Assembly: GCA_905618925.1 (NCBI GenBank)
Contig: CAJQTG010000037.1
Span: 1 to 62,498 of the forward strand
DNA: 62,498 bases
Origin: an uncultured Candidatus Thioglobus sp.
GTDB lineage: Bacteria; Pseudomonadota; Gammaproteobacteria; PS1; Pseudothioglobaceae
Reading direction: 5' to 3'
A model generated the notes under the pieces. It was given only the letters and a program-made list of their open reading frames with translations, did not search any database and was not told the origin of the DNA. The translations under genes and the position numbers were made by a program. Positions 1 through 62,498 of this stretch are shown here, piece after piece (the first letter of the stretch is position 1; each line of letters starts with the position of its first letter).

Positions 1-180
1 TCAGATGAGATGTATTCTAGAAAGGTAATATGCTTTAACGATTCTGAGGTTATTGAATTAACAAGCCAATCGTACTATGTTAGTGAAAATGGAACTGTTT
101 TCCCTTCACCCAAACCTTCTGCAAAAGTAAAGCCTGATAGTGGCTTTACTTTTAGAATCAATTATAAAATAACTTTATGA
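1..180 (+). CDS. C-terminal end of an unidentified protein (cut by window edge)
   Basis: Frame 1 is open from the first base to a TGA at 178-180 and encodes the last 59 residues of a protein whose start lies outside the window. The tail is polar and beta-rich in appearance, with Ser/Thr/Lys-rich stretches and no recognisable motif. It lies 13 bp upstream of djlA on the same strand, so the two may be cotranscribed. I do not recognise the family, and the open frame alone is modest evidence for coding. Confidence 0.5.
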   Translation, partial: SDEMYSRKVICFNDSEVIELTSQSYYVSENGTVFPSPKPSAKVKPDSGFTFRINYKITL

Positions 181-193
181 AGAAGCTAATACT

Positions 194-973
194 ATGAGTT
201 GGTGGACATCAGTTTTAGGTGGAGCACTAGGCTATATGATTGGTGGGCCTTTAGGGGCGATGCTTGGCGTAGCATTCGCAGGTAACTTTTCTAAGGGTAA
301 GTCTAGTTTTCGTGGTTCTGCTAAAGATTATCTCCCTGGCGATAAACAGCGCGTTCAAGCAGCATTTTTTAGTAGTGTATTTTCAGTTATGGGCTATATT
401 GCCAAGGTAGATGGCAAGGTATCAAAATCTGAAATTTTACTAGCTCAGCAAGTTATGCAGCACATGCAGTTATCAGAAGACATGCAAAAAGTTGCAAAAG
501 AGCTATTTAACCAGGGCAAACATAAAGATTTTAACCTAGACGAAGTGCTTGAGCAGTTCCGCACTGAATGTCATAGGCGTACTCACTTAGTCAGGATGTT
601 TTTTGAGATTCAAATCCAAGCCACTTATGCGGATGGTATTTTGGATGATAAAGAGCATGATGCACTTAAATATATTGCGCAAAAATTGCACTTTCCTATT
701 AATGAGCTAAAGAGTCTGATTCAGCAGTTTTCTGCTACTAGCAAGAATACTAATAAACTAACAGTTGAAGATGCTTACGTGATATTGGGAACAGATAAAA
801 GCCTAAATGATAAAGAGCTCAAACGAGTCTATCGTAGATTATTAGCTCAGCATCATCCGGATAAGCTAGTTGCTAAAGGCTTACCAGAGGAGATGCTAAA
901 ATTAGCAAATGAAAAAACCCAAGAAATCATTAGCGCCTATGAATTGCTTAAAAAACACCGTGGTATGCGCTGA
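194..973 (+). CDS. djlA: Membrane-anchored co-chaperone DjlA
   Basis: Type III J-domain protein that stimulates DnaK at the inner membrane. The 259 residues show the family order: a short Gly-rich hydrophobic N-terminal anchor (about residues 5-30), a central TerB-like helical domain (about 50-175) and a C-terminal J domain (about 193-259) with the invariant HPD at residues 221-223. Length is close to E. coli DjlA (about 270 aa). The ATG follows the preceding partial gene by 13 bp. Missing family features: none seen. Confidence 0.95.
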   Translation: MSWWTSVLGGALGYMIGGPLGAMLGVAFAGNFSKGKSSFRGSAKDYLPGDKQRVQAAFFSSVFSVMGYIAKVDGKVSKSEILLAQQVMQHMQLSEDMQKVAKELFNQGKHKDFNLDEVLEQFRTECHRRTHLVRMFFEIQIQATYADGILDDKEHDALKYIAQKLHFPINELKSLIQQFSATSKNTNKLTVEDAYVILGTDKSLNDKELKRVYRRLLAQHHPDKLVAKGLPEEMLKLANEKTQEIISAYELLKKHRGMR

Positions 974-1025
974 TATTTTAGTCGCAATAATAGATTTTTA
1001 TTATTATCAATATGCTCAAAAATAA

Positions 1026-2153
1026 ATGATAAAAAACTTAGTCAAGTATCTATTTGGCTTATTTATTGTATTAATAATAATCGCTGTGCTGGGACATAGC
1101 GTAATTATTCCAAAACTAATACCTCTGTCAAACTTACCCACACCATCGGGCATATATAGTATTGGGACAAAAATATTTGAATGGACTGATGAGTCTCGTG
1201 ATGAGTGGTTTACAGCAGAAATTAATGATAAGCGTCGTATCGTTGTTCAGGTTTGGTACCCAAGCGAAGATACAAATTCAGCTCCAGTCCCATATTTGGT
1301 ATCTGCAGATAAGTGGCTGCCAGCTTTGAGTGGGATTTTAGAACTTCCTCAATTTCTTTTTAATCATTTACGAAATATAGAGACACACTCATTCCTAAAT
1401 GCACCTGTAAATAAACAAGTAGAAAATGCCCCTTTGGTTCTTTTTTCACATGGTATTTGGGGTATGCGTTTTCAAAATACAGCGCAGTTTGAGGCGTTAG
1501 CGAGTAGGGGTTATATTGTTGCATCTGTTGACCATGCATATGATGCAAGCCTCACACTTTTTAAAGATGGTACAAGTGCCGACTTTAGGTCTGGATATGA
1601 AGGTGAATTAAGCGAAGAGGAGTTTTGGGCGTTACGTAACCCACAACTTCAAACTCGAGTAAGTGACATACGTTTTATGATAGACACTATTGGTAGTAAA
1701 CAAAATCAAGGCGCTGAGGTTTGGACTGCCGTTGATATGAAAAACATTGGTGTTTTTGGACATTCTTATGGGGGAGCGACAAGCCTAATTGCTAGTATTC
1801 AAGATGAGCGAATTGACGCGGCTATCGCCCTAGATGGGTGGATGATACCTGTACCACTTGATGTGATTGATAAAGGATCTAATAAACCTTTTTATTATAT
1901 TGGCAGAGAGTCATGGCCTGATCCACTTAACTACCAACAGCTCAATAAGTTTCTTGAAAGAAGTTCAAACCAATCGACAATGTTCTTATCAGGGACAGAG
2001 CATTTTGATTATTCTGACGCACCTCTTTTTTCACCTTATATGCAAACATTTGGTTTGACTGGCGTAATACCTGCTAAAGAATTAGCTCAAAAACTTGAGG
2101 ATGAGATTGTTAGCTTTTTTGATAATCACCTAAATCATGAATCTAAAATTTAG
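1026..2153 (+). CDS. Alpha/beta hydrolase, PAF-acetylhydrolase/lipase-like
   Basis: A 375-residue serine hydrolase with an N-terminal hydrophobic segment (about 5-30) that could be an uncleaved anchor or signal. The nucleophile elbow is GHSYGG with Ser247. An upstream FSHG segment (about residue 140) fits the oxyanion strand seen in platelet-activating-factor acetylhydrolase-like lipases. Asp in the DGW segment (about 275) and His in the EHFDYSD segment are plausible triad partners. It stands 52 bp after djlA. The natural substrate cannot be read from the sequence; an ester or a short-chain phospholipid is likely from the family. Confidence 0.8.
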   Translation: MIKNLVKYLFGLFIVLIIIAVLGHSVIIPKLIPLSNLPTPSGIYSIGTKIFEWTDESRDEWFTAEINDKRRIVVQVWYPSEDTNSAPVPYLVSADKWLPALSGILELPQFLFNHLRNIETHSFLNAPVNKQVENAPLVLFSHGIWGMRFQNTAQFEALASRGYIVASVDHAYDASLTLFKDGTSADFRSGYEGELSEEEFWALRNPQLQTRVSDIRFMIDTIGSKQNQGAEVWTAVDMKNIGVFGHSYGGATSLIASIQDERIDAAIALDGWMIPVPLDVIDKGSNKPFYYIGRESWPDPLNYQQLNKFLERSSNQSTMFLSGTEHFDYSDAPLFSPYMQTFGLTGVIPAKELAQKLEDEIVSFFDNHLNHESKI

Positions 2154-2214
2154 ATAAACTATACAAAACAATGGGGATTCACCTCAGAGCTAAAAACACA
2201 GAATAACGAATAAT

Positions 2215-2409
2215 ATGGCAAGAGGACAAAAGTCATTCAAGCACTCTAATAATGGCCCATCAGTTACTGATGACGAAATTTATATGATGGTAATGCTCTA
2301 TACTTATCAACATAAAAGTATTGATTTTCTAGCTCGGAAATTTAATGTCAGCTCCCCAGTAGCTAAAGAAATTATAATTAGAAGTCGCTTTGGTGGTGCA
2401 TGTGGCTAA
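2215..2409 (+). CDS. Small unknown protein with a helix-turn-helix-like C-terminus
   Basis: A 64-residue protein with no clear family assignment. Residues about 36-56 (FLARKFNVSSPVAKEIII) resemble a helix-turn-helix, but there is too little sequence to be sure it binds DNA. Its last codons overlap the likely GTG start of the downstream MORN gene (stop TAA 2407-2409, GTG 2402), which suggests translational coupling. The real-gene call rests on the ATG, the overlap and the protein-like composition. Confidence 0.6.
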   Translation: MARGQKSFKHSNNGPSVTDDEIYMMVMLYTYQHKSIDFLARKFNVSSPVAKEIIIRSRFGGACG

Positions 2410-3031
2410 GATAAATATACTACCTCTAATTACTTTTATTCTTGCAAGCCAAGTTCATTCAGATCAAAGTGCTTTATTCCTTGAGGGATTAAAAGGAGTT
2501 ATCAGGATTGATTATTCAGATGGAAGTACTTACCAAGGGCAAGTTGAAGAATGCTTAATTGAATTAACTAAAACAACCTGTATGTCGGGGATGGGAATCT
2601 ATGATTTTAAAGCTGGCTCAAAATATTTTGGAAGTTTTAAGGCTAATAAGCCCAATGGCAATGGTTTATTCATTCATCTAGATGGCCAAACTTATGAAGG
2701 AGATTTTAAAGATGGCTCTATTAATGGAAAAGGCATAATGACCTATCCAGATGGTCAGAGGTATGAAGGTGGCTATAAAAATAATACGCAAAATGGTTAT
2801 GGCATTATGACTTATCCAGATGGCCGGAAATATGAGGGTGATTATAAAAATAATATGCGTAATGGTTATGGCGTTATGACCTATCAAGATAGAGGGAAGT
2901 ATGAAGAAGGCAGCAGTTATGAAGGAGAGTGGTTAGATGACAAGCGACATGGTCAAGGAGTTATGACTTATTCTAATGATGGAAGGCGTTTGAAAGGAGA
3001 GTTTAAAGATAATGTTTTTATTAGTATCTAG
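2402..3031 (+). CDS. Exported MORN-repeat protein
   Basis: A protein of about 209 residues built mostly of MORN repeats (G-x-x-x-Y-x-D-G-x-x-Y-E-G-x-x-K/D-x-G pattern); at least five units are visible from about residue 45 to the end. The frame is open from a TTG at 2390, but GTG 2402 gives a short basic N-terminus plus a hydrophobic core ending near ASQVHS, a plausible signal peptide, so I prefer it. MORN repeats mediate membrane or protein contacts in other organisms; no catalytic domain is attached here. The stop codon of the preceding gene overlaps the start, so the two are probably coupled. Confidence 0.75.
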   Translation: MAKINILPLITFILASQVHSDQSALFLEGLKGVIRIDYSDGSTYQGQVEECLIELTKTTCMSGMGIYDFKAGSKYFGSFKANKPNGNGLFIHLDGQTYEGDFKDGSINGKGIMTYPDGQRYEGGYKNNTQNGYGIMTYPDGRKYEGDYKNNMRNGYGVMTYQDRGKYEEGSSYEGEWLDDKRHGQGVMTYSNDGRRLKGEFKDNVFISI

Positions 3032-3091
3032 TTTTTTGTGAATTCTTACTCACTATAATTAGAACATTTACGATAATTTGGAGATGAACTT

Positions 3092-3784
3092 GTGGACTTA
3101 AAAATAATATATTTTGACTTACCTTTTTGGCGCGCTGAAATATCAAGACTACCTTTATTTATTGCAAATATAAAATTTGATGATGTCAGGCCTAGTGGCG
3201 ATGATTGGGATTATGCCAAAAAGAACGGGAAAATGAAAGACGGCATAATAATTCCCTTTCGTGAATTACCTGTTCTTCATATAAATGGTGAAAGTATTGG
3301 GCAAACTATGGCAATTGCAAGAATATGCGGAAAGCTTAGCGGTATGTACCCTGAGGATATTGTTGAGGCAGGCAAGGTAGATCAAATCATTGTTGCAGTA
3401 GAAAATATCAATGCGCTTTTAAGTCCTTCAATGAAAGAAAGTGATATAACGAAAAAGAAGACGATGAGAAAAGAGCTGACCTCTAATGAGCTGCCAACGT
3501 ACTTTGGATATTTGCAAGATATTTTAAGTGCCAACAACTCAGACTGGTTTGTTGGAGACAACATGACTATCGCTGATCTTGCTGTTTGGAGTCTTTTGGG
3601 GTGGATTGCTTCGGGAGTTATTGACGATATCTCAGTAGAAGTTATTCAACGTTTCGAGGGCTTAGTAAAGTTATATAACCAGATCAATGAAAACCCGCGC
3701 GTCAGAGAGTGGAAAATTAAGACCTATGATCATGATAAAGTTAGAGATGATGAGTATAGTTTTGGCATCCCAGATAGCATATAA
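3092..3784 (+). CDS. Glutathione S-transferase family protein
   Basis: A 230-residue protein with the two-domain GST layout. An N-terminal thioredoxin-like half contains a cis-Pro segment (ELPVLHINGESIGQTMAIARI) with the Glu/Ser-type residues that hold the glutathione gamma-glutamyl group. An all-helical C-terminal half follows, with the conserved N-capping motif region (MTIADLAVW, near residue 160). Start is GTG at 3092 behind a GGAG at 3080-3083. Sigma-like GSTs share the LPVL segment and the DLAVW motif. Substrate unknown. It converges with the nitrilase gene 6 bp away. Confidence 0.88.
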   Translation: MDLKIIYFDLPFWRAEISRLPLFIANIKFDDVRPSGDDWDYAKKNGKMKDGIIIPFRELPVLHINGESIGQTMAIARICGKLSGMYPEDIVEAGKVDQIIVAVENINALLSPSMKESDITKKKTMRKELTSNELPTYFGYLQDILSANNSDWFVGDNMTIADLAVWSLLGWIASGVIDDISVEVIQRFEGLVKLYNQINENPRVREWKIKTYDHDKVRDDEYSFGIPDSI

Positions 3785-3790
3785 AGACAG

Positions 3791-4564
3791 CTAATTGAGC
3801 GTTCTTGAATCATCGAGGTAGGGCAGTTTATTTCGCATTGATGAGATTTCATCTGTGTTGATCTCTACCTCGATGACCTTTTCAGTTGTTCCAGCGTTCA
3901 CATCATCAAGACCGTCCGGCCCAATAATTTTGCTCTCACCCATAAAATTTATGCCATTTAAGTTTCCAGTAGAGTTGGCATATATCACAAATATGCCATT
4001 TTCAAATGCCCTAGTTCTGCAATTATAAAGAGCTGCAGCTGGCCAATGAGATGACTGACCCGTTGGAGCGATAATCAATTCAACGCCTTGTAGAGCTAAT
4101 TTACGAATTATCTCTGGAAATTCTAATTCGTAACAAATGACGATTGCAGCTTTAATTCCATTGATAGCGATGATCGAGCTCTCACCCCCTGGTTTAAATA
4201 TCTTTGACTCATCAGCAGTAGGCGGCAACATTTTTTTACGATGGTTTGCAAGAGACATGCCCATGCTATCAAAATACTGGGCAGAATTAAAGAGATTGTC
4301 GTTATCTATTTCAGGATATCCATAAACAATAGCAGTTGAATATTTTTTTGCAAGGAGGCTTATTTTTTTTGCGTACTCTCCGTCACTCTCCTCACAAAAC
4401 TCTTTGATTTTCTCAAAGCTCCCATACCCGGAAAGAAATAGCTCAGGACATACAATTAAATCTAATGCATCATTTTTTTGTAATTGCACCTCTAGTCTTT
4501 CAATCCTCTTTAAAGGAGCTTCATCGCGCATTTTGTATTGAAATATTCCAGCACTAATTTTCAT
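3791..4564 (-). CDS. Carbon-nitrogen hydrolase (nitrilase superfamily amidase)
   Basis: Cytosolic 257-residue amidohydrolase that cleaves a non-peptide C-N bond. The Glu-Lys-Cys triad is intact: Glu41 in CPELFLSGY, Lys110 in HRKKML and Cys144 in ICYELEFPE. The length fits a single-domain aliphatic amidase, omega-amidase or N-carbamoylputrescine amidase-like member; the sequence does not decide among these. Its start overlaps the stop of the small membrane-protein gene upstream by 4 bp (ATGA), so the two form a small operon. Confidence 0.88.
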   Translation of the reverse strand: MKISAGIFQYKMRDEAPLKRIERLEVQLQKNDALDLIVCPELFLSGYGSFEKIKEFCEESDGEYAKKISLLAKKYSTAIVYGYPEIDNDNLFNSAQYFDSMGMSLANHRKKMLPPTADESKIFKPGGESSIIAINGIKAAIVICYELEFPEIIRKLALQGVELIIAPTGQSSHWPAAALYNCRTRAFENGIFVIYANSTGNLNGINFMGESKIIGPDGLDDVNAGTTEKVIEVEINTDEISSMRNKLPYLDDSRTLN

Positions 4565-4821
4565 TTTTTTGATCTCGTTTTACGAATCTTCTTTATCAAA
4601 TTATACGGCTTTATAACAATCCAATATATCCATACAGGTGCAACAACTATATAGAATATATGCCAATAAACGTTATAAAGATCAAACCAGCCAATGATGA
4701 TTTGGTTATTTAGTTTTGAGTATGTGGTCGCAATGAAAAAAGAAAACAATATCCAAAAGATACTGAGGTAAAAACTAATTCTTGTTTTTAATGAGAAACT
4801 TATCATCAGAAATGATTGCAC
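4561..4821 (-). CDS. Small two-helix membrane protein, unknown
   Basis: An 86-residue protein with two hydrophobic segments (about 15-35 and 48-70) and a strongly basic tail (IKKIRKTRSKK), so the C-terminus is probably cytoplasmic. I do not recognise a family. It is the first gene of a two-gene leftward operon with the nitrilase, overlapping it by 4 bp, and it is divergent from the dehydrogenase gene at 4875. An in-frame ATG at codon 6 is an alternative start. Confidence 0.65.
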   Translation of the reverse strand: MQSFLMISFSLKTRISFYLSIFWILFSFFIATTYSKLNNQIIIGWFDLYNVYWHIFYIVVAPVWIYWIVIKPYNLIKKIRKTRSKK

Positions 4822-4874
4822 TATATAACCTTAAGGTAACTATAATTTAATTTGCAAATTTATAGAGACTTTCG

Positions 4875-5882
4875 ATGATAAAAATATTACAAATAAGTGA
4901 GAATGATGCCTGGAATTTAGCATTTAACGCTCTTATTAAAAACCAAACTTCAGAAGATAACGCGAAAGAAGTGGCAGACGCATTAATAAATGCTGAATTT
5001 GATGGTCAAGCTGGTCACGGCCTTTCACGTATCCCATCGTATGTCGAGCAGCTAAATGCTGGAAAAGTAAAGGGTAACGTTGAGCCGTCGCTTCTAAGTT
5101 CTAAAGGAAGTGTAATAAGGGTAGATGCTAATAATGGGTTTGCTTTTCCTGCAATATCGTTAGCAATTAAAGAAATCACTACTACCTGTAAGAATTACGG
5201 TATCGCAGCCGCAAGTGTCTCTAGGTCACATCATTTTGGTCAGGCTGGAAGGCATGTTGAGCGTTTAGCAGAGCAAGGCCTTATTGGATTAATGTTTGGA
5301 AATACTCCTAAAGCGATTCCGCCATGGGGAGGCTCTAAGCCTTTATTTGGAACCAATCCAATTGCTTTTTCTGCGCCAAGAGCTAATGATGCGCCAATGG
5401 TTATTGATATGAGTCTTAGCAAAGTAGCGCGCGGTAAGGTGATGCTTGCAAATCAGCAAAATGAAAAAATTCCCGAAGGCTGGGCTATTGATGCTGAAGG
5501 CAAGCCAACGACTGATCCTAAAAAAGCGCTAGCGGGGGCAATGCTTCCAATTGGAGATGCGAAAGGTAGCGCTTTAGCGCTGATGGTAGAGGTTCTTGCA
5601 GCAGGACTTACTGGCTCTAACTTTGGTTTTGAAGCGAGCTCATTTCTTGATGCTAAGGGCGACTCACCAGGGGTTGGACAGCTAATTATTGCAATTGACC
5701 CTAGTTTTTTTGCAGGAGACACTTTTAGTGAGCGAACTGAAACTATAGTGGGTGCAATTCTTGAGCAGCCATCGACAAGGCTTCCAGGCGATAAGAGGCT
5801 GGAAAAAAGAAAACTTCGTGAAAAATCAGAGAAAATCACAATTTCTAAAGAGTTGTATGAGTCAATTAGTGCACTTACTTAG
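4875..5882 (+). CDS. Malate/L-lactate dehydrogenase family oxidoreductase (LDH2/YiaK type)
   Basis: A 335-residue NAD(P)-dependent 2-hydroxyacid dehydrogenase of the Rossmann-less LDH2/MDH2 family (relatives include ureidoglycolate, sulfolactate and 2,3-diketogulonate-type enzymes). His48 in the QAGHGLSR segment is the conserved catalytic-site histidine. The RSHHFGQAGRHVE segment (about 117-128) and the FGTNPIAF segment are family hallmarks for cofactor binding. Substrate is not predictable; sulfolactate, malate or ureidoglycolate are all seen in the family. Monocistronic in appearance. Confidence 0.88.
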   Translation: MIKILQISENDAWNLAFNALIKNQTSEDNAKEVADALINAEFDGQAGHGLSRIPSYVEQLNAGKVKGNVEPSLLSSKGSVIRVDANNGFAFPAISLAIKEITTTCKNYGIAAASVSRSHHFGQAGRHVERLAEQGLIGLMFGNTPKAIPPWGGSKPLFGTNPIAFSAPRANDAPMVIDMSLSKVARGKVMLANQQNEKIPEGWAIDAEGKPTTDPKKALAGAMLPIGDAKGSALALMVEVLAAGLTGSNFGFEASSFLDAKGDSPGVGQLIIAIDPSFFAGDTFSERTETIVGAILEQPSTRLPGDKRLEKRKLREKSEKITISKELYESISALT

Positions 5883-6049
5883 TGCTTTCTTCTAAAGATT
5901 TGCATTATTTCTTTAAATTATTCAAAAATTCTTTAAAATCAGAAATAAGTACCTAAAAAAGGAATTTTTAAATAAAAAATTAGCAGAGCTAAAAGCCTCT
6001 CAAATTGATCTATAGATAGAAAAGTAAGGAAAAAAACTAGTTCCCTGGT

Positions 6050-6055
6050 TATAAT
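6050..6055 (+). promoter_or_regulatory. -10 box ahead of the inverse-autotransporter gene
   Basis: Perfect TATAAT 32 bp before the ATG at 6088. No good -35 is visible 16-18 bp upstream, so this is a weak or activator-dependent candidate. Confidence 0.4.
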
Positions 6056-6087
6056 CTACTCACAAATTCTTCTTATAAGGCATTCGA

Positions 6088-7011
6088 ATGCAAATATCTA
6101 ATTCAAAAATAACCAATACATTGCTAAGCGCAATTTTTACAATGTCTCTTGGTTTCTCAGTAGGCGCAAGCGCAGATGACTCGGAGCAGATTAAGTCATC
6201 CCTAATGAGTAGAATGACAAGCTCTACTAGCTCTTTTGTCTCGACGGGTATTGGTGCGCTTTTAAGCCCAAACTTTAATACCGTTGAGGTCAGCACCAAC
6301 CTAAAAGAGGGTGACTCTTCAGTTGATATTGGCGTACTTAGAGCTTTTGGTGACAACCCAAACTCATTCATCTTTAACCAGATCAATCTCAATCGTTTTG
6401 ATAATAGGACAACTTTAAACCTTGGTCTTGGTTACCGAATGCTTAATGCCGATGAGACATTGATGGGCGGCGTTAACGCATTTTATGATCACGAGTTCCC
6501 GAACGATCACAAACGTAACGGCGTTGGCTTTGAGCTCATTAGTTCAGCCTTTGAGGCAAGGGTGAACTCATATCACGGCACCACAGGCTACATTAAAGAT
6601 AAGAGCAGCACCAACTCTAAAGCACTTGACGGCAGAGACATGGGCTTCAAGGTTGCGCTTCCTTACCTTCCTGGCATGATGTTTGGCATGAACGCTGTGC
6701 AGTGGAAGGGTATTGATGGCATGAAGGACAAGAAGAGCAGGAAGTACACCCTAGGCGGTTACCTCTCTGATAACGTATCGATTAGCTTTGAGCGTCATGA
6801 CTATAAAAACAAAGCGACTAAAGATAATAACAGCATTAACCTGAACTACACTTGGGGCTTTGGCGCCGAGAACACAAGACCTAAACTATTGGAGTTTGCA
6901 AGCTCGGCTTACGAACTTAAGAAGCTCGGCGATCAGCGCTATGACCTAGTCAAGCGTGAGAATAGAATCGTTAAGAAAAAATCAGGCGTTCTAACAGTGA
7001 GTGGGTACTAA
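6088..7011 (+). CDS. Inverse autotransporter (intimin/invasin-type) beta-barrel without passenger
   Basis: A 307-residue outer-membrane protein. The signal peptide ends near ASA (residue 29). The rest matches the inverse-autotransporter barrel: alternating amphipathic strands, the GGVNAFYDHEF segment (about 133-143) and, near the C-terminus, the family's post-barrel linker motif YDLVKRENRIVKKK. In intimin and invasin this motif leads into the passenger (D00/Ig-like) domains; here the protein stops about 14 residues later. No LysM or Ig domain is present. The next gene starts 1 bp after the stop and encodes an exported protein, so the passenger function may be supplied in trans. G+C looks higher by eye than in most neighbours. 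Confidence 0.85.
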   Translation: MQISNSKITNTLLSAIFTMSLGFSVGASADDSEQIKSSLMSRMTSSTSSFVSTGIGALLSPNFNTVEVSTNLKEGDSSVDIGVLRAFGDNPNSFIFNQINLNRFDNRTTLNLGLGYRMLNADETLMGGVNAFYDHEFPNDHKRNGVGFELISSAFEARVNSYHGTTGYIKDKSSTNSKALDGRDMGFKVALPYLPGMMFGMNAVQWKGIDGMKDKKSRKYTLGGYLSDNVSISFERHDYKNKATKDNNSINLNYTWGFGAENTRPKLLEFASSAYELKKLGDQRYDLVKRENRIVKKKSGVLTVSGY

Positions 7012-7012
7012 T

Positions 7013-8028
7013 ATGAAAACATTAAACGTAAATAAACTAACAATCCTGCTTGGACTCTTTTTAATCTCAGCTTTTTTACAACGAGTGCGAATGCGCTTTG
7101 TACTGTTAACGCAGACGGTGAGATTATTACACCTGCAAGTGCTGCAACCAACAAGGTAACGGACGATACCACCTCATATGATGAAAATGGTAACGTGGAT
7201 TATCAGGCCGGCACTGCAACTAATCACTGTTCGATTACACCTGACACATACAAGATAGTATTTTACAAGGTCGGTGTCTGCACAGCAGATCCTGATCTAA
7301 ACGATTTGTCGAGCTGTGAGATGTTCTTTGAGAGTGCTGCGGGTATTACGGTTGATATCAAAGCAGGCGTCAGCGCTACATTCGACATTCCAGAGTTTAC
7401 AATTACGCCAGGAACCTACCCCTTCCTATATGTTCAGCTTAGCAGTAAACTGGGTATGAAGTGGCAAGGAAGTATGTCTAATAACGTAACTGGGTCGTCT
7501 GGCACAGGCAAATATTGCTGGACTAATAATGCAGGCTTACACTCTGCTGCACCTCAATCAAATCCAGGCGCTGACCCTACTGTAACGGTAGTAACTGCTT
7601 ATGGAACCTCTTTAGCTTACAATGCCGTGACAGTGGACTGCGGTACTCTTGCAGAAGCGAATGCTGGCGTGATATTAAATTATGAGGTAATGACTAGGTT
7701 TAGTGAAGCTTATTGTTCAGCTAATCTAGCGGCTAACGGTGATAAAATGGATATGCAAGACAAAGAGGGTGTAGGGGCTTCACGCGGACAACCAACGATT
7801 AGTCTACTTACCACTGCGGATGTATTTGCTACAACCTGCACAAATTCAGCAAAAATTGCGTGGACAACGACCCTTGATACTGCATATACCATCACTGAAA
7901 ACTCCTCGTTTGAGTTGAGCATTGCGGCAACAGCGGCAAATGAGCTCGCGTTCAGTGGGGGAAATAACTTATCGATTGATAAAGTTGGGTCGGGCCCACC
8001 TAAAATCTCCCTGAACGTTACTGAATAA
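7013..8028 (+). CDS. Cys-rich exported partner protein, reading frame broken near the signal peptide
   Basis: An ATG at 7013 begins a classic signal peptide (MKTLNVNKLTILLGLFLISAF) that then runs into a stop at about 7160. The frame one base away, open to 8028, supplies the natural continuation: FTTSANALCTVNADGE, with a signal-peptidase site after SANA. Adding one T to the T6 run at 7072-7077 restores a single protein of about 338 residues. As written, the only start in the downstream frame is GTG 7195 with no signal peptide. The mature part is rich in Thr, Ser, Ala and paired cysteines and has no domain I recognise. It sits 1 bp after the barrel gene. The shift may be phase variation, a decaying gene or a sequence error. 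Confidence 0.7.
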
Positions 8029-8049
8029 ATTATTTTTATGGTGGATTTT

Positions 8050-8766
8050 CTAGCTCAAGCTAGACCTTCCGCCATCAACTGCAATTATTTGCCCTGTCAT
8101 CCAAGAACTCTCATCGCTTAGTAAAAACTTAGCAATTGATGCTGAGTCTTTCCCTTCACCAAGTCTTTTAAGTGGATGCGCCTTAGCTAACGCTTCAGCA
8201 ACAACTGGACTCTTTAGCATTGACTGAGAAATTTTCGAATTTGTTAGGCTCGGAGCAATACAGTTAACGCGAATACTTGGCGCAAACTCCGCGGCAAGTG
8301 TTACTGTTAAGCCCTCAATCGCTGCTTTTGCAGTTGCAATAATTGTATGGTTGGTAAACCCTTTTTGGGCGGCAACGGATGAGAATAAAACAATTGATCC
8401 ATTACTCTTTTTAAGCTCTTCTTGAAAACCTTGTATCGCAATAATTGCTGAGTAGAGGTTTAATTTCATACAATTATGTAAGTCATTTTCACTAACTCTT
8501 TTAAGTGGCTTTAAGTCTATTGATCCAACGCAGTATGCAATGCCCTTCACATCAAAATCTGAAGTATCTGCTTTAACCTTCTCTATAAAATTTTCTTCTA
8601 ACACATCAGCAACAGAATAAGTGCAGCCAAGATTTTCCGATAGTGATTTTAATTCATCCTCATTTCTGGCAATTAAATGCACTTCATGATCTGAGTCTGT
8701 AAGTTGCTCGGCAAGGCTTGATCCTATAGATCCAGTAGCGCCAAAAATTAGATATTTATTTGACAT
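8050..8766 (-). CDS. Short-chain dehydrogenase/reductase with an atypical active site
   Basis: A 238-residue Rossmann-fold protein. The cofactor motif is intact (GATGSIG at residues 9-15), as are Asn103 and the catalytic Ser130 in the SSVAAQ strand. The YxxxK motif reads I143-A-T-A-K147: the lysine is present but the catalytic tyrosine is isoleucine (preceding residues N-H-T-I). Some SDR subgroups lack the tyrosine, so it may be a binding or epimerase-like member or use another acid. The C-terminal GQIIAVDGG is the normal family ending. It converges on the exported partner gene 21 bp away. Confidence 0.88.
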   Translation of the reverse strand: MSNKYLIFGATGSIGSSLAEQLTDSDHEVHLIARNEDELKSLSENLGCTYSVADVLEENFIEKVKADTSDFDVKGIAYCVGSIDLKPLKRVSENDLHNCMKLNLYSAIIAIQGFQEELKKSNGSIVLFSSVAAQKGFTNHTIIATAKAAIEGLTVTLAAEFAPSIRVNCIAPSLTNSKISQSMLKSPVVAEALAKAHPLKRLGEGKDSASIAKFLLSDESSWMTGQIIAVDGGRSSLS

Positions 8767-8892
8767 ATAGGTTTTTTAAATGAGTGAAAAGAGAAGCTCA
8801 TTATTTTAGCAACTATTAATCACTAAAGATATTATTTGGATAACTATTTTGTTTATACTTTATCAATTATTCAAATTAATTTACATTTATTT

Positions 8893-9462
8893 ATGAAAAA
8901 ACTACTCACTATTTTTTTGATATCCATTGGCTTTATGACGCCATCTTATGCCGACACAAAAGTTTCAGAAGAAGCAATAAGATGCTCAGCACTTATTTAT
9001 ATTCAGCTTACTAGACCAGAAATGGCTGGCCTCACTGCAGGTGAAGAAATAATGAATAGAATTTATGCCTATCACACCATTGATGGAACTGATATGGAAA
9101 TGACTAACGGTCAAATCGTTGCGGCTCAAACAGAGGCCATAACCAAGCTCTCTCAAGAGTATATAAAGGGCGCTAATCTTGCTAAAGAATACCGTCACTG
9201 CATTTATTGGATGACAGACATTGCCAAATTTATTAATATCAGTGAGTATGTTTCTCCAGAGAATCAAACTGAAGAGTCGGAAGCTGAGGAGATGGCACTG
9301 TTTTTATCAGCACCAATAACGTCCTCTGTTACAATCTTTAAAAACCCTATCGAAACATGGGGACAGCAAGTTGATTTAGGCTTTGCATCATGGGCTTCAC
9401 AGGAGTTAAAGGTGCCATATAAAGAAGCTATTCTAAGTAAAGTAAGTGAGAAGTTTGAGTAG
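8893..9462 (+). CDS. Exported hypothetical protein
   Basis: The frame is open from a TTG at 8836, but ATG 8893 opens directly onto a textbook signal peptide (MKKLLTIFLISIGFMTPSYA, cleavage before DTK), giving 189 residues. The mature part is acidic, mostly helical by eye, with cysteines near the N-terminus (IRCSA) and in the middle (HCIYW). No known domain is recognised. Periplasmic location is likely. It lies 29 bp upstream of the ureohydrolase gene on the same strand, which may indicate cotranscription. Confidence 0.75.
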   Translation: MKKLLTIFLISIGFMTPSYADTKVSEEAIRCSALIYIQLTRPEMAGLTAGEEIMNRIYAYHTIDGTDMEMTNGQIVAAQTEAITKLSQEYIKGANLAKEYRHCIYWMTDIAKFINISEYVSPENQTEESEAEEMALFLSAPITSSVTIFKNPIETWGQQVDLGFASWASQELKVPYKEAILSKVSEKFE

Positions 9463-9491
9463 ATTTTTTTCCAACTATAGGGACTTAAAGA

Positions 9492-10490
9492 ATGGATAAG
9501 AAAACTAGAGATAACGCTGCGATGATGAATGGCCTCTATTGGTGGGGAGTCCCTACACTATTCAGATGTCCTCATAATCCTGAAACGGAAGGCTGCGACA
9601 TTGCACTTGTTGGCGTTCCTCATAGCACTGGAAATGGAACTACTCAGCGCGATCAGCATTTGGGTCCTAGAGCTGTTAGAAATATTTCTGCGCAGGGAAG
9701 GCGTGGACACCTTAAGTTTGGTATTTCTCCTTGGGAGATGTGTGAAATTAGAGATTTTGGTGATGTTCCTCTGCCTGAGGCTAATAATAATGAGAAGTGC
9801 ATAGAGCACATAACCGAGTTTTATGAAATTATTGCTGAGTCTGGCGTTAGGCCGGTTTCAATTGGTGGTGATCATTCGATTACTGGCGGAATCCTTCAAG
9901 CAATTGCAGGTCCAAAGTCCAAACTAACAGGCGGTGAGAAAGCGGTGCTTGTTCATTTTGACGCACATACTGATGCATTTCATCAGCTTGATCATTTTTT
10001 GGGAGCTGTTAAGTCGGCTGCTCATTGGGCAAGTTATTTAGTTAGAGATGGCTTTGTAGATGCATCAAAAAGTATTCAGGTTGGAATCAGGGGAAACACC
10101 AGAACACTGGATTGGCTAAATTCAAGCTATGAGCTGGGCTATGAAATAATTACCAAAGATCAGTATGATGAGTATGGCGTAGAAAAATGTATTGAAATGA
10201 TCCAGGAGCGTGTTGGTGATGCGCCTATTTATATCACCTTTGATTTAGACTGTTTGGACGTCACTGTGGCGCCAGGTGTTTCAAATCTTGAGCCGGCAAT
10301 TGAAGGTTTTAAAATGCCTGACGTGCTTCAAATGCTACAAGGACTTCGCGGTAAGAATGTAATTGGTGGTGATGTAGTTTGCCTCATGCCAACAGTTGAC
10401 TCGCCGAACCAAATTACAGCGCATGTTGCCAACGCAATCATGTTTGAAATAGTTTGTTTGATAGCTGACAATATAGGCAAAAAACCGTAA
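9492..10490 (+). CDS. Ureohydrolase (arginase/agmatinase family)
   Basis: A 332-residue manganese enzyme that hydrolyses a guanidino or related C-N bond, releasing urea or formamide depending on the member. All six metal ligands are visible: His128 (GGDHS), Asp157, His159 and Asp161 (HFDAHTD), and Asp251 and Asp253 (DLDCLD). The loop after the last motif reads TVAPGVSNLEP rather than the agmatinase-typical APGTGTPE, so agmatinase should not be assumed; guanidinobutyrase or guanidinopropionase-like activity is possible. No decarboxylase or putrescine gene is adjacent. Confidence 0.88.
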   Translation: MDKKTRDNAAMMNGLYWWGVPTLFRCPHNPETEGCDIALVGVPHSTGNGTTQRDQHLGPRAVRNISAQGRRGHLKFGISPWEMCEIRDFGDVPLPEANNNEKCIEHITEFYEIIAESGVRPVSIGGDHSITGGILQAIAGPKSKLTGGEKAVLVHFDAHTDAFHQLDHFLGAVKSAAHWASYLVRDGFVDASKSIQVGIRGNTRTLDWLNSSYELGYEIITKDQYDEYGVEKCIEMIQERVGDAPIYITFDLDCLDVTVAPGVSNLEPAIEGFKMPDVLQMLQGLRGKNVIGGDVVCLMPTVDSPNQITAHVANAIMFEIVCLIADNIGKKP

Positions 10491-10513
10491 CTTGTTGTTT
10501 TTGATACAGAGGC

Positions 10514-10900
10514 TCAACTCTTGTAATTTTCAAGGTGAATATCTAGCGCCTTAGTTGAGATTAATGTTTCGAGCAGCGCAAAAATTAATGATGCTGACAA
10601 CATCAAAAGCCCAAAGCCAAAAATATAATACGCAAGAGAAATTTGCTCGATATAAAAACAAATAATTGTCATTAGATTAAAAATAAAACTTACAATTCCA
10701 AAGACCTGCATCCTTTTAATATAAGTAACGCGCTTCTTGAGAATATCCAGCTGCTCATCTGTGTGCTTAGTCTTGGACTCATCACTACCCTCTGTTGTCA
10801 TTGCTCTAATAAGGACACTTAGAGAATGAAGGCGATTTGTATAGGCTACAAATAGTAAAGAAATTGCGGGGAAAAGCAGTGCAGGTGTTGTCATATCCAT
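10514..10900 (-). CDS. DUF2721 family membrane protein
   Basis: A 128-residue protein with an N-terminal hydrophobic segment followed by the family pattern VAYTNRLHSLSVLIR, a central charged loop, and two more membrane segments (about 70-90 and 92-115). This layout matches the DUF2721 family of small integral membrane proteins of unknown function. It lies between the ureohydrolase (convergent) and the dioxygenase-kynureninase fusion (same strand, 64 bp), so it could be the last gene of that transcript. Confidence 0.75.
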   Translation of the reverse strand: MDMTTPALLFPAISLLFVAYTNRLHSLSVLIRAMTTEGSDESKTKHTDEQLDILKKRVTYIKRMQVFGIVSFIFNLMTIICFYIEQISLAYYIFGFGLLMLSASLIFALLETLISTKALDIHLENYKS

Positions 10901-10964
10901 AACACCCTATTTTAATTAGTAATCTACCGCAATGGACTTAAATCCTAATTTAGTAAGACTAGTT

Positions 10965-13268
10965 TTAAAGTTTTGTTGACTTTATAGCGCTTAATAGTTG
11001 GTCAATATCTTCCTCATCATTATAGATGTGAGGGGAAATTCGGATTCCATGGCTTCTAAGATCAACGCTAATACTATGGTCTTTAAGGCTCTGTAATATT
11101 TTTTGTTGGTTGCCCCCAAAGTCCAATATCATGGTGCCTCCCCTAATTGCCTCTTCTCTTGGTGAGACAAATTCTAAATCAAGCGCATTTGCAGTCTTTT
11201 CTATTAAGAGCTGGTTGTGTTTTCTTATGTTTTTTAAACCAATCTTTGTAAAGTAATTGATGCTGTGAGTTGCTATGGCATATGGCGCAATTGAAGGAGT
11301 GCCTCCCCAGAATTTAAGTGCACTATCATGGTAGCAGAAATTATGAATATCAAATTCAAATGGATTCTCATGGCTAAACCATCCTACATCTTTAGGATTG
11401 CAAGTAGCTAGGCAATCTGAGTTGACCCATAAATAAGCAGCCCCAGGACCGCCACATAACCACTTGACACTTGATCCAATCATAAAATCTGGGTTTAATG
11501 CCTTTAAGTCAATCGGCACAATGCCCACGGACTGGGCAATGTCTAAAATAGAAATAATGTTTCTAGATCTTGCCATTGAAAGTATTTTTGAGATTGGCGA
11601 AAGTTGCCCCGTATTTGAGTAAGCATGACTGACAAAAACTAAATCAACATCTGATGTCAGGTATTCGTCCCATACGCCTATATTTGTTATATCAATATTG
11701 GAGGGAATAAATCTAATTTCACAGTCTTCAGGTAATGATTTTTTTAAGGCAAAGCACATTCCTGGAAAGTCAATTTCACTAACCAAGATGATGCAGTTTT
11801 TCTTTTGAGTCTGATCTAAAGACATCAGTATTTTAGTTAATCCACTTGATAAATTAACTTGTGGGCAGAATTCAGATTGCTTTGCATTAAAGAGTTTTGC
11901 TAAGGAGGCTGTAAATTCATTAATAATTTCAAGCCATTGCTCCCAAGGCTCGCTAAGTGAATTTTTCCAAGGAGTGTAAAGTTGTTCAGAAAAGTTTTTT
12001 TCAGAGGTTTTTAATGGCCTTCCAACAGAATGATTAAGGAGATAATTTGCTTTCGTTAAAATAAAATCTTCTTTAAAGCTTGATTTATTTACTTTCCCAC
12101 TAGGTGCCAAGCGTTTTTTGAGGAGCACAATATCATCAAAGCGTGTTCTTATATCACTACGATCAGCAGCAGCTCTTCGATCCCTTAATTTTTCAAGTGA
12201 GTCTAGTAAAACTTTTAAAGGTGGGCCACTAGCTGTAATATTATCAAGTTGAGATTCTTTAAGGTTTGTTGAGGGCTGCGCAATATATTTCTCAACGAGC
12301 TGATTATGGTGCTGAGTTGCTGCATCACCATGCAGCTGACAAATTTCTAGAAACAGAGTGAGATTATTTTTATACCAGTCTTTACTAGAAACTTCAGCAT
12401 TTAGAAAATCATCCATAATACTGGTTCTTCTCATGCAGTCTCTGAGAATACTTTGATCTTCTGGGACCATATATAGAAATTTATCAACCAGCATTTGTGA
12501 ATAAGCCGGCTCATTAGCAAAGCACAGTCCAAGCAAAATATCTATAACATTTATACCAGCAAAATCTCCTGCATTTGCGCCTCGGTAGACCTGAAATCCA
12601 ACGTGATAAGGTTTGTAGTAAGGACGTACACAGTAAAAGAAATCATCAACACTAAGCTTACTAAATAATGCAGCATTCGATTCAATGACTTCCTTTAGCG
12701 CCTCTTTAACGACTAATAATAGTTCTTGACACATCGGATGAGAAATACCCAATGGATGCAACTTAAGTAATGCATCAGCAGCTCTTTTATAGGCAAGAAT
12801 TGCTTTAGTGTTGTAATCAAGAAATAATTTTTCAGCGGGCAGATTTGTAAAGCTTTTATAGACTCCATCAACTGCTTTGTTATGTGTTGAGAGGTGGGCG
12901 GTAGCAAATCGTGGGGTGACACCAATTGAGGCACCAATATTCATAGCAAGTCCTGACGCCTCTTTTAATGGTGAGGTGGATTGTTTTGAAGGGTCCGTGA
13001 TTTCATGTCTTCGACATGCCGCCATATAGAGTCCAACATTACCTAATAAATCGAATGCATTATCAAAGCCTTCATCAGTATTTCCCTCTGATAAAAGTGT
13101 CTTAATTATCTCTTTACCTTCATCTTCGAGAGCTTGCTTTAAATCGTCACCAATAGACTCAACATTAGTGCGTTCACTTTGATTCGAGTAAAGCACCTCA
13201 AGCTCAGAATTTAATTCAACAAAGCGATTTCTAATCCAGAAATCAAAGGTCTGCGAGTTTGGAGTCAT
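10965..13268 (-). CDS. Fusion: PrnB/tryptophan-dioxygenase-like domain plus kynureninase-like PLP domain
   Basis: A 767-residue two-domain protein. Residues about 1-395 resemble the PrnB (monodechloroaminopyrrolnitrin synthase, DUF1864) branch of the tryptophan/indoleamine dioxygenase heme superfamily; landmarks are GNVGLYMAACRRHE, RGANAGDFAGIN and QLHGDAATQHHNQLV. His313 or His320/321 is the candidate heme ligand. Residues about 410-767 are a fold-type I PLP domain most like kynureninase: DIAQSVG, PLP-lysine Lys602 in SSVKWLCGGPG, then FWGGTPSIAP and a C-terminal VDLRSHGIRISP. A tryptophan to (formyl)anthranilate or modified-tryptophan route is inferred. No kynurenine formamidase is in the window. 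A divergent Lrp-type gene lies 151 bp away. Confidence 0.75.
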   Translation of the reverse strand: MTPNSQTFDFWIRNRFVELNSELEVLYSNQSERTNVESIGDDLKQALEDEGKEIIKTLLSEGNTDEGFDNAFDLLGNVGLYMAACRRHEITDPSKQSTSPLKEASGLAMNIGASIGVTPRFATAHLSTHNKAVDGVYKSFTNLPAEKLFLDYNTKAILAYKRAADALLKLHPLGISHPMCQELLLVVKEALKEVIESNAALFSKLSVDDFFYCVRPYYKPYHVGFQVYRGANAGDFAGINVIDILLGLCFANEPAYSQMLVDKFLYMVPEDQSILRDCMRRTSIMDDFLNAEVSSKDWYKNNLTLFLEICQLHGDAATQHHNQLVEKYIAQPSTNLKESQLDNITASGPPLKVLLDSLEKLRDRRAAADRSDIRTRFDDIVLLKKRLAPSGKVNKSSFKEDFILTKANYLLNHSVGRPLKTSEKNFSEQLYTPWKNSLSEPWEQWLEIINEFTASLAKLFNAKQSEFCPQVNLSSGLTKILMSLDQTQKKNCIILVSEIDFPGMCFALKKSLPEDCEIRFIPSNIDITNIGVWDEYLTSDVDLVFVSHAYSNTGQLSPISKILSMARSRNIISILDIAQSVGIVPIDLKALNPDFMIGSSVKWLCGGPGAAYLWVNSDCLATCNPKDVGWFSHENPFEFDIHNFCYHDSALKFWGGTPSIAPYAIATHSINYFTKIGLKNIRKHNQLLIEKTANALDLEFVSPREEAIRGGTMILDFGGNQQKILQSLKDHSISVDLRSHGIRISPHIYNDEEDIDQLLSAIKSTKL

Positions 13269-13360
13269 TTGCTCAGGTTATTTGTATAAAAAAATTATAA
13301 TATCATTATTTATCAAGTTTAAATCACCAAAATTAACTAATAAATAGTATAATAATAGAG

Positions 13361-13396
13361 ATATTCAATAAATAAATACATATTATTATTGAATAT
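13361..13396. promoter_or_regulatory. Perfect inverted repeat, candidate Lrp-type operator
   Basis: Arms ATATTCAATAA (13361-13371) and TTATTGAATAT (13386-13396) are perfect 11-bp inverted copies around a 14-bp centre. They lie in the 151-bp divergent region, 23 bp before the regulator ATG. AT-rich dyads at their own divergent promoter are usual for Lrp/AsnC regulators. The AT-rich background lowers certainty. Confidence 0.55.
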
Positions 13397-13419
13397 AGCT
13401 AATTTATTGGAAATTAATA

Positions 13420-13896
13420 ATGAATACTAATATGGATAATAAGGATTTAAGCATATTGTCTATTCTTCAGAATAGGGGAAGAATAGCTATTTCTGAGTTG
13501 GCTGCAAAATTAAATATGTCAGATACACCTTGCCTTAGGAGGGTTAAAAAACTTGAAGAGGCTGGAGTAATTAGTGGTTATAGTGCAAATATAAGTGCAG
13601 AAGCTATGGGTTTTAATGCAATGGTTTATGTTTTTATAAGGCTCACAGAGAATTCAAATATCAGTGCGGATTTATTTGAAAATGCAATGAAAAAATTGCC
13701 AGAAGTATTAGAGTGCTCCGTTATAACTGGCTCACATGATTATCTTTTAAAGATCATTGCAAACGATTTACTTAGCTATGAAAGTTTTGTTAAAAAATCT
13801 CTAGGAAGTTTGACATGTATTGCCAGTATTGAATCGACGGTAGTATTAAAGCAGACATTTGCTAGAGGAGAACTTCCAATAGAGATAATAAACTAA
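13420..13896 (+). CDS. Lrp/AsnC family transcriptional regulator
   Basis: A 158-residue regulator. An N-terminal winged helix-turn-helix (about 8-55: DLSILSILQNRGRIAISELAAKL, recognition helix SDTPCLRRVKKLEEAG) is followed by a RAM ligand domain (about 70-150; ITGSHDYLLKI). Two in-frame ATGs (13420 and 13432) are possible; the first is used. It is divergent from the dioxygenase-kynureninase fusion. In Pseudomonas the kynurenine genes are controlled by KynR, an Lrp/AsnC member, so a tryptophan- or kynurenine-responsive role is likely by analogy. Confidence 0.92.
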   Translation: MNTNMDNKDLSILSILQNRGRIAISELAAKLNMSDTPCLRRVKKLEEAGVISGYSANISAEAMGFNAMVYVFIRLTENSNISADLFENAMKKLPEVLECSVITGSHDYLLKIIANDLLSYESFVKKSLGSLTCIASIESTVVLKQTFARGELPIEIIN

Positions 13897-13921
13897 CGAA
13901 AAAACTAAGAGAGGAGATGTA

Positions 13922-14092
13922 ATGCAAATACAACAACTAGAGCCATGCTTAGAAGATACTCAAGAGGAATATGAAAAGGCTCAAAAATTTAAAGAGTACG
14001 TTCAAGGTATTTTTATAGAGAATAACTCCCAAGAGGAATTTAAAAGAAGAGTAGATGCCATCTTTAATGAAACATTTAAAGGAGGAAGATAG
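13922..14092 (+). CDS. Small acidic protein of unknown function (56 aa)
   Basis: Short ORF 25 bp after the Lrp-type gene, with a strong ribosome-binding site (GAGAGGAG at 13910-13917) ahead of ATG 13922. The product is charged and probably helical (EEYEKAQKFKEYVQ, EEFKRRVDAIF) with one Cys near the start. No family recognised. Its TAG stop shares a base with the GTG of the next small ORF (TAGTG), which argues that both are translated and coupled. Confidence 0.55.
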   Translation: MQIQQLEPCLEDTQEEYEKAQKFKEYVQGIFIENNSQEEFKRRVDAIFNETFKGGR

Positions 14093-14268
14093 TGACACTT
14101 GCCAAGTATGATACGAAAAATGGATCTCCAAATGATAGACGAAAGAGAAAGAGAACATTAGAACGAGACCTAGAAGAGCTGTTTATTATGAGTGGAAGTG
14201 ATGGAGAAAACTATTCAATAAACTCTAATGAGGAGATTGATGTTTTAGAAGATGAAGGTAGTGAGTAA
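14092..14268 (+). CDS. Small bipolar protein of unknown function (58 aa)
   Basis: GTG start at 14092 overlaps the previous stop by one base, with a GGAGGAAG ribosome-binding site at 14081-14088. The N-terminal half is strongly basic (NDRRKRKRTLERD), the C-terminal half strongly acidic (NEEIDVLEDEGSE). This charge split is unlike random out-of-frame translation. No family recognised; nucleic-acid or protein binding is possible but unsupported. Confidence 0.5.
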   Translation: MTLAKYDTKNGSPNDRRKRKRTLERDLEELFIMSGSDGENYSINSNEEIDVLEDEGSE

Positions 14269-14306
14269 AAATAACCTTTATCTCTCCCTCTAGATTTTCT
14301 TTAACA

Positions 14307-14326
14307 TAATAACTAGCGTTATCTTT
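14307..14326 (+). terminator. Weak intrinsic terminator after the small ORFs
   Basis: ATAAC/GTTAT stem (14307-14311, 14316-14320) with a TAGC loop, then C and five Ts (14322-14326). The stem is short and AT-rich, so it is only a candidate, in the 97-bp convergent gap before the persulfide dioxygenase gene. Confidence 0.4.
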
Positions 14327-14365
14327 TTAGCTTTAATCTACTAATTGAATTGTCTTTTCTTAATA

Positions 14366-15076
14366 CTAATGTATAGCTGTTACTAATCCACAGCTTTGAT
14401 TTGCTGGAACTGCTACTTTAATTTTTTTTGGGAGATCTAATTTTAAATTTTTTACATTTTCAATAAATGTTTTTTGATCGAAGGATTCTCTAATCATTGA
14501 GTTAAATTTCTTCTCTTCACCAATAGTGCTAACTGATAACCCATTGTAATCATGTGCTGGATATACTTTAGTGGTATCAGGAAATTCAAAAAGCTTATGA
14601 ATTGATTCATAAAGAGATGTGGCTGAGCCTCCTTGAAAATCACATCTTCCAGTGCTTCGTATAAATAATGCATCACCAGTGAGAATCTTATTGCCAATTT
14701 TATAAGACATGCAACCTAAGGTGTGGCCTGGGGTTTCAATTGCAGTAATTTCATAATTACCAATTGAAAGAATATGGCCTTCACTTGCCATAATGTCTGA
14801 ACAAGCTTCTGCATCAATATTCTCCATACCTATAACAATTTTAGCTTTAGGATAGAATTTTTTTAGAGGGCACGCACTGGTTATATGGTCAGCATGGATA
14901 TGTGTTTCAATAATAAATTTTAAGTCTAGATCTAGCTCTTTTAGTAAAGCTGTATCTCTCTCAATCATTACGTCTACAGCGTCTACAATTGCGGCTTCCT
15001 TAGAATCACTATCTGCTATAAGGTAGGTATAAGTACAACTCTCTCTTTCAAATAGCTGTTTGAATATTAAGCTCAT
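14366..15076 (-). CDS. MBL-fold persulfide dioxygenase (ETHE1-like)
   Basis: Cytosolic iron enzyme of the ETHE1/Blh type, which oxidises glutathione persulfide to sulfite. The 236 residues contain ETHIHADH (His59, His61, Asp63, His64), ETPGHTLG (His118) and TGDALFIRSTGRCDFQ (Asp135, then the Arg-containing ETHE1 signature) and PAHDYNG near residue 183. The iron triad His59/His118/Asp135 is intact. No rhodanese domain is fused. It starts 31 bp after nagB on the same strand with an AAGGAA ribosome-binding site and no terminator between, so it probably shares the nagRAB transcript. Confidence 0.88.
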   Translation of the reverse strand: MSLIFKQLFERESCTYTYLIADSDSKEAAIVDAVDVMIERDTALLKELDLDLKFIIETHIHADHITSACPLKKFYPKAKIVIGMENIDAEACSDIMASEGHILSIGNYEITAIETPGHTLGCMSYKIGNKILTGDALFIRSTGRCDFQGGSATSLYESIHKLFEFPDTTKVYPAHDYNGLSVSTIGEEKKFNSMIRESFDQKTFIENVKNLKLDLPKKIKVAVPANQSCGLVTAIH

Positions 15077-15107
15077 TTAAAACATTCCTTTAGGCATTAA
15101 TCTGATT

Positions 15108-15887
15108 TTAGCACATATACTTAAGTTTCATTTTTTCAGTATGAACATAGTAATCATAGAGTTTAAGCTCAGACGCTGCCTCTTGATCCAGAACAATGAC
15201 AGCATTCTCATGATTTTGAAGAACGCTTCCAGGGCAAAATGATGATAGAGGGCCTTCGACTAGATCTGCAACGGCTTTGCTTTTATGTTTACCGAGACCT
15301 AATAGAAGAATATTTTGAGCCTCCATTATTGTGCCAATACCCATAGTAATAGCAATTGATGGCTGCACTTCAGAGTCTTTAAAAAAGCGTGAATTATTTG
15401 CAATAGTACTTTTAGTTAACGTTTTCACTCTCGTCCTAGAGCTTAAGCTAGAAGTTGGTTCATTAAAGCCAATATGCCCATTTGAGCCTATACCAAGTAG
15501 TTGAAGATCGATGCCTCCACAACTCTTGATTGATGTTTCATAATTATTACAACTTAATTGATAATCATCGTTAAAGCATTCAGGAATATAAGTATTTTTT
15601 TGGTCAATATCAATATGATTAAATAGTTTTTGTTTCATATAGTAGCGATAGCTTTGAGTGTGGTAACGCTTTAGGCCAACATATTCATCTAAATTAAATG
15701 TAGTAATATTTTGGAAACTTAACGTGCTTTCTTGATGCTTTTTTATTAAGGTTTCGTAAGTTAAAAGAACAGAGCTTCCAGTAGCTAAGCCAAGAACCGC
15801 GTCTTGTTTTTCGCAAATATAGTCTTCGATAAATCCAGCTGCAAAATTACTGGCATCAGCCTCACTTGGAAGAATAACTACTCTCAT
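15108..15887 (-). CDS. nagB: Glucosamine-6-phosphate deaminase
   Basis: Converts glucosamine-6-phosphate to fructose-6-phosphate and ammonia in the cytosol. The 259-residue protein has the phosphate loop GLATGSS (33-39), catalytic Asp67 in FNLDEYVGL, and His138 and Glu143 in SNGHIGFNEP, all expected for NagB. The length is typical of the non-allosteric or bacterial NagB. The ATG overlaps the nagA stop by 4 bp, so the pair is translationally coupled. Confidence 0.95.
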   Translation of the reverse strand: MRVVILPSEADASNFAAGFIEDYICEKQDAVLGLATGSSVLLTYETLIKKHQESTLSFQNITTFNLDEYVGLKRYHTQSYRYYMKQKLFNHIDIDQKNTYIPECFNDDYQLSCNNYETSIKSCGGIDLQLLGIGSNGHIGFNEPTSSLSSRTRVKTLTKSTIANNSRFFKDSEVQPSIAITMGIGTIMEAQNILLLGLGKHKSKAVADLVEGPLSSFCPGSVLQNHENAVIVLDQEAASELKLYDYYVHTEKMKLKYMC

Positions 15888-17032
15888 ATCTCACCTTCTT
15901 TAATTTGTTTGCCAGCAAGCCAGACATTTTGGACCTGAAAGTCTAAATCAAAATGAGCAAGATCAGCTCTGTGACCTGGTTTTATTAACCCAATATAATT
16001 TGATACACCTAAGTATTCTGCTGGGTATAGCGTTGCCATAGCAATTGCACTATCAAGTGGTATATTGCATTTTTGATACGCATTTTTGATAGCATCAATT
16101 TGAGTAATAGACGATCCAGCTAATTTACCTTCTGAGTTAATAATTCGTCCATTAGACTCACTAACCACTTCGTCATAAAGCTCAAAAGAGGGCTCCCCAT
16201 GATTAATGGTTGCCATGGAGTCCGAAACAAAAAATAGTTTTCCTTTTGGCTTTTGTTTGAATGCGGTATAAATTAATGATGGATGAACATGATGCAAATC
16301 AACAATAATACTTGCAGCTGCTTCATCAAAGTAGAAGGCTGAGCCAACAACTCCAGGCTCGCGAGCAGAAATTTGACCCATTGCATTAAAAAGATGAGTA
16401 AAGCCATCTAGTCCATACTTTATTGCCTCTTCGAGTTGGTCAAAGCTTGCATCAGTATGTCCAGCTAAAATTTTAAAGCCAAAAGACTTGAGATTCTTTA
16501 ATTGTTTAATAGAGATACATTCTGGAGCTAAAGTTAACATCACAGGAAAGTTATTCAGGTTTTCAAATAGACTTAAGTAAGATGCATTAATAGTATTAAT
16601 GTATTGCTTTTGATGAACACCGCGGTACTTAACATTAAAGAATGGTCCTTCTATATGGATCCCTAATAGTGATTTGTTATTATGTATTTCTTCAGAGATC
16701 GTAGCAGTGCATTTTTGCAGGACACTTAATGAATCACTAATAACAGTTGGCATAATACTTGTTGTACCAAAATGAAGGTGTGCATCAATGATTGTATTTA
16801 AACTTTCCTTATCTGGTGAATTATTAAATAACTTACCACCACCACCATTAACTTGTATGTCAATAAATCCAGGAGAAAGGATGCCACCCTTTAATTTTTT
16901 TATTTGGTAATCATCAGGGATATTTAATTCATTAACAATATCAACTATGTTTTCATCTTTAATTAATAAAGCACTAGTTTTAAAGAACTCCTTGCCAGAG
17001 AATATTTGAGCCCCTGTAAGTGCTAGCTTCAT
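15884..17032 (-). CDS. nagA: N-acetylglucosamine-6-phosphate deacetylase
   Basis: Metal-dependent amidohydrolase-fold enzyme that removes acetate from GlcNAc-6-phosphate. The 382 residues carry the family set: GFIDIQVNGGGG near residue 56, Glu128 in HIEGPF, His192 in AGHTDA, His213 in THLFNAM and catalytic Asp271 in VSDSMA. Length matches E. coli NagA (382 aa). It overlaps nagR upstream and nagB downstream by 4 bp each. Confidence 0.95.
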   Translation of the reverse strand: MKLALTGAQIFSGKEFFKTSALLIKDENIVDIVNELNIPDDYQIKKLKGGILSPGFIDIQVNGGGGKLFNNSPDKESLNTIIDAHLHFGTTSIMPTVISDSLSVLQKCTATISEEIHNNKSLLGIHIEGPFFNVKYRGVHQKQYINTINASYLSLFENLNNFPVMLTLAPECISIKQLKNLKSFGFKILAGHTDASFDQLEEAIKYGLDGFTHLFNAMGQISAREPGVVGSAFYFDEAAASIIVDLHHVHPSLIYTAFKQKPKGKLFFVSDSMATINHGEPSFELYDEVVSESNGRIINSEGKLAGSSITQIDAIKNAYQKCNIPLDSAIAMATLYPAEYLGVSNYIGLIKPGHRADLAHFDLDFQVQNVWLAGKQIKEGEI

Positions 17033-17781
17033 CCTAGCTCCACAACATAGTCATATCGATCACCACGATAATAGGATTGAGTATATTCCACAACTCTTCC
17101 ATTAGCATCCTTTCCCCTTCGCTCAACAAATAAAACAGCACTGCCAGGGCTAATTTCAAGTTTATCTGCTAAGTTATCATTGGCTATAATTGCGTGAATA
17201 TTTTGTTTTGCAGTAATGGGATTCATTTTTTTTCTTTCAAGTAGCTCGTACAATGAATCATCAATTGCAGATGTTATTGAAATGATTGATGCTGGTATTA
17301 CTGCTATTTCATAGAGCAAAGGCTCATTAACTAAGTATCTCACTCGGTTGAGCCGATGAACCAACTCTTCTTCATTTAAATTCAAAATTAAGGCTTCTTT
17401 TGCGCTCGCTTTCCCTTCCTCTCTAAGAATGATTCTTGAGTAAGATTCAAGACCCCTCTTTTTCATATCTGCAGTAAAACTGTTTAGAGAGGATAGATTT
17501 TTATGTAGAACAAGATCGACACTTTCAGAGACAACAGTCCCTGCACCCTGCCTTTTTTTAAGCATTCCAATACTAACAAGCTGGTCAATTGCTTTACGAA
17601 CAGTAATTCTTGACATGTTTAGTTTAGTGGCTAGTTCTCGCTCTGGCATCAATGCGTCACCAGGCTTCAAAAGTCCCTGTTGTATTGCACTATTAAGAGA
17701 GCGTGATAGTTGTATATATAGAGACTCAGTCCTTTCACTAGAAGGCATCAAGAAATTGATTAGATTGTCAGTATTAGCCAT
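17029..17781 (-). CDS. GntR/HutC-family regulator of amino-sugar genes (NagR/NagQ-like)
   Basis: A 250-residue regulator. The N-terminal winged helix (about 15-80) has the GntR signature: QGLLKPGDALMPERELATKL and MSRITVRKAIDQL. A UTRA effector domain (about 95-245; NRVRYLVNEPLLYE, FVERRGKDANGRVVEY) usually binds a phosphorylated sugar such as GlcN-6-P or GlcNAc-6-P. It is the first gene of the leftward nag operon and divergent from the hexosaminidase/ABC operon, so it probably controls both through the repeats at 17849-17866 and 18084-18101. Confidence 0.92.
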   Translation of the reverse strand: MANTDNLINFLMPSSERTESLYIQLSRSLNSAIQQGLLKPGDALMPERELATKLNMSRITVRKAIDQLVSIGMLKKRQGAGTVVSESVDLVLHKNLSSLNSFTADMKKRGLESYSRIILREEGKASAKEALILNLNEEELVHRLNRVRYLVNEPLLYEIAVIPASIISITSAIDDSLYELLERKKMNPITAKQNIHAIIANDNLADKLEISPGSAVLFVERRGKDANGRVVEYTQSYYRGDRYDYVVELG

Positions 17782-17848
17782 TAAATTAGTTTCAATTTAA
17801 TATAAAAAATAGAGCTTTATGATAAATTAAAAGCCATAATGATTTATA

Positions 17849-17866
17849 TTGGTATGTAATTGGTAC
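17849..17866. promoter_or_regulatory. Operator-like repeat A (nagR side)
   Basis: On the plus strand TTGGTATGTAATTGGTAC, two TTGGTA units 11 bp apart (one helical turn). It begins 2 bp after the minus-strand -10 box and would cover the nagR transcription start. Near copy of site B at the other end of the region. Confidence 0.5.
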
Positions 17867-17867
17867 T

Positions 17868-17897
17868 ATTATATTCTAAATCTATTTATAAAGTCAA
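17868..17897 (-). promoter_or_regulatory. nagR-nagA-nagB promoter
   Basis: On the minus strand TTGACT (17897-17892), an 18-bp spacer and TATAAT (17873-17868), a near-consensus sigma70 promoter pointing into nagR. The start site would fall inside operator-like site A, which suits repression. Confidence 0.65.
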
Positions 17898-18055
17898 CTA
17901 CTATTATAAGTTTATATAAATTAAAGAAATTTATTTAGTTAAGCAGCTGAAGTATTAAAAAAACCATTAGAATCAATGATTATAAGTAAATTACTCAATC
18001 AATCTAGGTCTATCAGCTTGTATTAATAAATCCTATAATTTTTTTTTAATGTTTT

Positions 18056-18085
18056 TTGCTTTTTAATTGATTCCTGTTATATAAT
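18056..18085 (+). promoter_or_regulatory. Hexosaminidase/ABC operon promoter
   Basis: TTGCTT (18056-18061), an 18-bp spacer and TATAAT (18080-18085), pointing to the GH20 gene. Operator-like site B begins at the last bases of the -10 box, mirroring the nagR promoter. Confidence 0.6.
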
Positions 18086-18101
18086 ACCATTTCATAACCA
18101 A
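18084..18101. promoter_or_regulatory. Operator-like repeat B (hexosaminidase side)
   Basis: ATACCATTTCATAACCAA on the plus strand. Read relative to its promoter, it aligns with site A as TACCA-N6/7-ACCAA, with the same 11-bp spacing of CC pairs and the same place after the -10 box. Confidence 0.5.
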
Positions 18102-18183
18102 TTTATATTTTTTAAATCTTTTAAAGTACTGGCAGCATGAAGGCATTATATTTAATTAAAATTTTGCGATGTAGGACCTTAGA

Positions 18184-20184
18184 ATGAGTTCAACTGAGTT
18201 TGTTATTTCAACCTCAATAGATTCAGAGGGATACTTCTGTTCAAAATTGACAAATAATAGTAAACAAAAAATTGACAATTTTTTGTTTTGTTTTAGTGTT
18301 CTATCGCCAATTAAATCAATTGATAATTGTTCTGTTAACAATATTATTGGCGGTTATTCTGAATTATCTCAAATTAACAAATTTGCCCTTCTTCCAGGAG
18401 AGGAGTGGAACTTTAAGTATGGATATGAGTATTCCAGGCACAAGCCCATGAATCATACATGGAGTCCTCAAGGAGGCTTTCTTAAGCTTAAAAATGGAAA
18501 AACTATTAATATTAAAATGATTGATTTAGAATTTGAAACAATCTCCCCCGTGGTATCGGCCCCTTATTTTTCAGTAGATAAGTCTACTAGTAAATCATTA
18601 AGGCTTGTGCCACATCCTCATTTATGGACTCCAAGTACTGGTGTTTGTAACTTAAGTAGGCCGATAAATGTTTTTTTTGAGGATTCAGGCTTAATTTCTA
18701 GTGCATACCAGTCTGCTCTTGAGCTTGGTAAGCGGTTAAATTTTGACTTATTTGCCTCTCCTTCTAAAGAGCCTATTGATGATACAACTTCAATACGACT
18801 TAAATTTCAAAAACAGGCTGAGCCTTCTTCTTATCACATAACTATCACCAGTGATGAAATAGAGGTTATTGCGGGAGATGAAACTGGTTTCTTTTATGGC
18901 CTTATCTCTCTTATGCAGCTTGACCAGATGTATCATAAATTAATTCCATGTGGAACTATTTTTGACAAGCCAAGATTTAATTGGAGGGGCCAGCATTTAG
19001 ATACCGTCAGGCACTTTTATTCGGTTGAAAGCTTGACGAAGTTGTTAGATTTAATGAGCCTCTTCAAGCTTAATAAGTTTCATTGGCATGGGACTGATGA
19101 TGAAGCATTTCGATTCAAGCTAGCTAGCAATCCTGACCTTGCAACTGCAACTTCTAAACGAGGTAGTAATCTTTTAGTGCCACCTTTTTTTGGCTCCGGA
19201 CCGAGTCCAACTGGAGGTTGCTATGATAAGAATGATATCAAGCGAGTTATAGATAGAGCCTCAGCTAATTATATTGAAGTTATGCCTGAGTTTGATTTGC
19301 CTGGACATAATCTTTCATTGATTCAATTTTTACCTGCTATGCGTGATCAAAAAGACACAAGCAATGAAATATCTGTTCAAGGTTATTCTAAAAATACTCT
19401 TAATCCTGCAATACCTCAAACGTTCACACTCGTTGAGCCGTTAATTGATGATTTGTGCGCACTATTTCCTGGTGACTATATCAACTTAGGTGGTGATGAA
19501 GTTCCTCCAGAAAGCTGGACTTTATCTCCTGAGATAGACTCCTTAAAGGAGCAGCATAATTTAAAAAACAACAAAGATATTACTGCATGGTTTATAAATA
19601 AACTTGCATCAAGGGTTGAGCTAAATAATAAGAAAACTGCTGCTTGGCAAGAGGCTGAAGAAGGTCTTCATATGGATAAGAAGCTTGATAAGCTTTTATT
19701 CACATGGAGAGATTTAGAGTCGGGACACAAGCTTGCCCGCCAGGGGAATCGTGTTGTATTATGCCCAGGTGAGCATTTGTATTTTGATATGGCGCAGAGT
19801 AAAGGTTATGGTGATCGAGGAGCCAATTGGGCTGCAATTATAACTTTGGAAGATACAGTTGACTGGGAAATTGTGCCTTCAAATGAACCTGAGCTGGAGA
19901 ACAATATTGAAGGCATACAAGGACATCTTTGGAGTGAGACTATTACTGAAGACAGGCATATGGAAGCAATGCTTTGCCCTAGAATTATTGGTTTATCCGA
20001 AAGCGCTTGGACTTCTGCCAGTAATAAAAGAAAAGGCATTGAACTAAATGCTTTGTCGCATAATAGTTTTAGAGCGTTATTCGAACAAATAGGCTGGGAT
20101 TATCACCGCTCTGAAGATTTCCCAGGCATTTCTGATAATATAAATATTGATGAGGAGGGTTTAGCTAGTGAAGCAGTTCATTGA
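18184..20184 (+). CDS. Beta-N-acetylhexosaminidase, GH20, cytoplasmic
   Basis: Releases terminal N-acetylhexosamine residues from oligosaccharides by substrate-assisted catalysis. The 666 residues have an N-terminal beta domain (to about 270) and a GH20 TIM barrel from about 275 (FNWRGQHLDTVRHF, NKFHWHGTDD), with the catalytic pair Asp438-Glu439 in NLGGDEVP and the barrel Trp in the GHLWSE segment. No signal peptide is visible, so substrate is probably cleaved after import by the adjacent ABC transporter. The stop overlaps the permease start by 17 bp. A perfect 12-bp inverted repeat lies at codons 27-35 (18262-18288). Confidence 0.93.
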   Translation: MSSTEFVISTSIDSEGYFCSKLTNNSKQKIDNFLFCFSVLSPIKSIDNCSVNNIIGGYSELSQINKFALLPGEEWNFKYGYEYSRHKPMNHTWSPQGGFLKLKNGKTINIKMIDLEFETISPVVSAPYFSVDKSTSKSLRLVPHPHLWTPSTGVCNLSRPINVFFEDSGLISSAYQSALELGKRLNFDLFASPSKEPIDDTTSIRLKFQKQAEPSSYHITITSDEIEVIAGDETGFFYGLISLMQLDQMYHKLIPCGTIFDKPRFNWRGQHLDTVRHFYSVESLTKLLDLMSLFKLNKFHWHGTDDEAFRFKLASNPDLATATSKRGSNLLVPPFFGSGPSPTGGCYDKNDIKRVIDRASANYIEVMPEFDLPGHNLSLIQFLPAMRDQKDTSNEISVQGYSKNTLNPAIPQTFTLVEPLIDDLCALFPGDYINLGGDEVPPESWTLSPEIDSLKEQHNLKNNKDITAWFINKLASRVELNNKKTAAWQEAEEGLHMDKKLDKLLFTWRDLESGHKLARQGNRVVLCPGEHLYFDMAQSKGYGDRGANWAAIITLEDTVDWEIVPSNEPELENNIEGIQGHLWSETITEDRHMEAMLCPRIIGLSESAWTSASNKRKGIELNALSHNSFRALFEQIGWDYHRSEDFPGISDNINIDEEGLASEAVH

Positions 20185-21109
20185 ACTATTTAAACCCAAG
20201 ACCAAGTCACAAACAACAACTATGTTTGCTTGGGCTTTGATTGCGCCTGCCGCACTGGTTATGTTTTGGATTGTACTTTGGCCTTTATATGAAACCTTCC
20301 GTCTTTCTTTTACTAATTCGAACCTTGGAACTCTAATGGGCGGTGCTGATTTTGTAGGTTGGGAAAACTATGAAAAAGCTATAGGAGGTCGCAAATTTCC
20401 AGCAATTGTTACTAGAACTTTTTATTGGATGTTCCTTTCAGTTAGTTTTAAAATGATTTTAGGTTTAATCGGCGCAACACTTTTAGCAAGTAATATAAGG
20501 GGGCGCGGTATTATGCGTGCCTTAGTAATGCCACCATGGATTGTGCCAATAGCTATTGGTTGTTTTGGCTGGGTGTGGCTTTATAATGGTCATTTTGGCT
20601 TACTCTCAAACTTTGTAGAGATGGTTGGTATCACGGATGGCCCATTTAGTTTCTTGGCTTATAAGCAGAGTGCTTTTTACTCAGCAGTTGTGACCGATGT
20701 CTGGATTGGAACGCCAATGGTCACTTTGTTCTTTTTAGCGGCAATGCAAGGTGTTCCAAAAGATTTATATGAGGCTGCTTACGTTGATGGCGCATCAAGG
20801 TGGTATCGTTTCAGAAGAATTACCTTGCCACAAATTATGCCTACTATCGTTTCTATGGCTTTACTATCTGCAATCTGGACTTTTAACTCATTTGAGATTA
20901 TTTGGATTTTGACTGAGGGTGGACCTCGTGGTGCAACTACCACACTAATTATTGATACCTTTAAAACAGCAATCTTTAGCTATAAGTTTGGCGCCGGTGC
21001 TACCAGAGCCGTTCTTGTTGTTTTAATACTAGGTGTATTTTCAGTAATATATTTAACTGTATTAGGAAGATTAACCAAAAAATACAACTATGGTGGGGTT
21101 CAGAAATGA
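20168..21109 (+). CDS. CUT1 sugar ABC transporter permease (MalF-like)
   Basis: A 313-residue inner-membrane permease with about six hydrophobic segments and the cytoplasmic EAA loop (EAAYVDGASRWYRFRRITLP, about 199-218) that docks on the ATPase. Start is GTG 20168, inside the end of the GH20 gene. It forms a heterodimer with the next permease (4-bp overlap). By context the substrate is an N-acetylhexosamine oligosaccharide. Confidence 0.92.
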   Translation: MKQFIELFKPKTKSQTTTMFAWALIAPAALVMFWIVLWPLYETFRLSFTNSNLGTLMGGADFVGWENYEKAIGGRKFPAIVTRTFYWMFLSVSFKMILGLIGATLLASNIRGRGIMRALVMPPWIVPIAIGCFGWVWLYNGHFGLLSNFVEMVGITDGPFSFLAYKQSAFYSAVVTDVWIGTPMVTLFFLAAMQGVPKDLYEAAYVDGASRWYRFRRITLPQIMPTIVSMALLSAIWTFNSFEIIWILTEGGPRGATTTLIIDTFKTAIFSYKFGAGATRAVLVVLILGVFSVIYLTVLGRLTKKYNYGGVQK

Positions 21110-21990
21110 TGGATAAATACTCATTACTTCACAAGATTGGAATCTATGCCTCTCTCGCATTATTCATATTATTTATGTTGCTGCCGTTTGTTGAAATGTT
21201 TGTAGCGTCGCTTAGGCCAATAGATCATTTATTTAGCCGTCCAAAATTAGAGGTTGGCGAAACAATGGGTTTTGTTGACTTTATGAGTAGGTTTTGGTCA
21301 GACAAAATGAGCTTTCAGGCATACAGAGATATGTGGGTCACGGTCCCTCAATTGCCGCGCTATATATTCAATAGCGTATTCATAGCATCAGCCGTTACTC
21401 TTTTATCAATGTGCTTCATTGTTCCTGCTGCCTATGCCTATGCACGTTTTAACTTTCGAGGAAAAACTACTAGTCTTACCCTCTTTTTAGCTGTAAATAT
21501 GTTTTCAGGGGCGGTTCTTTTAATACCATTGTATAAATTATTACGCTCTTATGGGTTATTAAATACCTATTGGGCTATGATTATTCCTGGTGTGGCTTTC
21601 CTTATACCAACAGGAATATGGCTGCTTAAGTCTTTTTTAGAAAAGATACCTTACGAGTTAGAGGAGGCTGCATTTGTTGATGGTGCATCTCGCCTTTATA
21701 CACTGAGACGTGTTATCTTGCCTCTAGCAGTTCCAGGTTTAATTGTTGTTGGCGTTGCAATGTTTATTGGTGCTTATGCACAACAGTTTTTATTTGCAAT
21801 TACTTTTAATCAAAATAGAGATTATATGCCTCTGCCAGCTGGTATTTTTGAGTTTATTGGTTATCAAACTGTCTTGTGGAATGAAATGATGGCAGCAAGT
21901 CTTGTAGGAGTTCTGCCCGTGTTGTTAATTTTCCTGTTTATGCAGAAACATCTCATATCAGGGTTAACTTCAGGGGCAGTAAAGGAGTGA
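21106..21990 (+). CDS. CUT1 sugar ABC transporter permease (MalG-like)
   Basis: A 294-residue second permease of the same importer, with six predicted membrane segments and the EAA motif EEAAFVDGASRLYTLRRVIL (about 185-204). The ATG overlaps the first permease stop by 4 bp. Two inverted repeats follow (21987-22006 and 22012-22040) before the binding-protein gene; the first includes the stop codon. Confidence 0.92.
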   Translation: MMDKYSLLHKIGIYASLALFILFMLLPFVEMFVASLRPIDHLFSRPKLEVGETMGFVDFMSRFWSDKMSFQAYRDMWVTVPQLPRYIFNSVFIASAVTLLSMCFIVPAAYAYARFNFRGKTTSLTLFLAVNMFSGAVLLIPLYKLLRSYGLLNTYWAMIIPGVAFLIPTGIWLLKSFLEKIPYELEEAAFVDGASRLYTLRRVILPLAVPGLIVVGVAMFIGAYAQQFLFAITFNQNRDYMPLPAGIFEFIGYQTVLWNEMMAASLVGVLPVLLIFLFMQKHLISGLTSGAVKE

Positions 21991-22006
21991 GAGGTAAAAG
22001 TCTCAC
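21987..22006 (+). repeat. Hairpin at the permease stop codon
   Basis: GTGAGA (21987-21992) and TCTCAC (22001-22006) pair perfectly around an 8-nt loop, overlapping the TGA of the second permease. Confidence 0.5.
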
Positions 22007-22011
22007 ATAGC

Positions 22012-22040
22012 GTTACTAGAATTTTTAATTTTCTAGTAAC
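22012..22040 (+). repeat. Hairpin upstream of the binding-protein gene
   Basis: Perfect 10-bp arms GTTACTAGAA (22012-22021) and TTCTAGTAAC (22031-22040), 9-nt loop, no T tract after it. More likely an mRNA-stabilising or processing structure than a terminator. Confidence 0.55.
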
Positions 22041-22068
22041 TTGATGTAAATATAAAAGGAGAAGTAAA

Positions 22069-23274
22069 ATGAAAAATATACAAAAAGCACTCTTCTTAGC
22101 TGTAATGGGCGCAGGTTTAATGGCTCCAGTACAAGCTGAAGAAGTGCATATGATAATGTGTGGCGGTGAAATACGCGCTGCTGATCAAGTAGTAATTTCT
22201 GCTTTCGAAGCGAAATACTCAGGTGTTACAGTGAATGCTGAAGCGGTTCCTTGGGGAACTTGCCAAGACAAATCAATGACGCTCGCTGCAGCTGGTGACC
22301 CAGCTGGTTTGGCTTATATTGGTTCACGTACTCTTAAGCAATTAGCTCGTAGTGGTCTAATTCTTCCAGTAAGTATTGCTGATGATCAGCAAGCAATGTA
22401 TCAGCCTGGTGTTCTTAATACCGTAACTGATGGTGGACAAACCTGGGGTTTCCCTCATGCTTTCTCTACTAAGGCCCTATTTATTAACTGTGGTTTAGTT
22501 GAAGAAGCAGGTATGGCTTGTGTTGCTCCTAAGACTTGGACAGGTATGTATGCTATGGCTAAAGCTATCAATGATAATACTTCAGCTGCAGGCGTTGGCG
22601 TAACTGGAAAGGACTTTGATAACACTATGCACCAATTCTTAAATTACTTATATAGTAATGGCGGCTCTGTAAACGATGCAGCTACTGGTGAGATAACTTT
22701 TAATAGTCCCGAGACTATCGAGACTCTTGAGTTCTATGGTAAGTTAGCTGGTGTTGCTCAGGAAGGCCCAATGGGTTATGAGCGTGGACAATTGACCCAG
22801 TTGTATAACGATGGTCAGATTGGAATGTACATTAATGGTCCATGGGGTGCAGGACAGCATAATGACAACATTGCTGAAATAGTTGTGCCTATTCCTGCTG
22901 GTCCTAGTGGCTCAAGTGGAACATTATTAATTACTGACTCAATCGCAGTTTTTAAGGGTTCTGCTAATGAAGATCTAGCAATGGAGTTAGCTTCTATGCT
23001 TTCATCTGGTGAAGCACAATATGACCTAGATAAGAGCTGGGGTTTAACACCAATCATGCAGTATGAGAAGATGATGGATGATGTTTACTATACTACTGAC
23101 TACTGGCAGACGTTTGTTGCGCCAATTGGAAGTGGTGGTCCTGAGCCAATGTTTGAAGACTTTAAAGCATTGCAAGCAGGTATCAATGGTGCTATCCAAG
23201 GCATGATCTTGGGCGAAGGTTCTGCTGCTGATCTAGTTGCAGAAGCTGCTGAAATTTTAGCAGAAGGTAATTAA
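22069..23274 (+). CDS. CUT1 ABC transporter sugar-binding protein
   Basis: A 401-residue periplasmic protein of the MalE-like family. The signal peptide (MKNIQKALFLAVMGAGL...VQA) ends near residue 23. Four cysteines in the first half (about 31, 66, 137 and 146) could form two disulfides. Residues such as GPWGAG, typical of the sugar cleft, are present near 260. A strong ribosome-binding site (AAAGGAGAAG) precedes the ATG. Hairpins on both sides and a strong terminator after the gene suggest it is made in excess over the permeases and ATPase, as is usual for binding proteins. Confidence 0.92.
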   Translation: MKNIQKALFLAVMGAGLMAPVQAEEVHMIMCGGEIRAADQVVISAFEAKYSGVTVNAEAVPWGTCQDKSMTLAAAGDPAGLAYIGSRTLKQLARSGLILPVSIADDQQAMYQPGVLNTVTDGGQTWGFPHAFSTKALFINCGLVEEAGMACVAPKTWTGMYAMAKAINDNTSAAGVGVTGKDFDNTMHQFLNYLYSNGGSVNDAATGEITFNSPETIETLEFYGKLAGVAQEGPMGYERGQLTQLYNDGQIGMYINGPWGAGQHNDNIAEIVVPIPAGPSGSSGTLLITDSIAVFKGSANEDLAMELASMLSSGEAQYDLDKSWGLTPIMQYEKMMDDVYYTTDYWQTFVAPIGSGGPEPMFEDFKALQAGINGAIQGMILGEGSAADLVAEAAEILAEGN

Positions 23275-23293
23275 GTCAATTAGTTGACTATTT

Positions 23294-23327
23294 CAGGGGT
23301 AACTAATTGTTACCCCTGAATTTTTTT
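23294..23327 (+). terminator. Strong intrinsic terminator after the binding-protein gene
   Basis: CAGGGGTAAC (23294-23303) pairs perfectly with GTTACCCCTG (23309-23318) around TAATT, then AA and seven Ts (23321-23327). It sits between two subunit genes of one transporter, so partial read-through or a further promoter must feed the ATPase gene. Confidence 0.85.
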
Positions 23328-23335
23328 AAGGCTGA

Positions 23336-23373
23336 CTTCAAAAAGATGCTTATTTATAAGCTTCCTTTTGAAG
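23336..23373 (+). repeat. Long imperfect hairpin upstream of the ABC ATPase gene
   Basis: Outer arms CTTCAAAA (23336-23343) and TTTTGAAG (23366-23373) enclose an inner GCTTAT/ATAAGC stem (23348-23361). It follows the terminator and may protect or control the downstream ATPase message. Confidence 0.45.
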
Positions 23374-23442
23374 CCTACTTTAACTAATAGTAATCGATAA
23401 TTTATATGCGCAATCAACATGTGCTTTTTTAAGGAAGAAATA

Positions 23443-24537
23443 ATGGCAACAGTAAAACTTAAAAATATTTATAAAAATTTTGATGAAACGGAAGTTTTAT
23501 TTGATATTAATTTAGAAATAAATGATAAAGAATTTGTTGTTTTTGTTGGGCCCTCGGGTTGTGGAAAAACAACGTTGTTAAGAATCATTTCAGGCTTAGA
23601 GGAGGCTACATCAGGCAGTGTAATTATTGATGATAAAGATGTTTCTAATGCACCTCCAGTTGAAAGAGGTATCGCAATGGTTTTTCAATCTTATGCCCTC
23701 TATCCCCATCTGTCAGTTTTTGAAAATATAGCGTTCCCACTTAGGGTCGCAAAAGTTAATGAAAAGGAACTGGAAGAAAAGGTATTTAAGGCCGCTGATA
23801 TTCTGCAGTTAAGAGATCGTTTAGATTTCAAGCCAGGCCAGTTATCAGGAGGCCAGCGCCAAAGGGTCGCCATTGGCCGTTCTATTGTTAGAGATCCAAA
23901 AGTATTCCTTTTTGATGAGCCTTTATCCAATCTTGATGCCGCTCTTCGGGGAGATATGAGGGTTGAGCTGGCAAAGCTCCATCAAAATTTAAAGACAACA
24001 ATGATTTATGTTACTCATGACCAGATTGAAGCCATGACAATGGCTGATAAGATTGTCGTATTGCGTGACGGTGTTATAGAGCAGGTAGGATCGCCAATGG
24101 ATTTATATCACAATCCTAAAACAAAGTTTGTAGCAGGCTTTATCGGCCAACCAAATATGAACTTCCTTAAAACAACTGATACAGAAATTAAAAATAAAAG
24201 ACTAGTTGCAAATATTGGTGACCTGACTTTGGACTTGGCTGTTGACGTCTCAAGCACAACAGCAGGTGATGAAATAGATGTTGGAATAAGACCAGAGGAT
24301 CTGGGAGTTTCTGCATCAAAAGCAGGGGTTCAAATGAGTGTCGATGTTGTTGAACATATTGGAGCAACAGTTATCTTACATGGCTCTGTTTTAGGTAATA
24401 GTAATTTCTGCGCTGTAGTGCCAAGTGATTCAACTATTAAACCAGGTGAAACTGTGAACCTGATCTTTGATTTTTCCAAGTGCCACGCTTTTAATTCATC
24501 AGGACAGGCACTTAAGAAAACAAACAAACAGATATAA
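23443..24537 (+). CDS. Sugar ABC transporter ATPase (MalK/UgpC-like)
   Basis: A 364-residue ATPase that powers the importer. Walker A is GPSGCGKTT (about 37-45), the signature LSGGQRQR is near 135, Walker B is VFLFDEPLSNLDAALR and the switch His lies in YVTHDQIEAMTMADK. A C-terminal TOBE/MOP regulatory domain (about 235-364) fits the MalK class. The frame is open from 23419, but ATG 23443 has the AAGGAAG ribosome-binding site and gives the normal family N-terminus (MATVKLKNIYKNF). Confidence 0.94.
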   Translation: MATVKLKNIYKNFDETEVLFDINLEINDKEFVVFVGPSGCGKTTLLRIISGLEEATSGSVIIDDKDVSNAPPVERGIAMVFQSYALYPHLSVFENIAFPLRVAKVNEKELEEKVFKAADILQLRDRLDFKPGQLSGGQRQRVAIGRSIVRDPKVFLFDEPLSNLDAALRGDMRVELAKLHQNLKTTMIYVTHDQIEAMTMADKIVVLRDGVIEQVGSPMDLYHNPKTKFVAGFIGQPNMNFLKTTDTEIKNKRLVANIGDLTLDLAVDVSSTTAGDEIDVGIRPEDLGVSASKAGVQMSVDVVEHIGATVILHGSVLGNSNFCAVVPSDSTIKPGETVNLIFDFSKCHAFNSSGQALKKTNKQI

Positions 24538-24547
24538 GAGAATAATC

Positions 24548-25702
24548 ATGAAGACTGGAATTGTTGGTTTGGGTTTAAGAGCTGCAAGTGTTCTTAAAAT
24601 GCTTTTAGAGGATCTACCAGAGCTAGATTTAGTTGGTTATGTCGATCCTGATCCTTGCGGATTATCTATACTTAATGATGTCTCGCATAATTTAATTAAA
24701 TTTGATAACCTCGATGAAATGATTGAAAAATGTAATCTTGATCTTCTATGGGTTGCATCTCCAAATCATCTTCATCTAGAGCATATCAAGGTTGGTCTTG
24801 AGGCTGGCTTAAAAGTTTTCTCAGAGAAACCTATTGTAACCACAAGAGAGGATAGCTTTAGTCTGGCAAAATTAATCAAAAAATATGGTGAAAGCCAATT
24901 AATTGTAGGCCTTGTTTTGCGTTACTCAGTTCACATGCGAGAATTACGTAGAATTCTTGATGCTGGAACCTTAGGAAATATTACATCTCTTGAGGCTAAT
25001 GAACATATAGCACCATATCATGGCTCGTTTTTTATGAGAGATTGGCGTCGATTGGAAAAATATTCAGGCGGGTTTATGTTAGAAAAGTGCTGTCATGATA
25101 TTGATCTTTATAACAGCATTGTTGGTGAGAGGCCGACAAGAGTAGTTAGTTTTGGAGGTCGAAATAATTTTGTTCCTTCCGAGGCACCTCCTGGCAAAGA
25201 GCATGACGATGTTTACCAAATTAAAAAATCTTATTGGGAAAGCGCCGATGATCCATTTACGAGTAATGCAGATATTATTGATCATCAAAATGCATTAATA
25301 GAATATCCAAATAATGTCAGTTTTTCTTTTCATACAAGCATTAATGTTCCTGATGAACAAAGACGTTTTTGTATTATTGGTAGTCGAGGTATGGCTGAAG
25401 GAGACTTTGGTCGAGGCGGCCTTAAAATTACAGATGCACGAACTGGAGAATGTTTAGAGGATCATGATTTTAGTGTTTCAAGCGCACCGGATGCAATAAA
25501 GTACCCATCACATTATGGCGCAGATAAGCTAATGTGTGAAGATATTGCAAGCTTTCTAAGGGGTGATTTAAAATCTCTACCAGTGGGCCCTAAAGAGGCA
25601 ATAGTGGCTGGCTTGGTTGCTATGGCAATTGATGAAAGTATGCATTCAGGAAAAGTTGTGGATATGACTGAAACTTGGCATGAGCTTGATGCTCTTTATT
25701 AA
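24548..25702 (+). CDS. Gfo/Idh/MocA family NAD(P)-dependent oxidoreductase (first copy)
   Basis: A 384-residue sugar dehydrogenase-type protein with a Rossmann domain (GIVGLGLRA, 3-11), the EKP motif (SEKPIVT, about 98-104) and a C-terminal alpha/beta domain with HDID near residue 182. The frame is open from 24467, but ATG 24548 starts exactly at the Rossmann fold 10 bp after the ATPase stop, so it is preferred. Its place in a hexosamine-oligosaccharide operon suggests action on an imported sugar or a derived glycoside; the exact substrate is unknown. Confidence 0.88.
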   Translation: MKTGIVGLGLRAASVLKMLLEDLPELDLVGYVDPDPCGLSILNDVSHNLIKFDNLDEMIEKCNLDLLWVASPNHLHLEHIKVGLEAGLKVFSEKPIVTTREDSFSLAKLIKKYGESQLIVGLVLRYSVHMRELRRILDAGTLGNITSLEANEHIAPYHGSFFMRDWRRLEKYSGGFMLEKCCHDIDLYNSIVGERPTRVVSFGGRNNFVPSEAPPGKEHDDVYQIKKSYWESADDPFTSNADIIDHQNALIEYPNNVSFSFHTSINVPDEQRRFCIIGSRGMAEGDFGRGGLKITDARTGECLEDHDFSVSSAPDAIKYPSHYGADKLMCEDIASFLRGDLKSLPVGPKEAIVAGLVAMAIDESMHSGKVVDMTETWHELDALY

Positions 25703-25714
25703 AGGAAAAATATT

Positions 25715-26569
25715 TTGATTAAAGGAATAAGTTATCTTTCGTTTGAAAAGGGCTTGGCTAATAACGAGTCTTTAGAGTCAGCACTACTTCAAACAAAGGC
25801 TAATGGATTTGATGCACTAGAACTTTCAGTTTCTAATGAGGGCGTTATAAACACTAAAACCTCAAAAGCAGAATGTGAAGCTATTCGTCAAAAAATTAAT
25901 GACTCTGGCATTTTTGTTGACAGTATAGCTACTGGAATGAGCTGGGGCGTAAGCCCTACAAGTGATGATGAGTCTATACGAAAGAGTTCTGTAAGTCTTC
26001 ATCAAGATGCACTCAAAGTAGCAAGTAATCTTGGATGTAAGGCATTATTATTTGTTCCAGGAGTAGTCAAAAGCCCAATCTCTCCTGAAATAGTTCGATA
26101 TGACAGGGCTTTAGATCGAATTAGAGAGGCCATTGATCAACTATTACCAATTGCAGAAGATTTAGATGTAGATTTGTGTATGGAAAATGTTTGGAATGGT
26201 TTTTTCTACTCACCCATTGAGCTTAGAGATTTTGTAGACTCGTTTGCTTCAAATAAACTAGGAGTATATCTAGATGTTGGAAACTTAATTGGCTATCAGC
26301 AATACCCCCCTCACTGGATTGAGCTTCTTAACTCTAGAATAAAAAGAGTTCAAATCAAAGATTTCCAAGAAAATTTTGACTGGACTGGTAGTTTTAGTTT
26401 TTGTGATATTGGTGCTGGAGATGTTCCATGGAAGGAGACGATAGCTGCCTTAAATTCGATTAACTATCAAAATACAATAATTGCTGAAATGCTTCCGTGG
26501 GATGAGACAATTTTGGCTCGAACATCTGTAGCTATGGATCAATTATTTGACTTTAATTCAAAACCTTAA
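25715..26569 (+). CDS. Sugar-phosphate isomerase/epimerase family TIM barrel
   Basis: A 284-residue xylose-isomerase-like TIM barrel (AP endonuclease family 2). Metal-site segments are visible: Glu in LCMENVWNG (about 150), Asp/His-type positions in YLDVGNLI (about 185) and QIKDFQ (about 210), and a final Glu in IAEMLPWDE. Start is TTG 25715 with AAAGGAAAA upstream. It lies between two Gfo/Idh genes, a common arrangement for oxidation-isomerisation steps on sugars or inositols. Substrate not assignable. Confidence 0.8.
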   Translation: MIKGISYLSFEKGLANNESLESALLQTKANGFDALELSVSNEGVINTKTSKAECEAIRQKINDSGIFVDSIATGMSWGVSPTSDDESIRKSSVSLHQDALKVASNLGCKALLFVPGVVKSPISPEIVRYDRALDRIREAIDQLLPIAEDLDVDLCMENVWNGFFYSPIELRDFVDSFASNKLGVYLDVGNLIGYQQYPPHWIELLNSRIKRVQIKDFQENFDWTGSFSFCDIGAGDVPWKETIAALNSINYQNTIIAEMLPWDETILARTSVAMDQLFDFNSKP

Positions 26570-26580
26570 ATTACAAAATT

Positions 26581-27615
26581 ATGACTAAAAAACTTAAAGT
26601 CGGAGTAATCGGCCTGGGAAGTATGGGCTCAACACATTTAGATATTTATGCACAATTAAGTAATGTCGAAGTCATTGCTATTGCTGACTCAATACAAAGT
26701 AGGCTTGATGGCTCTAGTAAGGCTGAGGGCAATATTAGTGGACAAGCTCAAGGGGGTGTTGTGAGCATGGATACTAAAAAATATCTTGATGGAATGGATC
26801 TGATTAATGACCCAGAAATTGAGCTAGTTGATATTTGTGTCGGAACAGACCTTCATTTCATTTTTGTTGAAGCTGCATTAGCTAAAGGCAAGCATGTATT
26901 AGTAGAAAAGCCACTTGCAAGAACATATAAAGAGGCTAAAAAAATAGTTAAATTAGCGAAAAACTCCTCCTCTAATATTATGTCTGCAATGTGTCTTCGT
27001 TATTGGCCCGCATGGGTCTGGCTAAAAGAGGCTATAGAAAGTGAAGAGTATGGTAAATGCTTATCTTTAAATTGCAAGCGTCAAACGAGTTTTCCTGGTG
27101 GCTCTTTTTACTCAAGCCATGAGCAATGCGGCGGTGCATTATTAGATCTACATGTTCATGATACTGACTTTGTTAATTATTGTTTTGGAGTGCCAGTTGC
27201 AGTCTTTAGTCAAGGATATAAAGGACCAAGTGGCGGAATAGATCATGTTGTAACAAATTATATTTTTGACAAAGCAAAGTTTTCCCCCTTGGTGAGCTCT
27301 GAAGGAACATGGGCAATGCAAGATGGGTATGGATTTGATATGTCTTATACAGCTAATTTTGAAAATGGAACTGCTACCTATCTTCTTGATGAAAAAGAGA
27401 CACTTAAACTTTTTAGATCAGGCTTTGAGCCAGAAACTATTGATTTGAAAATAGGTATGGGATATGAGTTTGAGATTCGTTCTTTTGTAGATGAAATTTT
27501 AAGTGGAAAGAAAACTAATATCGATTTACTTAATCAAGCTGCACAGACAATTGCAATTATTGAAGCTGAGAGAATAAGTATTGAAACGTGCTCAGTGGTT
27601 ACTATAGGAATTTAA
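26581..27615 (+). CDS. Gfo/Idh/MocA family NAD(P)-dependent oxidoreductase (second copy)
   Basis: A 344-residue protein with Rossmann motif GVIGLGSMGSTH (about 8-19), EKP motif (VEKPLART, about 110-117) and a C-terminal domain with a LHVHDTDF segment carrying the usual catalytic-site His/Asp pair. It is clearly different from the first copy, so the two probably act at different steps. It closes the rightward amino-sugar operon, 11 bp after the isomerase gene. Confidence 0.88.
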   Translation: MTKKLKVGVIGLGSMGSTHLDIYAQLSNVEVIAIADSIQSRLDGSSKAEGNISGQAQGGVVSMDTKKYLDGMDLINDPEIELVDICVGTDLHFIFVEAALAKGKHVLVEKPLARTYKEAKKIVKLAKNSSSNIMSAMCLRYWPAWVWLKEAIESEEYGKCLSLNCKRQTSFPGGSFYSSHEQCGGALLDLHVHDTDFVNYCFGVPVAVFSQGYKGPSGGIDHVVTNYIFDKAKFSPLVSSEGTWAMQDGYGFDMSYTANFENGTATYLLDEKETLKLFRSGFEPETIDLKIGMGYEFEIRSFVDEILSGKKTNIDLLNQAAQTIAIIEAERISIETCSVVTIGI

Positions 27616-27652
27616 TTAAAAAGCAATTATTGCATCTTAATAATATACTTAA

Positions 27653-28189
27653 TTAGTAAGAGCCAAGATCATTACCTTCCCAGAGTTGTTCTGCAAGAGC
27701 TCCAATGTATGCGTCATTGTTTTCCATAGCTTGCTTACACCAAAACCTTGCTTCTAAAATATTTGTATCTCCACCTTTGCCATTTAAATACATAGCAGCT
27801 AGGTTGTATTGTGCGGGCGCATCACCCTGTTCAGCAGCACTAAGAAACCAGCTAAAAGCAAGGTTATAATTTTGAGCAGTACCATTTCCTCTAAGGTGTA
27901 AATTTCCTAGATTATATTGAGAATTAACATGTCCTTGTTTAGCAGATTTAGTATACCAAGAAACTGCTTCCTGAAAATCTTGAGCTGTACCCTTACCATT
28001 TGCATGCATCCAGCCTACATTATATTGAGATCTAGCATCACCATCTTCAGCTGCTTCAGTCCACTCATTCAGCGCATCTTCATAGTTACCTGCATTATAA
28101 TTAATAACTCCATCATTGTAGTCAGCAGATGCATTTGAAACTATGATAAAAGAGAATAAAAAAGCAATTAGAATATTTTTTTTTGTCAT
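27653..28189 (-). CDS. Exported Sel1-repeat protein
   Basis: A 178-residue protein with a signal peptide (ending NASA, residue 22) and about four Sel1-like TPR units from residue 40 to 165 (pattern A-x-x-x-L/G-W-x-x-A-A-x-x-G-D-x-x-A/S-Q-Y-N-L-G, e.g. WYTKSAKQGHVNSQYNLG). Such proteins scaffold protein contacts in the periplasm; no enzyme domain is attached. It converges with the second Gfo/Idh gene. Confidence 0.85.
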   Translation of the reverse strand: MTKKNILIAFLFSFIIVSNASADYNDGVINYNAGNYEDALNEWTEAAEDGDARSQYNVGWMHANGKGTAQDFQEAVSWYTKSAKQGHVNSQYNLGNLHLRGNGTAQNYNLAFSWFLSAAEQGDAPAQYNLAAMYLNGKGGDTNILEARFWCKQAMENNDAYIGALAEQLWEGNDLGSY

Positions 28190-28359
28190 TATTTTCCTTG
28201 TTAATTTAAGTAGCTCTTAAGTGGTAGGCCTAATGTGAAATATATTAACATATCTGCATGAAAATTTGCAGGTTTGAATGACCTTAACTTTCTTAATTAA
28301 TTAGGAAATTCACTATAGAATATATTTAATAATTTTTGTAATAGGCCATTAAAAATAAT

Positions 28360-29127
28360 ATGTTCAACACTAAGTTTAGGGTGATTAATTTTTTACTAAT
28401 CTTAATTGGGCTTAGTTTTACTCAAATTACTGCAGATGAAATTAAAGTTGCAGTTGCAAGTAATTTTTATCCAGCAATGAAAGAAATTGCATTGCAATAT
28501 GAGTTAAATCAATCTCAATCTTCTGAGAATCATAAGATAATTCTTATTTCAGGTTCTTCGGGCAAACACTACGCGCAAATTATAAATGGTGCGCCTTTTG
28601 ACATATTCTTCTCAGCTGATAAGGTTAGGCCAATTCTATTAGAAAAAAAAGGAATATCTGAGAGTGGATCAAGATTCACCTATGCACTTGGAAGGCTTGT
28701 TCTTTGGAGTTCACTAGATGGTTTTGTTGAGAAAGAGGAGCAGCTTTATAATAATGATTTAAGGTTTTTAGCAATAGCTAATCCTAAAATTGCACCTTAT
28801 GGAGTGGCAGCTAGAGAGGCTCTTATATCAATCAATCTATGGGAAGATTTGCAAAGTAAGTTAGTAAGAGGTGAAAATATTGCTCAGACATTTCAATTTG
28901 TTAATAGTGGAAATGCTAAACTAGGCTTTATTTCTTACTCACAACTTATGAACCCTAATTACTCTGTAGCTGGTTCATTTTGGGAGTTGCCTCAATCACT
29001 CTACAATCCAATAGAGCAGCAAGTAGTGCTGTTGAAGAAAAGTTCGCTTGCAAAAGATTTTTTGTCATTTATGGAATCAGATGAGTCTTTAAATATCATC
29101 TCAAAATATGGATATGATTTACCATAA
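28360..29127 (+). CDS. modA: Molybdate ABC transporter substrate-binding protein
   Basis: A 255-residue periplasmic protein that binds molybdate. A signal peptide ends near ITA (residue 26). The mature start, KVAVASNFYPAMKEI, and the SGSSGKHYAQI oxyanion-binding segment (about 65-75) are ModA hallmarks, as is the APYGVAAREAL segment. The stop shares one base with the modB start (TAATG), giving a tight modABC operon that could supply molybdenum to the formate dehydrogenase about 14 kb downstream. Confidence 0.92.
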   Translation: MFNTKFRVINFLLILIGLSFTQITADEIKVAVASNFYPAMKEIALQYELNQSQSSENHKIILISGSSGKHYAQIINGAPFDIFFSADKVRPILLEKKGISESGSRFTYALGRLVLWSSLDGFVEKEEQLYNNDLRFLAIANPKIAPYGVAAREALISINLWEDLQSKLVRGENIAQTFQFVNSGNAKLGFISYSQLMNPNYSVAGSFWELPQSLYNPIEQQVVLLKKSSLAKDFLSFMESDESLNIISKYGYDLP

Positions 29128-29810
29128 TGTTAAATGAATACGATATTTCAGCCCTACTAGTTACTATAAAGTTAGCTTCACTAACTACAGTTATTCTGAT
29201 TTTGGTTGGCACTCCAATTGCATGGTGGCTTTCACAAACTCGTTTTAAGTTTAAGGTAGTAATTGAAGCGATCATTGCATTACCACTGATACTTCCACCT
29301 ACAGTTCTAGGTTTTTATTTGCTTATGACTTTGGGCACTAATGGTCCAATAGGAAATTTTTTGGAGTTAATAGGTGGAAGTTCAATCGCTTTCACATTTA
29401 CTGGGCTTGTTGTTGGGTCAGTTATTTATTCACTTCCTTTTGTAGTTCAGCCATTACAGAATTCTTTTGGATCTATTGGTAAACACCCCATGGAGGTGGC
29501 GGCAACCTTAGGTGCATCAAAACTAGATCGCTTTTTTACAGTTGCAGTCCCATTGGCCCGCTCTGGCTTCATCACTGCTAGTGTTTTAGGATTCGCTCAT
29601 ACAGTAGGAGAGTTTGGCGTCGTCCTTATGATAGGAGGCAACATTCCAGGTGAGACAGGAGTTCTATCAATAGCAATTTATGACCATGTTGAGGCAATGG
29701 AGTATGGGCAGGCCCATGTTTTAGCTGGAGGCTTGCTTGTCTTATCTTTTGTAATGCTCCTTGTTGTGTATATTTTTAATCGCCACTTTTCTATTATGAG
29801 GAGTGATTAG
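29127..29810 (+). CDS. modB: Molybdate ABC transporter permease
   Basis: A 227-residue permease with five to six membrane segments and the ModB signature ALPLILPPTVLGFYLL (about 51-66). The EAA loop is MEVAATLGASKLDRFFTVAVPLARSG in form. Tight overlaps on both sides place it in modABC. Confidence 0.92.
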   Translation: MLNEYDISALLVTIKLASLTTVILILVGTPIAWWLSQTRFKFKVVIEAIIALPLILPPTVLGFYLLMTLGTNGPIGNFLELIGGSSIAFTFTGLVVGSVIYSLPFVVQPLQNSFGSIGKHPMEVAATLGASKLDRFFTVAVPLARSGFITASVLGFAHTVGEFGVVLMIGGNIPGETGVLSIAIYDHVEAMEYGQAHVLAGGLLVLSFVMLLVVYIFNRHFSIMRSD

Positions 29811-30871
29811 TGATTGAATGTAAGATAAAAATTAAGTTAGATAGCTTCATTCTTGATGCTAATTTTAGTATTCCTGATAAAGGCGTAACAGTAGTTTTTG
29901 GTCCCTCAGGATCTGGCAAGACAAGTTTATTAAGAGCATTAGCAGGGCTAGAAAAAACTAATAATGGCTTTCTAAAAATAGGTGATTCAATTTGGCAAGA
30001 TAGTGAAAATTTTGTTTTAACTCACAAGCGCCAAATTGGCTATGTGTTCCAAGATACTACTTTATTTAATCACCTTAATGTTCAGGATAATCTTGATTAT
30101 GGGATTAAAAGATCGTCAAATGTTGAGAAAGAATTTATAGACTCTATACTTAATTTATTAGGTATAAAAACATTGCTTAATAGATCTACGGCGCAACTTT
30201 CAGGGGGTGAAAAGCAGCGGGTTGCAATTGCTAGAGCATTACTGATTAAACCTAAAATTTTATTAATGGATGAGCCATTATCAGCGCTTGATATGAAACG
30301 TAAACAAGAAATTTTGCCTTATCTTGACGCGCTTCATAATGACTTAGATATTCCAATTATCTATGTAACTCACTCTCCTGATGAGGCATCAAGATTGGCT
30401 GATCATTTACTACTCCTTGATAATGGAAAAGTCATCGGGTCTGGACCAATAAATAATATGCTTACTAGATTTGACCTTCCAATCTCGCATGGCAGGGAGG
30501 CAACTTCATTAGTTGAAGCTAAAGTAATTAGCCGTGAAAAAGAATTTGATCTAATGCATCTTAATTTTTCAGGCGGCGAATTTATAGTTCCAGATAATAG
30601 GCTGCCAATTGGCAGTAATGTTCGTTTGAGAATTTCAGCGCGTGACGTAAGCCTCACAAAAGAAAAACAGATTGATACCAGTATCTTAAATATCTTTCCA
30701 GCAATAGTTGATGAAATGTCACCAGAAGGAAAGGCTCAAATTATGGTTCGGCTTAAAATAAAAGAGATCACTTTACTTACGCTTATAACAAAAAAGTCCG
30801 CTAAGATTTTGAATCTAAAAAAAAGATCGAAGGTTTTTGCTCAGATTAAAAGTGCATCAATACTTTCGTAA
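29810..30871 (+). CDS. modC: Molybdate ABC transporter ATPase
   Basis: A 353-residue ATPase of the molybdate importer. Walker A is GPSGSGKTS (about 32-40), signature QLSGGEKQR near 129, Walker B ILLMDEPLSALD, and a C-terminal MOP/TOBE domain from about 285 (ISARDVSL). The GTG start overlaps the modB stop by one base (TAGTG). It ends 5 bp from the convergent MFS gene. Confidence 0.93.
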   Translation: MIECKIKIKLDSFILDANFSIPDKGVTVVFGPSGSGKTSLLRALAGLEKTNNGFLKIGDSIWQDSENFVLTHKRQIGYVFQDTTLFNHLNVQDNLDYGIKRSSNVEKEFIDSILNLLGIKTLLNRSTAQLSGGEKQRVAIARALLIKPKILLMDEPLSALDMKRKQEILPYLDALHNDLDIPIIYVTHSPDEASRLADHLLLLDNGKVIGSGPINNMLTRFDLPISHGREATSLVEAKVISREKEFDLMHLNFSGGEFIVPDNRLPIGSNVRLRISARDVSLTKEKQIDTSILNIFPAIVDEMSPEGKAQIMVRLKIKEITLLTLITKKSAKILNLKKRSKVFAQIKSASILS

Positions 30872-30876
30872 CAACT

Positions 30877-32094
30877 TTAGTTAGTTCCTTCGGCGGCGCT
30901 TAATCTTTTAATTGGTCTTTCGTCTATGAAGATATGAATAAGCGCTGTAATTGCTGCAATAATCGCAGCCCACCACCACACTTGGTTGTATGATCCTGTT
31001 GTATCAAAAAGGTATCCACCTAACCATACTCCTGTAAATGATCCAATTTGATGGTTCAAAAAAACAATACCATACAGGGTACCCATAAACCTTAATCCAA
31101 AAATCTGTGCAACTAGGCCTGATGTAGGAGGGACTGTTGCTAGCCAAAGCAAGCCAGTTGTAAATGAGAATGCGTAGATTGTAAAAGTTGAAATTGGAAT
31201 TATAAGAAATAAAACAATCACAATTGACCTTGCACCATATATAAAAGCTAGTATCCATTTTTTTGAATAAATACCTGAGAGATGTCCAGAAACTAAAGAG
31301 CCAAAAATATTACTAAGACCAATAATTGCTAGGCTTGCTGCAGCAATTGAGCTGTCAAAACCCTTGTCTGCAAGATAAGAAGGCATATGAACGGTAATAA
31401 ATGCTAGCTGAAAGCCACAAACAAAAAAACCTGCAATTAAAAGCCAATAATGAATATGCCCTGATGCCTCATTGAGAGCCTCTCTGAGGTTTTGAGAGGG
31501 CTCATTATCTATATTACTGTTATTTTTTGCATCACCTTTAAATACTGGTGAAAATAGAATCATCGATAGTGCACCTATCGCCATTATTATTAGAGCTGTT
31601 TGCCAACCATAAGCAACAAGAAATTCTCGCGCAACAGGAATAAAAATGAATTGTCCAGCAGAGCCTGCAGCAGTTCCAACGCCTAAGGCGAGTGCTCTTT
31701 TTTCTGGGCTAACCATTCTTGCCATCGCAGGAAGAACAACTCCCAGACCAGTTCCAGCAATTCCCATTCCTATAAGTATTCCAGCGCCTATATGAAGACT
31801 AACAAAGCTATCTGCAGTGGCGGTAATATATAGACCCAAAGAATAAAGAATGGTTCCAACTACAATTACTCTTGCAGCTCCAAACTTATCCGAAAATGCA
31901 CCTGCAAGAGGCTGAGTTAATCCCCAAAAAAGATTTTGCAGGGCTAATGAGAAAGCAAAAACTTCACGACCATAGCCAAAGGTTTCAGAAACTGGTTTAA
32001 GAAAAAGTCCGAGTGATGATCTAAAGCCGAAATTAATAGCTAAAAGGATGCAAGCTAATGCAATCGCGAGACTTAATATTTTTTTATGTTGCAT
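30877..32094 (-). CDS. Major facilitator superfamily transporter
   Basis: A 405-residue carrier with 12 predicted membrane segments and the loop 2-3 motif in the form GAFSDKFGAAR (about 67-77). The overall pattern (N-terminal NFGFRSSLGLFLKP, then GMGIAGTGLGVVLPA) resembles the monocarboxylate/oxalate-formate type of MFS carriers. Substrate not predictable from sequence; an organic acid is the family's usual cargo. Monocistronic and divergent from the amidotransferase gene. Confidence 0.85.
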   Translation of the reverse strand: MQHKKILSLAIALACILLAINFGFRSSLGLFLKPVSETFGYGREVFAFSLALQNLFWGLTQPLAGAFSDKFGAARVIVVGTILYSLGLYITATADSFVSLHIGAGILIGMGIAGTGLGVVLPAMARMVSPEKRALALGVGTAAGSAGQFIFIPVAREFLVAYGWQTALIIMAIGALSMILFSPVFKGDAKNNSNIDNEPSQNLREALNEASGHIHYWLLIAGFFVCGFQLAFITVHMPSYLADKGFDSSIAAASLAIIGLSNIFGSLVSGHLSGIYSKKWILAFIYGARSIVIVLFLIIPISTFTIYAFSFTTGLLWLATVPPTSGLVAQIFGLRFMGTLYGIVFLNHQIGSFTGVWLGGYLFDTTGSYNQVWWWAAIIAAITALIHIFIDERPIKRLSAAEGTN

Positions 32095-32208
32095 TTTTAA
32101 ATACTTCTATTAACGTTTCGACAGTATAACCATAATTATTTGACGAGCCTTTACATTAGTATTAATATACCTCACACTTGTTTTAATTAATTTAGATTAG
32201 AGGCTCAT

Positions 32209-32922
32209 ATGCGCATACTTGTTTTTCAACATGTCGATTGTGAACATCCTGGCTCTTTAAGGCACTTTTTAGCCGAGGATGGGATTGAGTGGGATGCAGT
32301 GTATCTTCATCGAGGTGATAAAATTCCTAGCTTTGATAATTATGACGCGCTTTGGGTTATGGGCGGTTCAATGGATGTCTGGGATATAGAGGAAAACCCC
32401 TGGTTAGTCGATGAAAAAGCAGCAATTAGGCGCTGGGTTAGGGATTTAGGTAAGCCATATTTAGGCTTATGTTTAGGCCACCAGCTTCTTGCAGATGCTC
32501 TTGGAGGAACATGCGGCCCTCAAAAAATACCTGAAATTGGTGTTCTTGAAGTTGAACTCACTGCTGAAGGAAAGTCTGACCCCCTTTTCAAGGGGACAGC
32601 TCATCGCCAGCAATGCCTTCAATGGCATTCTGTCAGGGTAGCGCAAGCTCCGGAAGGTGCTGTTATTCTAGCTAAGTCAGATGTTTGCTCTATTCAGGCA
32701 ATGCGGATAGGGGGAAATGCTTGGTCAATGCAATATCATGTCGAAATAGAGTCAGATACTGTCGAAAACTGGGGTGCTATTCCTGCTTATTCAGAGGCTC
32801 TAATAAATACACTCGGTCAGGGCGCATTATCAGATCTCAAAAAAAATACCGACGAAAACATGAGTCAATGTTTGAGTTGTGCTAAACAAATTTATAAAAA
32901 CTTTATGCGGATAATAGTTTAG
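32209..32922 (+). CDS. Class I glutamine amidotransferase-like protein
   Basis: A 237-residue stand-alone GATase1 domain. The nucleophile Cys88 lies in LGLCLGHQLL and the His177/Glu179 pair in YHVEIE, so the glutaminase triad is intact. The N-terminus (VFQHVDCEHPGSL) matches the GMP-synthase-like subgroup that includes gamma-glutamyl-hydrolysing enzymes. No synthetase partner is adjacent, so it may act alone on a gamma-glutamyl compound. Product unknown. Confidence 0.88.
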   Translation: MRILVFQHVDCEHPGSLRHFLAEDGIEWDAVYLHRGDKIPSFDNYDALWVMGGSMDVWDIEENPWLVDEKAAIRRWVRDLGKPYLGLCLGHQLLADALGGTCGPQKIPEIGVLEVELTAEGKSDPLFKGTAHRQQCLQWHSVRVAQAPEGAVILAKSDVCSIQAMRIGGNAWSMQYHVEIESDTVENWGAIPAYSEALINTLGQGALSDLKKNTDENMSQCLSCAKQIYKNFMRIIV

Positions 32923-33059
32923 TTAAATTCAAGTTTTTTTGTGAATTATTTCACATATTCAGATAAGTCGAATAGTCATATATAACAACATCTTAAAGGT
33001 AAATTCGTTATAAATGATCCTATGAATTATGTAAAAAAATTAAAATGTAAATTTAATGA

Positions 33060-33088
33060 TTGACAGCGAATTTAATTCAAGGTATCTT
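33060..33088 (+). promoter_or_regulatory. Promoter of the C1/corrinoid operon
   Basis: TTGACA (33060-33065), a 17-bp spacer and TATCTT (33083-33088): consensus -35 with ideal spacing. It would start transcription about 40 bp before the corrinoid-protein ATG at 33136. Confidence 0.65.
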
Positions 33089-33135
33089 TCCGTTTTTTAA
33101 GTGTTTTATATTACTTCCTACCTAAGGGGAAAATA

Positions 33136-33840
33136 ATGAGTGAAGAAGACGATTTTGACCTAAATGACCTTGACGATAAAGAATTAGTCGAGCAGATTCA
33201 AGATGATCTTTATGATGGTCTTGATTCAGAGGTTACCGAAGGTACGGAAATATTGCTTGCGCGGGGCTGGGATGCTAATGACGTATTAGGCCAAGCTTTG
33301 GTTGGTGGTATGAAAATTGTAGGAGTAGACTTTAGGGACGGTATTTTATTTGTACCTGAGGTTCTCAAGTGTGCTGGAGCAATGAAAGGTGGAATGAAAA
33401 TCTTGCGCCCTATTCTTGCTGACTCTGCAGAAGATACTTCTCTTGGTAAGTTTGTGATTGGAACCGTTAAAGGTGATATTCATGACATTGGGAAAAACTT
33501 AGTTGCTATGATGTGTGAAGGCGCAGGGTTTGAGGTGATTAATTTAGGTATTAATAATCCTGTAGAAAATTATCTTGAAGCTATTGATGAGCATGAGCCA
33601 GTAATTGTTGGTATGTCTGCTTTACTTACAACAACTATGCCTTATATGGGGGTTGTTGTTGAAGAGATGGAAAAAAGAGGGATGCGTAAAGATACTCATA
33701 TTATGTGTGGTGGTGCGCCGCTGAATCAAGAATTTGCTGATGCAATTGGAGTGCCTGCATATGGCCGCGATGCTGCAAGAAGTGCTGAAATGGCTGAGGA
33801 GCATGTTCTTAGTTTGCGTAAAAAGCGTGATCATCGATAA
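33136..33840 (+). CDS. Methyltransferase corrinoid protein (MtbC/MttC-like)
   Basis: A 234-residue cobalamin carrier that shuttles the methyl group between two methyltransferases. It has an N-terminal helical cap (about 15-105) and a B12-binding Rossmann domain with the base-off signature DIHDIG (Asp114, His116, Gly119), where His116 is the lower axial ligand. The acidic start (MSEEDDFDLNDLDDKEL) is a lineage detail. It heads the C1 operon behind a good promoter and a GGGG-type ribosome-binding site. Confidence 0.94.
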   Translation: MSEEDDFDLNDLDDKELVEQIQDDLYDGLDSEVTEGTEILLARGWDANDVLGQALVGGMKIVGVDFRDGILFVPEVLKCAGAMKGGMKILRPILADSAEDTSLGKFVIGTVKGDIHDIGKNLVAMMCEGAGFEVINLGINNPVENYLEAIDEHEPVIVGMSALLTTTMPYMGVVVEEMEKRGMRKDTHIMCGGAPLNQEFADAIGVPAYGRDAARSAEMAEEHVLSLRKKRDHR

Positions 33841-34471
33841 GAAAAATACTGATGAGACTAAAAAAAGATTAGTTTTAGGCTGTGGCGCATTAGTATACGA
33901 TCTTCTAAGGTTAATCAAACAAAATCCATCACTCTCAGATAAAGTAAATTTGCAATGTTTGCCGGCTAGCTGGCATAACAGCCCTCAATTAATTGCTCCT
34001 GGTATTGAAGAATATTTGTCTGAAAATGCTCATCTTTATGAGGAGATATACATTGCTTATGCAGACTGCGGAACTGGAGGAGCGCTTGATAGAGTTCTAG
34101 AAAAGTTTGATGCAAAACGTATAGAGGGGGCGCATTGCTATGAGTTTTTTGCTGGAACAGATGTCTTTGAGCAGTTATCAGAAGAAGAGTTAGGTACTTT
34201 TTATTTAACAGATTATTTGGTTAAAAATTTTAATAGAATCATGATTAAGGGCCTAGGACTTGATAAGCACCCTGAGCTTTTTGAGGTTTATTTTAAGCAT
34301 TATAAAAAATTAGTGTATTTGGCTCAAACTGAAAATGAGCGGTGGCAAAAAGATGCTCAGCAGTATGCTAAAGATTTTGGCTTTGAGTATGAATATCGAC
34401 TAGTAGGAACAGGAAGTCTTGATGTTGTTTTTGAAGAAATTGATATCCAGCCATTGGAAATAAAAGATTAA
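33827..34471 (+). CDS. DUF1638 protein of the corrinoid operon
   Basis: About 214 residues of the DUF1638 family, which is often found with MttB-type methyltransferase genes but has no firm function. Conserved features are LVLGCGALVYDLL, CLPASWHNSPQLIAP, YADCGTGGALD and the HCYEFFAG segment with several Cys/His that could bind metal. The frame is open from 33734, which would overlap the corrinoid gene by over 100 bp; GTG 33827 (14-bp overlap) is more likely. Placement between the corrinoid carrier and MetF-like enzyme suggests a role in methyl transfer or cofactor repair. Confidence 0.8.
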   Translation: MIIDKKNTDETKKRLVLGCGALVYDLLRLIKQNPSLSDKVNLQCLPASWHNSPQLIAPGIEEYLSENAHLYEEIYIAYADCGTGGALDRVLEKFDAKRIEGAHCYEFFAGTDVFEQLSEEELGTFYLTDYLVKNFNRIMIKGLGLDKHPELFEVYFKHYKKLVYLAQTENERWQKDAQQYAKDFGFEYEYRLVGTGSLDVVFEEIDIQPLEIKD

Positions 34472-34477
34472 TGGAGT

Positions 34478-34540
34478 ATGAAAAAAATGTTTAAAGAAGT
34501 AATTATAAAAAATCGCTGGAAAGCTGGACTGGTTAAATAA
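34478..34540 (+). CDS. Possible 20-residue ORF before the metF-like gene
   Basis: ATG 34478 to TAA 34538-34540, whose last base begins the downstream ATG (TAATG). The peptide is basic and hydrophobic (MKKMFKEVIIKNRWKAGLVK). It could be a leader ORF for translational coupling or chance. Confidence 0.25.
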   Translation: MKKMFKEVIIKNRWKAGLVK

Positions 34541-35445
34541 TGTCATTATTAAATCTCTTTTCTTCTAAAGAAGAAAACCAAAAAGTGAGTGATCACCTTA
34601 AAGAGTTTTTAACAGATTTTTCAATTGAGGTTATGCCTCGTACTGCTTCCAAAATTGAAAGCTTTAAAGAAATACTTCCAAAAAATACTAGAGTTTATAT
34701 TGCTCATATTGAAGGCGTTCCTATTGAAGAGATGGCTCAAACAGCTAAACGGATAAGTAGCGAAGGTTTTAATGTTATGCCGCACTTCCCAGCTCGGATT
34801 ATAAAAGATAAGAGCACTTTAGAAGAGTGGATAAATATTTATCAAGGTGAGGCAGGCATCAATCAAGCCTTGCTTTTAGCTGGAGGTGTTAACAAGCCCC
34901 ATGGCGCGTTTGAAGACTCAATGCAGTTGGTGGAAACTGAGTTATTTGAAAAATATAATTTCAAAAACCTACATTTTGCTGGTCACCCTGAAGGCAATAA
35001 AGATATTGACAATGATGGCTCAAATAAAAATGTTGATGAAGCGCTGCTTTGGAAACAAAAGTTTAACGAACGATCAGATATAGATATAGCAATAACGACC
35101 CAGTTTTGTTTTGAAGCAGAGCCTGTAATTGAATGGGCAAACTCATTGACTAATAATGGAATAAACATACCCATACACATCGGAGTTGCTGGGCCTGCAA
35201 AACTTCAAACTCTAATTAAGTTTTCAATTGCTTGTGGAGTTGGACCTTCATTAAAGGTACTGCAAAAAAGAGCAAAAGATGTCAAGAAGCTACTACTTCC
35301 ATTTGATCCAAATGACTTTTTAGAAACTTTAGCTAAACATAAAAAAGAAAATCCGAAATTTAATATCAGTAATATTCATTTTTTCCCTTTAGGCGGTATA
35401 AATACTAATGCTTCTTGGATTAAAAATGCGACAAATAATTCATAG
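34540..35445 (+). CDS. Methylenetetrahydrofolate reductase family protein
   Basis: A 301-residue TIM-barrel protein of the MetF superfamily, which interconverts 5-methyl-THF and 5,10-methylene-THF with FAD. Landmarks are SIEVMPRTASKIESF near the start, AQTAKRISSEGFNVMPHFPAR (about 67-87), the ITTQFCFEAEP strand (about 188) and PIHIGVAGPAKLQTL (about 209). It is divergent from E. coli MetF, like the versions in other corrinoid demethylation operons, where it probably runs in the oxidative direction. No C-terminal zinc domain. Confidence 0.85.
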   Translation: MSLLNLFSSKEENQKVSDHLKEFLTDFSIEVMPRTASKIESFKEILPKNTRVYIAHIEGVPIEEMAQTAKRISSEGFNVMPHFPARIIKDKSTLEEWINIYQGEAGINQALLLAGGVNKPHGAFEDSMQLVETELFEKYNFKNLHFAGHPEGNKDIDNDGSNKNVDEALLWKQKFNERSDIDIAITTQFCFEAEPVIEWANSLTNNGINIPIHIGVAGPAKLQTLIKFSIACGVGPSLKVLQKRAKDVKKLLLPFDPNDFLETLAKHKKENPKFNISNIHFFPLGGINTNASWIKNATNNS

Positions 35446-35459
35446 AAGGAGTAAGTAAA

Positions 35460-36356
35460 TTGACAACAACAACATTATCGTCAGCATCAAAAGAAGTAAC
35501 TATTGGCTTTGGCCATCCATTCGTAATGATTGGTGAAAGAATAAACCCAACTGGCAGAAAAATTTTAGCAGCTGAAATGAAGGTGGGTGACTACTCTCGT
35601 GTAGTTGCAGATGCTCTTGCTCAGGTTGCTGCAGGCGCGCAAATGTTAGATATAAATGCAGGTATCCCTCTTGCAGATGAGCCAGCAATTCTTGCTGAAG
35701 CAATAAGGCGCGTTCAAGCTGTTGTGGACGTTCCAATTTCAATTGACTCTTCAATTATAGAGGCGCTTGCATCTGGACTAGAGGCATATCAGGGAAGAGC
35801 GCTAGTAAATTCTGTGACAGGTGAAACTGAAAATTTGGAGCGAGTGCTGCCACTAGTTAAAAAATATGGCGCAGCAGTTGTAGCGATTTCTAATGATGAA
35901 ACCGGTATTAGTGAAGATCCAAACGAGCGTTTTAAGGTCGCTAAAAAAATTGTTGAACACGCTGCAGACTATGGAATTAAGCCGGAAGATGTTGTTGTTG
36001 ACCCATTAGTTATGCCAATTGGTGCGATTTCTCAAGCGGGTAACCAAGTTTTTGAATTAGTTAGGAAGCTTCGCAGCGAACTAAAAGTTAATACAACTTG
36101 CGGCGCATCAAATGTTAGTTTTGGATTGCCTCAGCGAAATGGCATTAATAATGCTTTCCTTCCTATGTTAATTGCAGCAGGAATGACTTCTGCAATTGTC
36201 AATCCATTACACCCAGAGTTAGTTCAGGCAATTAGAGCTGGAGATGTTTTAACGGGCGTTGATGATGGATGTGGTAGTTGGATTAAAGCCTATAGAGAAC
36301 CAACAGTTGATGGAAGTGATGTTAGGGATGGGAGACGTCGCAGAAAACGTGCGTAA
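35460..36356 (+). CDS. Methyl-THF:corrinoid methyltransferase (AcsE/MtgA-like)
   Basis: A 298-residue pterin-binding TIM barrel that transfers methyl between the corrinoid protein and tetrahydrofolate. Signature segments are MIGERINPTGRK (about 23-34), QMLDINAGIP (about 61-70), DSSIIEALASGL and CGASNVSFGLPQR (about 219-231), the last holding the Asn that binds the pterin. Start is TTG 35460 with an AGGAGTAAG ribosome-binding site. The C-terminal GRRRRKRA tail resembles the basic N-terminus of the MttB gene product. Confidence 0.92.
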   Translation: MTTTTLSSASKEVTIGFGHPFVMIGERINPTGRKILAAEMKVGDYSRVVADALAQVAAGAQMLDINAGIPLADEPAILAEAIRRVQAVVDVPISIDSSIIEALASGLEAYQGRALVNSVTGETENLERVLPLVKKYGAAVVAISNDETGISEDPNERFKVAKKIVEHAADYGIKPEDVVVDPLVMPIGAISQAGNQVFELVRKLRSELKVNTTCGASNVSFGLPQRNGINNAFLPMLIAAGMTSAIVNPLHPELVQAIRAGDVLTGVDDGCGSWIKAYREPTVDGSDVRDGRRRRKRA

Positions 36357-36364
36357 CAATAATA

Positions 36365-36766
36365 ATGACCAGTATTGAATATAGAGGATCTTGCGTTTGC
36401 GGCCAAACAAGCTATAGCGCGTTTGATTTGGCTGATGTCTCTTATTGTCACTGCGTTCAGTGCCGAAAAATGACTGGTCACTATATGGCTGCATGCCAAG
36501 CCAAAAGGGATAAAATTAAAATTATTGGAAAAATTAAATGGTTTTATACTCATGAAGACTCAAGGCACGGTTTTTGTGATAATTGTGGAGCGCATATGTT
36601 TTGGCAAAACGACAGTTTGCCAACTATTAGCATAACTGCTGGTAGTTTAGAAGATGCAAAAAATTTGACTGTGAAACATAATATTTTTACTGAAGAAAAA
36701 GGGTGTTATTACACAATTAACCCCAACGAGCGTCAAATCGAAGGCTATGGTAATAACCGTATATAG
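36365..36766 (+). CDS. GFA/CENP-V family zinc protein
   Basis: A 133-residue glutathione-dependent formaldehyde-activating-like protein. Zinc ligands are visible as SCVCGQTSY, CHCVQCRKMTG and FCDNCGAHMFW (three Cys-rich sites). Family members do not all act on formaldehyde, so detoxification of formaldehyde spilled during demethylation is inference from the location. It sits 8 bp after the methyltransferase gene within the operon. Confidence 0.88.
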   Translation: MTSIEYRGSCVCGQTSYSAFDLADVSYCHCVQCRKMTGHYMAACQAKRDKIKIIGKIKWFYTHEDSRHGFCDNCGAHMFWQNDSLPTISITAGSLEDAKNLTVKHNIFTEEKGCYYTINPNERQIEGYGNNRI

Positions 36767-36780
36767 CAAGGAGTAGTATT

Positions 36781-38721
36781 TTGGAAGATGTCCAGCAAGT
36801 TTGCTTTACTCCATCAGGCCGCCAATTCAAGGGTGAGGCTGGAGATACTTTGCTACAAGTTGCTCAAGATGCAGGGGTAGCTATACGCTCATTATGTGGT
36901 GGTTATGGCCAGTGTCATCAGTGCTGGATTGAGGTTTCAGAGGGTTCACATCCTAAATTTGGCGTTGATTGTAAGCCTGAAAATGTTAGCGGAATTACTA
37001 GTCTAGAAAAACAATTAATCATCGATAATCCCAGTTATAAAGGTAAGCGACTCGCATGTCAAACCTGTATTCAAGGTGACTTAGTAATAGATGTTCCTGA
37101 AGATAGCCAAGAACATAAAGCCTATATAAGCAAAAAAAATGCCAAACAAGATTATTCAATTTCAAGCGCAATAACTCTTTTAGATTGTACGCTTGAAGAG
37201 TCAACATTAGATGAAAACCCTTCTGCCTCAGAAAATCTATTGGCACAACTTGAAAAGCAAGGTATCAAGGCAAGTATTGACTTCAACCTGTTAAGAGGAT
37301 TGCAGCCTTTAATTCATGAAACTAAGGGTAGTCTTACTGTTGCAGTTCGGGATAAAAATCAAATTGTTGCAGCCTATCCTCAAGGAAATCATAAAGTATT
37401 TGGAGGTGCAATCGATATTGGTTCTACCACTTTAGCGCTCTATGTCTATGATTTGAAAGATGGTAAGTTGGTTTTTGAATCCTCTGCAATGAATCCACAG
37501 ATTCGATTTGGTGAAGACTTGATGAGTAGAGTTTCTTATGTAATGATGAATAAGGGCGGTGATGAGAAATTAACTACTGCAGTAAGAGCTAAGATTACAG
37601 AGATGCTCCATGAGGCTTGTGAAAATCTAGAGATTGAGTGGGATAAATTATTAGAGGTTGTATTAGTTGGTAATCCAATTATGCACCACATATTTTTTGG
37701 GATTTCACCTGTAGAACTTGGCCAGGCTCCGTTTACATTGTCTATTAGAAGCTGGCTTGATGTCGATGCAAAAGACTTGGGTTTTGATTTACATCCTAAA
37801 ACAAGACTATCATTTTTGCCGTTGATTGCGGGCCATGTTGGCGCTGATACTGCTGCTGCTTATCTTAGTCAAATGGATACAATGCACTCTGAAACTACCT
37901 TGCTGGTTGATATTGGAACAAATGCAGAAATTATGCTTGCTAAAAATGGGCGTGTATATGCTACATCCTCCCCAACTGGCCCTGCGTTTGAGGGCGCTGA
38001 AATTAGCTCTGGAGTGAGGGCAACCTATGGAGCCATTGAGAGGGTAAGGATAGATAAAGATACTTTGAAAGTTCGGTTTAAAGTAATTGGATGTGACGCT
38101 TGGTCAGATGAGCCAGACTATGAAATGCTTAAAATGCAGGCAGTTGGGATATGTGGAAGCGGAATTATTGAAGCTATTGTAGCGCTTGCAGAAGCCGGTA
38201 TTATTGATCAAAGTGGCCTTTTTGTTGAATCAATTGCGCCTGAGCTTTTTTCAAAGAAAGGAAATACATCTCGTTTTTTATTAGTTGAGCAAGGCGATAA
38301 ATCGATTTATGTAGAGCAAGTAGATATTCGCTCTATTCAATTGGCGAAGGCTGCGTTGTCTGCTGGTGTTTCTATACTAATGGACTATCTTGAGTGCACT
38401 GAATTTGATAAAGTATTATTAGCAGGGGCTTTTGGTGCGCATTTAGATGCTCGATATGTTGCTCTTTTGGATATTATTCCAACCTCAACTGCAGAAAAGA
38501 TTATTTCAGTAGGTAATGCCGCTGGTGTTGGTGCTAGTGCGGCATTATTGGATGTTAATAAGCGAAAAATAATTATTGATGCAGTAGACAAAGTTGTTAA
38601 AATTGAAACTGCTACTGAACCAAAATTTCAAGAGTATTTTGTTGATGCAATGAAATTTAGTGTATCACCAATAAAACAACAACAAACCAATAAAGTTAGA
38701 CGCCGTAAAAGAGCGCCTTAG
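36781..38721 (+). CDS. Corrinoid reductive activase (ferredoxin plus ASKHA, RamA/RACo-like)
   Basis: A 646-residue protein that reduces inactive Co(II) corrinoid back to Co(I) using ATP. An N-terminal [2Fe-2S] ferredoxin domain carries Cys ligands in SLCGGYGQCHQC (about 38-49) and RLACQTC (about 97). The C-terminal part is an ASKHA ATPase of the DUF4445 type with phosphate loops GGAIDIGSTT (about 211), LVDIGTNAEI (about 375) and AGAFGAH (about 548). Start is TTG 36781. The fused ferredoxin is normal for the RACo subgroup. Confidence 0.9.
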   Translation: MEDVQQVCFTPSGRQFKGEAGDTLLQVAQDAGVAIRSLCGGYGQCHQCWIEVSEGSHPKFGVDCKPENVSGITSLEKQLIIDNPSYKGKRLACQTCIQGDLVIDVPEDSQEHKAYISKKNAKQDYSISSAITLLDCTLEESTLDENPSASENLLAQLEKQGIKASIDFNLLRGLQPLIHETKGSLTVAVRDKNQIVAAYPQGNHKVFGGAIDIGSTTLALYVYDLKDGKLVFESSAMNPQIRFGEDLMSRVSYVMMNKGGDEKLTTAVRAKITEMLHEACENLEIEWDKLLEVVLVGNPIMHHIFFGISPVELGQAPFTLSIRSWLDVDAKDLGFDLHPKTRLSFLPLIAGHVGADTAAAYLSQMDTMHSETTLLVDIGTNAEIMLAKNGRVYATSSPTGPAFEGAEISSGVRATYGAIERVRIDKDTLKVRFKVIGCDAWSDEPDYEMLKMQAVGICGSGIIEAIVALAEAGIIDQSGLFVESIAPELFSKKGNTSRFLLVEQGDKSIYVEQVDIRSIQLAKAALSAGVSILMDYLECTEFDKVLLAGAFGAHLDARYVALLDIIPTSTAEKIISVGNAAGVGASAALLDVNKRKIIIDAVDKVVKIETATEPKFQEYFVDAMKFSVSPIKQQQTNKVRRRKRAP

Positions 38722-38743
38722 TTATAAATTAGGAGAAATTGTA

Positions 38744-40285
38744 ATGGCTAGAGAAAGAAGAAGACGCAGAGGAGGGGCAGAGGATTCTGATGCACAAATA
38801 CCTAAAGCGCCTGCATATATAAAAAGAAAAATACCACATTACAGCATTCTTAGTGATGATGATCTTAGTATTATTGAAGCAAATGCTGATACTATTTTAG
38901 AAGAGATTGGAATCGTATTTTCTGAAGACCAAGAGGCTCTTGATATACTTGAAAAAGCTGGTGCCAGTATTGATGGAGAGCGAGTTAGGTTTCCAAAAGG
39001 AATGTGCCGCAAATTAATACAAGATAACGCTCCTAAGCAGTTTACTCAATTCGCCCGCAATCCTGAGAGAAATGTTGAAATTGGTGGCGATAATATGGTT
39101 TTAGTTCCTGCTTATGGCCCTCCATTTGTTCATGATCTTGATGAGGGTCGACGTTATGCAACAATAGAAGATTTTAGGAATTTTATAAAACTTGCTTATA
39201 TGTCAGATAATATTCACCACTCTGGTGGAACTATTTGTGAGCCAGTAGACTTGCCAGTTAATAAGCGTCACTTTGATATGGTTTATAGTCATATCAAATA
39301 CTCAGACAAAGCTTTTATGGGCTCTGTTACTTCAGCCGAGAGAGCTCAGGACACGGTTGATATGGTTAAAATATTATTTGGTGATGATTTTGTTGATAAA
39401 AATTGTGTACTCATAAGTTTAATTAATGCAAGCTCACCAATGTCGTTTGATGCCACTATGCTTGGGGCGCTTAAGGTCTACGCAAGAAACAATCAGGCAA
39501 CAATTGTAACCCCGTTTATTGTTGCTGGCGCGATGGCTCCAACAACTGCAGTAGGCGTTGCAGCTCAAAGTCTTGCAGAAGGGTTAGCGGGTATGGCATT
39601 TGCTCAACTCATTAGGCCCGGTACACCTGTTATTTATGGAAATTTTGTTACTGCAATGTCTATGAAATCTGGCGCTCCAACTTTTGGAACTCCTGAGGCT
39701 GGTCATATGATGAATATTTCTGGAGCTTTAGCTAGGAGACTTGGCGTTCCATTTAGGAGTGGTGGCGGCTTTAATGGCGCTAAGATGCCAGATGCACAAG
39801 CTGGCTATGAGGCTGCGAATACGATGCAAGCAACCATAAATGCAAGTGTTAATTTTAACTTACATACTGCTGGTTGGCTGGAAGGTGGCTTATGTATGAG
39901 TTATGAAAAATTCATAATGGACGCAGATCAAGCGGGAATGATGAGAGTATCTGCAGAGGGAATTGATATGAGTGAAAATGGTCAAGCAATGGATGCAATT
40001 CGTGAAATTGGAAGTATGTCAGATGATATGCCCAAGCATTTTTTAGGGTGTGAGCATACTAAGAAGAATTTCAAGAGCGCTTTTTATATGTCAGATGTTC
40101 TTGATGACAATAGTTTCGAGCAGTGGGTTCAAGATGGTTCAAGAGATACTGCAATGATTGCTAATGGTATCTATAAAAAAATGCTGTCTGAGTATGAATT
40201 TCCGCCACTTGATCCGGCTATTGATGAAGCTTTATTAAAATATATTAAAGATCGCAAAGATAGTTTTGAGGATTCAAATATCTAA
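38744..40285 (+). CDS. MttB-family methyltransferase (non-pyrrolysine)
   Basis: A 513-residue TIM-barrel methyltransferase of the trimethylamine methyltransferase (MttB) superfamily, which moves a methyl from an amine substrate to the corrinoid protein. There is no in-frame stop, so it belongs to the non-pyrrolysine group that includes glycine-betaine (MtgB) and related demethylases. Recognisable segments are YSILSDDDLSIIEANAD, CEPVDLPVNKRH and GSVTSAERAQDTVDM. The N-terminus is strongly basic (MARERRRRRGG). Glycine betaine, proline betaine, carnitine or another quaternary amine is possible; the sequence does not decide. Confidence 0.9.
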   Translation: MARERRRRRGGAEDSDAQIPKAPAYIKRKIPHYSILSDDDLSIIEANADTILEEIGIVFSEDQEALDILEKAGASIDGERVRFPKGMCRKLIQDNAPKQFTQFARNPERNVEIGGDNMVLVPAYGPPFVHDLDEGRRYATIEDFRNFIKLAYMSDNIHHSGGTICEPVDLPVNKRHFDMVYSHIKYSDKAFMGSVTSAERAQDTVDMVKILFGDDFVDKNCVLISLINASSPMSFDATMLGALKVYARNNQATIVTPFIVAGAMAPTTAVGVAAQSLAEGLAGMAFAQLIRPGTPVIYGNFVTAMSMKSGAPTFGTPEAGHMMNISGALARRLGVPFRSGGGFNGAKMPDAQAGYEAANTMQATINASVNFNLHTAGWLEGGLCMSYEKFIMDADQAGMMRVSAEGIDMSENGQAMDAIREIGSMSDDMPKHFLGCEHTKKNFKSAFYMSDVLDDNSFEQWVQDGSRDTAMIANGIYKKMLSEYEFPPLDPAIDEALLKYIKDRKDSFEDSNI

Positions 40286-40374
40286 GAATTTTTTATTTTC
40301 ATATTTATTATAATTCAAGCAGTTATGAATTTAATTATTAAAGTGCGATTGATTTTGTAAGATAATGTTCCAAC

Positions 40375-40380
40375 TATAAT
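40375..40380 (+). promoter_or_regulatory. -10 box upstream of the fhs leader hairpin
   Basis: TATAAT 95 bp before the fhs ATG. The best -35 (TTGATT) is 20 bp upstream, longer than ideal. If used, transcription would start at about 40387, just before the hairpin at 40392. Confidence 0.4.
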
Positions 40381-40391
40381 ATATATAAACC

Positions 40392-40444
40392 TAAAGAGCT
40401 ATTTTCACTTGAAAATTACAGGTGTTATTGCTCTTTATTTTTTT
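40392..40444 (+). terminator. Terminator or attenuator hairpin before fhs
   Basis: TAAAGAGC (40392-40399) pairs perfectly with GCTCTTTA (40430-40437). An inner CACTTG/CAGGTG stem (one G-U) lies at 40406-40424. Seven Ts follow (40438-40444). It ends 26 bp before the fhs ATG, leaving little room for a promoter after it. Confidence 0.65.
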
Positions 40445-40470
40445 ACTTTCGTGAGTATTTAGGAGAAAAA

Positions 40471-42150
40471 ATGAGCGAGTATAAAACAGATATTGATATT
40501 GCCAGAGAAGTTACCGGTGAACACATTAATGACATTGGTGCTAAACTCAATATTAATCAAGCTGATTTGGTGCCTTTTGGGCATGACAAGGCTAAGATTT
40601 CATGGAGCGCAATAGATGCGGTTCAAAAGAATAAAAATGGCAAGCTTATTTTAGTTACTGCAGTAACGCCTACACCAGCTGGTGAGGGTAAAACAACTAC
40701 TTCTGTTGGTCTCACAGATGGTCTTAATAAGATTGGTAAGCAGACAACTGTTTGTCTTCGTGAGCCAAGTTTAGGGCCATGTTTTGGTATGAAGGGTGGA
40801 GCTGCTGGTGGTGGTTATGCTCAAGTTATTCCAATGGAAGATATTAATCTTCATTTTACTGGTGACTTTCACGCAATTACTTCAGCGCATAGCTTGCTTT
40901 CTGCAATGATTGATAATCATATTTACTGGGGAAATTCAACCAATATAGACAGTAGAAAAGTAGTATTTCGTCGTGTTGTTGACATGAATGATCGCTCCCT
41001 TAGGACAATTACTACTTCTTTGGGTGGCTCTACAAATGGTTATCCGCGTGAAGATGGTTTTGATATCACTGTTGCTTCTGAAGTTATGGCTATTTTCTGC
41101 CTGTCACAAAACTTGACAGAGCTAGAAGAAAAATTAGGAAATATCATAATTGCTTATACTCGTGATTTAACGCCAGTAAGAGCCAAACAAATTAATGCTC
41201 ACCATGCAATGACAGTTCTACTAAAAGATGCGTTTAGACCAAATTTAGTTCAAACCTTAGAAGGAAATCCTGCGCTGATTCATGGTGGTCCATTTGCAAA
41301 TATAGCTCATGGCTGTAATTCAGTTATTGCTACAAAGACAGCACTGAAATTATCGGATTATGTTGTAACAGAAGCTGGATTTGGAGCCGATTTAGGTGCA
41401 GAAAAATTCTTTGATATTAAATGCCGTAAAGCAGGGCTTGCGCCAGATGCTGTTGTTTTGGTTGCAACAGTTAGGGCTCTTAAGCATCAAGGTGGCGTTG
41501 CTAAAGCGGATTTAAATAATGAAAATACTGTCGCGCTTGGAAAAGGGTGTGTGAATCTTGGAAGACATATTCGCAACCTGAGCCAGTTTGGAGTTCCACT
41601 TGTTGTTGGTATTAATAAATTTGTATCGGATACAGAAGCTGAATTTCAAGTAATCAAAGATTATTGTGAGCAGTTTAATGTAGAAGTTAGTGTTACTAGT
41701 CACTGGGAACATGGCGGTGAAGGTGCAATTGACCTAGCAGAAAAGGTGGTTAAGTTGGCTGACTCAGGTACTGCACAATTCAAAACATTATATGATGATG
41801 AACTTCCTCTTCTAGAGAAAGTAGAAACTATTGCCAAAAAACTCTATGGTGCAGATGAAGTTTTAGCTGATAAAGTTATTAGAGCAGAGCTTAATAGGTA
41901 TCAAGATAATGGGTTTGGTTATTTACCAGTCTGTATAGCTAAGACGCAATATAGTTTTTCTACCGATCCACAATTATTAGGTGCTCCTACTGGGCACTCA
42001 ATGTCGATTCGAGAAGTTAGACTTTCAGCAGGCGCTGAGTTTGTTGTAGTGGTTTGCGGTGCAATTATGACTATGCCAGGATTACCAAGAGTTCCAGCTG
42101 CAGATAAGATTAAATTGGATGAGAATGGACTAGTGCAAGGACTTTTTTAA
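40471..42150 (+). CDS. fhs: Formate-tetrahydrofolate ligase
   Basis: A 559-residue ATP-dependent enzyme joining formate and THF; in oxidative C1 pathways it runs backwards and makes ATP. The P-loop [12 protein letters not shown] (about 70-81) and the [24 protein letters not shown]-type segment (about 96-120) are diagnostic. The length matches the family (about 555). A GGAG ribosome-binding site precedes the ATG. It follows the MttB gene after a hairpin and starts the formate module. Confidence 0.96.
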
Positions 42151-42153
42151 ACT

Positions 42154-42999
42154 ATGACTATTAGTGATACAGTTGACTATGACATACATAGGGTTGAGAA
42201 TTCGACCCTAGAAGAGTCAAGTGACTGTATTGCTATTGAAGAGCCACTAGAAATTGCTATTCGTTATTTTAAGGACGATGAGTGGATTGTAGATCCGCTT
42301 ATGGTTACAATGAGAACCCCAGGGGACGACAATGCCCTGGTAAGTGGATTACTTTTTTCTGAAGGAATTATTCAAGATAAGGATGCTATTGATACGATTG
42401 ATGTCAATGGTGAAAATAAGGGTAAATATGATGTTGATAACTCACTAATTGTTACTTTAGCAAAAGGTAATCAATTAGATTTGAAGAATTTACAGCGTCA
42501 TTTTATGGTTAATTCGAGTTGTGGAGTTTGTGGGAAAGGCACTTTAAACGCTATTGAAATTGCCTATGAACCAAATATCGATAAAGCTGGCCCAATTGTA
42601 AATATTGATTTGATTACAGAGCTGCCTGATATATTAAGAGCGAGACAGGAACAATTTGCTAATACTGGAGGGGTACATGCCAGTGCATTATTGACTGAGA
42701 GTGGGAAGGTTCTCCATTTGGCAGAAGATGTGGGTAGACATAATGCGCTTGATAAATTGATAGGCCACGTAAGGTGTAATGATATGTTAAGACCGATCGA
42801 ACAATTTGTTATGTGTTCTGGTCGATTAGGATTTGATATCATACAAAAAGCAGTAATGTCTAGAATAGGAATGATCGTTGGTATCGGAGCTCCAACTTCA
42901 TTAGCACTTGATTTAGCGAAAAAATTTGATATTACTTTAATAGGTTTCATCAAAAAAAATAAATATAATATATATACCGGCGCTTGGCGCATTAGTTAA
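42154..42999 (+). CDS. fdhD: Formate dehydrogenase accessory sulfurtransferase FdhD
   Basis: A 281-residue protein that sulfurates the molybdenum cofactor of formate dehydrogenase. The two essential cysteines are Cys123 and Cys126 in SSCGVCGKG. Other family segments are SGLLFSEGII, TGGVHASALL and AEDVGRHNALDKLIG. It starts 3 bp after fhs and ends 17 bp before the dehydrogenase subunit genes, as expected for a maturation gene. Confidence 0.95.
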   Translation: MTISDTVDYDIHRVENSTLEESSDCIAIEEPLEIAIRYFKDDEWIVDPLMVTMRTPGDDNALVSGLLFSEGIIQDKDAIDTIDVNGENKGKYDVDNSLIVTLAKGNQLDLKNLQRHFMVNSSCGVCGKGTLNAIEIAYEPNIDKAGPIVNIDLITELPDILRARQEQFANTGGVHASALLTESGKVLHLAEDVGRHNALDKLIGHVRCNDMLRPIEQFVMCSGRLGFDIIQKAVMSRIGMIVGIGAPTSLALDLAKKFDITLIGFIKKNKYNIYTGAWRIS

Positions 43000-43016
43000 A
43001 GATCTTAGGAGATTAA

Positions 43017-44657
43017 ATGTCTAGAAATATTAGTTTATTGTCAGGAAAAAAAGATGACAAAAATAGCTTGTTTGGAAAGATTTCGGTTAGTCCAACAGAC
43101 GCTAGTGATTCAAAGCTTGCAGCTGAATACAATTTAGGTGTTTCTACGGTCCATAGTACTAAGAGCTTCTATGACTTTCTTAATGAAGACTTTAAAAGTA
43201 AAAAAGCCTATGTATGTTCTGGTAGTGCTTGTCTATGCAGGGGCACCCAAGATGTTGTTTCTGATAAGTTGAATGAAAAATTTGGAGAAGAGAATGTTGG
43301 TGAGATGATTTGCCTTGGTAGGTGTTATGAAAATAGTGCATTTAACTATAACGGTGAAAACTATTCAGGCGATGACATCAATAAATTAGATCAAATCATT
43401 GCTGGAAAGCATACTAGTCCTGCTTACACAATGAAATCATTTTCAAAAACTCCATTCTTAGTGGAAGAGAGTGTTTTCTCTACTTATGACGATTTTAAAG
43501 ATTTACTTGAAGTATGTTTTGCAACTGACAAAGACGATTTAATAGCATCTTTAAAAGATTCAGGGCTTCGTGGACGAGGTGGCGCAGGATTTCCAACTGG
43601 AATGAAATGGGAGTTTTGTAAAGACCAAGAAGTTTCAACGAAGTATGTTGTATGTAATGCTGATGAAGGCGATCCTGGAGCATTTTCTGATAGATATTTG
43701 ATGGAAGAGCAGCCACTTAAAGTTTTATTTGGTATGGTAATTTGCGCTTATATCATTGGTTCAAAACAAGGTTTTTTATATATTCGAGGAGAGTATCCTG
43801 AGTCAATTACTATTACGAATGATGCGTTAGCAAAGCTACGTGAACTAGGACTACTTGGTGATAATATTTTAGGTACTGGTTTTGACTTTGATATGAATGT
43901 TGTTGAAGGTCAAGGTGCTTATATTTGTGGTGAAGAAACTGCACTAATTGCATCTATAGAAGGTCGACGTGCAGAAGTTGATGTACGACCTCCTTTTCCA
44001 GTTGTTGAAGGTTTATATAAAAAACCAACTGTAGTTAATAATGTTGAAAGCTTAGCAGCGGTAGCTGCAATATTCAAACTTGGAAGCGAGGCTTACAAAA
44101 CTATTGGAAATGGAAGATCATTAGGGACCAAATTAATATCTCTAGATGGTTATTTCAATAATCCAGGTCTCTATGAAGTTGACTTGGGAACTCCAATTAG
44201 TTTTATTATCGATGAGATTGGTGGTGGTTTCAATGATGATATCAAAGCTCTGCAGATTGGCGGCCCTCTAGGTGGGATTGTTCCAGTGGATATCTTAAAA
44301 ACTCTAACGTTAGATTTTGAAGCTTTCTCTGAGGGTGGATTCTTACTAGGACATGCTAGTTTTGTGTGCATTCCTAAGTCATTCTCTGCAGTCGAGTATG
44401 CGAAACACTTGTTTGCTTTTACTGCGCATGAGTCATGTGGTAAATGCTTTCCTTGTAGATTAGGCTCTGTTCGTGGCAAAGAAATGCTAGAATCAGCCAT
44501 AGAAGGTAAACAAAAATTTTCCGAAGAATTGATTTATGATTTATTAGAAACAATGGAAGTAGGATCGCTATGTGCGTTAGGTGGTGGCCTTCCTCTTGCA
44601 ATTAAAAATTTACTCGAGCACTGCGGTGACGAGTTCCAACCTTTGATGGAGAAATAG
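43017..44657 (+). CDS. fdsB: NAD-dependent formate dehydrogenase beta subunit (FdsB/NuoF-like, with fused NuoE-like part)
   Basis: A 546-residue diaphorase subunit that passes electrons to NAD+. Residues about 55-125 form the C-terminal half of a NuoE-like thioredoxin-fold [2Fe-2S] domain (CSGSACLCRG and CLGRCYENSA, four Cys). The rest is NuoF-like: FMN site RGRGGAGFPTGMKWE (about 185), NADH-binding EGQGAYICGEETALI and [4Fe-4S] ligands ESCGKCFPC near 470. There is no separate gamma subunit gene here, so the fused part probably replaces it. The next gene starts 1 bp later. Confidence 0.92.
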   Translation: MSRNISLLSGKKDDKNSLFGKISVSPTDASDSKLAAEYNLGVSTVHSTKSFYDFLNEDFKSKKAYVCSGSACLCRGTQDVVSDKLNEKFGEENVGEMICLGRCYENSAFNYNGENYSGDDINKLDQIIAGKHTSPAYTMKSFSKTPFLVEESVFSTYDDFKDLLEVCFATDKDDLIASLKDSGLRGRGGAGFPTGMKWEFCKDQEVSTKYVVCNADEGDPGAFSDRYLMEEQPLKVLFGMVICAYIIGSKQGFLYIRGEYPESITITNDALAKLRELGLLGDNILGTGFDFDMNVVEGQGAYICGEETALIASIEGRRAEVDVRPPFPVVEGLYKKPTVVNNVESLAAVAAIFKLGSEAYKTIGNGRSLGTKLISLDGYFNNPGLYEVDLGTPISFIIDEIGGGFNDDIKALQIGGPLGGIVPVDILKTLTLDFEAFSEGGFLLGHASFVCIPKSFSAVEYAKHLFAFTAHESCGKCFPCRLGSVRGKEMLESAIEGKQKFSEELIYDLLETMEVGSLCALGGGLPLAIKNLLEHCGDEFQPLMEK

Positions 44658-44658
44658 T

Positions 44659-47373
44659 ATGTCAGAAAACCCGCAAGGTGTATTTATTGATGATGTTGAG
44701 TTTCCGTTTGATGACTCATCATCTATTTTAGCGTTTACTGATAAGGCTCTTGGAGATAAGATTATCCCAACCCTTTGTAATGATGACAATCTTCAACCTT
44801 ATGGAGCTTGCAGGGTTTGTTCTGTTGAGGTTCAACAATCAGAAGATGGACCCAAGAGAACAGTAGCATCATGTCATACGCCGGTTGTTCCTGGTATGCG
44901 AATTCATACAAATTCTACTAGTATTAAAAAACTGCGTAAGAATATTGTTGAACTGGTTTTAAGTGATCATCCACCCGATTGCCTGACTTGTGAGGTAAAT
45001 GGTAACTGTGAATTACAAGATGTAGCAGCAAGCGTAGGTGTTCGACAAATACGTTATGCAAAAGGTGAAAACCATTGTGATCGTGAAAAAGACTTGTCTC
45101 ATGCTTACATGAGAATGGACCTATCGAAGTGTATCAATTGTTCAAGATGTGTCCGTGCTTGTGACGAAGTTCAAGGTCAATTTACTTTGACGATGACAGG
45201 AAGAGGTTTTGAGTCGCGTATTACAACAGATAATGACATGCTCTTCGGAGATTCTTCATGTGTCTCTTGTGGTGCTTGCGCACAAACTTGCCCAACATCA
45301 GCAATATCTGATGTATTCCAGTCAAAATCAGTTGAAGCTGACAAAACTGTTAGAACGACCTGCTCATACTGTGGAGTAGGTTGTAATCTAGAAGTTGCTG
45401 TAAAAAATGATGAAGTACTATCTATTCGTGCACCTCAAGATTCAGTTAATGCGGGACATACTTGCTTAAAAGGGCGTTATGCATTTAAATTTTATAACCA
45501 CGAAGATAGACTGACATCACCACTTATTAGAAAAAATGGAGAGTTAGTCCCTTGTTCTTGGGATGAGGCTTTAGATTTTATTAAAGACAAATTTGAATCA
45601 ATCAAAGAGAATCATGGTTCAGATGCAATAGCTGGTATTTCTTCTGCACGCTGTACTAATGAAGAAAACTATATGTTTCAAAAAATGATTCGTCAACTAG
45701 TTGGTACTAATAATATTGACTGTTGTGCTCGTGTTTGCCATTCACCTACTGCATGGGGAATGCAGCAAAGTTTTGGAACGGGTGCTGGAACTAATTCGAC
45801 TGCTGATATTCCTTTAGCTGACTGCATGATTGTTATTGGTGCAAACCCAACTTCTGCACATCCTGTAACTGGTGCAAAAATTAAGCAGCAAGCCATGTCT
45901 GGGGCAACACTTATTGTCATTGACCCAATTCGTACTGAATTGGCTCGGATGGCTGATCATCACTTGCAGCTCAAACCTGGGACAAATGTTGCAGTACTAA
46001 ACATGTTTCAGTATTTCATAGTAGAGGCTGGCCTTCTAGACCAAGAATTTATTAAAGAAAGATGTGAGGGCGGTGAAGAGTTTATTGAACAAATTAAAAA
46101 GCTTGATGTTGATGCAATGGCTGAAATTAGTGGCCTTGATAAAGATGATGTTAAAGCAGCAGCAATTGCATATGCTTCTGCAAAAAATGCTATGGAGTTT
46201 CATGGCCTTGGTGTAACTGAGCATTCTCAGGGCACAAAGACAGTTATGCTAATTTCAAACCTGGCAATGATGACAGGTAATCTTGGACGTCCTGGTGTCG
46301 GCGTTAACCCACTTCGTGGTCAGAATAACGTTCAAGGTGCAGCAGATATGGGCTGTCAGCCTCATCATGGTCCAGGGTACTTATGGATGGACCAAAAAGA
46401 AGTTCAAGATTTCTATGAAGATAAACTGGGTCTTCCTTCTCCAACAACTGCAGGTAGAAAAATTCCTGAGATGTTTGACGGTGCAATAGATGGCTCACTT
46501 AAAGCTCTATGGATTTTTGCAGAAGACGTTGTTCAAACAGATCCAAATACACATCACGTTGTTAAAGCTATGCAAGGCCTTGACTTACTTGTTGTGCAAG
46601 AGATCTTTATGAGTGAAACCGCCAAAATGGCTGACGTAGTTTTGCCAGGTACAACATTTCTTGAAAAAAGTGGTACGTTTACAAATACTGAGAGACGAAT
46701 TCAGCAGGTTAATGCTGCAGTTAAGCCTCTTCCTGGAACAAAAACTGATGGCCAGATTATTGTAGAAATGATGCGTAAATTGGGCTTTGAACAGCCTGAT
46801 TTCAATGCTGAGCTTGTTTTGAAAGAAATAGCCAGTGTGGTTTCATTTTTTGAGGGTGTAACTTGGGAGGGTTTGCGTGCAAGCCCAATGGGCTTACAGT
46901 GGCCTGTTAATAAAAAAGGTGAAGACACTCAAATACTTCATATTGGTGAATTTAAGCGAGGTAAGGGTAAGTTTCATTATCATGATTGGAAGGAAAGTGA
47001 AGAGCTTACTAAGCATAAGAATGAGTATCCATTTATTCTTACTACCAGTCGTGAGCTGCAACACTACAATTGTGCAACTATGACTAGGCGAACATCTAAC
47101 GTAGAAATCTTGACAAAAGATGTGATTATGCTAAACCCAAAAGATGCAAGAGCGAAAGATCTTACTACTGGCGATCGTGCAACTTTGAAGTCTGATAGAG
47201 GTGAAATTACTCTTGATGTTGAGGTTACAGATCGGGTTAAAAGAGGAGTTATAAGAACTACTTTTCATTTTCCTGAAGTATTAATTAATGAAGTAACAAG
47301 TGCTGTCACTGATGAAGAGACTAAGTGTCCAGAATACAAAATTGTAGCTGTAGATATCTTAAAAGCTTCTTAG
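44659..47373 (+). CDS. fdsA: Formate dehydrogenase alpha subunit, Mo/W-bis-MGD
   Basis: A 904-residue catalytic subunit. The N-terminus is NuoG-like: a [2Fe-2S] site (YGACRVCSVEV), a His-Cys3 [4Fe-4S] site (HPPDCLTCEVNGNC) and a 2x[4Fe-4S] ferredoxin (CINCSRCVRAC, CVSCGACAQTC). The molybdopterin domain begins with a further cluster (CSYCGVGCNLEV, about 234). The active-site ligand is Cys360 in ARVCHSPTA, a cysteine and not selenocysteine. The C-terminus has the usual cofactor-capping domain (SRELQHYNCATMTRRT). With FdsB it makes a soluble NAD-linked enzyme. Confidence 0.95.
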   Translation: MSENPQGVFIDDVEFPFDDSSSILAFTDKALGDKIIPTLCNDDNLQPYGACRVCSVEVQQSEDGPKRTVASCHTPVVPGMRIHTNSTSIKKLRKNIVELVLSDHPPDCLTCEVNGNCELQDVAASVGVRQIRYAKGENHCDREKDLSHAYMRMDLSKCINCSRCVRACDEVQGQFTLTMTGRGFESRITTDNDMLFGDSSCVSCGACAQTCPTSAISDVFQSKSVEADKTVRTTCSYCGVGCNLEVAVKNDEVLSIRAPQDSVNAGHTCLKGRYAFKFYNHEDRLTSPLIRKNGELVPCSWDEALDFIKDKFESIKENHGSDAIAGISSARCTNEENYMFQKMIRQLVGTNNIDCCARVCHSPTAWGMQQSFGTGAGTNSTADIPLADCMIVIGANPTSAHPVTGAKIKQQAMSGATLIVIDPIRTELARMADHHLQLKPGTNVAVLNMFQYFIVEAGLLDQEFIKERCEGGEEFIEQIKKLDVDAMAEISGLDKDDVKAAAIAYASAKNAMEFHGLGVTEHSQGTKTVMLISNLAMMTGNLGRPGVGVNPLRGQNNVQGAADMGCQPHHGPGYLWMDQKEVQDFYEDKLGLPSPTTAGRKIPEMFDGAIDGSLKALWIFAEDVVQTDPNTHHVVKAMQGLDLLVVQEIFMSETAKMADVVLPGTTFLEKSGTFTNTERRIQQVNAAVKPLPGTKTDGQIIVEMMRKLGFEQPDFNAELVLKEIASVVSFFEGVTWEGLRASPMGLQWPVNKKGEDTQILHIGEFKRGKGKFHYHDWKESEELTKHKNEYPFILTTSRELQHYNCATMTRRTSNVEILTKDVIMLNPKDARAKDLTTGDRATLKSDRGEITLDVEVTDRVKRGVIRTTFHFPEVLINEVTSAVTDEETKCPEYKIVAVDILKAS

Positions 47374-47384
47374 TAGATTAAATA

Positions 47385-47407
47385 AAGTGAGCCTCTATGG
47401 CTCACTT
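47385..47407. terminator. Hairpin between fdsA and ppsR, possibly bidirectional
   Basis: AAGTGAGCC (47385-47393) and GGCTCACTT (47399-47407) form a perfect 9-bp stem with a TCTAT loop, 11 bp after the fdsA stop and touching the ppsR stop. T tracts are poor on both strands. Confidence 0.6.
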
Positions 47408-48218
47408 AATAGCGCCTTTCCAGCTTACTTTTTTGCAGTATCCGTCCCGCTATTTCTTCAATCGAGATGTGACTTGTGTCTATAAAAGGCACATCGTTTT
47501 GAACATACATATCTTCTGCTCTTCTAACTTCCTTTTGACACTGTTCAATAGAGGCATAGCCACTATTAGATCTCCTCTCATCTCTTATATTCTGAAGTCG
47601 AACCGGATTGATGCTTAACCCATAAAGTTTGTTTTTAAATGGCTTTAAAACACTCGGAAGTTTAACTGAGTCTAAGTCCTCATCTATTAACGGGTAGTTA
47701 GCAGCATATATTCCATATTGAAGCGCTAAAAAAAGACATGTTGGTGTCTTACCTGATCTTGATACCCCAGTAAGAATTATGTCTGCATGCTCATAGTTTT
47801 TTGTAGATAATCCATCATCATTGTTGAGTGCAAAATTTATACTATCAATTCGACCTGAGTATGTATTTTTATTTCCTACTCCATGAGAAAGTCCCATTTC
47901 ATGAGATGATTTAGTCTCTAGAGTATTTTCCATTTTCGAAATAAAAGTTTCAAAAAAATCAAAAATAATCCCCCCACTATTTTCAAGCAGATGGGCATAT
48001 TCAGCTGATACTTGGGTACTAAAAATCAAAGCTGGCTCGCCATCAGTTTCTGAGGCTTCTTTAATTAATAAGGCAGCTGCCTGAGCTTTTTTTTGCGTAT
48101 CTATAAATGCTAGATTAACCCTCTTAAAATTTATTTCAGGGAATTGTGTAAGAAGACTGTTACCAAGTGCTTCTGCTGTAATACCCGTTCTATCTGAAAT
48201 AAAAAATACAGTTCTCAT
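47406..48218 (-). CDS. ppsR: PEP synthase regulatory protein (DUF299 kinase/phosphorylase)
   Basis: A 270-residue bifunctional enzyme that inactivates PEP synthase by ADP-dependent phosphorylation and reactivates it by phosphate-dependent removal. The ATP/ADP loop GVSRSGKTPT is near residue 152 and the N-terminal FISDRTGITAEALG is diagnostic. It lies 9 bp downstream of ppsA on the same strand, so regulator and target share a transcript. Confidence 0.95.
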   Translation of the reverse strand: MRTVFFISDRTGITAEALGNSLLTQFPEINFKRVNLAFIDTQKKAQAAALLIKEASETDGEPALIFSTQVSAEYAHLLENSGGIIFDFFETFISKMENTLETKSSHEMGLSHGVGNKNTYSGRIDSINFALNNDDGLSTKNYEHADIILTGVSRSGKTPTCLFLALQYGIYAANYPLIDEDLDSVKLPSVLKPFKNKLYGLSINPVRLQNIRDERRSNSGYASIEQCQKEVRRAEDMYVQNDVPFIDTSHISIEEIAGRILQKSKLERRY

Positions 48219-48227
48219 ATTGATGTT

Positions 48228-50591
48228 TTAAAGCTTGCCAAGCTTATTCCAAGTTTCAACTACAGTATCTGGATTTAGTGAGATGCTAGTTATTTCTTGT
48301 TTTAGCAGCCACTCTGCAAAATCAATATGATCTGAAGGTCCTTGCCCGCATATACCAATATATTTTCCCTGACGATGACATGCCTCAATGGCCATAGTAA
48401 TCAATTTTTTAACTGCATCATTTCTTTCATCAAATCCTTCAGCTATTAGGCCAGAGTCTCTATCCATGCCAAGTGTTAATTGTGTCAAGTCGTTTGAGCC
48501 AATAGAGAAGCCATCAAAATATTGTAAAAAATCATCGGCTATAATGGCGTTTGATGGAAGTTCACACATCATGATTATTCTTAAACCATCTTTTCCTCGC
48601 TCCAGCCCATTCTCTTTTAAGAGTTCAATTACTTTTGAAGCTTCAGAGGTCGTTCGAACGAAAGGAATCATTATTTCAACATTTTTAAAACCCATTTTAT
48701 TTCTAACATTTTTAATTGCAAGACATTCTAGTTCAAAGCACTCTCTAAAATCTGAAGAGATATATCGTGATGCACCCCGAAAGCCAATCATTGGATTTTC
48801 TTCATGTGGCTCATATAGCTCACCTGCAAATAAATTTGAATATTCATTAGATTTAAAATCAGACATTCTAATGATCACTGGCGATTTGGAAAAGCTTGCA
48901 GCAATTGTTGAAATGCCTTCAGTTAATTTTTGAATATAAAAATCTATAGGAGATTTATAGCAAGAGGTTCTTTTTTGAATTTCATCTTTGAGATCTTTCG
49001 GAAGGTTGTCAAAATCAAGTAAGGCTTTAGGATGAATGCCAATTGTATTATTAATAATAAATTCGAGTCTAGCAAGACCCACTCCAGCATTTGGAATGCT
49101 TGAAAAATCAAACGCCCTAGAGGGATTGCCTACATTCATCATAATTTTGACAGGAATTTCTGGCAGGTTACTTACTTCTGAGAATGTATGCTCAAATTTT
49201 AAAGCTCCTTTATAGACTTTTCCTGTATCACCTTCAGCGCAGGATGCTGTAATCACTTTGGAGTTTTTAAGTATTTCAGTTGCATTACCTGTCCCAACAA
49301 TTGCCGGCACTCCAAGCTCTCTAGCTATAATTGCTGCATGACACGTTCTGCCACCACGGTTTGTAATAATTGCAGATGCAAGTTTCATGACAGGCTCCCA
49401 ATCAGGGTCAGTCATATCAGTTACTAGAACATCGCCCTTATTAACCAGATCCATCTCTGATAAGCTTTTGATTATTCTGATTTCGCCAGTTCCAATTTTC
49501 TGTCCAATTGCACGACCTTCTATAAGAATTTCAGAAGCTTCAAGGAGCTTATAACGCTCAATTTTCTGTGAACTTTGTCGACTTTTGACAGTTTCAGGCC
49601 TTGCTTGAACAATGTAGATTTTTCCATCAGATCCGTCAAGAGCCCACTCAATGTCCATTGCTCTTCCATAGTGCTCCTCAATTTTCATTGCATATTCAGC
49701 AAGCTCTTCAATTTGAGCATCATTTAAACTAAATCTTAGTCGCTCATGGGGAGCAACCTCAGTAGTTGTAACCGGCGAGCTTGATTTTGCATCTGAATAA
49801 ATCATTTTTATTGACTTAGAACCAAGGCTTCTAGACAAAATTGCCGGCTTTCCTGATTTTAGTGTTGGTTTATGAACATAAAATTCATCTGGGTTTACAG
49901 AACCTTGAACGACAGTTTCGCCTAATCCATAGGCAGAGGTAATAAATACAACTTCATCAAATCCAGATTCAGTGTCTAGAGTAAACATTACTCCACTTGC
50001 TCCAATATCACTTCTAACCATCTGCTGGATTCCTGCAGAAAGGGATACCATTTCATGTTCAAAGCCCTGGTGAACTCGATATGAAATCGCTCTATCGTTA
50101 TAGAGTGATGCGAATACTTTTTTAATAGAAGTCAAAATATCATCTATACCGCTAACATTAAGGTAAGTTTCCTGCTGGCCAGCGAATGATGCTTCAGGTA
50201 GATCTTCTGCAGTAGCTGATGAACGAACCGCAAAAGTTACAGAAGGACTATATTTTTCAGTTAATTTATGGTAACTTTCAACAATAGATTTATGAAGATC
50301 TTCTGGAAATGGCGCCTCTTCAACCCACTGACGAATTAATGCGCCAGTTTTGGTAAGCTCTTTAATATCAGTAATATCAAGAGACACAAGAAGCTCATTA
50401 ATCTTAATTTTCAAACTTGAATGATGTAAAAAAGATTCAAATGCTTCAGCTGTTGTTGCAAAGCCTCCAGGAACTCGAACGCCTTGTGAACTCAGCCCAC
50501 TAATCATTTCACCAAGAGAAGCATTTTTGCCTCCAACTTTTTCAACATCAGACATGCCAACATCATCCAGCCAGATTACATTTTCAAACAT
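48228..50591 (-). CDS. ppsA: Phosphoenolpyruvate synthase
   Basis: Makes PEP from pyruvate, ATP and water in the cytosol for gluconeogenesis. The 787 residues have an N-terminal ATP-grasp domain ([12 protein letters not shown], about 19-30; [14 protein letters not shown]), a central phospho-histidine domain with His418 in [14 protein letters not shown], and a C-terminal PEP-binding barrel (MMCELPSN, then [15 protein letters not shown]). Length matches E. coli PpsA (792). It is followed by its regulator ppsR and is divergent from tkt. Confidence 0.96.
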
Positions 50592-50830
50592 TAAAATCCT
50601 TATATATAATTTATTAGCTCAAGGTTTGATGAAGTAGCATTCATTTTGACACAAAATGTAATACAAGAGTTTTTCATCAAAAGTATAATTTTAATACATT
50701 AAAAATGAAGTGAATTATAGATTGTAAAGTATTTCATAATTTGATAACGTTACTATATTACAATTGAATATTATTCCTACTATTTGCTTTTATACGGGCT
50801 TTTTGATGATAGAAAAGTACAAAAAAAATG

Positions 50831-50836
50831 TATAAT
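50831..50836 (+). promoter_or_regulatory. -10 box ahead of tkt
   Basis: TATAAT 33 bp before the tkt ATG in the 278-bp ppsA-tkt divergent region. The nearest TTGATG is 22 bp upstream, too far for a good -35. The rest of the region is AT-rich without another clear signal. Confidence 0.35.
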
Positions 50837-50869
50837 TTATGGTTCACAATATTTTCAGGGGTTTAAATA

Positions 50870-52858
50870 ATGGCGACACAAATTGAATTAGCAAATGCTA
50901 TCCGGGCCTTGAGCATGGATGCTGTGCAAAAAGCAAACTCTGGACACCCCGGCGCCCCAATGGGGATGGCTGATATTGCAGAAGTTTTATGGAACAAACA
51001 CTTAAAGTTTAATCCGTCAAACTCAAATTGGTCAAACAGAGATCGATTTGTTCTATCAAATGGTCATGGATCAATGCTTATATACTCTTTACTGCATTTG
51101 GCTGGTTTTGATTTAAGTATCAATGATCTAAAAGATTTTCGTCAACTTCACTCCAAAACACCTGGACATCCAGAATATGGTTATGCTGATGGAGTTGAAA
51201 CAACGACAGGTCCATTAGGCCAAGGTATTTGTAATGCAGTTGGTATGGCAATTGCGGAAAGAACGCTTGCTGCTCAATTTAATAAGCCAGGCCATTCTAT
51301 TGTAGATCATCATACGTATGCTTTTATGGGTGATGGTTGTCTTATGGAGGGGCTGTCGCATGAGTCTTGCGCAATGGCTGGAACTCTTGGATTGGGGAAA
51401 TTAATAGCATTCTGGGATGATAATGATATTTCAATCGATGGGCATATTGGTGATTGGATGGAAAAAGGTGTCCCTGGCCGCTTTAAATCTTACAATTGGC
51501 ATGTTATATCTGATGTTGATGGCCATGATCCTGAGGCTATCAATGCTGCTATAGTTGAAGCTAAAGCAATGAATGATAGGCCCACTTTAATATGCACTCG
51601 TACTGTAATTGGCTTTGGCTCTCCTAATCTAGCAGGTTCTCATAACTGTCATGGCGCACCTTTAGGTGATGAGGAAATTGCAAAAACACGAGAAAAACTT
51701 GGTTGGAATTATGGGCCATTTGAAATTCCTGAAGAGATTTATGAGGGTTGGGACCATAAGGCTGAAGGCGCTGAAGCAGAAGATGAATGGAATGAAAAAT
51801 TTAAAGCTTATAGTGTTAGCTTTCCAAGTGAAGCTGCTGAATTTTTGCGTCGAATTTCTGGAAGCTTACCAGATAATTTTGGCTCGAAAATGGACGACTT
51901 TATTGCTAAGACGCAGCAAGATATGCCTAATATAGCTTCACGTAAAGCCTCACAAAATACAATCGAAGCTATGGGCCCAATAGTTCCTGAGTTATTTGGT
52001 GGATCTGCGGATTTAACTGGTTCAAATTTGACTAATTGGTCTGGAAGTGTTGTAGTCAATGCTGAAAATGCAAATGGAAACTATATTTCTTGGGGAGTCC
52101 GTGAATTTGGTATGGCGGCAATGATGAACGGTATGGTTTTGCATGGCGGTTTTAAAGTTTATGGCGCAACATTTCTTATGTTCATGGAATATATGAGAAA
52201 TGCTCTTCGTATGTCTGCAATGATGAAGATTGGAACAATTTTTGTTTATACTCATGATTCAATTGGTCTTGGTGAAGATGGCCCAACTCATCAAGCTGTT
52301 GAGCAGATAGCAACTATGAGAGTCATACCTAACTTTCAAACTTGGCGAGCGTGTGATGCCATTGAGTCTGCAGTATCATGGAAAGTAGCTATGTTAAGAG
52401 GTGATGCGCCTACTGCATTAATTTTCTCTAGACAAAACTTGACCCCAATGGAGCGAACCATTGATCAGGTGAATAATATTGAGAAAGGCGGATACACACT
52501 TAAAGATTGTAGCGGTGATGCTGACATAATTTTAATTGCTACTGGCTCAGAAGTTTCATTGGCAGTTGATGCTGCAAAAATGATGAGCGATAAGAAAGTT
52601 CGTGTTGTATCAATGCCATCCACAAATGCTTTTGATGAGCAAGATCAAGGATACAAGGATTCAGTATTAACGCCTGGAGTTAAGCGCGTTGCTATAGAAG
52701 CTGGTGTTGCAGAGTCATGGTATAAATATGTAGGTCTTGAGGGAGGGATAGTTTCAATGACCACATATGGTGAATCAGCGCCAGCAGGAGAGCTATTTAA
52801 ACATTTTGGGTTTACAGTGGATAACGTAATTTCCACCGTTAACAGAGTTTTAAGTTAA
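50870..52858 (+). CDS. tkt: Transketolase
   Basis: A 662-residue thiamine-diphosphate enzyme of the pentose-phosphate or Calvin pathway. Signature segments are [19 protein letters not shown] (about 22-40), [14 protein letters not shown] (about 113-126), the TPP/metal motif GDGCLMEG (about 155) and the C-terminal domain [11 protein letters not shown] and [14 protein letters not shown]. Length matches E. coli TktA (663). It opens a five-gene carbon operon tkt-gap-pgk-pyk-fba. Confidence 0.96.
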
Positions 52859-52869
52859 TTTTTTAATAG

Positions 52870-53877
<1,008 letters not shown>

Positions 53878-53901
53878 TTTTAATTTGACTTGGGGTATTT
53901 G

Positions 53902-55074
53902 ATGAATTTACTTAAGATGACTGATCTTGATTTAAGTGGAAAGAGAGTTTTAATAAGACAAGATTTAAATGTCCCAATAAAAAATGGTGAGGTTACTAGC
54001 GATAAGCGTATTTTAGCTTCATTGCCAACTATTACTCACGCACTTGAAGCTGGCGCTAAGGTGATGATAATGTCACACCTTGGAAGGCCAAATGCTGGTG
54101 AGTTTGATGACAAATATTCGCTTAAACCAGTAGCTAAGCATCTCTCTGATTTATTAGGACAGCCAGTAACTCTTGTATCAAACTGGCTTGATGGTGTTGA
54201 GATGAATTTTGGTGAAGTTGTACTTTGCGAAAACGTCAGATTTAATGAGGGTGAAAAAGAGAACGATGAGGCCTTGTCAAGACAAATGGCATCTTTATGC
54301 GATGTTTGTGTTCAAGATGCTTTTGGGACTGCACATAGAGCCCATGCCTCAACCTATGGCGTTGCTGAGTTCGCGCCTATTGCCTGTGCTGGACCTTTAC
54401 TCGTTGGTGAGCTTGAATCTCTTGGGAAGGCGCTGGAAAATCCAAAAAGACCAATGGTGGCGATTGTTGGAGGATCTAAAGTATCAACTAAATTAACGGT
54501 TCTAGATGCACTTTCTAAAATTGTTGATCAGTTAGTGGTTGGTGGAGGAATTGCCAATACATTCATTGCCGCTCAGGGCCATAGTGTTGGCCAGTCCTTA
54601 TGTGAGCATGATCTTATTCCTACAGCTCAAGCATTAATGGAGCATTGCCAAATTCCTATCCCTGGTGACGTAGTTTGTGGAAAAGAATTCTCTGAGTTTG
54701 CAACTGCAGAAAATAAAAATTCAAGTAGCGTTGCTTCTGACGATATGATTTTTGATATTGGACCTAACTCTATTGATGAGTTATGTGAAATTATGAAAAA
54801 TGCTGGAACAATAGTTTGGAATGGGCCTGTGGGCGTATTTGAATTTGAGCAATTTGCAAATGGTACTGAGAAAATAGCGCATGCAATTGCAGATTCAGAC
54901 GCTTTTTCAATTGCTGGTGGCGGTGATACCTTGGCAGCTATTAGTAAATTTAATATCGAAGATAAAATATCCTATATCTCAACTGGTGGAGGTGCATTTT
55001 TAGAATTTCTAGAAGGAAAAACACTTCCAGTTGTTGAAGTTTTAGAGAAAAGAATGCAGGAGCAAAATAATTAA
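53902..55074 (+). CDS. pgk: Phosphoglycerate kinase
   Basis: A 390-residue enzyme interconverting 1,3-bisphosphoglycerate and 3-phosphoglycerate. Signatures are the substrate loop [14 protein letters not shown] (about 16-29), [13 protein letters not shown] (about 60-72), [10 protein letters not shown] (about 195) and [12 protein letters not shown] (near 339). The frame is open from a TTG at 53890, but ATG 53902 gives the usual N-terminus ([11 protein letters not shown]). Its stop TAA overlaps the probable ATT start of pyk. Confidence 0.95.
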
Positions 55075-56515
55075 TAGAAGAACAAAAATTTTAGCTACCC
55101 TTGGACCATCAACTGATGACCCCAAAGTTTTAAAAGGAATTTTAGATGCTGGTGTAAACGTTATTCGAATTAATTTTTCGCATAATAATGAAAAAGAACA
55201 TTTACAGCGAATTGCTCAAGTCAGAAAGTACGAAAAAGAAAATGATGTCTTTATTGGTATATTGATGGACCTACAAGGCCCAAAGATTAGAATTTCTTCT
55301 TTTGTAGATAACAAGATAGAGCTTAAAAATGGTGATCAATTTACTCTTGATGCTGGGCTTTCAAAATCTGAAGGTAGCCAGAGTGCTGTTGGAATAGCCT
55401 ATAAAAAGCTTCCAAATGACTTAATTGCTGGAAATACCTTACTGCTAGATGACGGAAAAATTATTCTTAAAGTTTTAAATATAGTGGGCCCAAAAATTTT
55501 AACTGAAGTCTTACAGGGTGGAATTTTATCTAATAATAAAGGAATAAATTTACGTGGTGGTGGCTTAAGTGCCAGCGCCTTAACTGAAAAAGATAAGCAA
55601 GATATTCTGATTGCATCTAAGGCGGATGCAGATTATGTCGCAATTTCTTTTCCTATCCATGCAGACGATATTCGTGAAACCAAGAGGCTCCTTAAGGAGG
55701 CTGGATCGAATGCCAGTGTTATTGCAAAAATTGAGCGAGCTGAAGCTTTGCAAGAGGACGTGATTAATGAGATTATTCAAGAATCTGCAGGAATTATGGT
55801 TGCACGTGGAGATTTAGGTGTTGAAATTGGAGATCCTCAGTTGCCTGCCCAACAAAAACGTCTAATCTTGTTGGCTAGGGCGAATGACAGGTTTGTTATA
55901 ACAGCAACTCAAATGTTGGAATCAATGATTACTAGCCCTATACCAACTAGAGCAGAAGTTTTTGATGTTGCAAACGCAGTTTTAGATGGTACTGATGCAG
56001 TGATGCTTTCCGCAGAAACTGCGGTAGGTGAGTATTCTGTAGAAGCAGTAAAAACAATGAGTGATGTCTGTTTGGAAACTGAGAAAAGCCCAACAGCAAA
56101 AGTATCTCATCATAGGCTTCATGAGCATTTTGAAGGTATTGATGAAACAATTGCTATGAGCTCTATGTACGCTGCTAACCATTTGGGCGCAAAGGTAGTA
56201 GCCACTTTAACTCAAACTGGAAAAACAGCACTCTGGATGTCAAGAATTAGTTCAAATATTGCAATTTTTGCAATGTCTGATAATTACAAAACTTTAAAAA
56301 AAGTTACTATTTATAGAGGTGTCTATCCTTGCTATATAGATAAAACAAGTGCGGATGACTGGAATCATGTCAATACCCATGTTATAGAAAATTTGGAAGA
56401 TAAATCCCAAGTTGAAAAAGGTGATATTGTTATTGTTACAAAGGGGATGCATAAGGATAAATCGGGCGGCACAAATCTGATGAAAATTTTGCGTGTAGGC
56501 GATGGAAATTATTAA
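55070..56515 (+). CDS. pyk: Pyruvate kinase, apparently starting at ATT
   Basis: Converts PEP and ADP to pyruvate and ATP. Conserved enzyme sequence begins well before the first standard start: [15 protein letters not shown] and [11 protein letters not shown] (with catalytic Arg and the Asn-Ser-His set) are encoded from 55076 on, and the first in-frame ATG, GTG or TTG is at 55262. In frame, a stop lies at 55043-55045 and the only sensible start is ATT 55070 (or ATA 55067), with AGGAG at 55058-55062 seven bases upstream. That gives 481 residues, the normal PykA length. Other motifs: [30 protein letters not shown] and TATQMLESM. It overlaps the pgk stop. Confidence 0.88.
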
Positions 56516-56539
56516 AAGTAAAATATAAGGGTGAAAATT

Positions 56540-57601
56540 ATGATAAATAACCAAGAAGAATTAAGACAAACTGCAAATCAATTGGCTGCTAGAGGCAAAG
56601 GACTTCTTGCAGTAGATGAATCTACTCCAACTATAGGCAAACGCCTTGCTGGGATTAGCGTTGAAAACACAGAAGAAAATCGTCAAGCCTATCGTGGGAT
56701 GCTCTTTACTGCAGAAGGTATTGGTGAATATATTAGTGGAGTCATCCTTTTTGAAGAAACGCTTTATCAAAACCACCTTGACGGGGAAACTATGGTTTCA
56801 AAAATTAATAAGCTGGGAATAATTCCAGGTATTAAAGTAGATAAAGGCTTAAGTCCATTAGCTGGTGGGCATGAAGTAGAGACATGGTGCAAGGGGCTAG
56901 AAGGTCTTGCTGAGAGAACTGCTGAGTATTATAAACAAGGAGCACGTTTTGCAAAATGGCGCGCTGTGTTACAAATTACTGCTGATGGATGCCCAACAGA
57001 TCTTGCAATTAGAGAGAATGCTTGGGGTCTTGCAAGATATGCAAAAATTTGTCAAGAGTCGGGACTTGTTCCCATTATTGAGCCTGAAATTTTAATGGAT
57101 GGAGATCATACTATTGAGAAGACAGCAGAAGTGCAAGAGAAAGTCTTGGTTGAAGTCTACAAAGCTTGCTCAGAAAATAACGTTTTCTTAGAGGGAACAT
57201 TATTAAAGCCTTCAATGACTGTTTCTGGTGCTGATAATTTTAATAAAGCTGGCTCAGAAGAAGTTGCTAAGATGACAGTTCGCACAATGAATCGTTGCGT
57301 ACCAGCAGCAGTTCCAGGAATCATGTTTCTTTCAGGTGGGTTAACGGAAGAAGACGCTTCTGTTTATCTTAATACTATGAATAGTATCGAACATAAGAGC
57401 GCAACAAGTTTGACATTTTCTTATGGAAGAGCTTTGCAGCAATCATGTTTACAAGCCTGGAAAGGCAGTGATATTGAAGCAGGCCAGAAGGCATTAATGG
57501 CAAGATGCCAAGCTAATTCTGAGTCTTCTACTGGGGATTATGTTGCTGGCTCGCAGCCTTCTTCTCAAGACACATTATTCGAAGCGGGTTACAAGTATTA
57601 A
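56540..57601 (+). CDS. fba: Fructose-bisphosphate aldolase, class I
   Basis: A 353-residue Schiff-base aldolase, metal-independent. Class I signatures: LLAVDESTPTIGKR (about 23-36), ILFEETLYQ (about 74), GIKVDKGLSPL, WRAVLQI (near 140) and the Schiff-base lysine region LEGTLLKPSMTV (about 220-231). ATG 56540 is preferred over GTG 56531 because AAGGG is spaced correctly for the ATG. It closes the operon before a strong terminator. Confidence 0.94.
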   Translation: MINNQEELRQTANQLAARGKGLLAVDESTPTIGKRLAGISVENTEENRQAYRGMLFTAEGIGEYISGVILFEETLYQNHLDGETMVSKINKLGIIPGIKVDKGLSPLAGGHEVETWCKGLEGLAERTAEYYKQGARFAKWRAVLQITADGCPTDLAIRENAWGLARYAKICQESGLVPIIEPEILMDGDHTIEKTAEVQEKVLVEVYKACSENNVFLEGTLLKPSMTVSGADNFNKAGSEEVAKMTVRTMNRCVPAAVPGIMFLSGGLTEEDASVYLNTMNSIEHKSATSLTFSYGRALQQSCLQAWKGSDIEAGQKALMARCQANSESSTGDYVAGSQPSSQDTLFEAGYKY

Positions 57602-57653
57602 TCTTTGCTTTTATCGGGTTTAGACTTAAGAATTTAGTCTAAAGCTTAGAGAG

Positions 57654-57659
57654 TATAAT
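57654..57659 (+). promoter_or_regulatory. -10 box upstream of mnmG
   Basis: TATAAT directly before the hairpin at 57661. No good -35 is visible. It could start a short transcript through the hairpin or serve mnmG. Confidence 0.3.
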
Positions 57660-57660
57660 A

Positions 57661-57687
57661 AAAGGCCCGAATTATTTCGGGCCTTTT
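57661..57687 (+). terminator. Strong hairpin between fba and mnmG
   Basis: AAAGGCCCGAA (57661-57671) and TTCGGGCCTTT (57676-57686) pair perfectly around TTAT and end in four Ts (57684-57687). It is the expected intrinsic terminator of the tkt-fba operon. It ends only 18 bp before the mnmG ATG. Confidence 0.85.
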
Positions 57688-57705
57688 GTATTGAAAAACA
57701 AAAAA

Positions 57706-59577
57706 ATGAATAAAAGTAAATATTATCCTGTAATTGTTGTTGGTGGAGGACATGCTGGCACAGAGGCAGCTCTTGCATCAGCTAGAATGGGTGTTGATAC
57801 ATTACTAATAACTCATAATGTTGAGACACTAGGCCAGATGAGCTGTAATCCTGCGATTGGCGGCATTGGTAAGGGTCATCTCGTAAAAGAGATCGATGCA
57901 ATGGGCGGCATAATGGCAAAAGCTATTGATGTGTCAGGTATTCAGTTTAGAACACTCAATGCATCCAAAGGTCCAGCTGTTAGGGCCACCAGAGCTCAAG
58001 CAGATAGAATATTATATAAAGCAGCAATAAGAAGCAAAATTGAAAATCAAGAGAATCTAAGTTTATTTCAGCAGCCAGTTGACGATTTAATTATTGAAAA
58101 TAACAGAGTTAAAGGCGTTATAACGCAAATGGGTTTGGAATTCTTTGCAGATAAAGTCATCTTAACTTCAGGCACTTTTTTAGGTGGAATTATACATATT
58201 GGCAAACAAAATTATCAAGGAGGAAGGGCTGGTGATGCCCCAGCTAATGTTTTATCTGAACGATTACGCTCTTATGATTTAGGTGTAGGAAGACTAAAAA
58301 CAGGAACACCACCTCGCCTTGACGGGAGAACAATTAACTATAACATCTTACAAAAACAAGAGGGCGATACTCCATTACCAACCTTTTCATTTATGGGGAG
58401 GTTAGCTGATCACCCACAACAAATTCCATGTTTTATTACTCATACGAACGCAAAAACTCATGAATATATTACTAATGGCCTAAAAGACTCACCACTTTAT
58501 AGTGGAAAAATCGAAGGTGTTGGCCCTCGATATTGCCCTTCAATTGAGGATAAGGTTGTTAGATTTGCAGAAAGAGATTCACATCAAATATTCGTTGAAC
58601 CAGAAGGTCTTACAACTCATGAAGTATATCCAAATGGCATCTCAACATCGCTAGCATATGAAGTTCAAGAGGATTTTGTCAACTCTATAAAAGGCTTTGA
58701 AGATGCAAAGATCATTCGTCCAGGCTATGCCATTGAATACGATTTTTTTGATCCTAGAGGGTTGAAACAAACACTAGAGGTTAAGAAAATATCGGGTCTT
58801 TTCTTCGCAGGACAAATTAATGGAACTACTGGCTATGAAGAAGCAGCTGCACAAGGTTTGCTAGCTGGAATTAATGCTGCATTACAGGTTCAAGAGAAGG
58901 ACCCTTGGACGCCTAAAAGGGACGAGTCTTATATAGGCGTTATGGTTGATGATTTGACGACCAAAGGAGCATCAGAGCCTTATCGAATGTTTACCTCTCG
59001 AGCTGAATATCGACTTTTACTTCGAGAAGATAATGCTGATGAAAGATTAACGCCACAAGCTAGAGCAATGGGACTTGTTGATGATCTACGCTGGCTTTCG
59101 TTTAATGGAAAATATGAGCAAGTGGCGAATGAAAAAAAACGTTTAAAGTCTTTTTGGGTTCAGTCAGGAGATGCCCAAGCCGAAGAAGTTTTGGGGATAA
59201 AGCTTAGTCATGAATATAGTTTAGAAGCCTTATTAAAAAGACCAAATATTGATTATAAATTGCTTAGTAAAATTGAAAATGCGAAACCTTTCCTGGAAGA
59301 TAGGATGATTATTGAGCAAGTAGAAAATCAAATTAAATATGAGGGATATATAAAACGACAATTAGATGAAATTGAAAAATATCGTAAAAATGAGAATACT
59401 AAACTTTCATCAGATATTGATTACAGTGAGATTAAAGCTCTATCAAATGAGGTTAGGCAAAAGCTTAATGAATACAAGCCTGAAACAATTGGTCAAGCTA
59501 GTAGAATTCAAGGCGTAACCCCAGCATCAATTTCTATATTATTAGTTTTTTTGAAAACTTATAAAGCCCTGTCATGA
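57706..59577 (+). CDS. mnmG: tRNA uridine-5-carboxymethylaminomethyl modification enzyme MnmG
   Basis: FAD/NADH enzyme that with MnmE modifies wobble U34 of several tRNAs using methylene-THF. The 623 residues show the FAD motif [18 protein letters not shown] (about 12-29) and the GidA signatures [18 protein letters not shown] and [18 protein letters not shown]. The frame is open from TTG 57691; ATG 57706 gives the normal N-terminus. Its stop overlaps the rsmG start (ATGA). Confidence 0.96.
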
Positions 59578-60185
59578 ATGAAAATGAGAGGCTACTCTGC
59601 GAAGGGGCAGAGTTAATGAATATTGCTCTCTCAGAGTTTCAAGTGCAGCAACTCCTTAAGTTCCACGCACTAATTATTAAATGGAATAAGGTATACAATT
59701 TAAGTGCCATACGCGACCCCTTAGAGTCAATTAAAAAACACTTTTTGGATAGCCTTTCAATACTAAGTTTTATAAAGCCTGGATTATTACTAGATGTTGG
59801 CTCTGGAGCCGGTTTGCCTGGCATCATCATTGCAATTATGATGCCTAAAACTAGTGTCTTTGTCATTGATAGTGTTGGTAAAAAATGTCGATTTATGCAA
59901 ACTGTAAAAACAGAACTGTCTTTGACTAATTTAACTGTAGTTAATAGTAGGGTGGAGTCATTTAATTACCATCAGTCTTTTCCTCAAATAACTTCTCGAG
60001 CATTTTCAGATGTAGCTACGACTATTGAAAAAGTGAAGCATTTAATAGCAGATGATGGGCGCTACTTAATGATGAAGGGCGACAATATTAATGAAGAAAA
60101 TATGCAAAAAATGAAGTCAAAAGTACATATTTTAAAAGTTCCATTTGTTTCAGATAATCGTTCACTTTTAGAAATTCAGCTATAA
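59574..60185 (+). CDS. rsmG: 16S rRNA (guanine-527-N7)-methyltransferase
   Basis: A 203-residue SAM-dependent methyltransferase acting on G527 of 16S rRNA. Motif I is [13 protein letters not shown] (about 72-84); the N-terminal [10 protein letters not shown] and HFLDSLS segments are RsmG hallmarks. Overlaps mnmG by 4 bp, the classic gidA-gidB arrangement. Confidence 0.95.
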
Positions 60186-60194
60186 TTTTTGACT

Positions 60195-60965
60195 ATGGAA
60201 ATAATTGACTCTCATTGCCACATAGACCGAGTTGACTTAGATGCTTTTGGAGGAAGTATTGAGTCAATGCTCAAACACGCCAGTGAGCTCTCTGTAACGA
60301 AGTTCCTATGTGTTTGTATTGATTTGGAGCATTTTGATCAAGTTCACAATCTTGCATTAGCCCATTCTAATATTTATTCGTCAGTTGGCGTGCATCCAAC
60401 AGAAACTAATTGTAAAGACCCAACTACAGAAGAGTTACTAGTATATGCAAAAAGTGACAGAATAATTGCAATTGGCGAGACTGGTTTGGATTATTTTCAT
60501 GTTAAGGAGGATCAGGCTGATTGGCAAAGAGATCGCTTCCGTCGACATATTAAAGCATCCAATATTTCGGGTAAACCTCTGATTATTCATACCAGAGAAG
60601 CTAAATCTGACACTATCAAAATTCTCTCTGAAGAGAAGGCTGAGTCAGCCGTTATGCATTGCTTTTCTGAAGACTGGGAGACTGCTGAAGCAGCATTGGA
60701 TCTTGGTTATTACATTTCTTTTTCGGGTATTTTGACGTTTAAAAGTGCTCAATCTTTGCGTGATGTTGCAAAAAAAATACCTGCCGATCGCCTTTTAGTT
60801 GAAACAGATTCACCATATTTAACCCCTGTTCCTAATAGAGGAAGGCCAAATAGTCCAGCCTATACATACTATGTAGCAGAGAAACTTGCAGAAATTCGTA
60901 ATACGAGTATTTCTGAGATTGCTAAAGTCACCACTGAGAACTTTAATCGGCTATTCTTTTTGTGA
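60195..60965 (+). CDS. TatD family metal-dependent hydrolase
   Basis: A 256-residue TIM-barrel hydrolase of the TatD/YcfH type (putative 3'-5' DNase or D-amino-acyl hydrolase). Metal ligands are visible in IDSHCHID (His6 and His8 region), IGETGLDYF (Glu), IHTREAK (His), MHCFSE (His) and VETDSPYLTP (Asp). The frame is open from TTG 60189; ATG 60195 starts directly at the metal motif. 9 bp after rsmG. Confidence 0.9.
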   Translation: MEIIDSHCHIDRVDLDAFGGSIESMLKHASELSVTKFLCVCIDLEHFDQVHNLALAHSNIYSSVGVHPTETNCKDPTTEELLVYAKSDRIIAIGETGLDYFHVKEDQADWQRDRFRRHIKASNISGKPLIIHTREAKSDTIKILSEEKAESAVMHCFSEDWETAEAALDLGYYISFSGILTFKSAQSLRDVAKKIPADRLLVETDSPYLTPVPNRGRPNSPAYTYYVAEKLAEIRNTSISEIAKVTTENFNRLFFL

Positions 60966-60969
60966 TCTT

Positions 60970-61893
60970 ATGACTACTCATGATGCCCCAAGGTACCTAA
61001 CTGTTGATGAGTTTTCAATTGGGCAGCGTCTTGATAATTATCTAATTAAGCAGCTGAAAGGTGTCCCAAAGTCTCGCATTTATCGAATTATTAGAAAAGG
61101 TGAAGTCCGCGTTAATAAAGGTAGAAAAAAAGCAGACTATAAGCTTGTTTCGGAAGACATTATTCGAATTCCACCTATTAGAACTTCTACTGAAAAGGAT
61201 ATTACGCCATCTGATGGACTACTTAAGCTGCTTAATTCCTCAATTCTTTATGAGGATAAAGGCTTATTAGTGCTAAATAAGACACATGGAATGGCAGTTC
61301 ATGGGGGAAGTGGTGTCACTATTGGAATTATTGAGGCACTTAAAAGCCAATACAAAGAGCCGATTGAGCTTGTCCATCGACTTGATAGAGGTACATCAGG
61401 GTGTTTGATTCTTGCAAAAAAACGCTCAGTCTTAAAATCATTTCATGAACAGTTAGTCAATCACCAAGTGGAAAAGCGCTATATTGCACTTGTTAAAAAT
61501 AGCTGGAGTAAGAAAAAGCATACTATTGATGCCCCAATTTATCAAAACTCAAGGAATAGTGTTATTGATTCAAAAGGAAAAGACTCAGTAAGTCATTTTC
61601 ACCCTATCAAAAATTTTCTTATGGATGATGAAAGCGCTTCTTTAGTAGAAGTGGCTATAGAAACTGGAAGAACTCATCAAATTAGAGTCCATGCAAAGCA
61701 TGCTGGTCATCCAGTAGCCCAAGATGATAAGTATGGTGATAATAGTTTTGATCAGCTAATGAAAAAGAAAGGATTGAATCGACTTTTTTTGCATGCCAAA
61801 TCAATTGTTTTTACAAACCCTATCACTAATGAGATACAAAAGGTAACTGCCCCCTTGCCAAAAGATCTTGAAGAATTTTTAAATAAACTATGA
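60970..61893 (+). CDS. rluC: 23S rRNA pseudouridine synthase RluC
   Basis: A 307-residue RluA-type pseudouridine synthase. An N-terminal S4 RNA-binding domain (about 16-75; [30 protein letters not shown]) precedes the catalytic domain with Asp in HRLDRGTSG (about 137-145) and the GRTHQIRVH segment. The S4 domain favours RluC or RluD over RluA; the RLDNYL start and the [10 protein letters not shown] segment favour RluC. The ORF is open upstream into tatD, but ATG 60970 gives the family N-terminus. Its stop overlaps the ubiA start (ATGA). Confidence 0.92.
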
Positions 61894-62498
61894 ATGCATA
61901 TATTCGCTTAATGAGGCTTGATAAGCCTATTGGGTCATTATTACTTTTATGGCCAACTTATTGGGCTTTATTTCTAAGTGCAGATGGATGGCCTGATTTA
62001 GATATATTGGTCATTTTCACTTTGGGAGTTTTTATAATGAGAACTGCTGGGTGCGTTATTAATGATTTTGCAGATCGAAAAATTGATAAGCACATAGTAA
62101 GAACTCAGGGAAGGCCTCTTGCTACTGGAGAAATTTCATCCAATTCTGCATTAGTATTATTTGGTCTATTATTACTGGTGGCATTAGGCTTAGTTCTGCA
62201 AACTAATCTTTTAACTATTAAATTGTCTTTAATTGCGCTTTTACTGGCAACTTTATATCCTTTTACAAAGCGTTGGACTAATTTACCGCAACTAGTTTTA
62301 GGCGCCGCATTTGGAATGAGCGTGCCTATGGCTTTTAGTGCTCAAACTGGAGTGATACCTTTAACTGCTTGGCTAGTTTTTATTGCAACTCTAGTTTGGA
62401 CTTTGATTTATGACACTTTTTATGCGATGGCTGATCGCGATGAGGATTTAAAGATTGGAGTAAAGTCAACGGCAATTCTTTTTGCAAAATACGATCAA
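61890..62498 (+). CDS. ubiA: 4-hydroxybenzoate polyprenyltransferase, N-terminal part (cut by window end)
   Basis: Inner-membrane prenyltransferase of ubiquinone synthesis. The 203 residues present include the N-terminal [19 protein letters not shown] and the first Asp-rich prenyl-diphosphate motif NDFADRKID (about 65-73), followed by hydrophobic helices; the second Asp-rich region [19 protein letters not shown] is near the end. The gene runs off the window. It overlaps rluC by 4 bp. Confidence 0.93.

Follow-up and report, generated by a model that had tools for sequence, protein, structure and literature searches.

SO4414 of Shewanella oneidensis, represented in the PDB by entries 1ZEE and 2NWB, is a stand-alone protein whose heme-bound crystal structure was released in 2006. 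The title of 2NWB describes a putative 2,3-dioxygenase in complex with ferric heme, and in the open-licence literature we found neither an assigned reaction nor a paper for this protein. PrnB, an enzyme of pyrrolnitrin biosynthesis that rearranges 7-Cl-Trp, has prnA, prnC and prnD as gene neighbours and is not known to have a PLP partner, gives its name to the Pfam family PF08933, and belongs with IDO and TDO to one superfamily of heme-dependent aromatic oxygenases (HDAO). Among class-V PLP enzymes, the points of reference for the present work are kynureninase (KynU; equivalog model TIGR01814; PDB code 1QZ9) and the L-cysteine/cystine C-S lyase C-DES (PDB codes 1ELQ and 1N2T). The chemistry of the heme superfamily is diverse and goes beyond dioxygenation, as published work on PrnB, MarE and heme tryptophan hydroxylases indicates (PMC11791213, PMC11904535, PMC12921851).

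The stretch of DNA analysed here (the window, 62,498 nucleotides) comes from a 70%-complete draft genome (1.25 Mb, 41 contigs) and carries a single reading frame in which an SO4414-like domain is joined to a kynureninase-like PLP domain. We lean towards reading its product as a fused two-step enzyme, in which heme-dependent oxidation of L-tryptophan or a related indolic amino acid would be followed by PLP-dependent cleavage of the side chain. What is new is the fusion and, more so, the conserved and, to the extent of our searches, uncharacterised association between SO4414-type proteins and a separate PLP clade; in the open-licence literature we recognised no paper treating such a pair. Fusion and co-occurrence now name a partner enzyme for SO4414 and suggest that the two enzymes act one after the other, which brings the function of SO4414 within reach of direct testing.

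The fused reading frame

An earlier note on this DNA had placed the frame at 10965-13268 without giving a strand; the coordinates were correct, and the frame lies on the minus strand (Table 1). It starts with ATG and runs uninterrupted, with no internal stops. The landmarks quoted for the protein could all be located, RGANAGDFAGIN beginning at residue 229 and QLHGDAATQHHNQLV at residue 311, as could DIAQS at residue 576 and Lys602, the latter within SSVKW. An assembly accident is excluded by the recurrence of the fused frame in eight genomes of the genus, including the single-contig, 99%-complete G007 and G008. Near-identical loci are found in a SUP05 cluster bacterium (L002, 96% identity) and in Candidatus Pseudothioglobus aerophilus (L007, 93%).

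Table 1. Features of the fused locus and its surroundings, in window coordinates
Feature	Coordinates	Strand	Remarks
DUF2721 gene	10514..10900	-	after fusion, same strand
Fused ORF, PrnB/SO4414-like heme-oxygenase domain + class-V PLP (kynureninase-like) domain	10965..13268	-	767 aa
C-terminal class-V PLP domain	10968..12068	-	residues 401-767; Lys602
Junction/linker	12069..12107	-	residues ~388-400; less constrained
N-terminal domain	12108..13268	-	residues 1-387; PF08933; SO4414-like; HDAO/IDO fold
Intergenic region, regulator to fusion	13269..13419	.	
Divergent Lrp/AsnC-type regulator	13420..13896	+	adjoins module in many loci

Pfam assigns residues 4-386 to PrnB (PF08933) with 629.8 bits, against a cut-off of 27, the match covering positions 3-386 of 387; residues 423-758 to Aminotran_5 (PF00266) with 102 bits, above the cut-off; and residues 688-760 to KYNU_C (PF22580) with 33.4 bits, against a cut-off of 27. 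Purifying selection acts on both halves, each with dN/dS values of about 0.03-0.09 in three pairwise comparisons (Nei-Gojobori, own script). The linker, measured in the same way on its 13 codons, gave 0.2-0.6. In the full-length predicted model (pLDDT 86) residues 390-395 of the linker have pLDDT values below 50, and the pTM of 0.54 makes the relative orientation of the two domains unreliable.

The two domains and their relatives

The N-terminal domain resembles SO4414 very closely. The two SO4414 structures are its nearest solved proteins in sequence (616 bits), with 66-68% identity in Foldseek alignments, and its predicted model (pLDDT 83, pTM 0.84) superimposes on 2NWB with a TM-score of 0.95. 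Second to 2NWB among the matches listed comes PrnB (TMt 0.70-0.75), which shares the family name and the fold but only 16-19% identity over the fold among the matches listed and, as far as scanned, stands in a different gene context. Human IDO1 follows PrnB, with TMt of 0.58-0.71 among the matches listed. The earlier note had allowed that a profile search might put this half outside the heme dioxygenase superfamily; the search returned PF08933, and the predicted fold, through its matches to 2NWB, PrnB and IDO1, places the domain inside the superfamily of heme-dependent aromatic oxygenases. By analogy, the window protein would itself bind heme, and five histidines (H88, H125, H177, H313 and H320) are invariant in all 24 N domains aligned.

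Profiles of the dioxygenases proper fare differently. The window protein has no match to PF03301 (TDO) or PF01231 (IDO) at E 0.01. The IDO profile does match two of six split N proteins, with E-values of 2.2e-5 and 6.4e-4 that both fall below the Pfam cut-off, and gives no match at E 0.1 to the other four. An hhalign comparison of the N-domain alignment with one canonical TDO (G028) yielded no match (E 0.69), a result that carries little weight with a single template sequence. A mapping of the carboxylate-binding glycines of PrnB onto RGANAGDF was suggestive, and was dropped because the two residue numberings could not be brought into register.

The earlier note had described a dioxygenase-like domain joined in one chain to a domain resembling kynureninase, a description that holds, save that 'kynureninase domain' is too specific a label for the second part. 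Membership of the class-V PLP enzymes is clear from the PF00266 match together with the PLP lysine, and the best match in the PDB by sequence is kynureninase 1QZ9 (80 bits), C-DES being next with 66 bits. On the kynureninase equivalog model TIGR01814, however, the domain scores 97.9 bits, far below the cut-off of 246.4, and its relatives from Shewanella (97.4), Hufsiella (82.9) and Hellea (51.2) also score low, whereas a true kynureninase from the same genus reaches 334.3 bits. On the SufS model it reaches 88.5 bits against a cut-off of 475.1, and it also falls far short of the other cysteine desulfurase models.

The differences are local as well as overall. They were assessed in an alignment of 29 clade members and eight canonical kynureninases, seven of the latter above the TIGR01814 cut-off and the eighth (L082), which is without such a score, included because of its TDO neighbour and its position in the tree. 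Lys602 is present in all 37 sequences, as are D576, F501, W630 and R738, while T657 is shared by all 29 clade members and seven of the eight kynureninases. This retention of Lys, Asp, Phe, Trp, Thr and Arg suggests that an alpha-amino acid substrate is bound much as in kynureninase. Four positions, by contrast, separate the groups completely: 413 is His in the clade and Asn in the kynureninases, 504 is Met, Ile, Val, Leu or Ala against Asp, 579 is Gln against His, and 601 is Val, Ile or Leu against Tyr. In the kynureninase of P. fluorescens the Asp, His and Tyr of the last three columns have roles near the active site, and their exchange would speak for a different substituent on the ring or for a different reaction. 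DIAQS had been put forward as a hint of altered specificity, and this is supported by the invariance of its Gln in the 29 clade members aligned.

In a tree of the 37 sequences the clade and the kynureninases separate with 100/100 support and, to judge from sequence, the C-terminal domain does not belong to the canonical kynureninases. In structure it appears nearer to C-DES, the best PLP-fold match of the full-length model by Foldseek (TMt 0.84 at 21% identity, ahead of TMt 0.78 for 1QZ9), with which it also has an Asp..Gln-Ser motif in common. In a wider PLP tree rooted at the midpoint, which does not include the C relative of G705 (L099), the module clade encloses both the kynureninases and the desulfurases. 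The desulfurase branches there are very long, so that the place of the clade relative to the cysteine desulfurases is not settled and only the split in the 37-sequence tree is used here. Two sequences of the wider tree labelled 'otherClassV' (L121 and L122) fell among the kynureninases.

From neighbouring genes to a fusion

The two proteins are not a new pairing created by the fusion. A scan with six short patterns taken from the sequence of the window protein, which by its nature finds close relatives, yielded 40 loci: five fused, 29 with the two proteins as separate neighbouring ORFs (in several cases on contigs that are broken or truncated) and six with the C piece only. The five fused loci apparently repeat five genomes of a separate family search in 83 genomes, 29 of them from the genus, in which the fused ORF was present in eight of the 29 (G000, G005, G007, G008, G019, G026, G031 and G032, all SUP05/Ca. 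Pseudothioglobus). In a ninth member of the genus, G015, the two genes are split, and in G013 and G030 there is a match of about 34 residues only, at the C-terminal end. Outside the genus, the N domain was absent from every genome of this 83-genome search. Split neighbouring pairs occur in other Gammaproteobacteria and in Bacteroidota, Chloroflexota and Actinomycetota, and relatives of SO4414 in three Shewanella loci (L010-L012, none from S. oneidensis) are likewise separate genes adjoining a PLP partner.

Among the 30 split pairs measured, 19 overlap, nine have gaps of up to about 37 nt and two (L006 and L032) lie farther apart; this count leaves out L029 and includes L041, which spans a broken frame, and several of its starts are those of the longest ORF. 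In trees of both halves the fused sequences, four of which were used, have a single origin with 100/100 support. The fusion is a late version of a module that is otherwise conserved as two genes, and would have arisen a single time, within Ca. Pseudothioglobus, out of an older arrangement of adjacent and often overlapping genes.

The fusion may also be incidental, a stop codon having been lost between neighbours with no functional gain and no channelling. The shortness and variability of the linker fit this, as does the persistence of the split pair in G015, within the same genus. The single origin on the sequences used, the retention of the fusion in eight genomes and the conservation of both halves speak against it, and we regard an incidental fusion as a serious contender that falls somewhat short of being probable.

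The association of the two proteins extends beyond linkage. PF08933 exceeds its cut-off in only six of 397 phylum genomes sampled, the window's own included. In three of the other five the C gene adjoins; in the remaining two, G705 and G808, it does not, and a relative of the C clade is encoded elsewhere in the genome (36 and 38% identity, E 5e-72 and 6e-79, respectively), that of G808 falling within the module clade of the wider PLP tree. A further genome, G558, has a short PF08933 fragment below the cut-off. Conversely, PF08933 was found in five of the six genomes with a C-only locus (L035-L040), in two pieces in G852 and not at all in G109; in G854 (L040) the C gene is cut by the contig end, so that linkage there is not readable. 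The partners thus mostly co-occur even when unlinked and, set against a background of four PF08933 genomes among 369 of the class, this argues strongly that the two proteins work together.

Candidate reactions and their genomic setting

In the two-step reading that we favour, the N-terminal domain, as a member of the IDO/TDO/PrnB superfamily, would act as a heme oxygenase with a histidine ligand, oxidising L-tryptophan or a close indolic amino acid. The C-terminal domain, which belongs to a separate clade among the class-V PLP enzymes of fold-type I, would then form an aldimine between Lys602 and the oxidised amino acid and break the side chain, by kynureninase-type C-C cleavage or a related reaction, to leave an aromatic compound and a small amino acid. 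The likeliest concrete version would be dioxygenation to N-formylkynurenine, with cleavage of that compound or of kynurenine; other first products are conceivable, since the superfamily, through PrnB, MarE and the heme tryptophan hydroxylases, does more than dioxygenation. Tryptophan as the substrate, the order of the steps, their regulation and a direct hand-over of the intermediate are what we infer here.

The setting was assessed in 38 module genomes, counting three C-only ones (L035, L037 and L038) and leaving out that of L009. TDO is above its cut-off in none of the 38, which is weak evidence because only 31 of 369 genomes of the class have it; the chance of finding none would be about 4% (own arithmetic) for independent genomes, and these are related. 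IDO exceeds its cut-off in one of 46 genomes. True kynureninase does so in 10 of the 38 module genomes, including fused G007, G019 and G032 and split G015, and the KynB-type PF04199 was found in 13. Two of the fused genomes, G007 and G008 (each 99% complete), lack any match to TDO, PF04199 or IDO.

These counts bear on whether the module merely serves the ordinary kynurenine route, in which the N domain would make N-formylkynurenine, an unlinked formamidase would release kynurenine and the C domain, as a divergent kynureninase, would yield anthranilate and alanine. With TDO and IDO so scarce the module could supply the first step, and the split-module G015 (99% complete), where a PF04199 cyclase gene adjoins kynureninase and neither TDO nor IDO is found, fits a module supplying the tryptophan-opening step there. 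Since that genome has its own kynureninase, however, the module's C protein is not needed as one. The kynureninases of G007, G019 and G032 similarly indicate that the C domain is not simply the kynureninase of those genomes and, with three of the eight fused genomes so equipped, the two domains probably have another task or shorten the route. An Anaerolineales MAG (G103) that has IDO beside a true kynureninase, plus the module, also argues for a distinct role. With formamidase-type PF04199 so patchy and near-active-site exchanges in all 29 clade members aligned, the ordinary route seems rather unlikely.

The presence of an altered C domain beside true kynureninases in some genomes would also suit chemistry like that of PrnB or of other HDAO enzymes, in which the N domain would rearrange or mono-oxygenate tryptophan and the C domain would turn that different product into a new metabolite. 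PrnB provides the only matches of the N domain among PDB sequences besides SO4414, and the superfamily is chemically diverse (PMC11904535, PMC12921851). The low identity to PrnB weighs against it, and no Pfam match to a halogenase was found in the 20 window ORFs scanned; this reading, too, seems rather unlikely. A non-indolic substrate would be an amino acid related to tyrosine, histidine or sulfur metabolism, which after its oxidation would be cleaved by a lyase that resembles C-DES more than kynureninase. This would suit the predicted C-domain fold, the Gln579 shared with aligned C-DES and Thermococcus cysteine desulfurase sequences, and the existence of HDAO enzymes that act on tyrosine (PMC11904535), but is quite improbable given that the best sequence match is kynureninase, that KYNU_C is recognised and that the N domain is nearest, after SO4414, to the tryptophan-binding PrnB and IDO.

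Within the favoured two-step oxidation and cleavage of an indolic amino acid, it is conceivable, if doubtful, that formamidase is dispensed with altogether. The heme domain would then open the indole ring and pass the formylated or otherwise oxidised intermediate on within the chain, and the PLP domain, re-tuned at the four exchanged positions, would cleave it directly into alanine and either N-formylanthranilate or a new aromatic compound. The tryptophan pathway would be shortened accordingly, to a two-enzyme branch carried by one protein in marine SUP05-related bacteria and existing in some of them beside a normal kynureninase. A CN-hydrolase (nitrilase family) gene at 3791-4564 in the window, considered as a formamidase, is no more than a lead: other CN-hydrolases adjoin true kynureninases of the genus, but the window copy is only 25-30% identical to the two compared.

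None of the neighbourhood genes names the substrate. The DUF2721 gene adjoins all eight fused copies and none of the other loci compared. An arginase-family gene, too, adjoins all eight, with elsewhere only a match of 31% identity in L030 (Ilumatobacter). This gene was considered as an unorthodox formamidase and dropped because it lies on the opposite strand, is absent from the contig around the split pair of G015 and has so distant an Ilumatobacter counterpart.

KynR, the kynurenine-responsive regulator of Pseudomonas, is of the Lrp type. The divergent Lrp/AsnC regulator of the window probably controls the module, and divergent promoters are presumed to lie in the intergenic region, where a search for an operator gave AT-rich inverted repeats only and no convincing site. 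A divergent Lrp/AsnC gene was clustered with the module at 28 of the 49 loci, a count that includes four repeat entries for places already covered, and its relatives elsewhere share 41-98% identity with the window copy.

Kynureninase loci and candidate formamidases

The genome G015 encodes the two halves of the fusion as neighbouring separate genes (the split module), and a genome profile search found neither of the tryptophan-opening heme dioxygenases, TDO and IDO, in it. The same genome has a kynureninase together with a cyclase of the KynB-type formamidase family (PF04199). A second Lrp/AsnC-type regulator (Lrp) gene and a second, incomplete gene of the PF08933 family, that of the heme-oxygenase half, are also present there, a duplication that could be due to mixed strains.

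Among the 11 kynureninase loci fetched from the genus, six place a CN-hydrolase gene next to the true (canonical) kynureninase. In the loci L077 and L079 the gene directly upstream of a true kynureninase encodes an alpha/beta hydrolase, a candidate formamidase of another type. In the profile search TDO exceeded the cut-off in only one of 29 genomes of the genus. The locus L082 represents, in one genome of the genus, a conventional-looking tryptophan cluster, the nitrilase-family protein of which may act as formamidase.

Features of the window and of loci in other genomes
Location	Position	Strand	Feature
L073 (G015:C73)	2746-4843		PF04199 cyclase and kynureninase genes, overlapping
L075 (G015:C38)	3148-4152		Second Lrp gene and start of second PF08933 gene, at contig end
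L052, L054, L055, L056, L058, L061			CN-hydrolase and true kynureninase, adjoining
L077	4600-5439		Alpha/beta hydrolase (BD-FAE match), directly upstream of true kynureninase
L079	5225-6058		As L077
L082 (G028:C7:30000-41000)	872-7215		CN-hydrolase, kynureninase, TDO, consecutive; FMN oxidoreductase-domain protein close by
G013:C35	1537-1638		Match to last ~34 residues of fusion only; 68% identity, open frame 41 aa
G030:C1	39831-39929		As G013; 73% identity, open frame 36 aa
Window	6088-7011	plus	ORF, 307 aa, nearly all inverse-autotransporter beta-domain (residues 30-292)
Window	9492-10490	plus	Arginase-family protein
Window	10514-10900	minus	DUF2721 gene, 64 nt past fusion
Window	15108-23274		Matches: glucosamine isomerase-like, NagA-like amidohydrolase, GntR/UTRA regulator, GH20, binding-protein transporter

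Neighbours and relatives of the fusion

A DUF2721 gene follows the fusion in all eight fused copies, and its product is a possible membrane partner. The arginase-family protein of the window scores 172.9, below the agmatinase cut-off of 302; its conservation among the fused genomes, at 94-99%, is higher than that of the fusion itself. The short matches to the fusion's C-terminal end in G013 and G030 represent either contig ends or the remnants of a lost module. DUF1864, the name given to the N-terminal domain in the earlier note, is among the domains named for corals in the domain-distribution section of one paper (PMC6214176). It is therefore possible that animals, or symbionts that they carry, have the family.

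Elsewhere in the window

The inverse-autotransporter ORF includes no passenger part within its 307 residues. Judging from the matches of its genes, the group at 15108-23274 looks like a cluster for amino-sugar uptake and breakdown.
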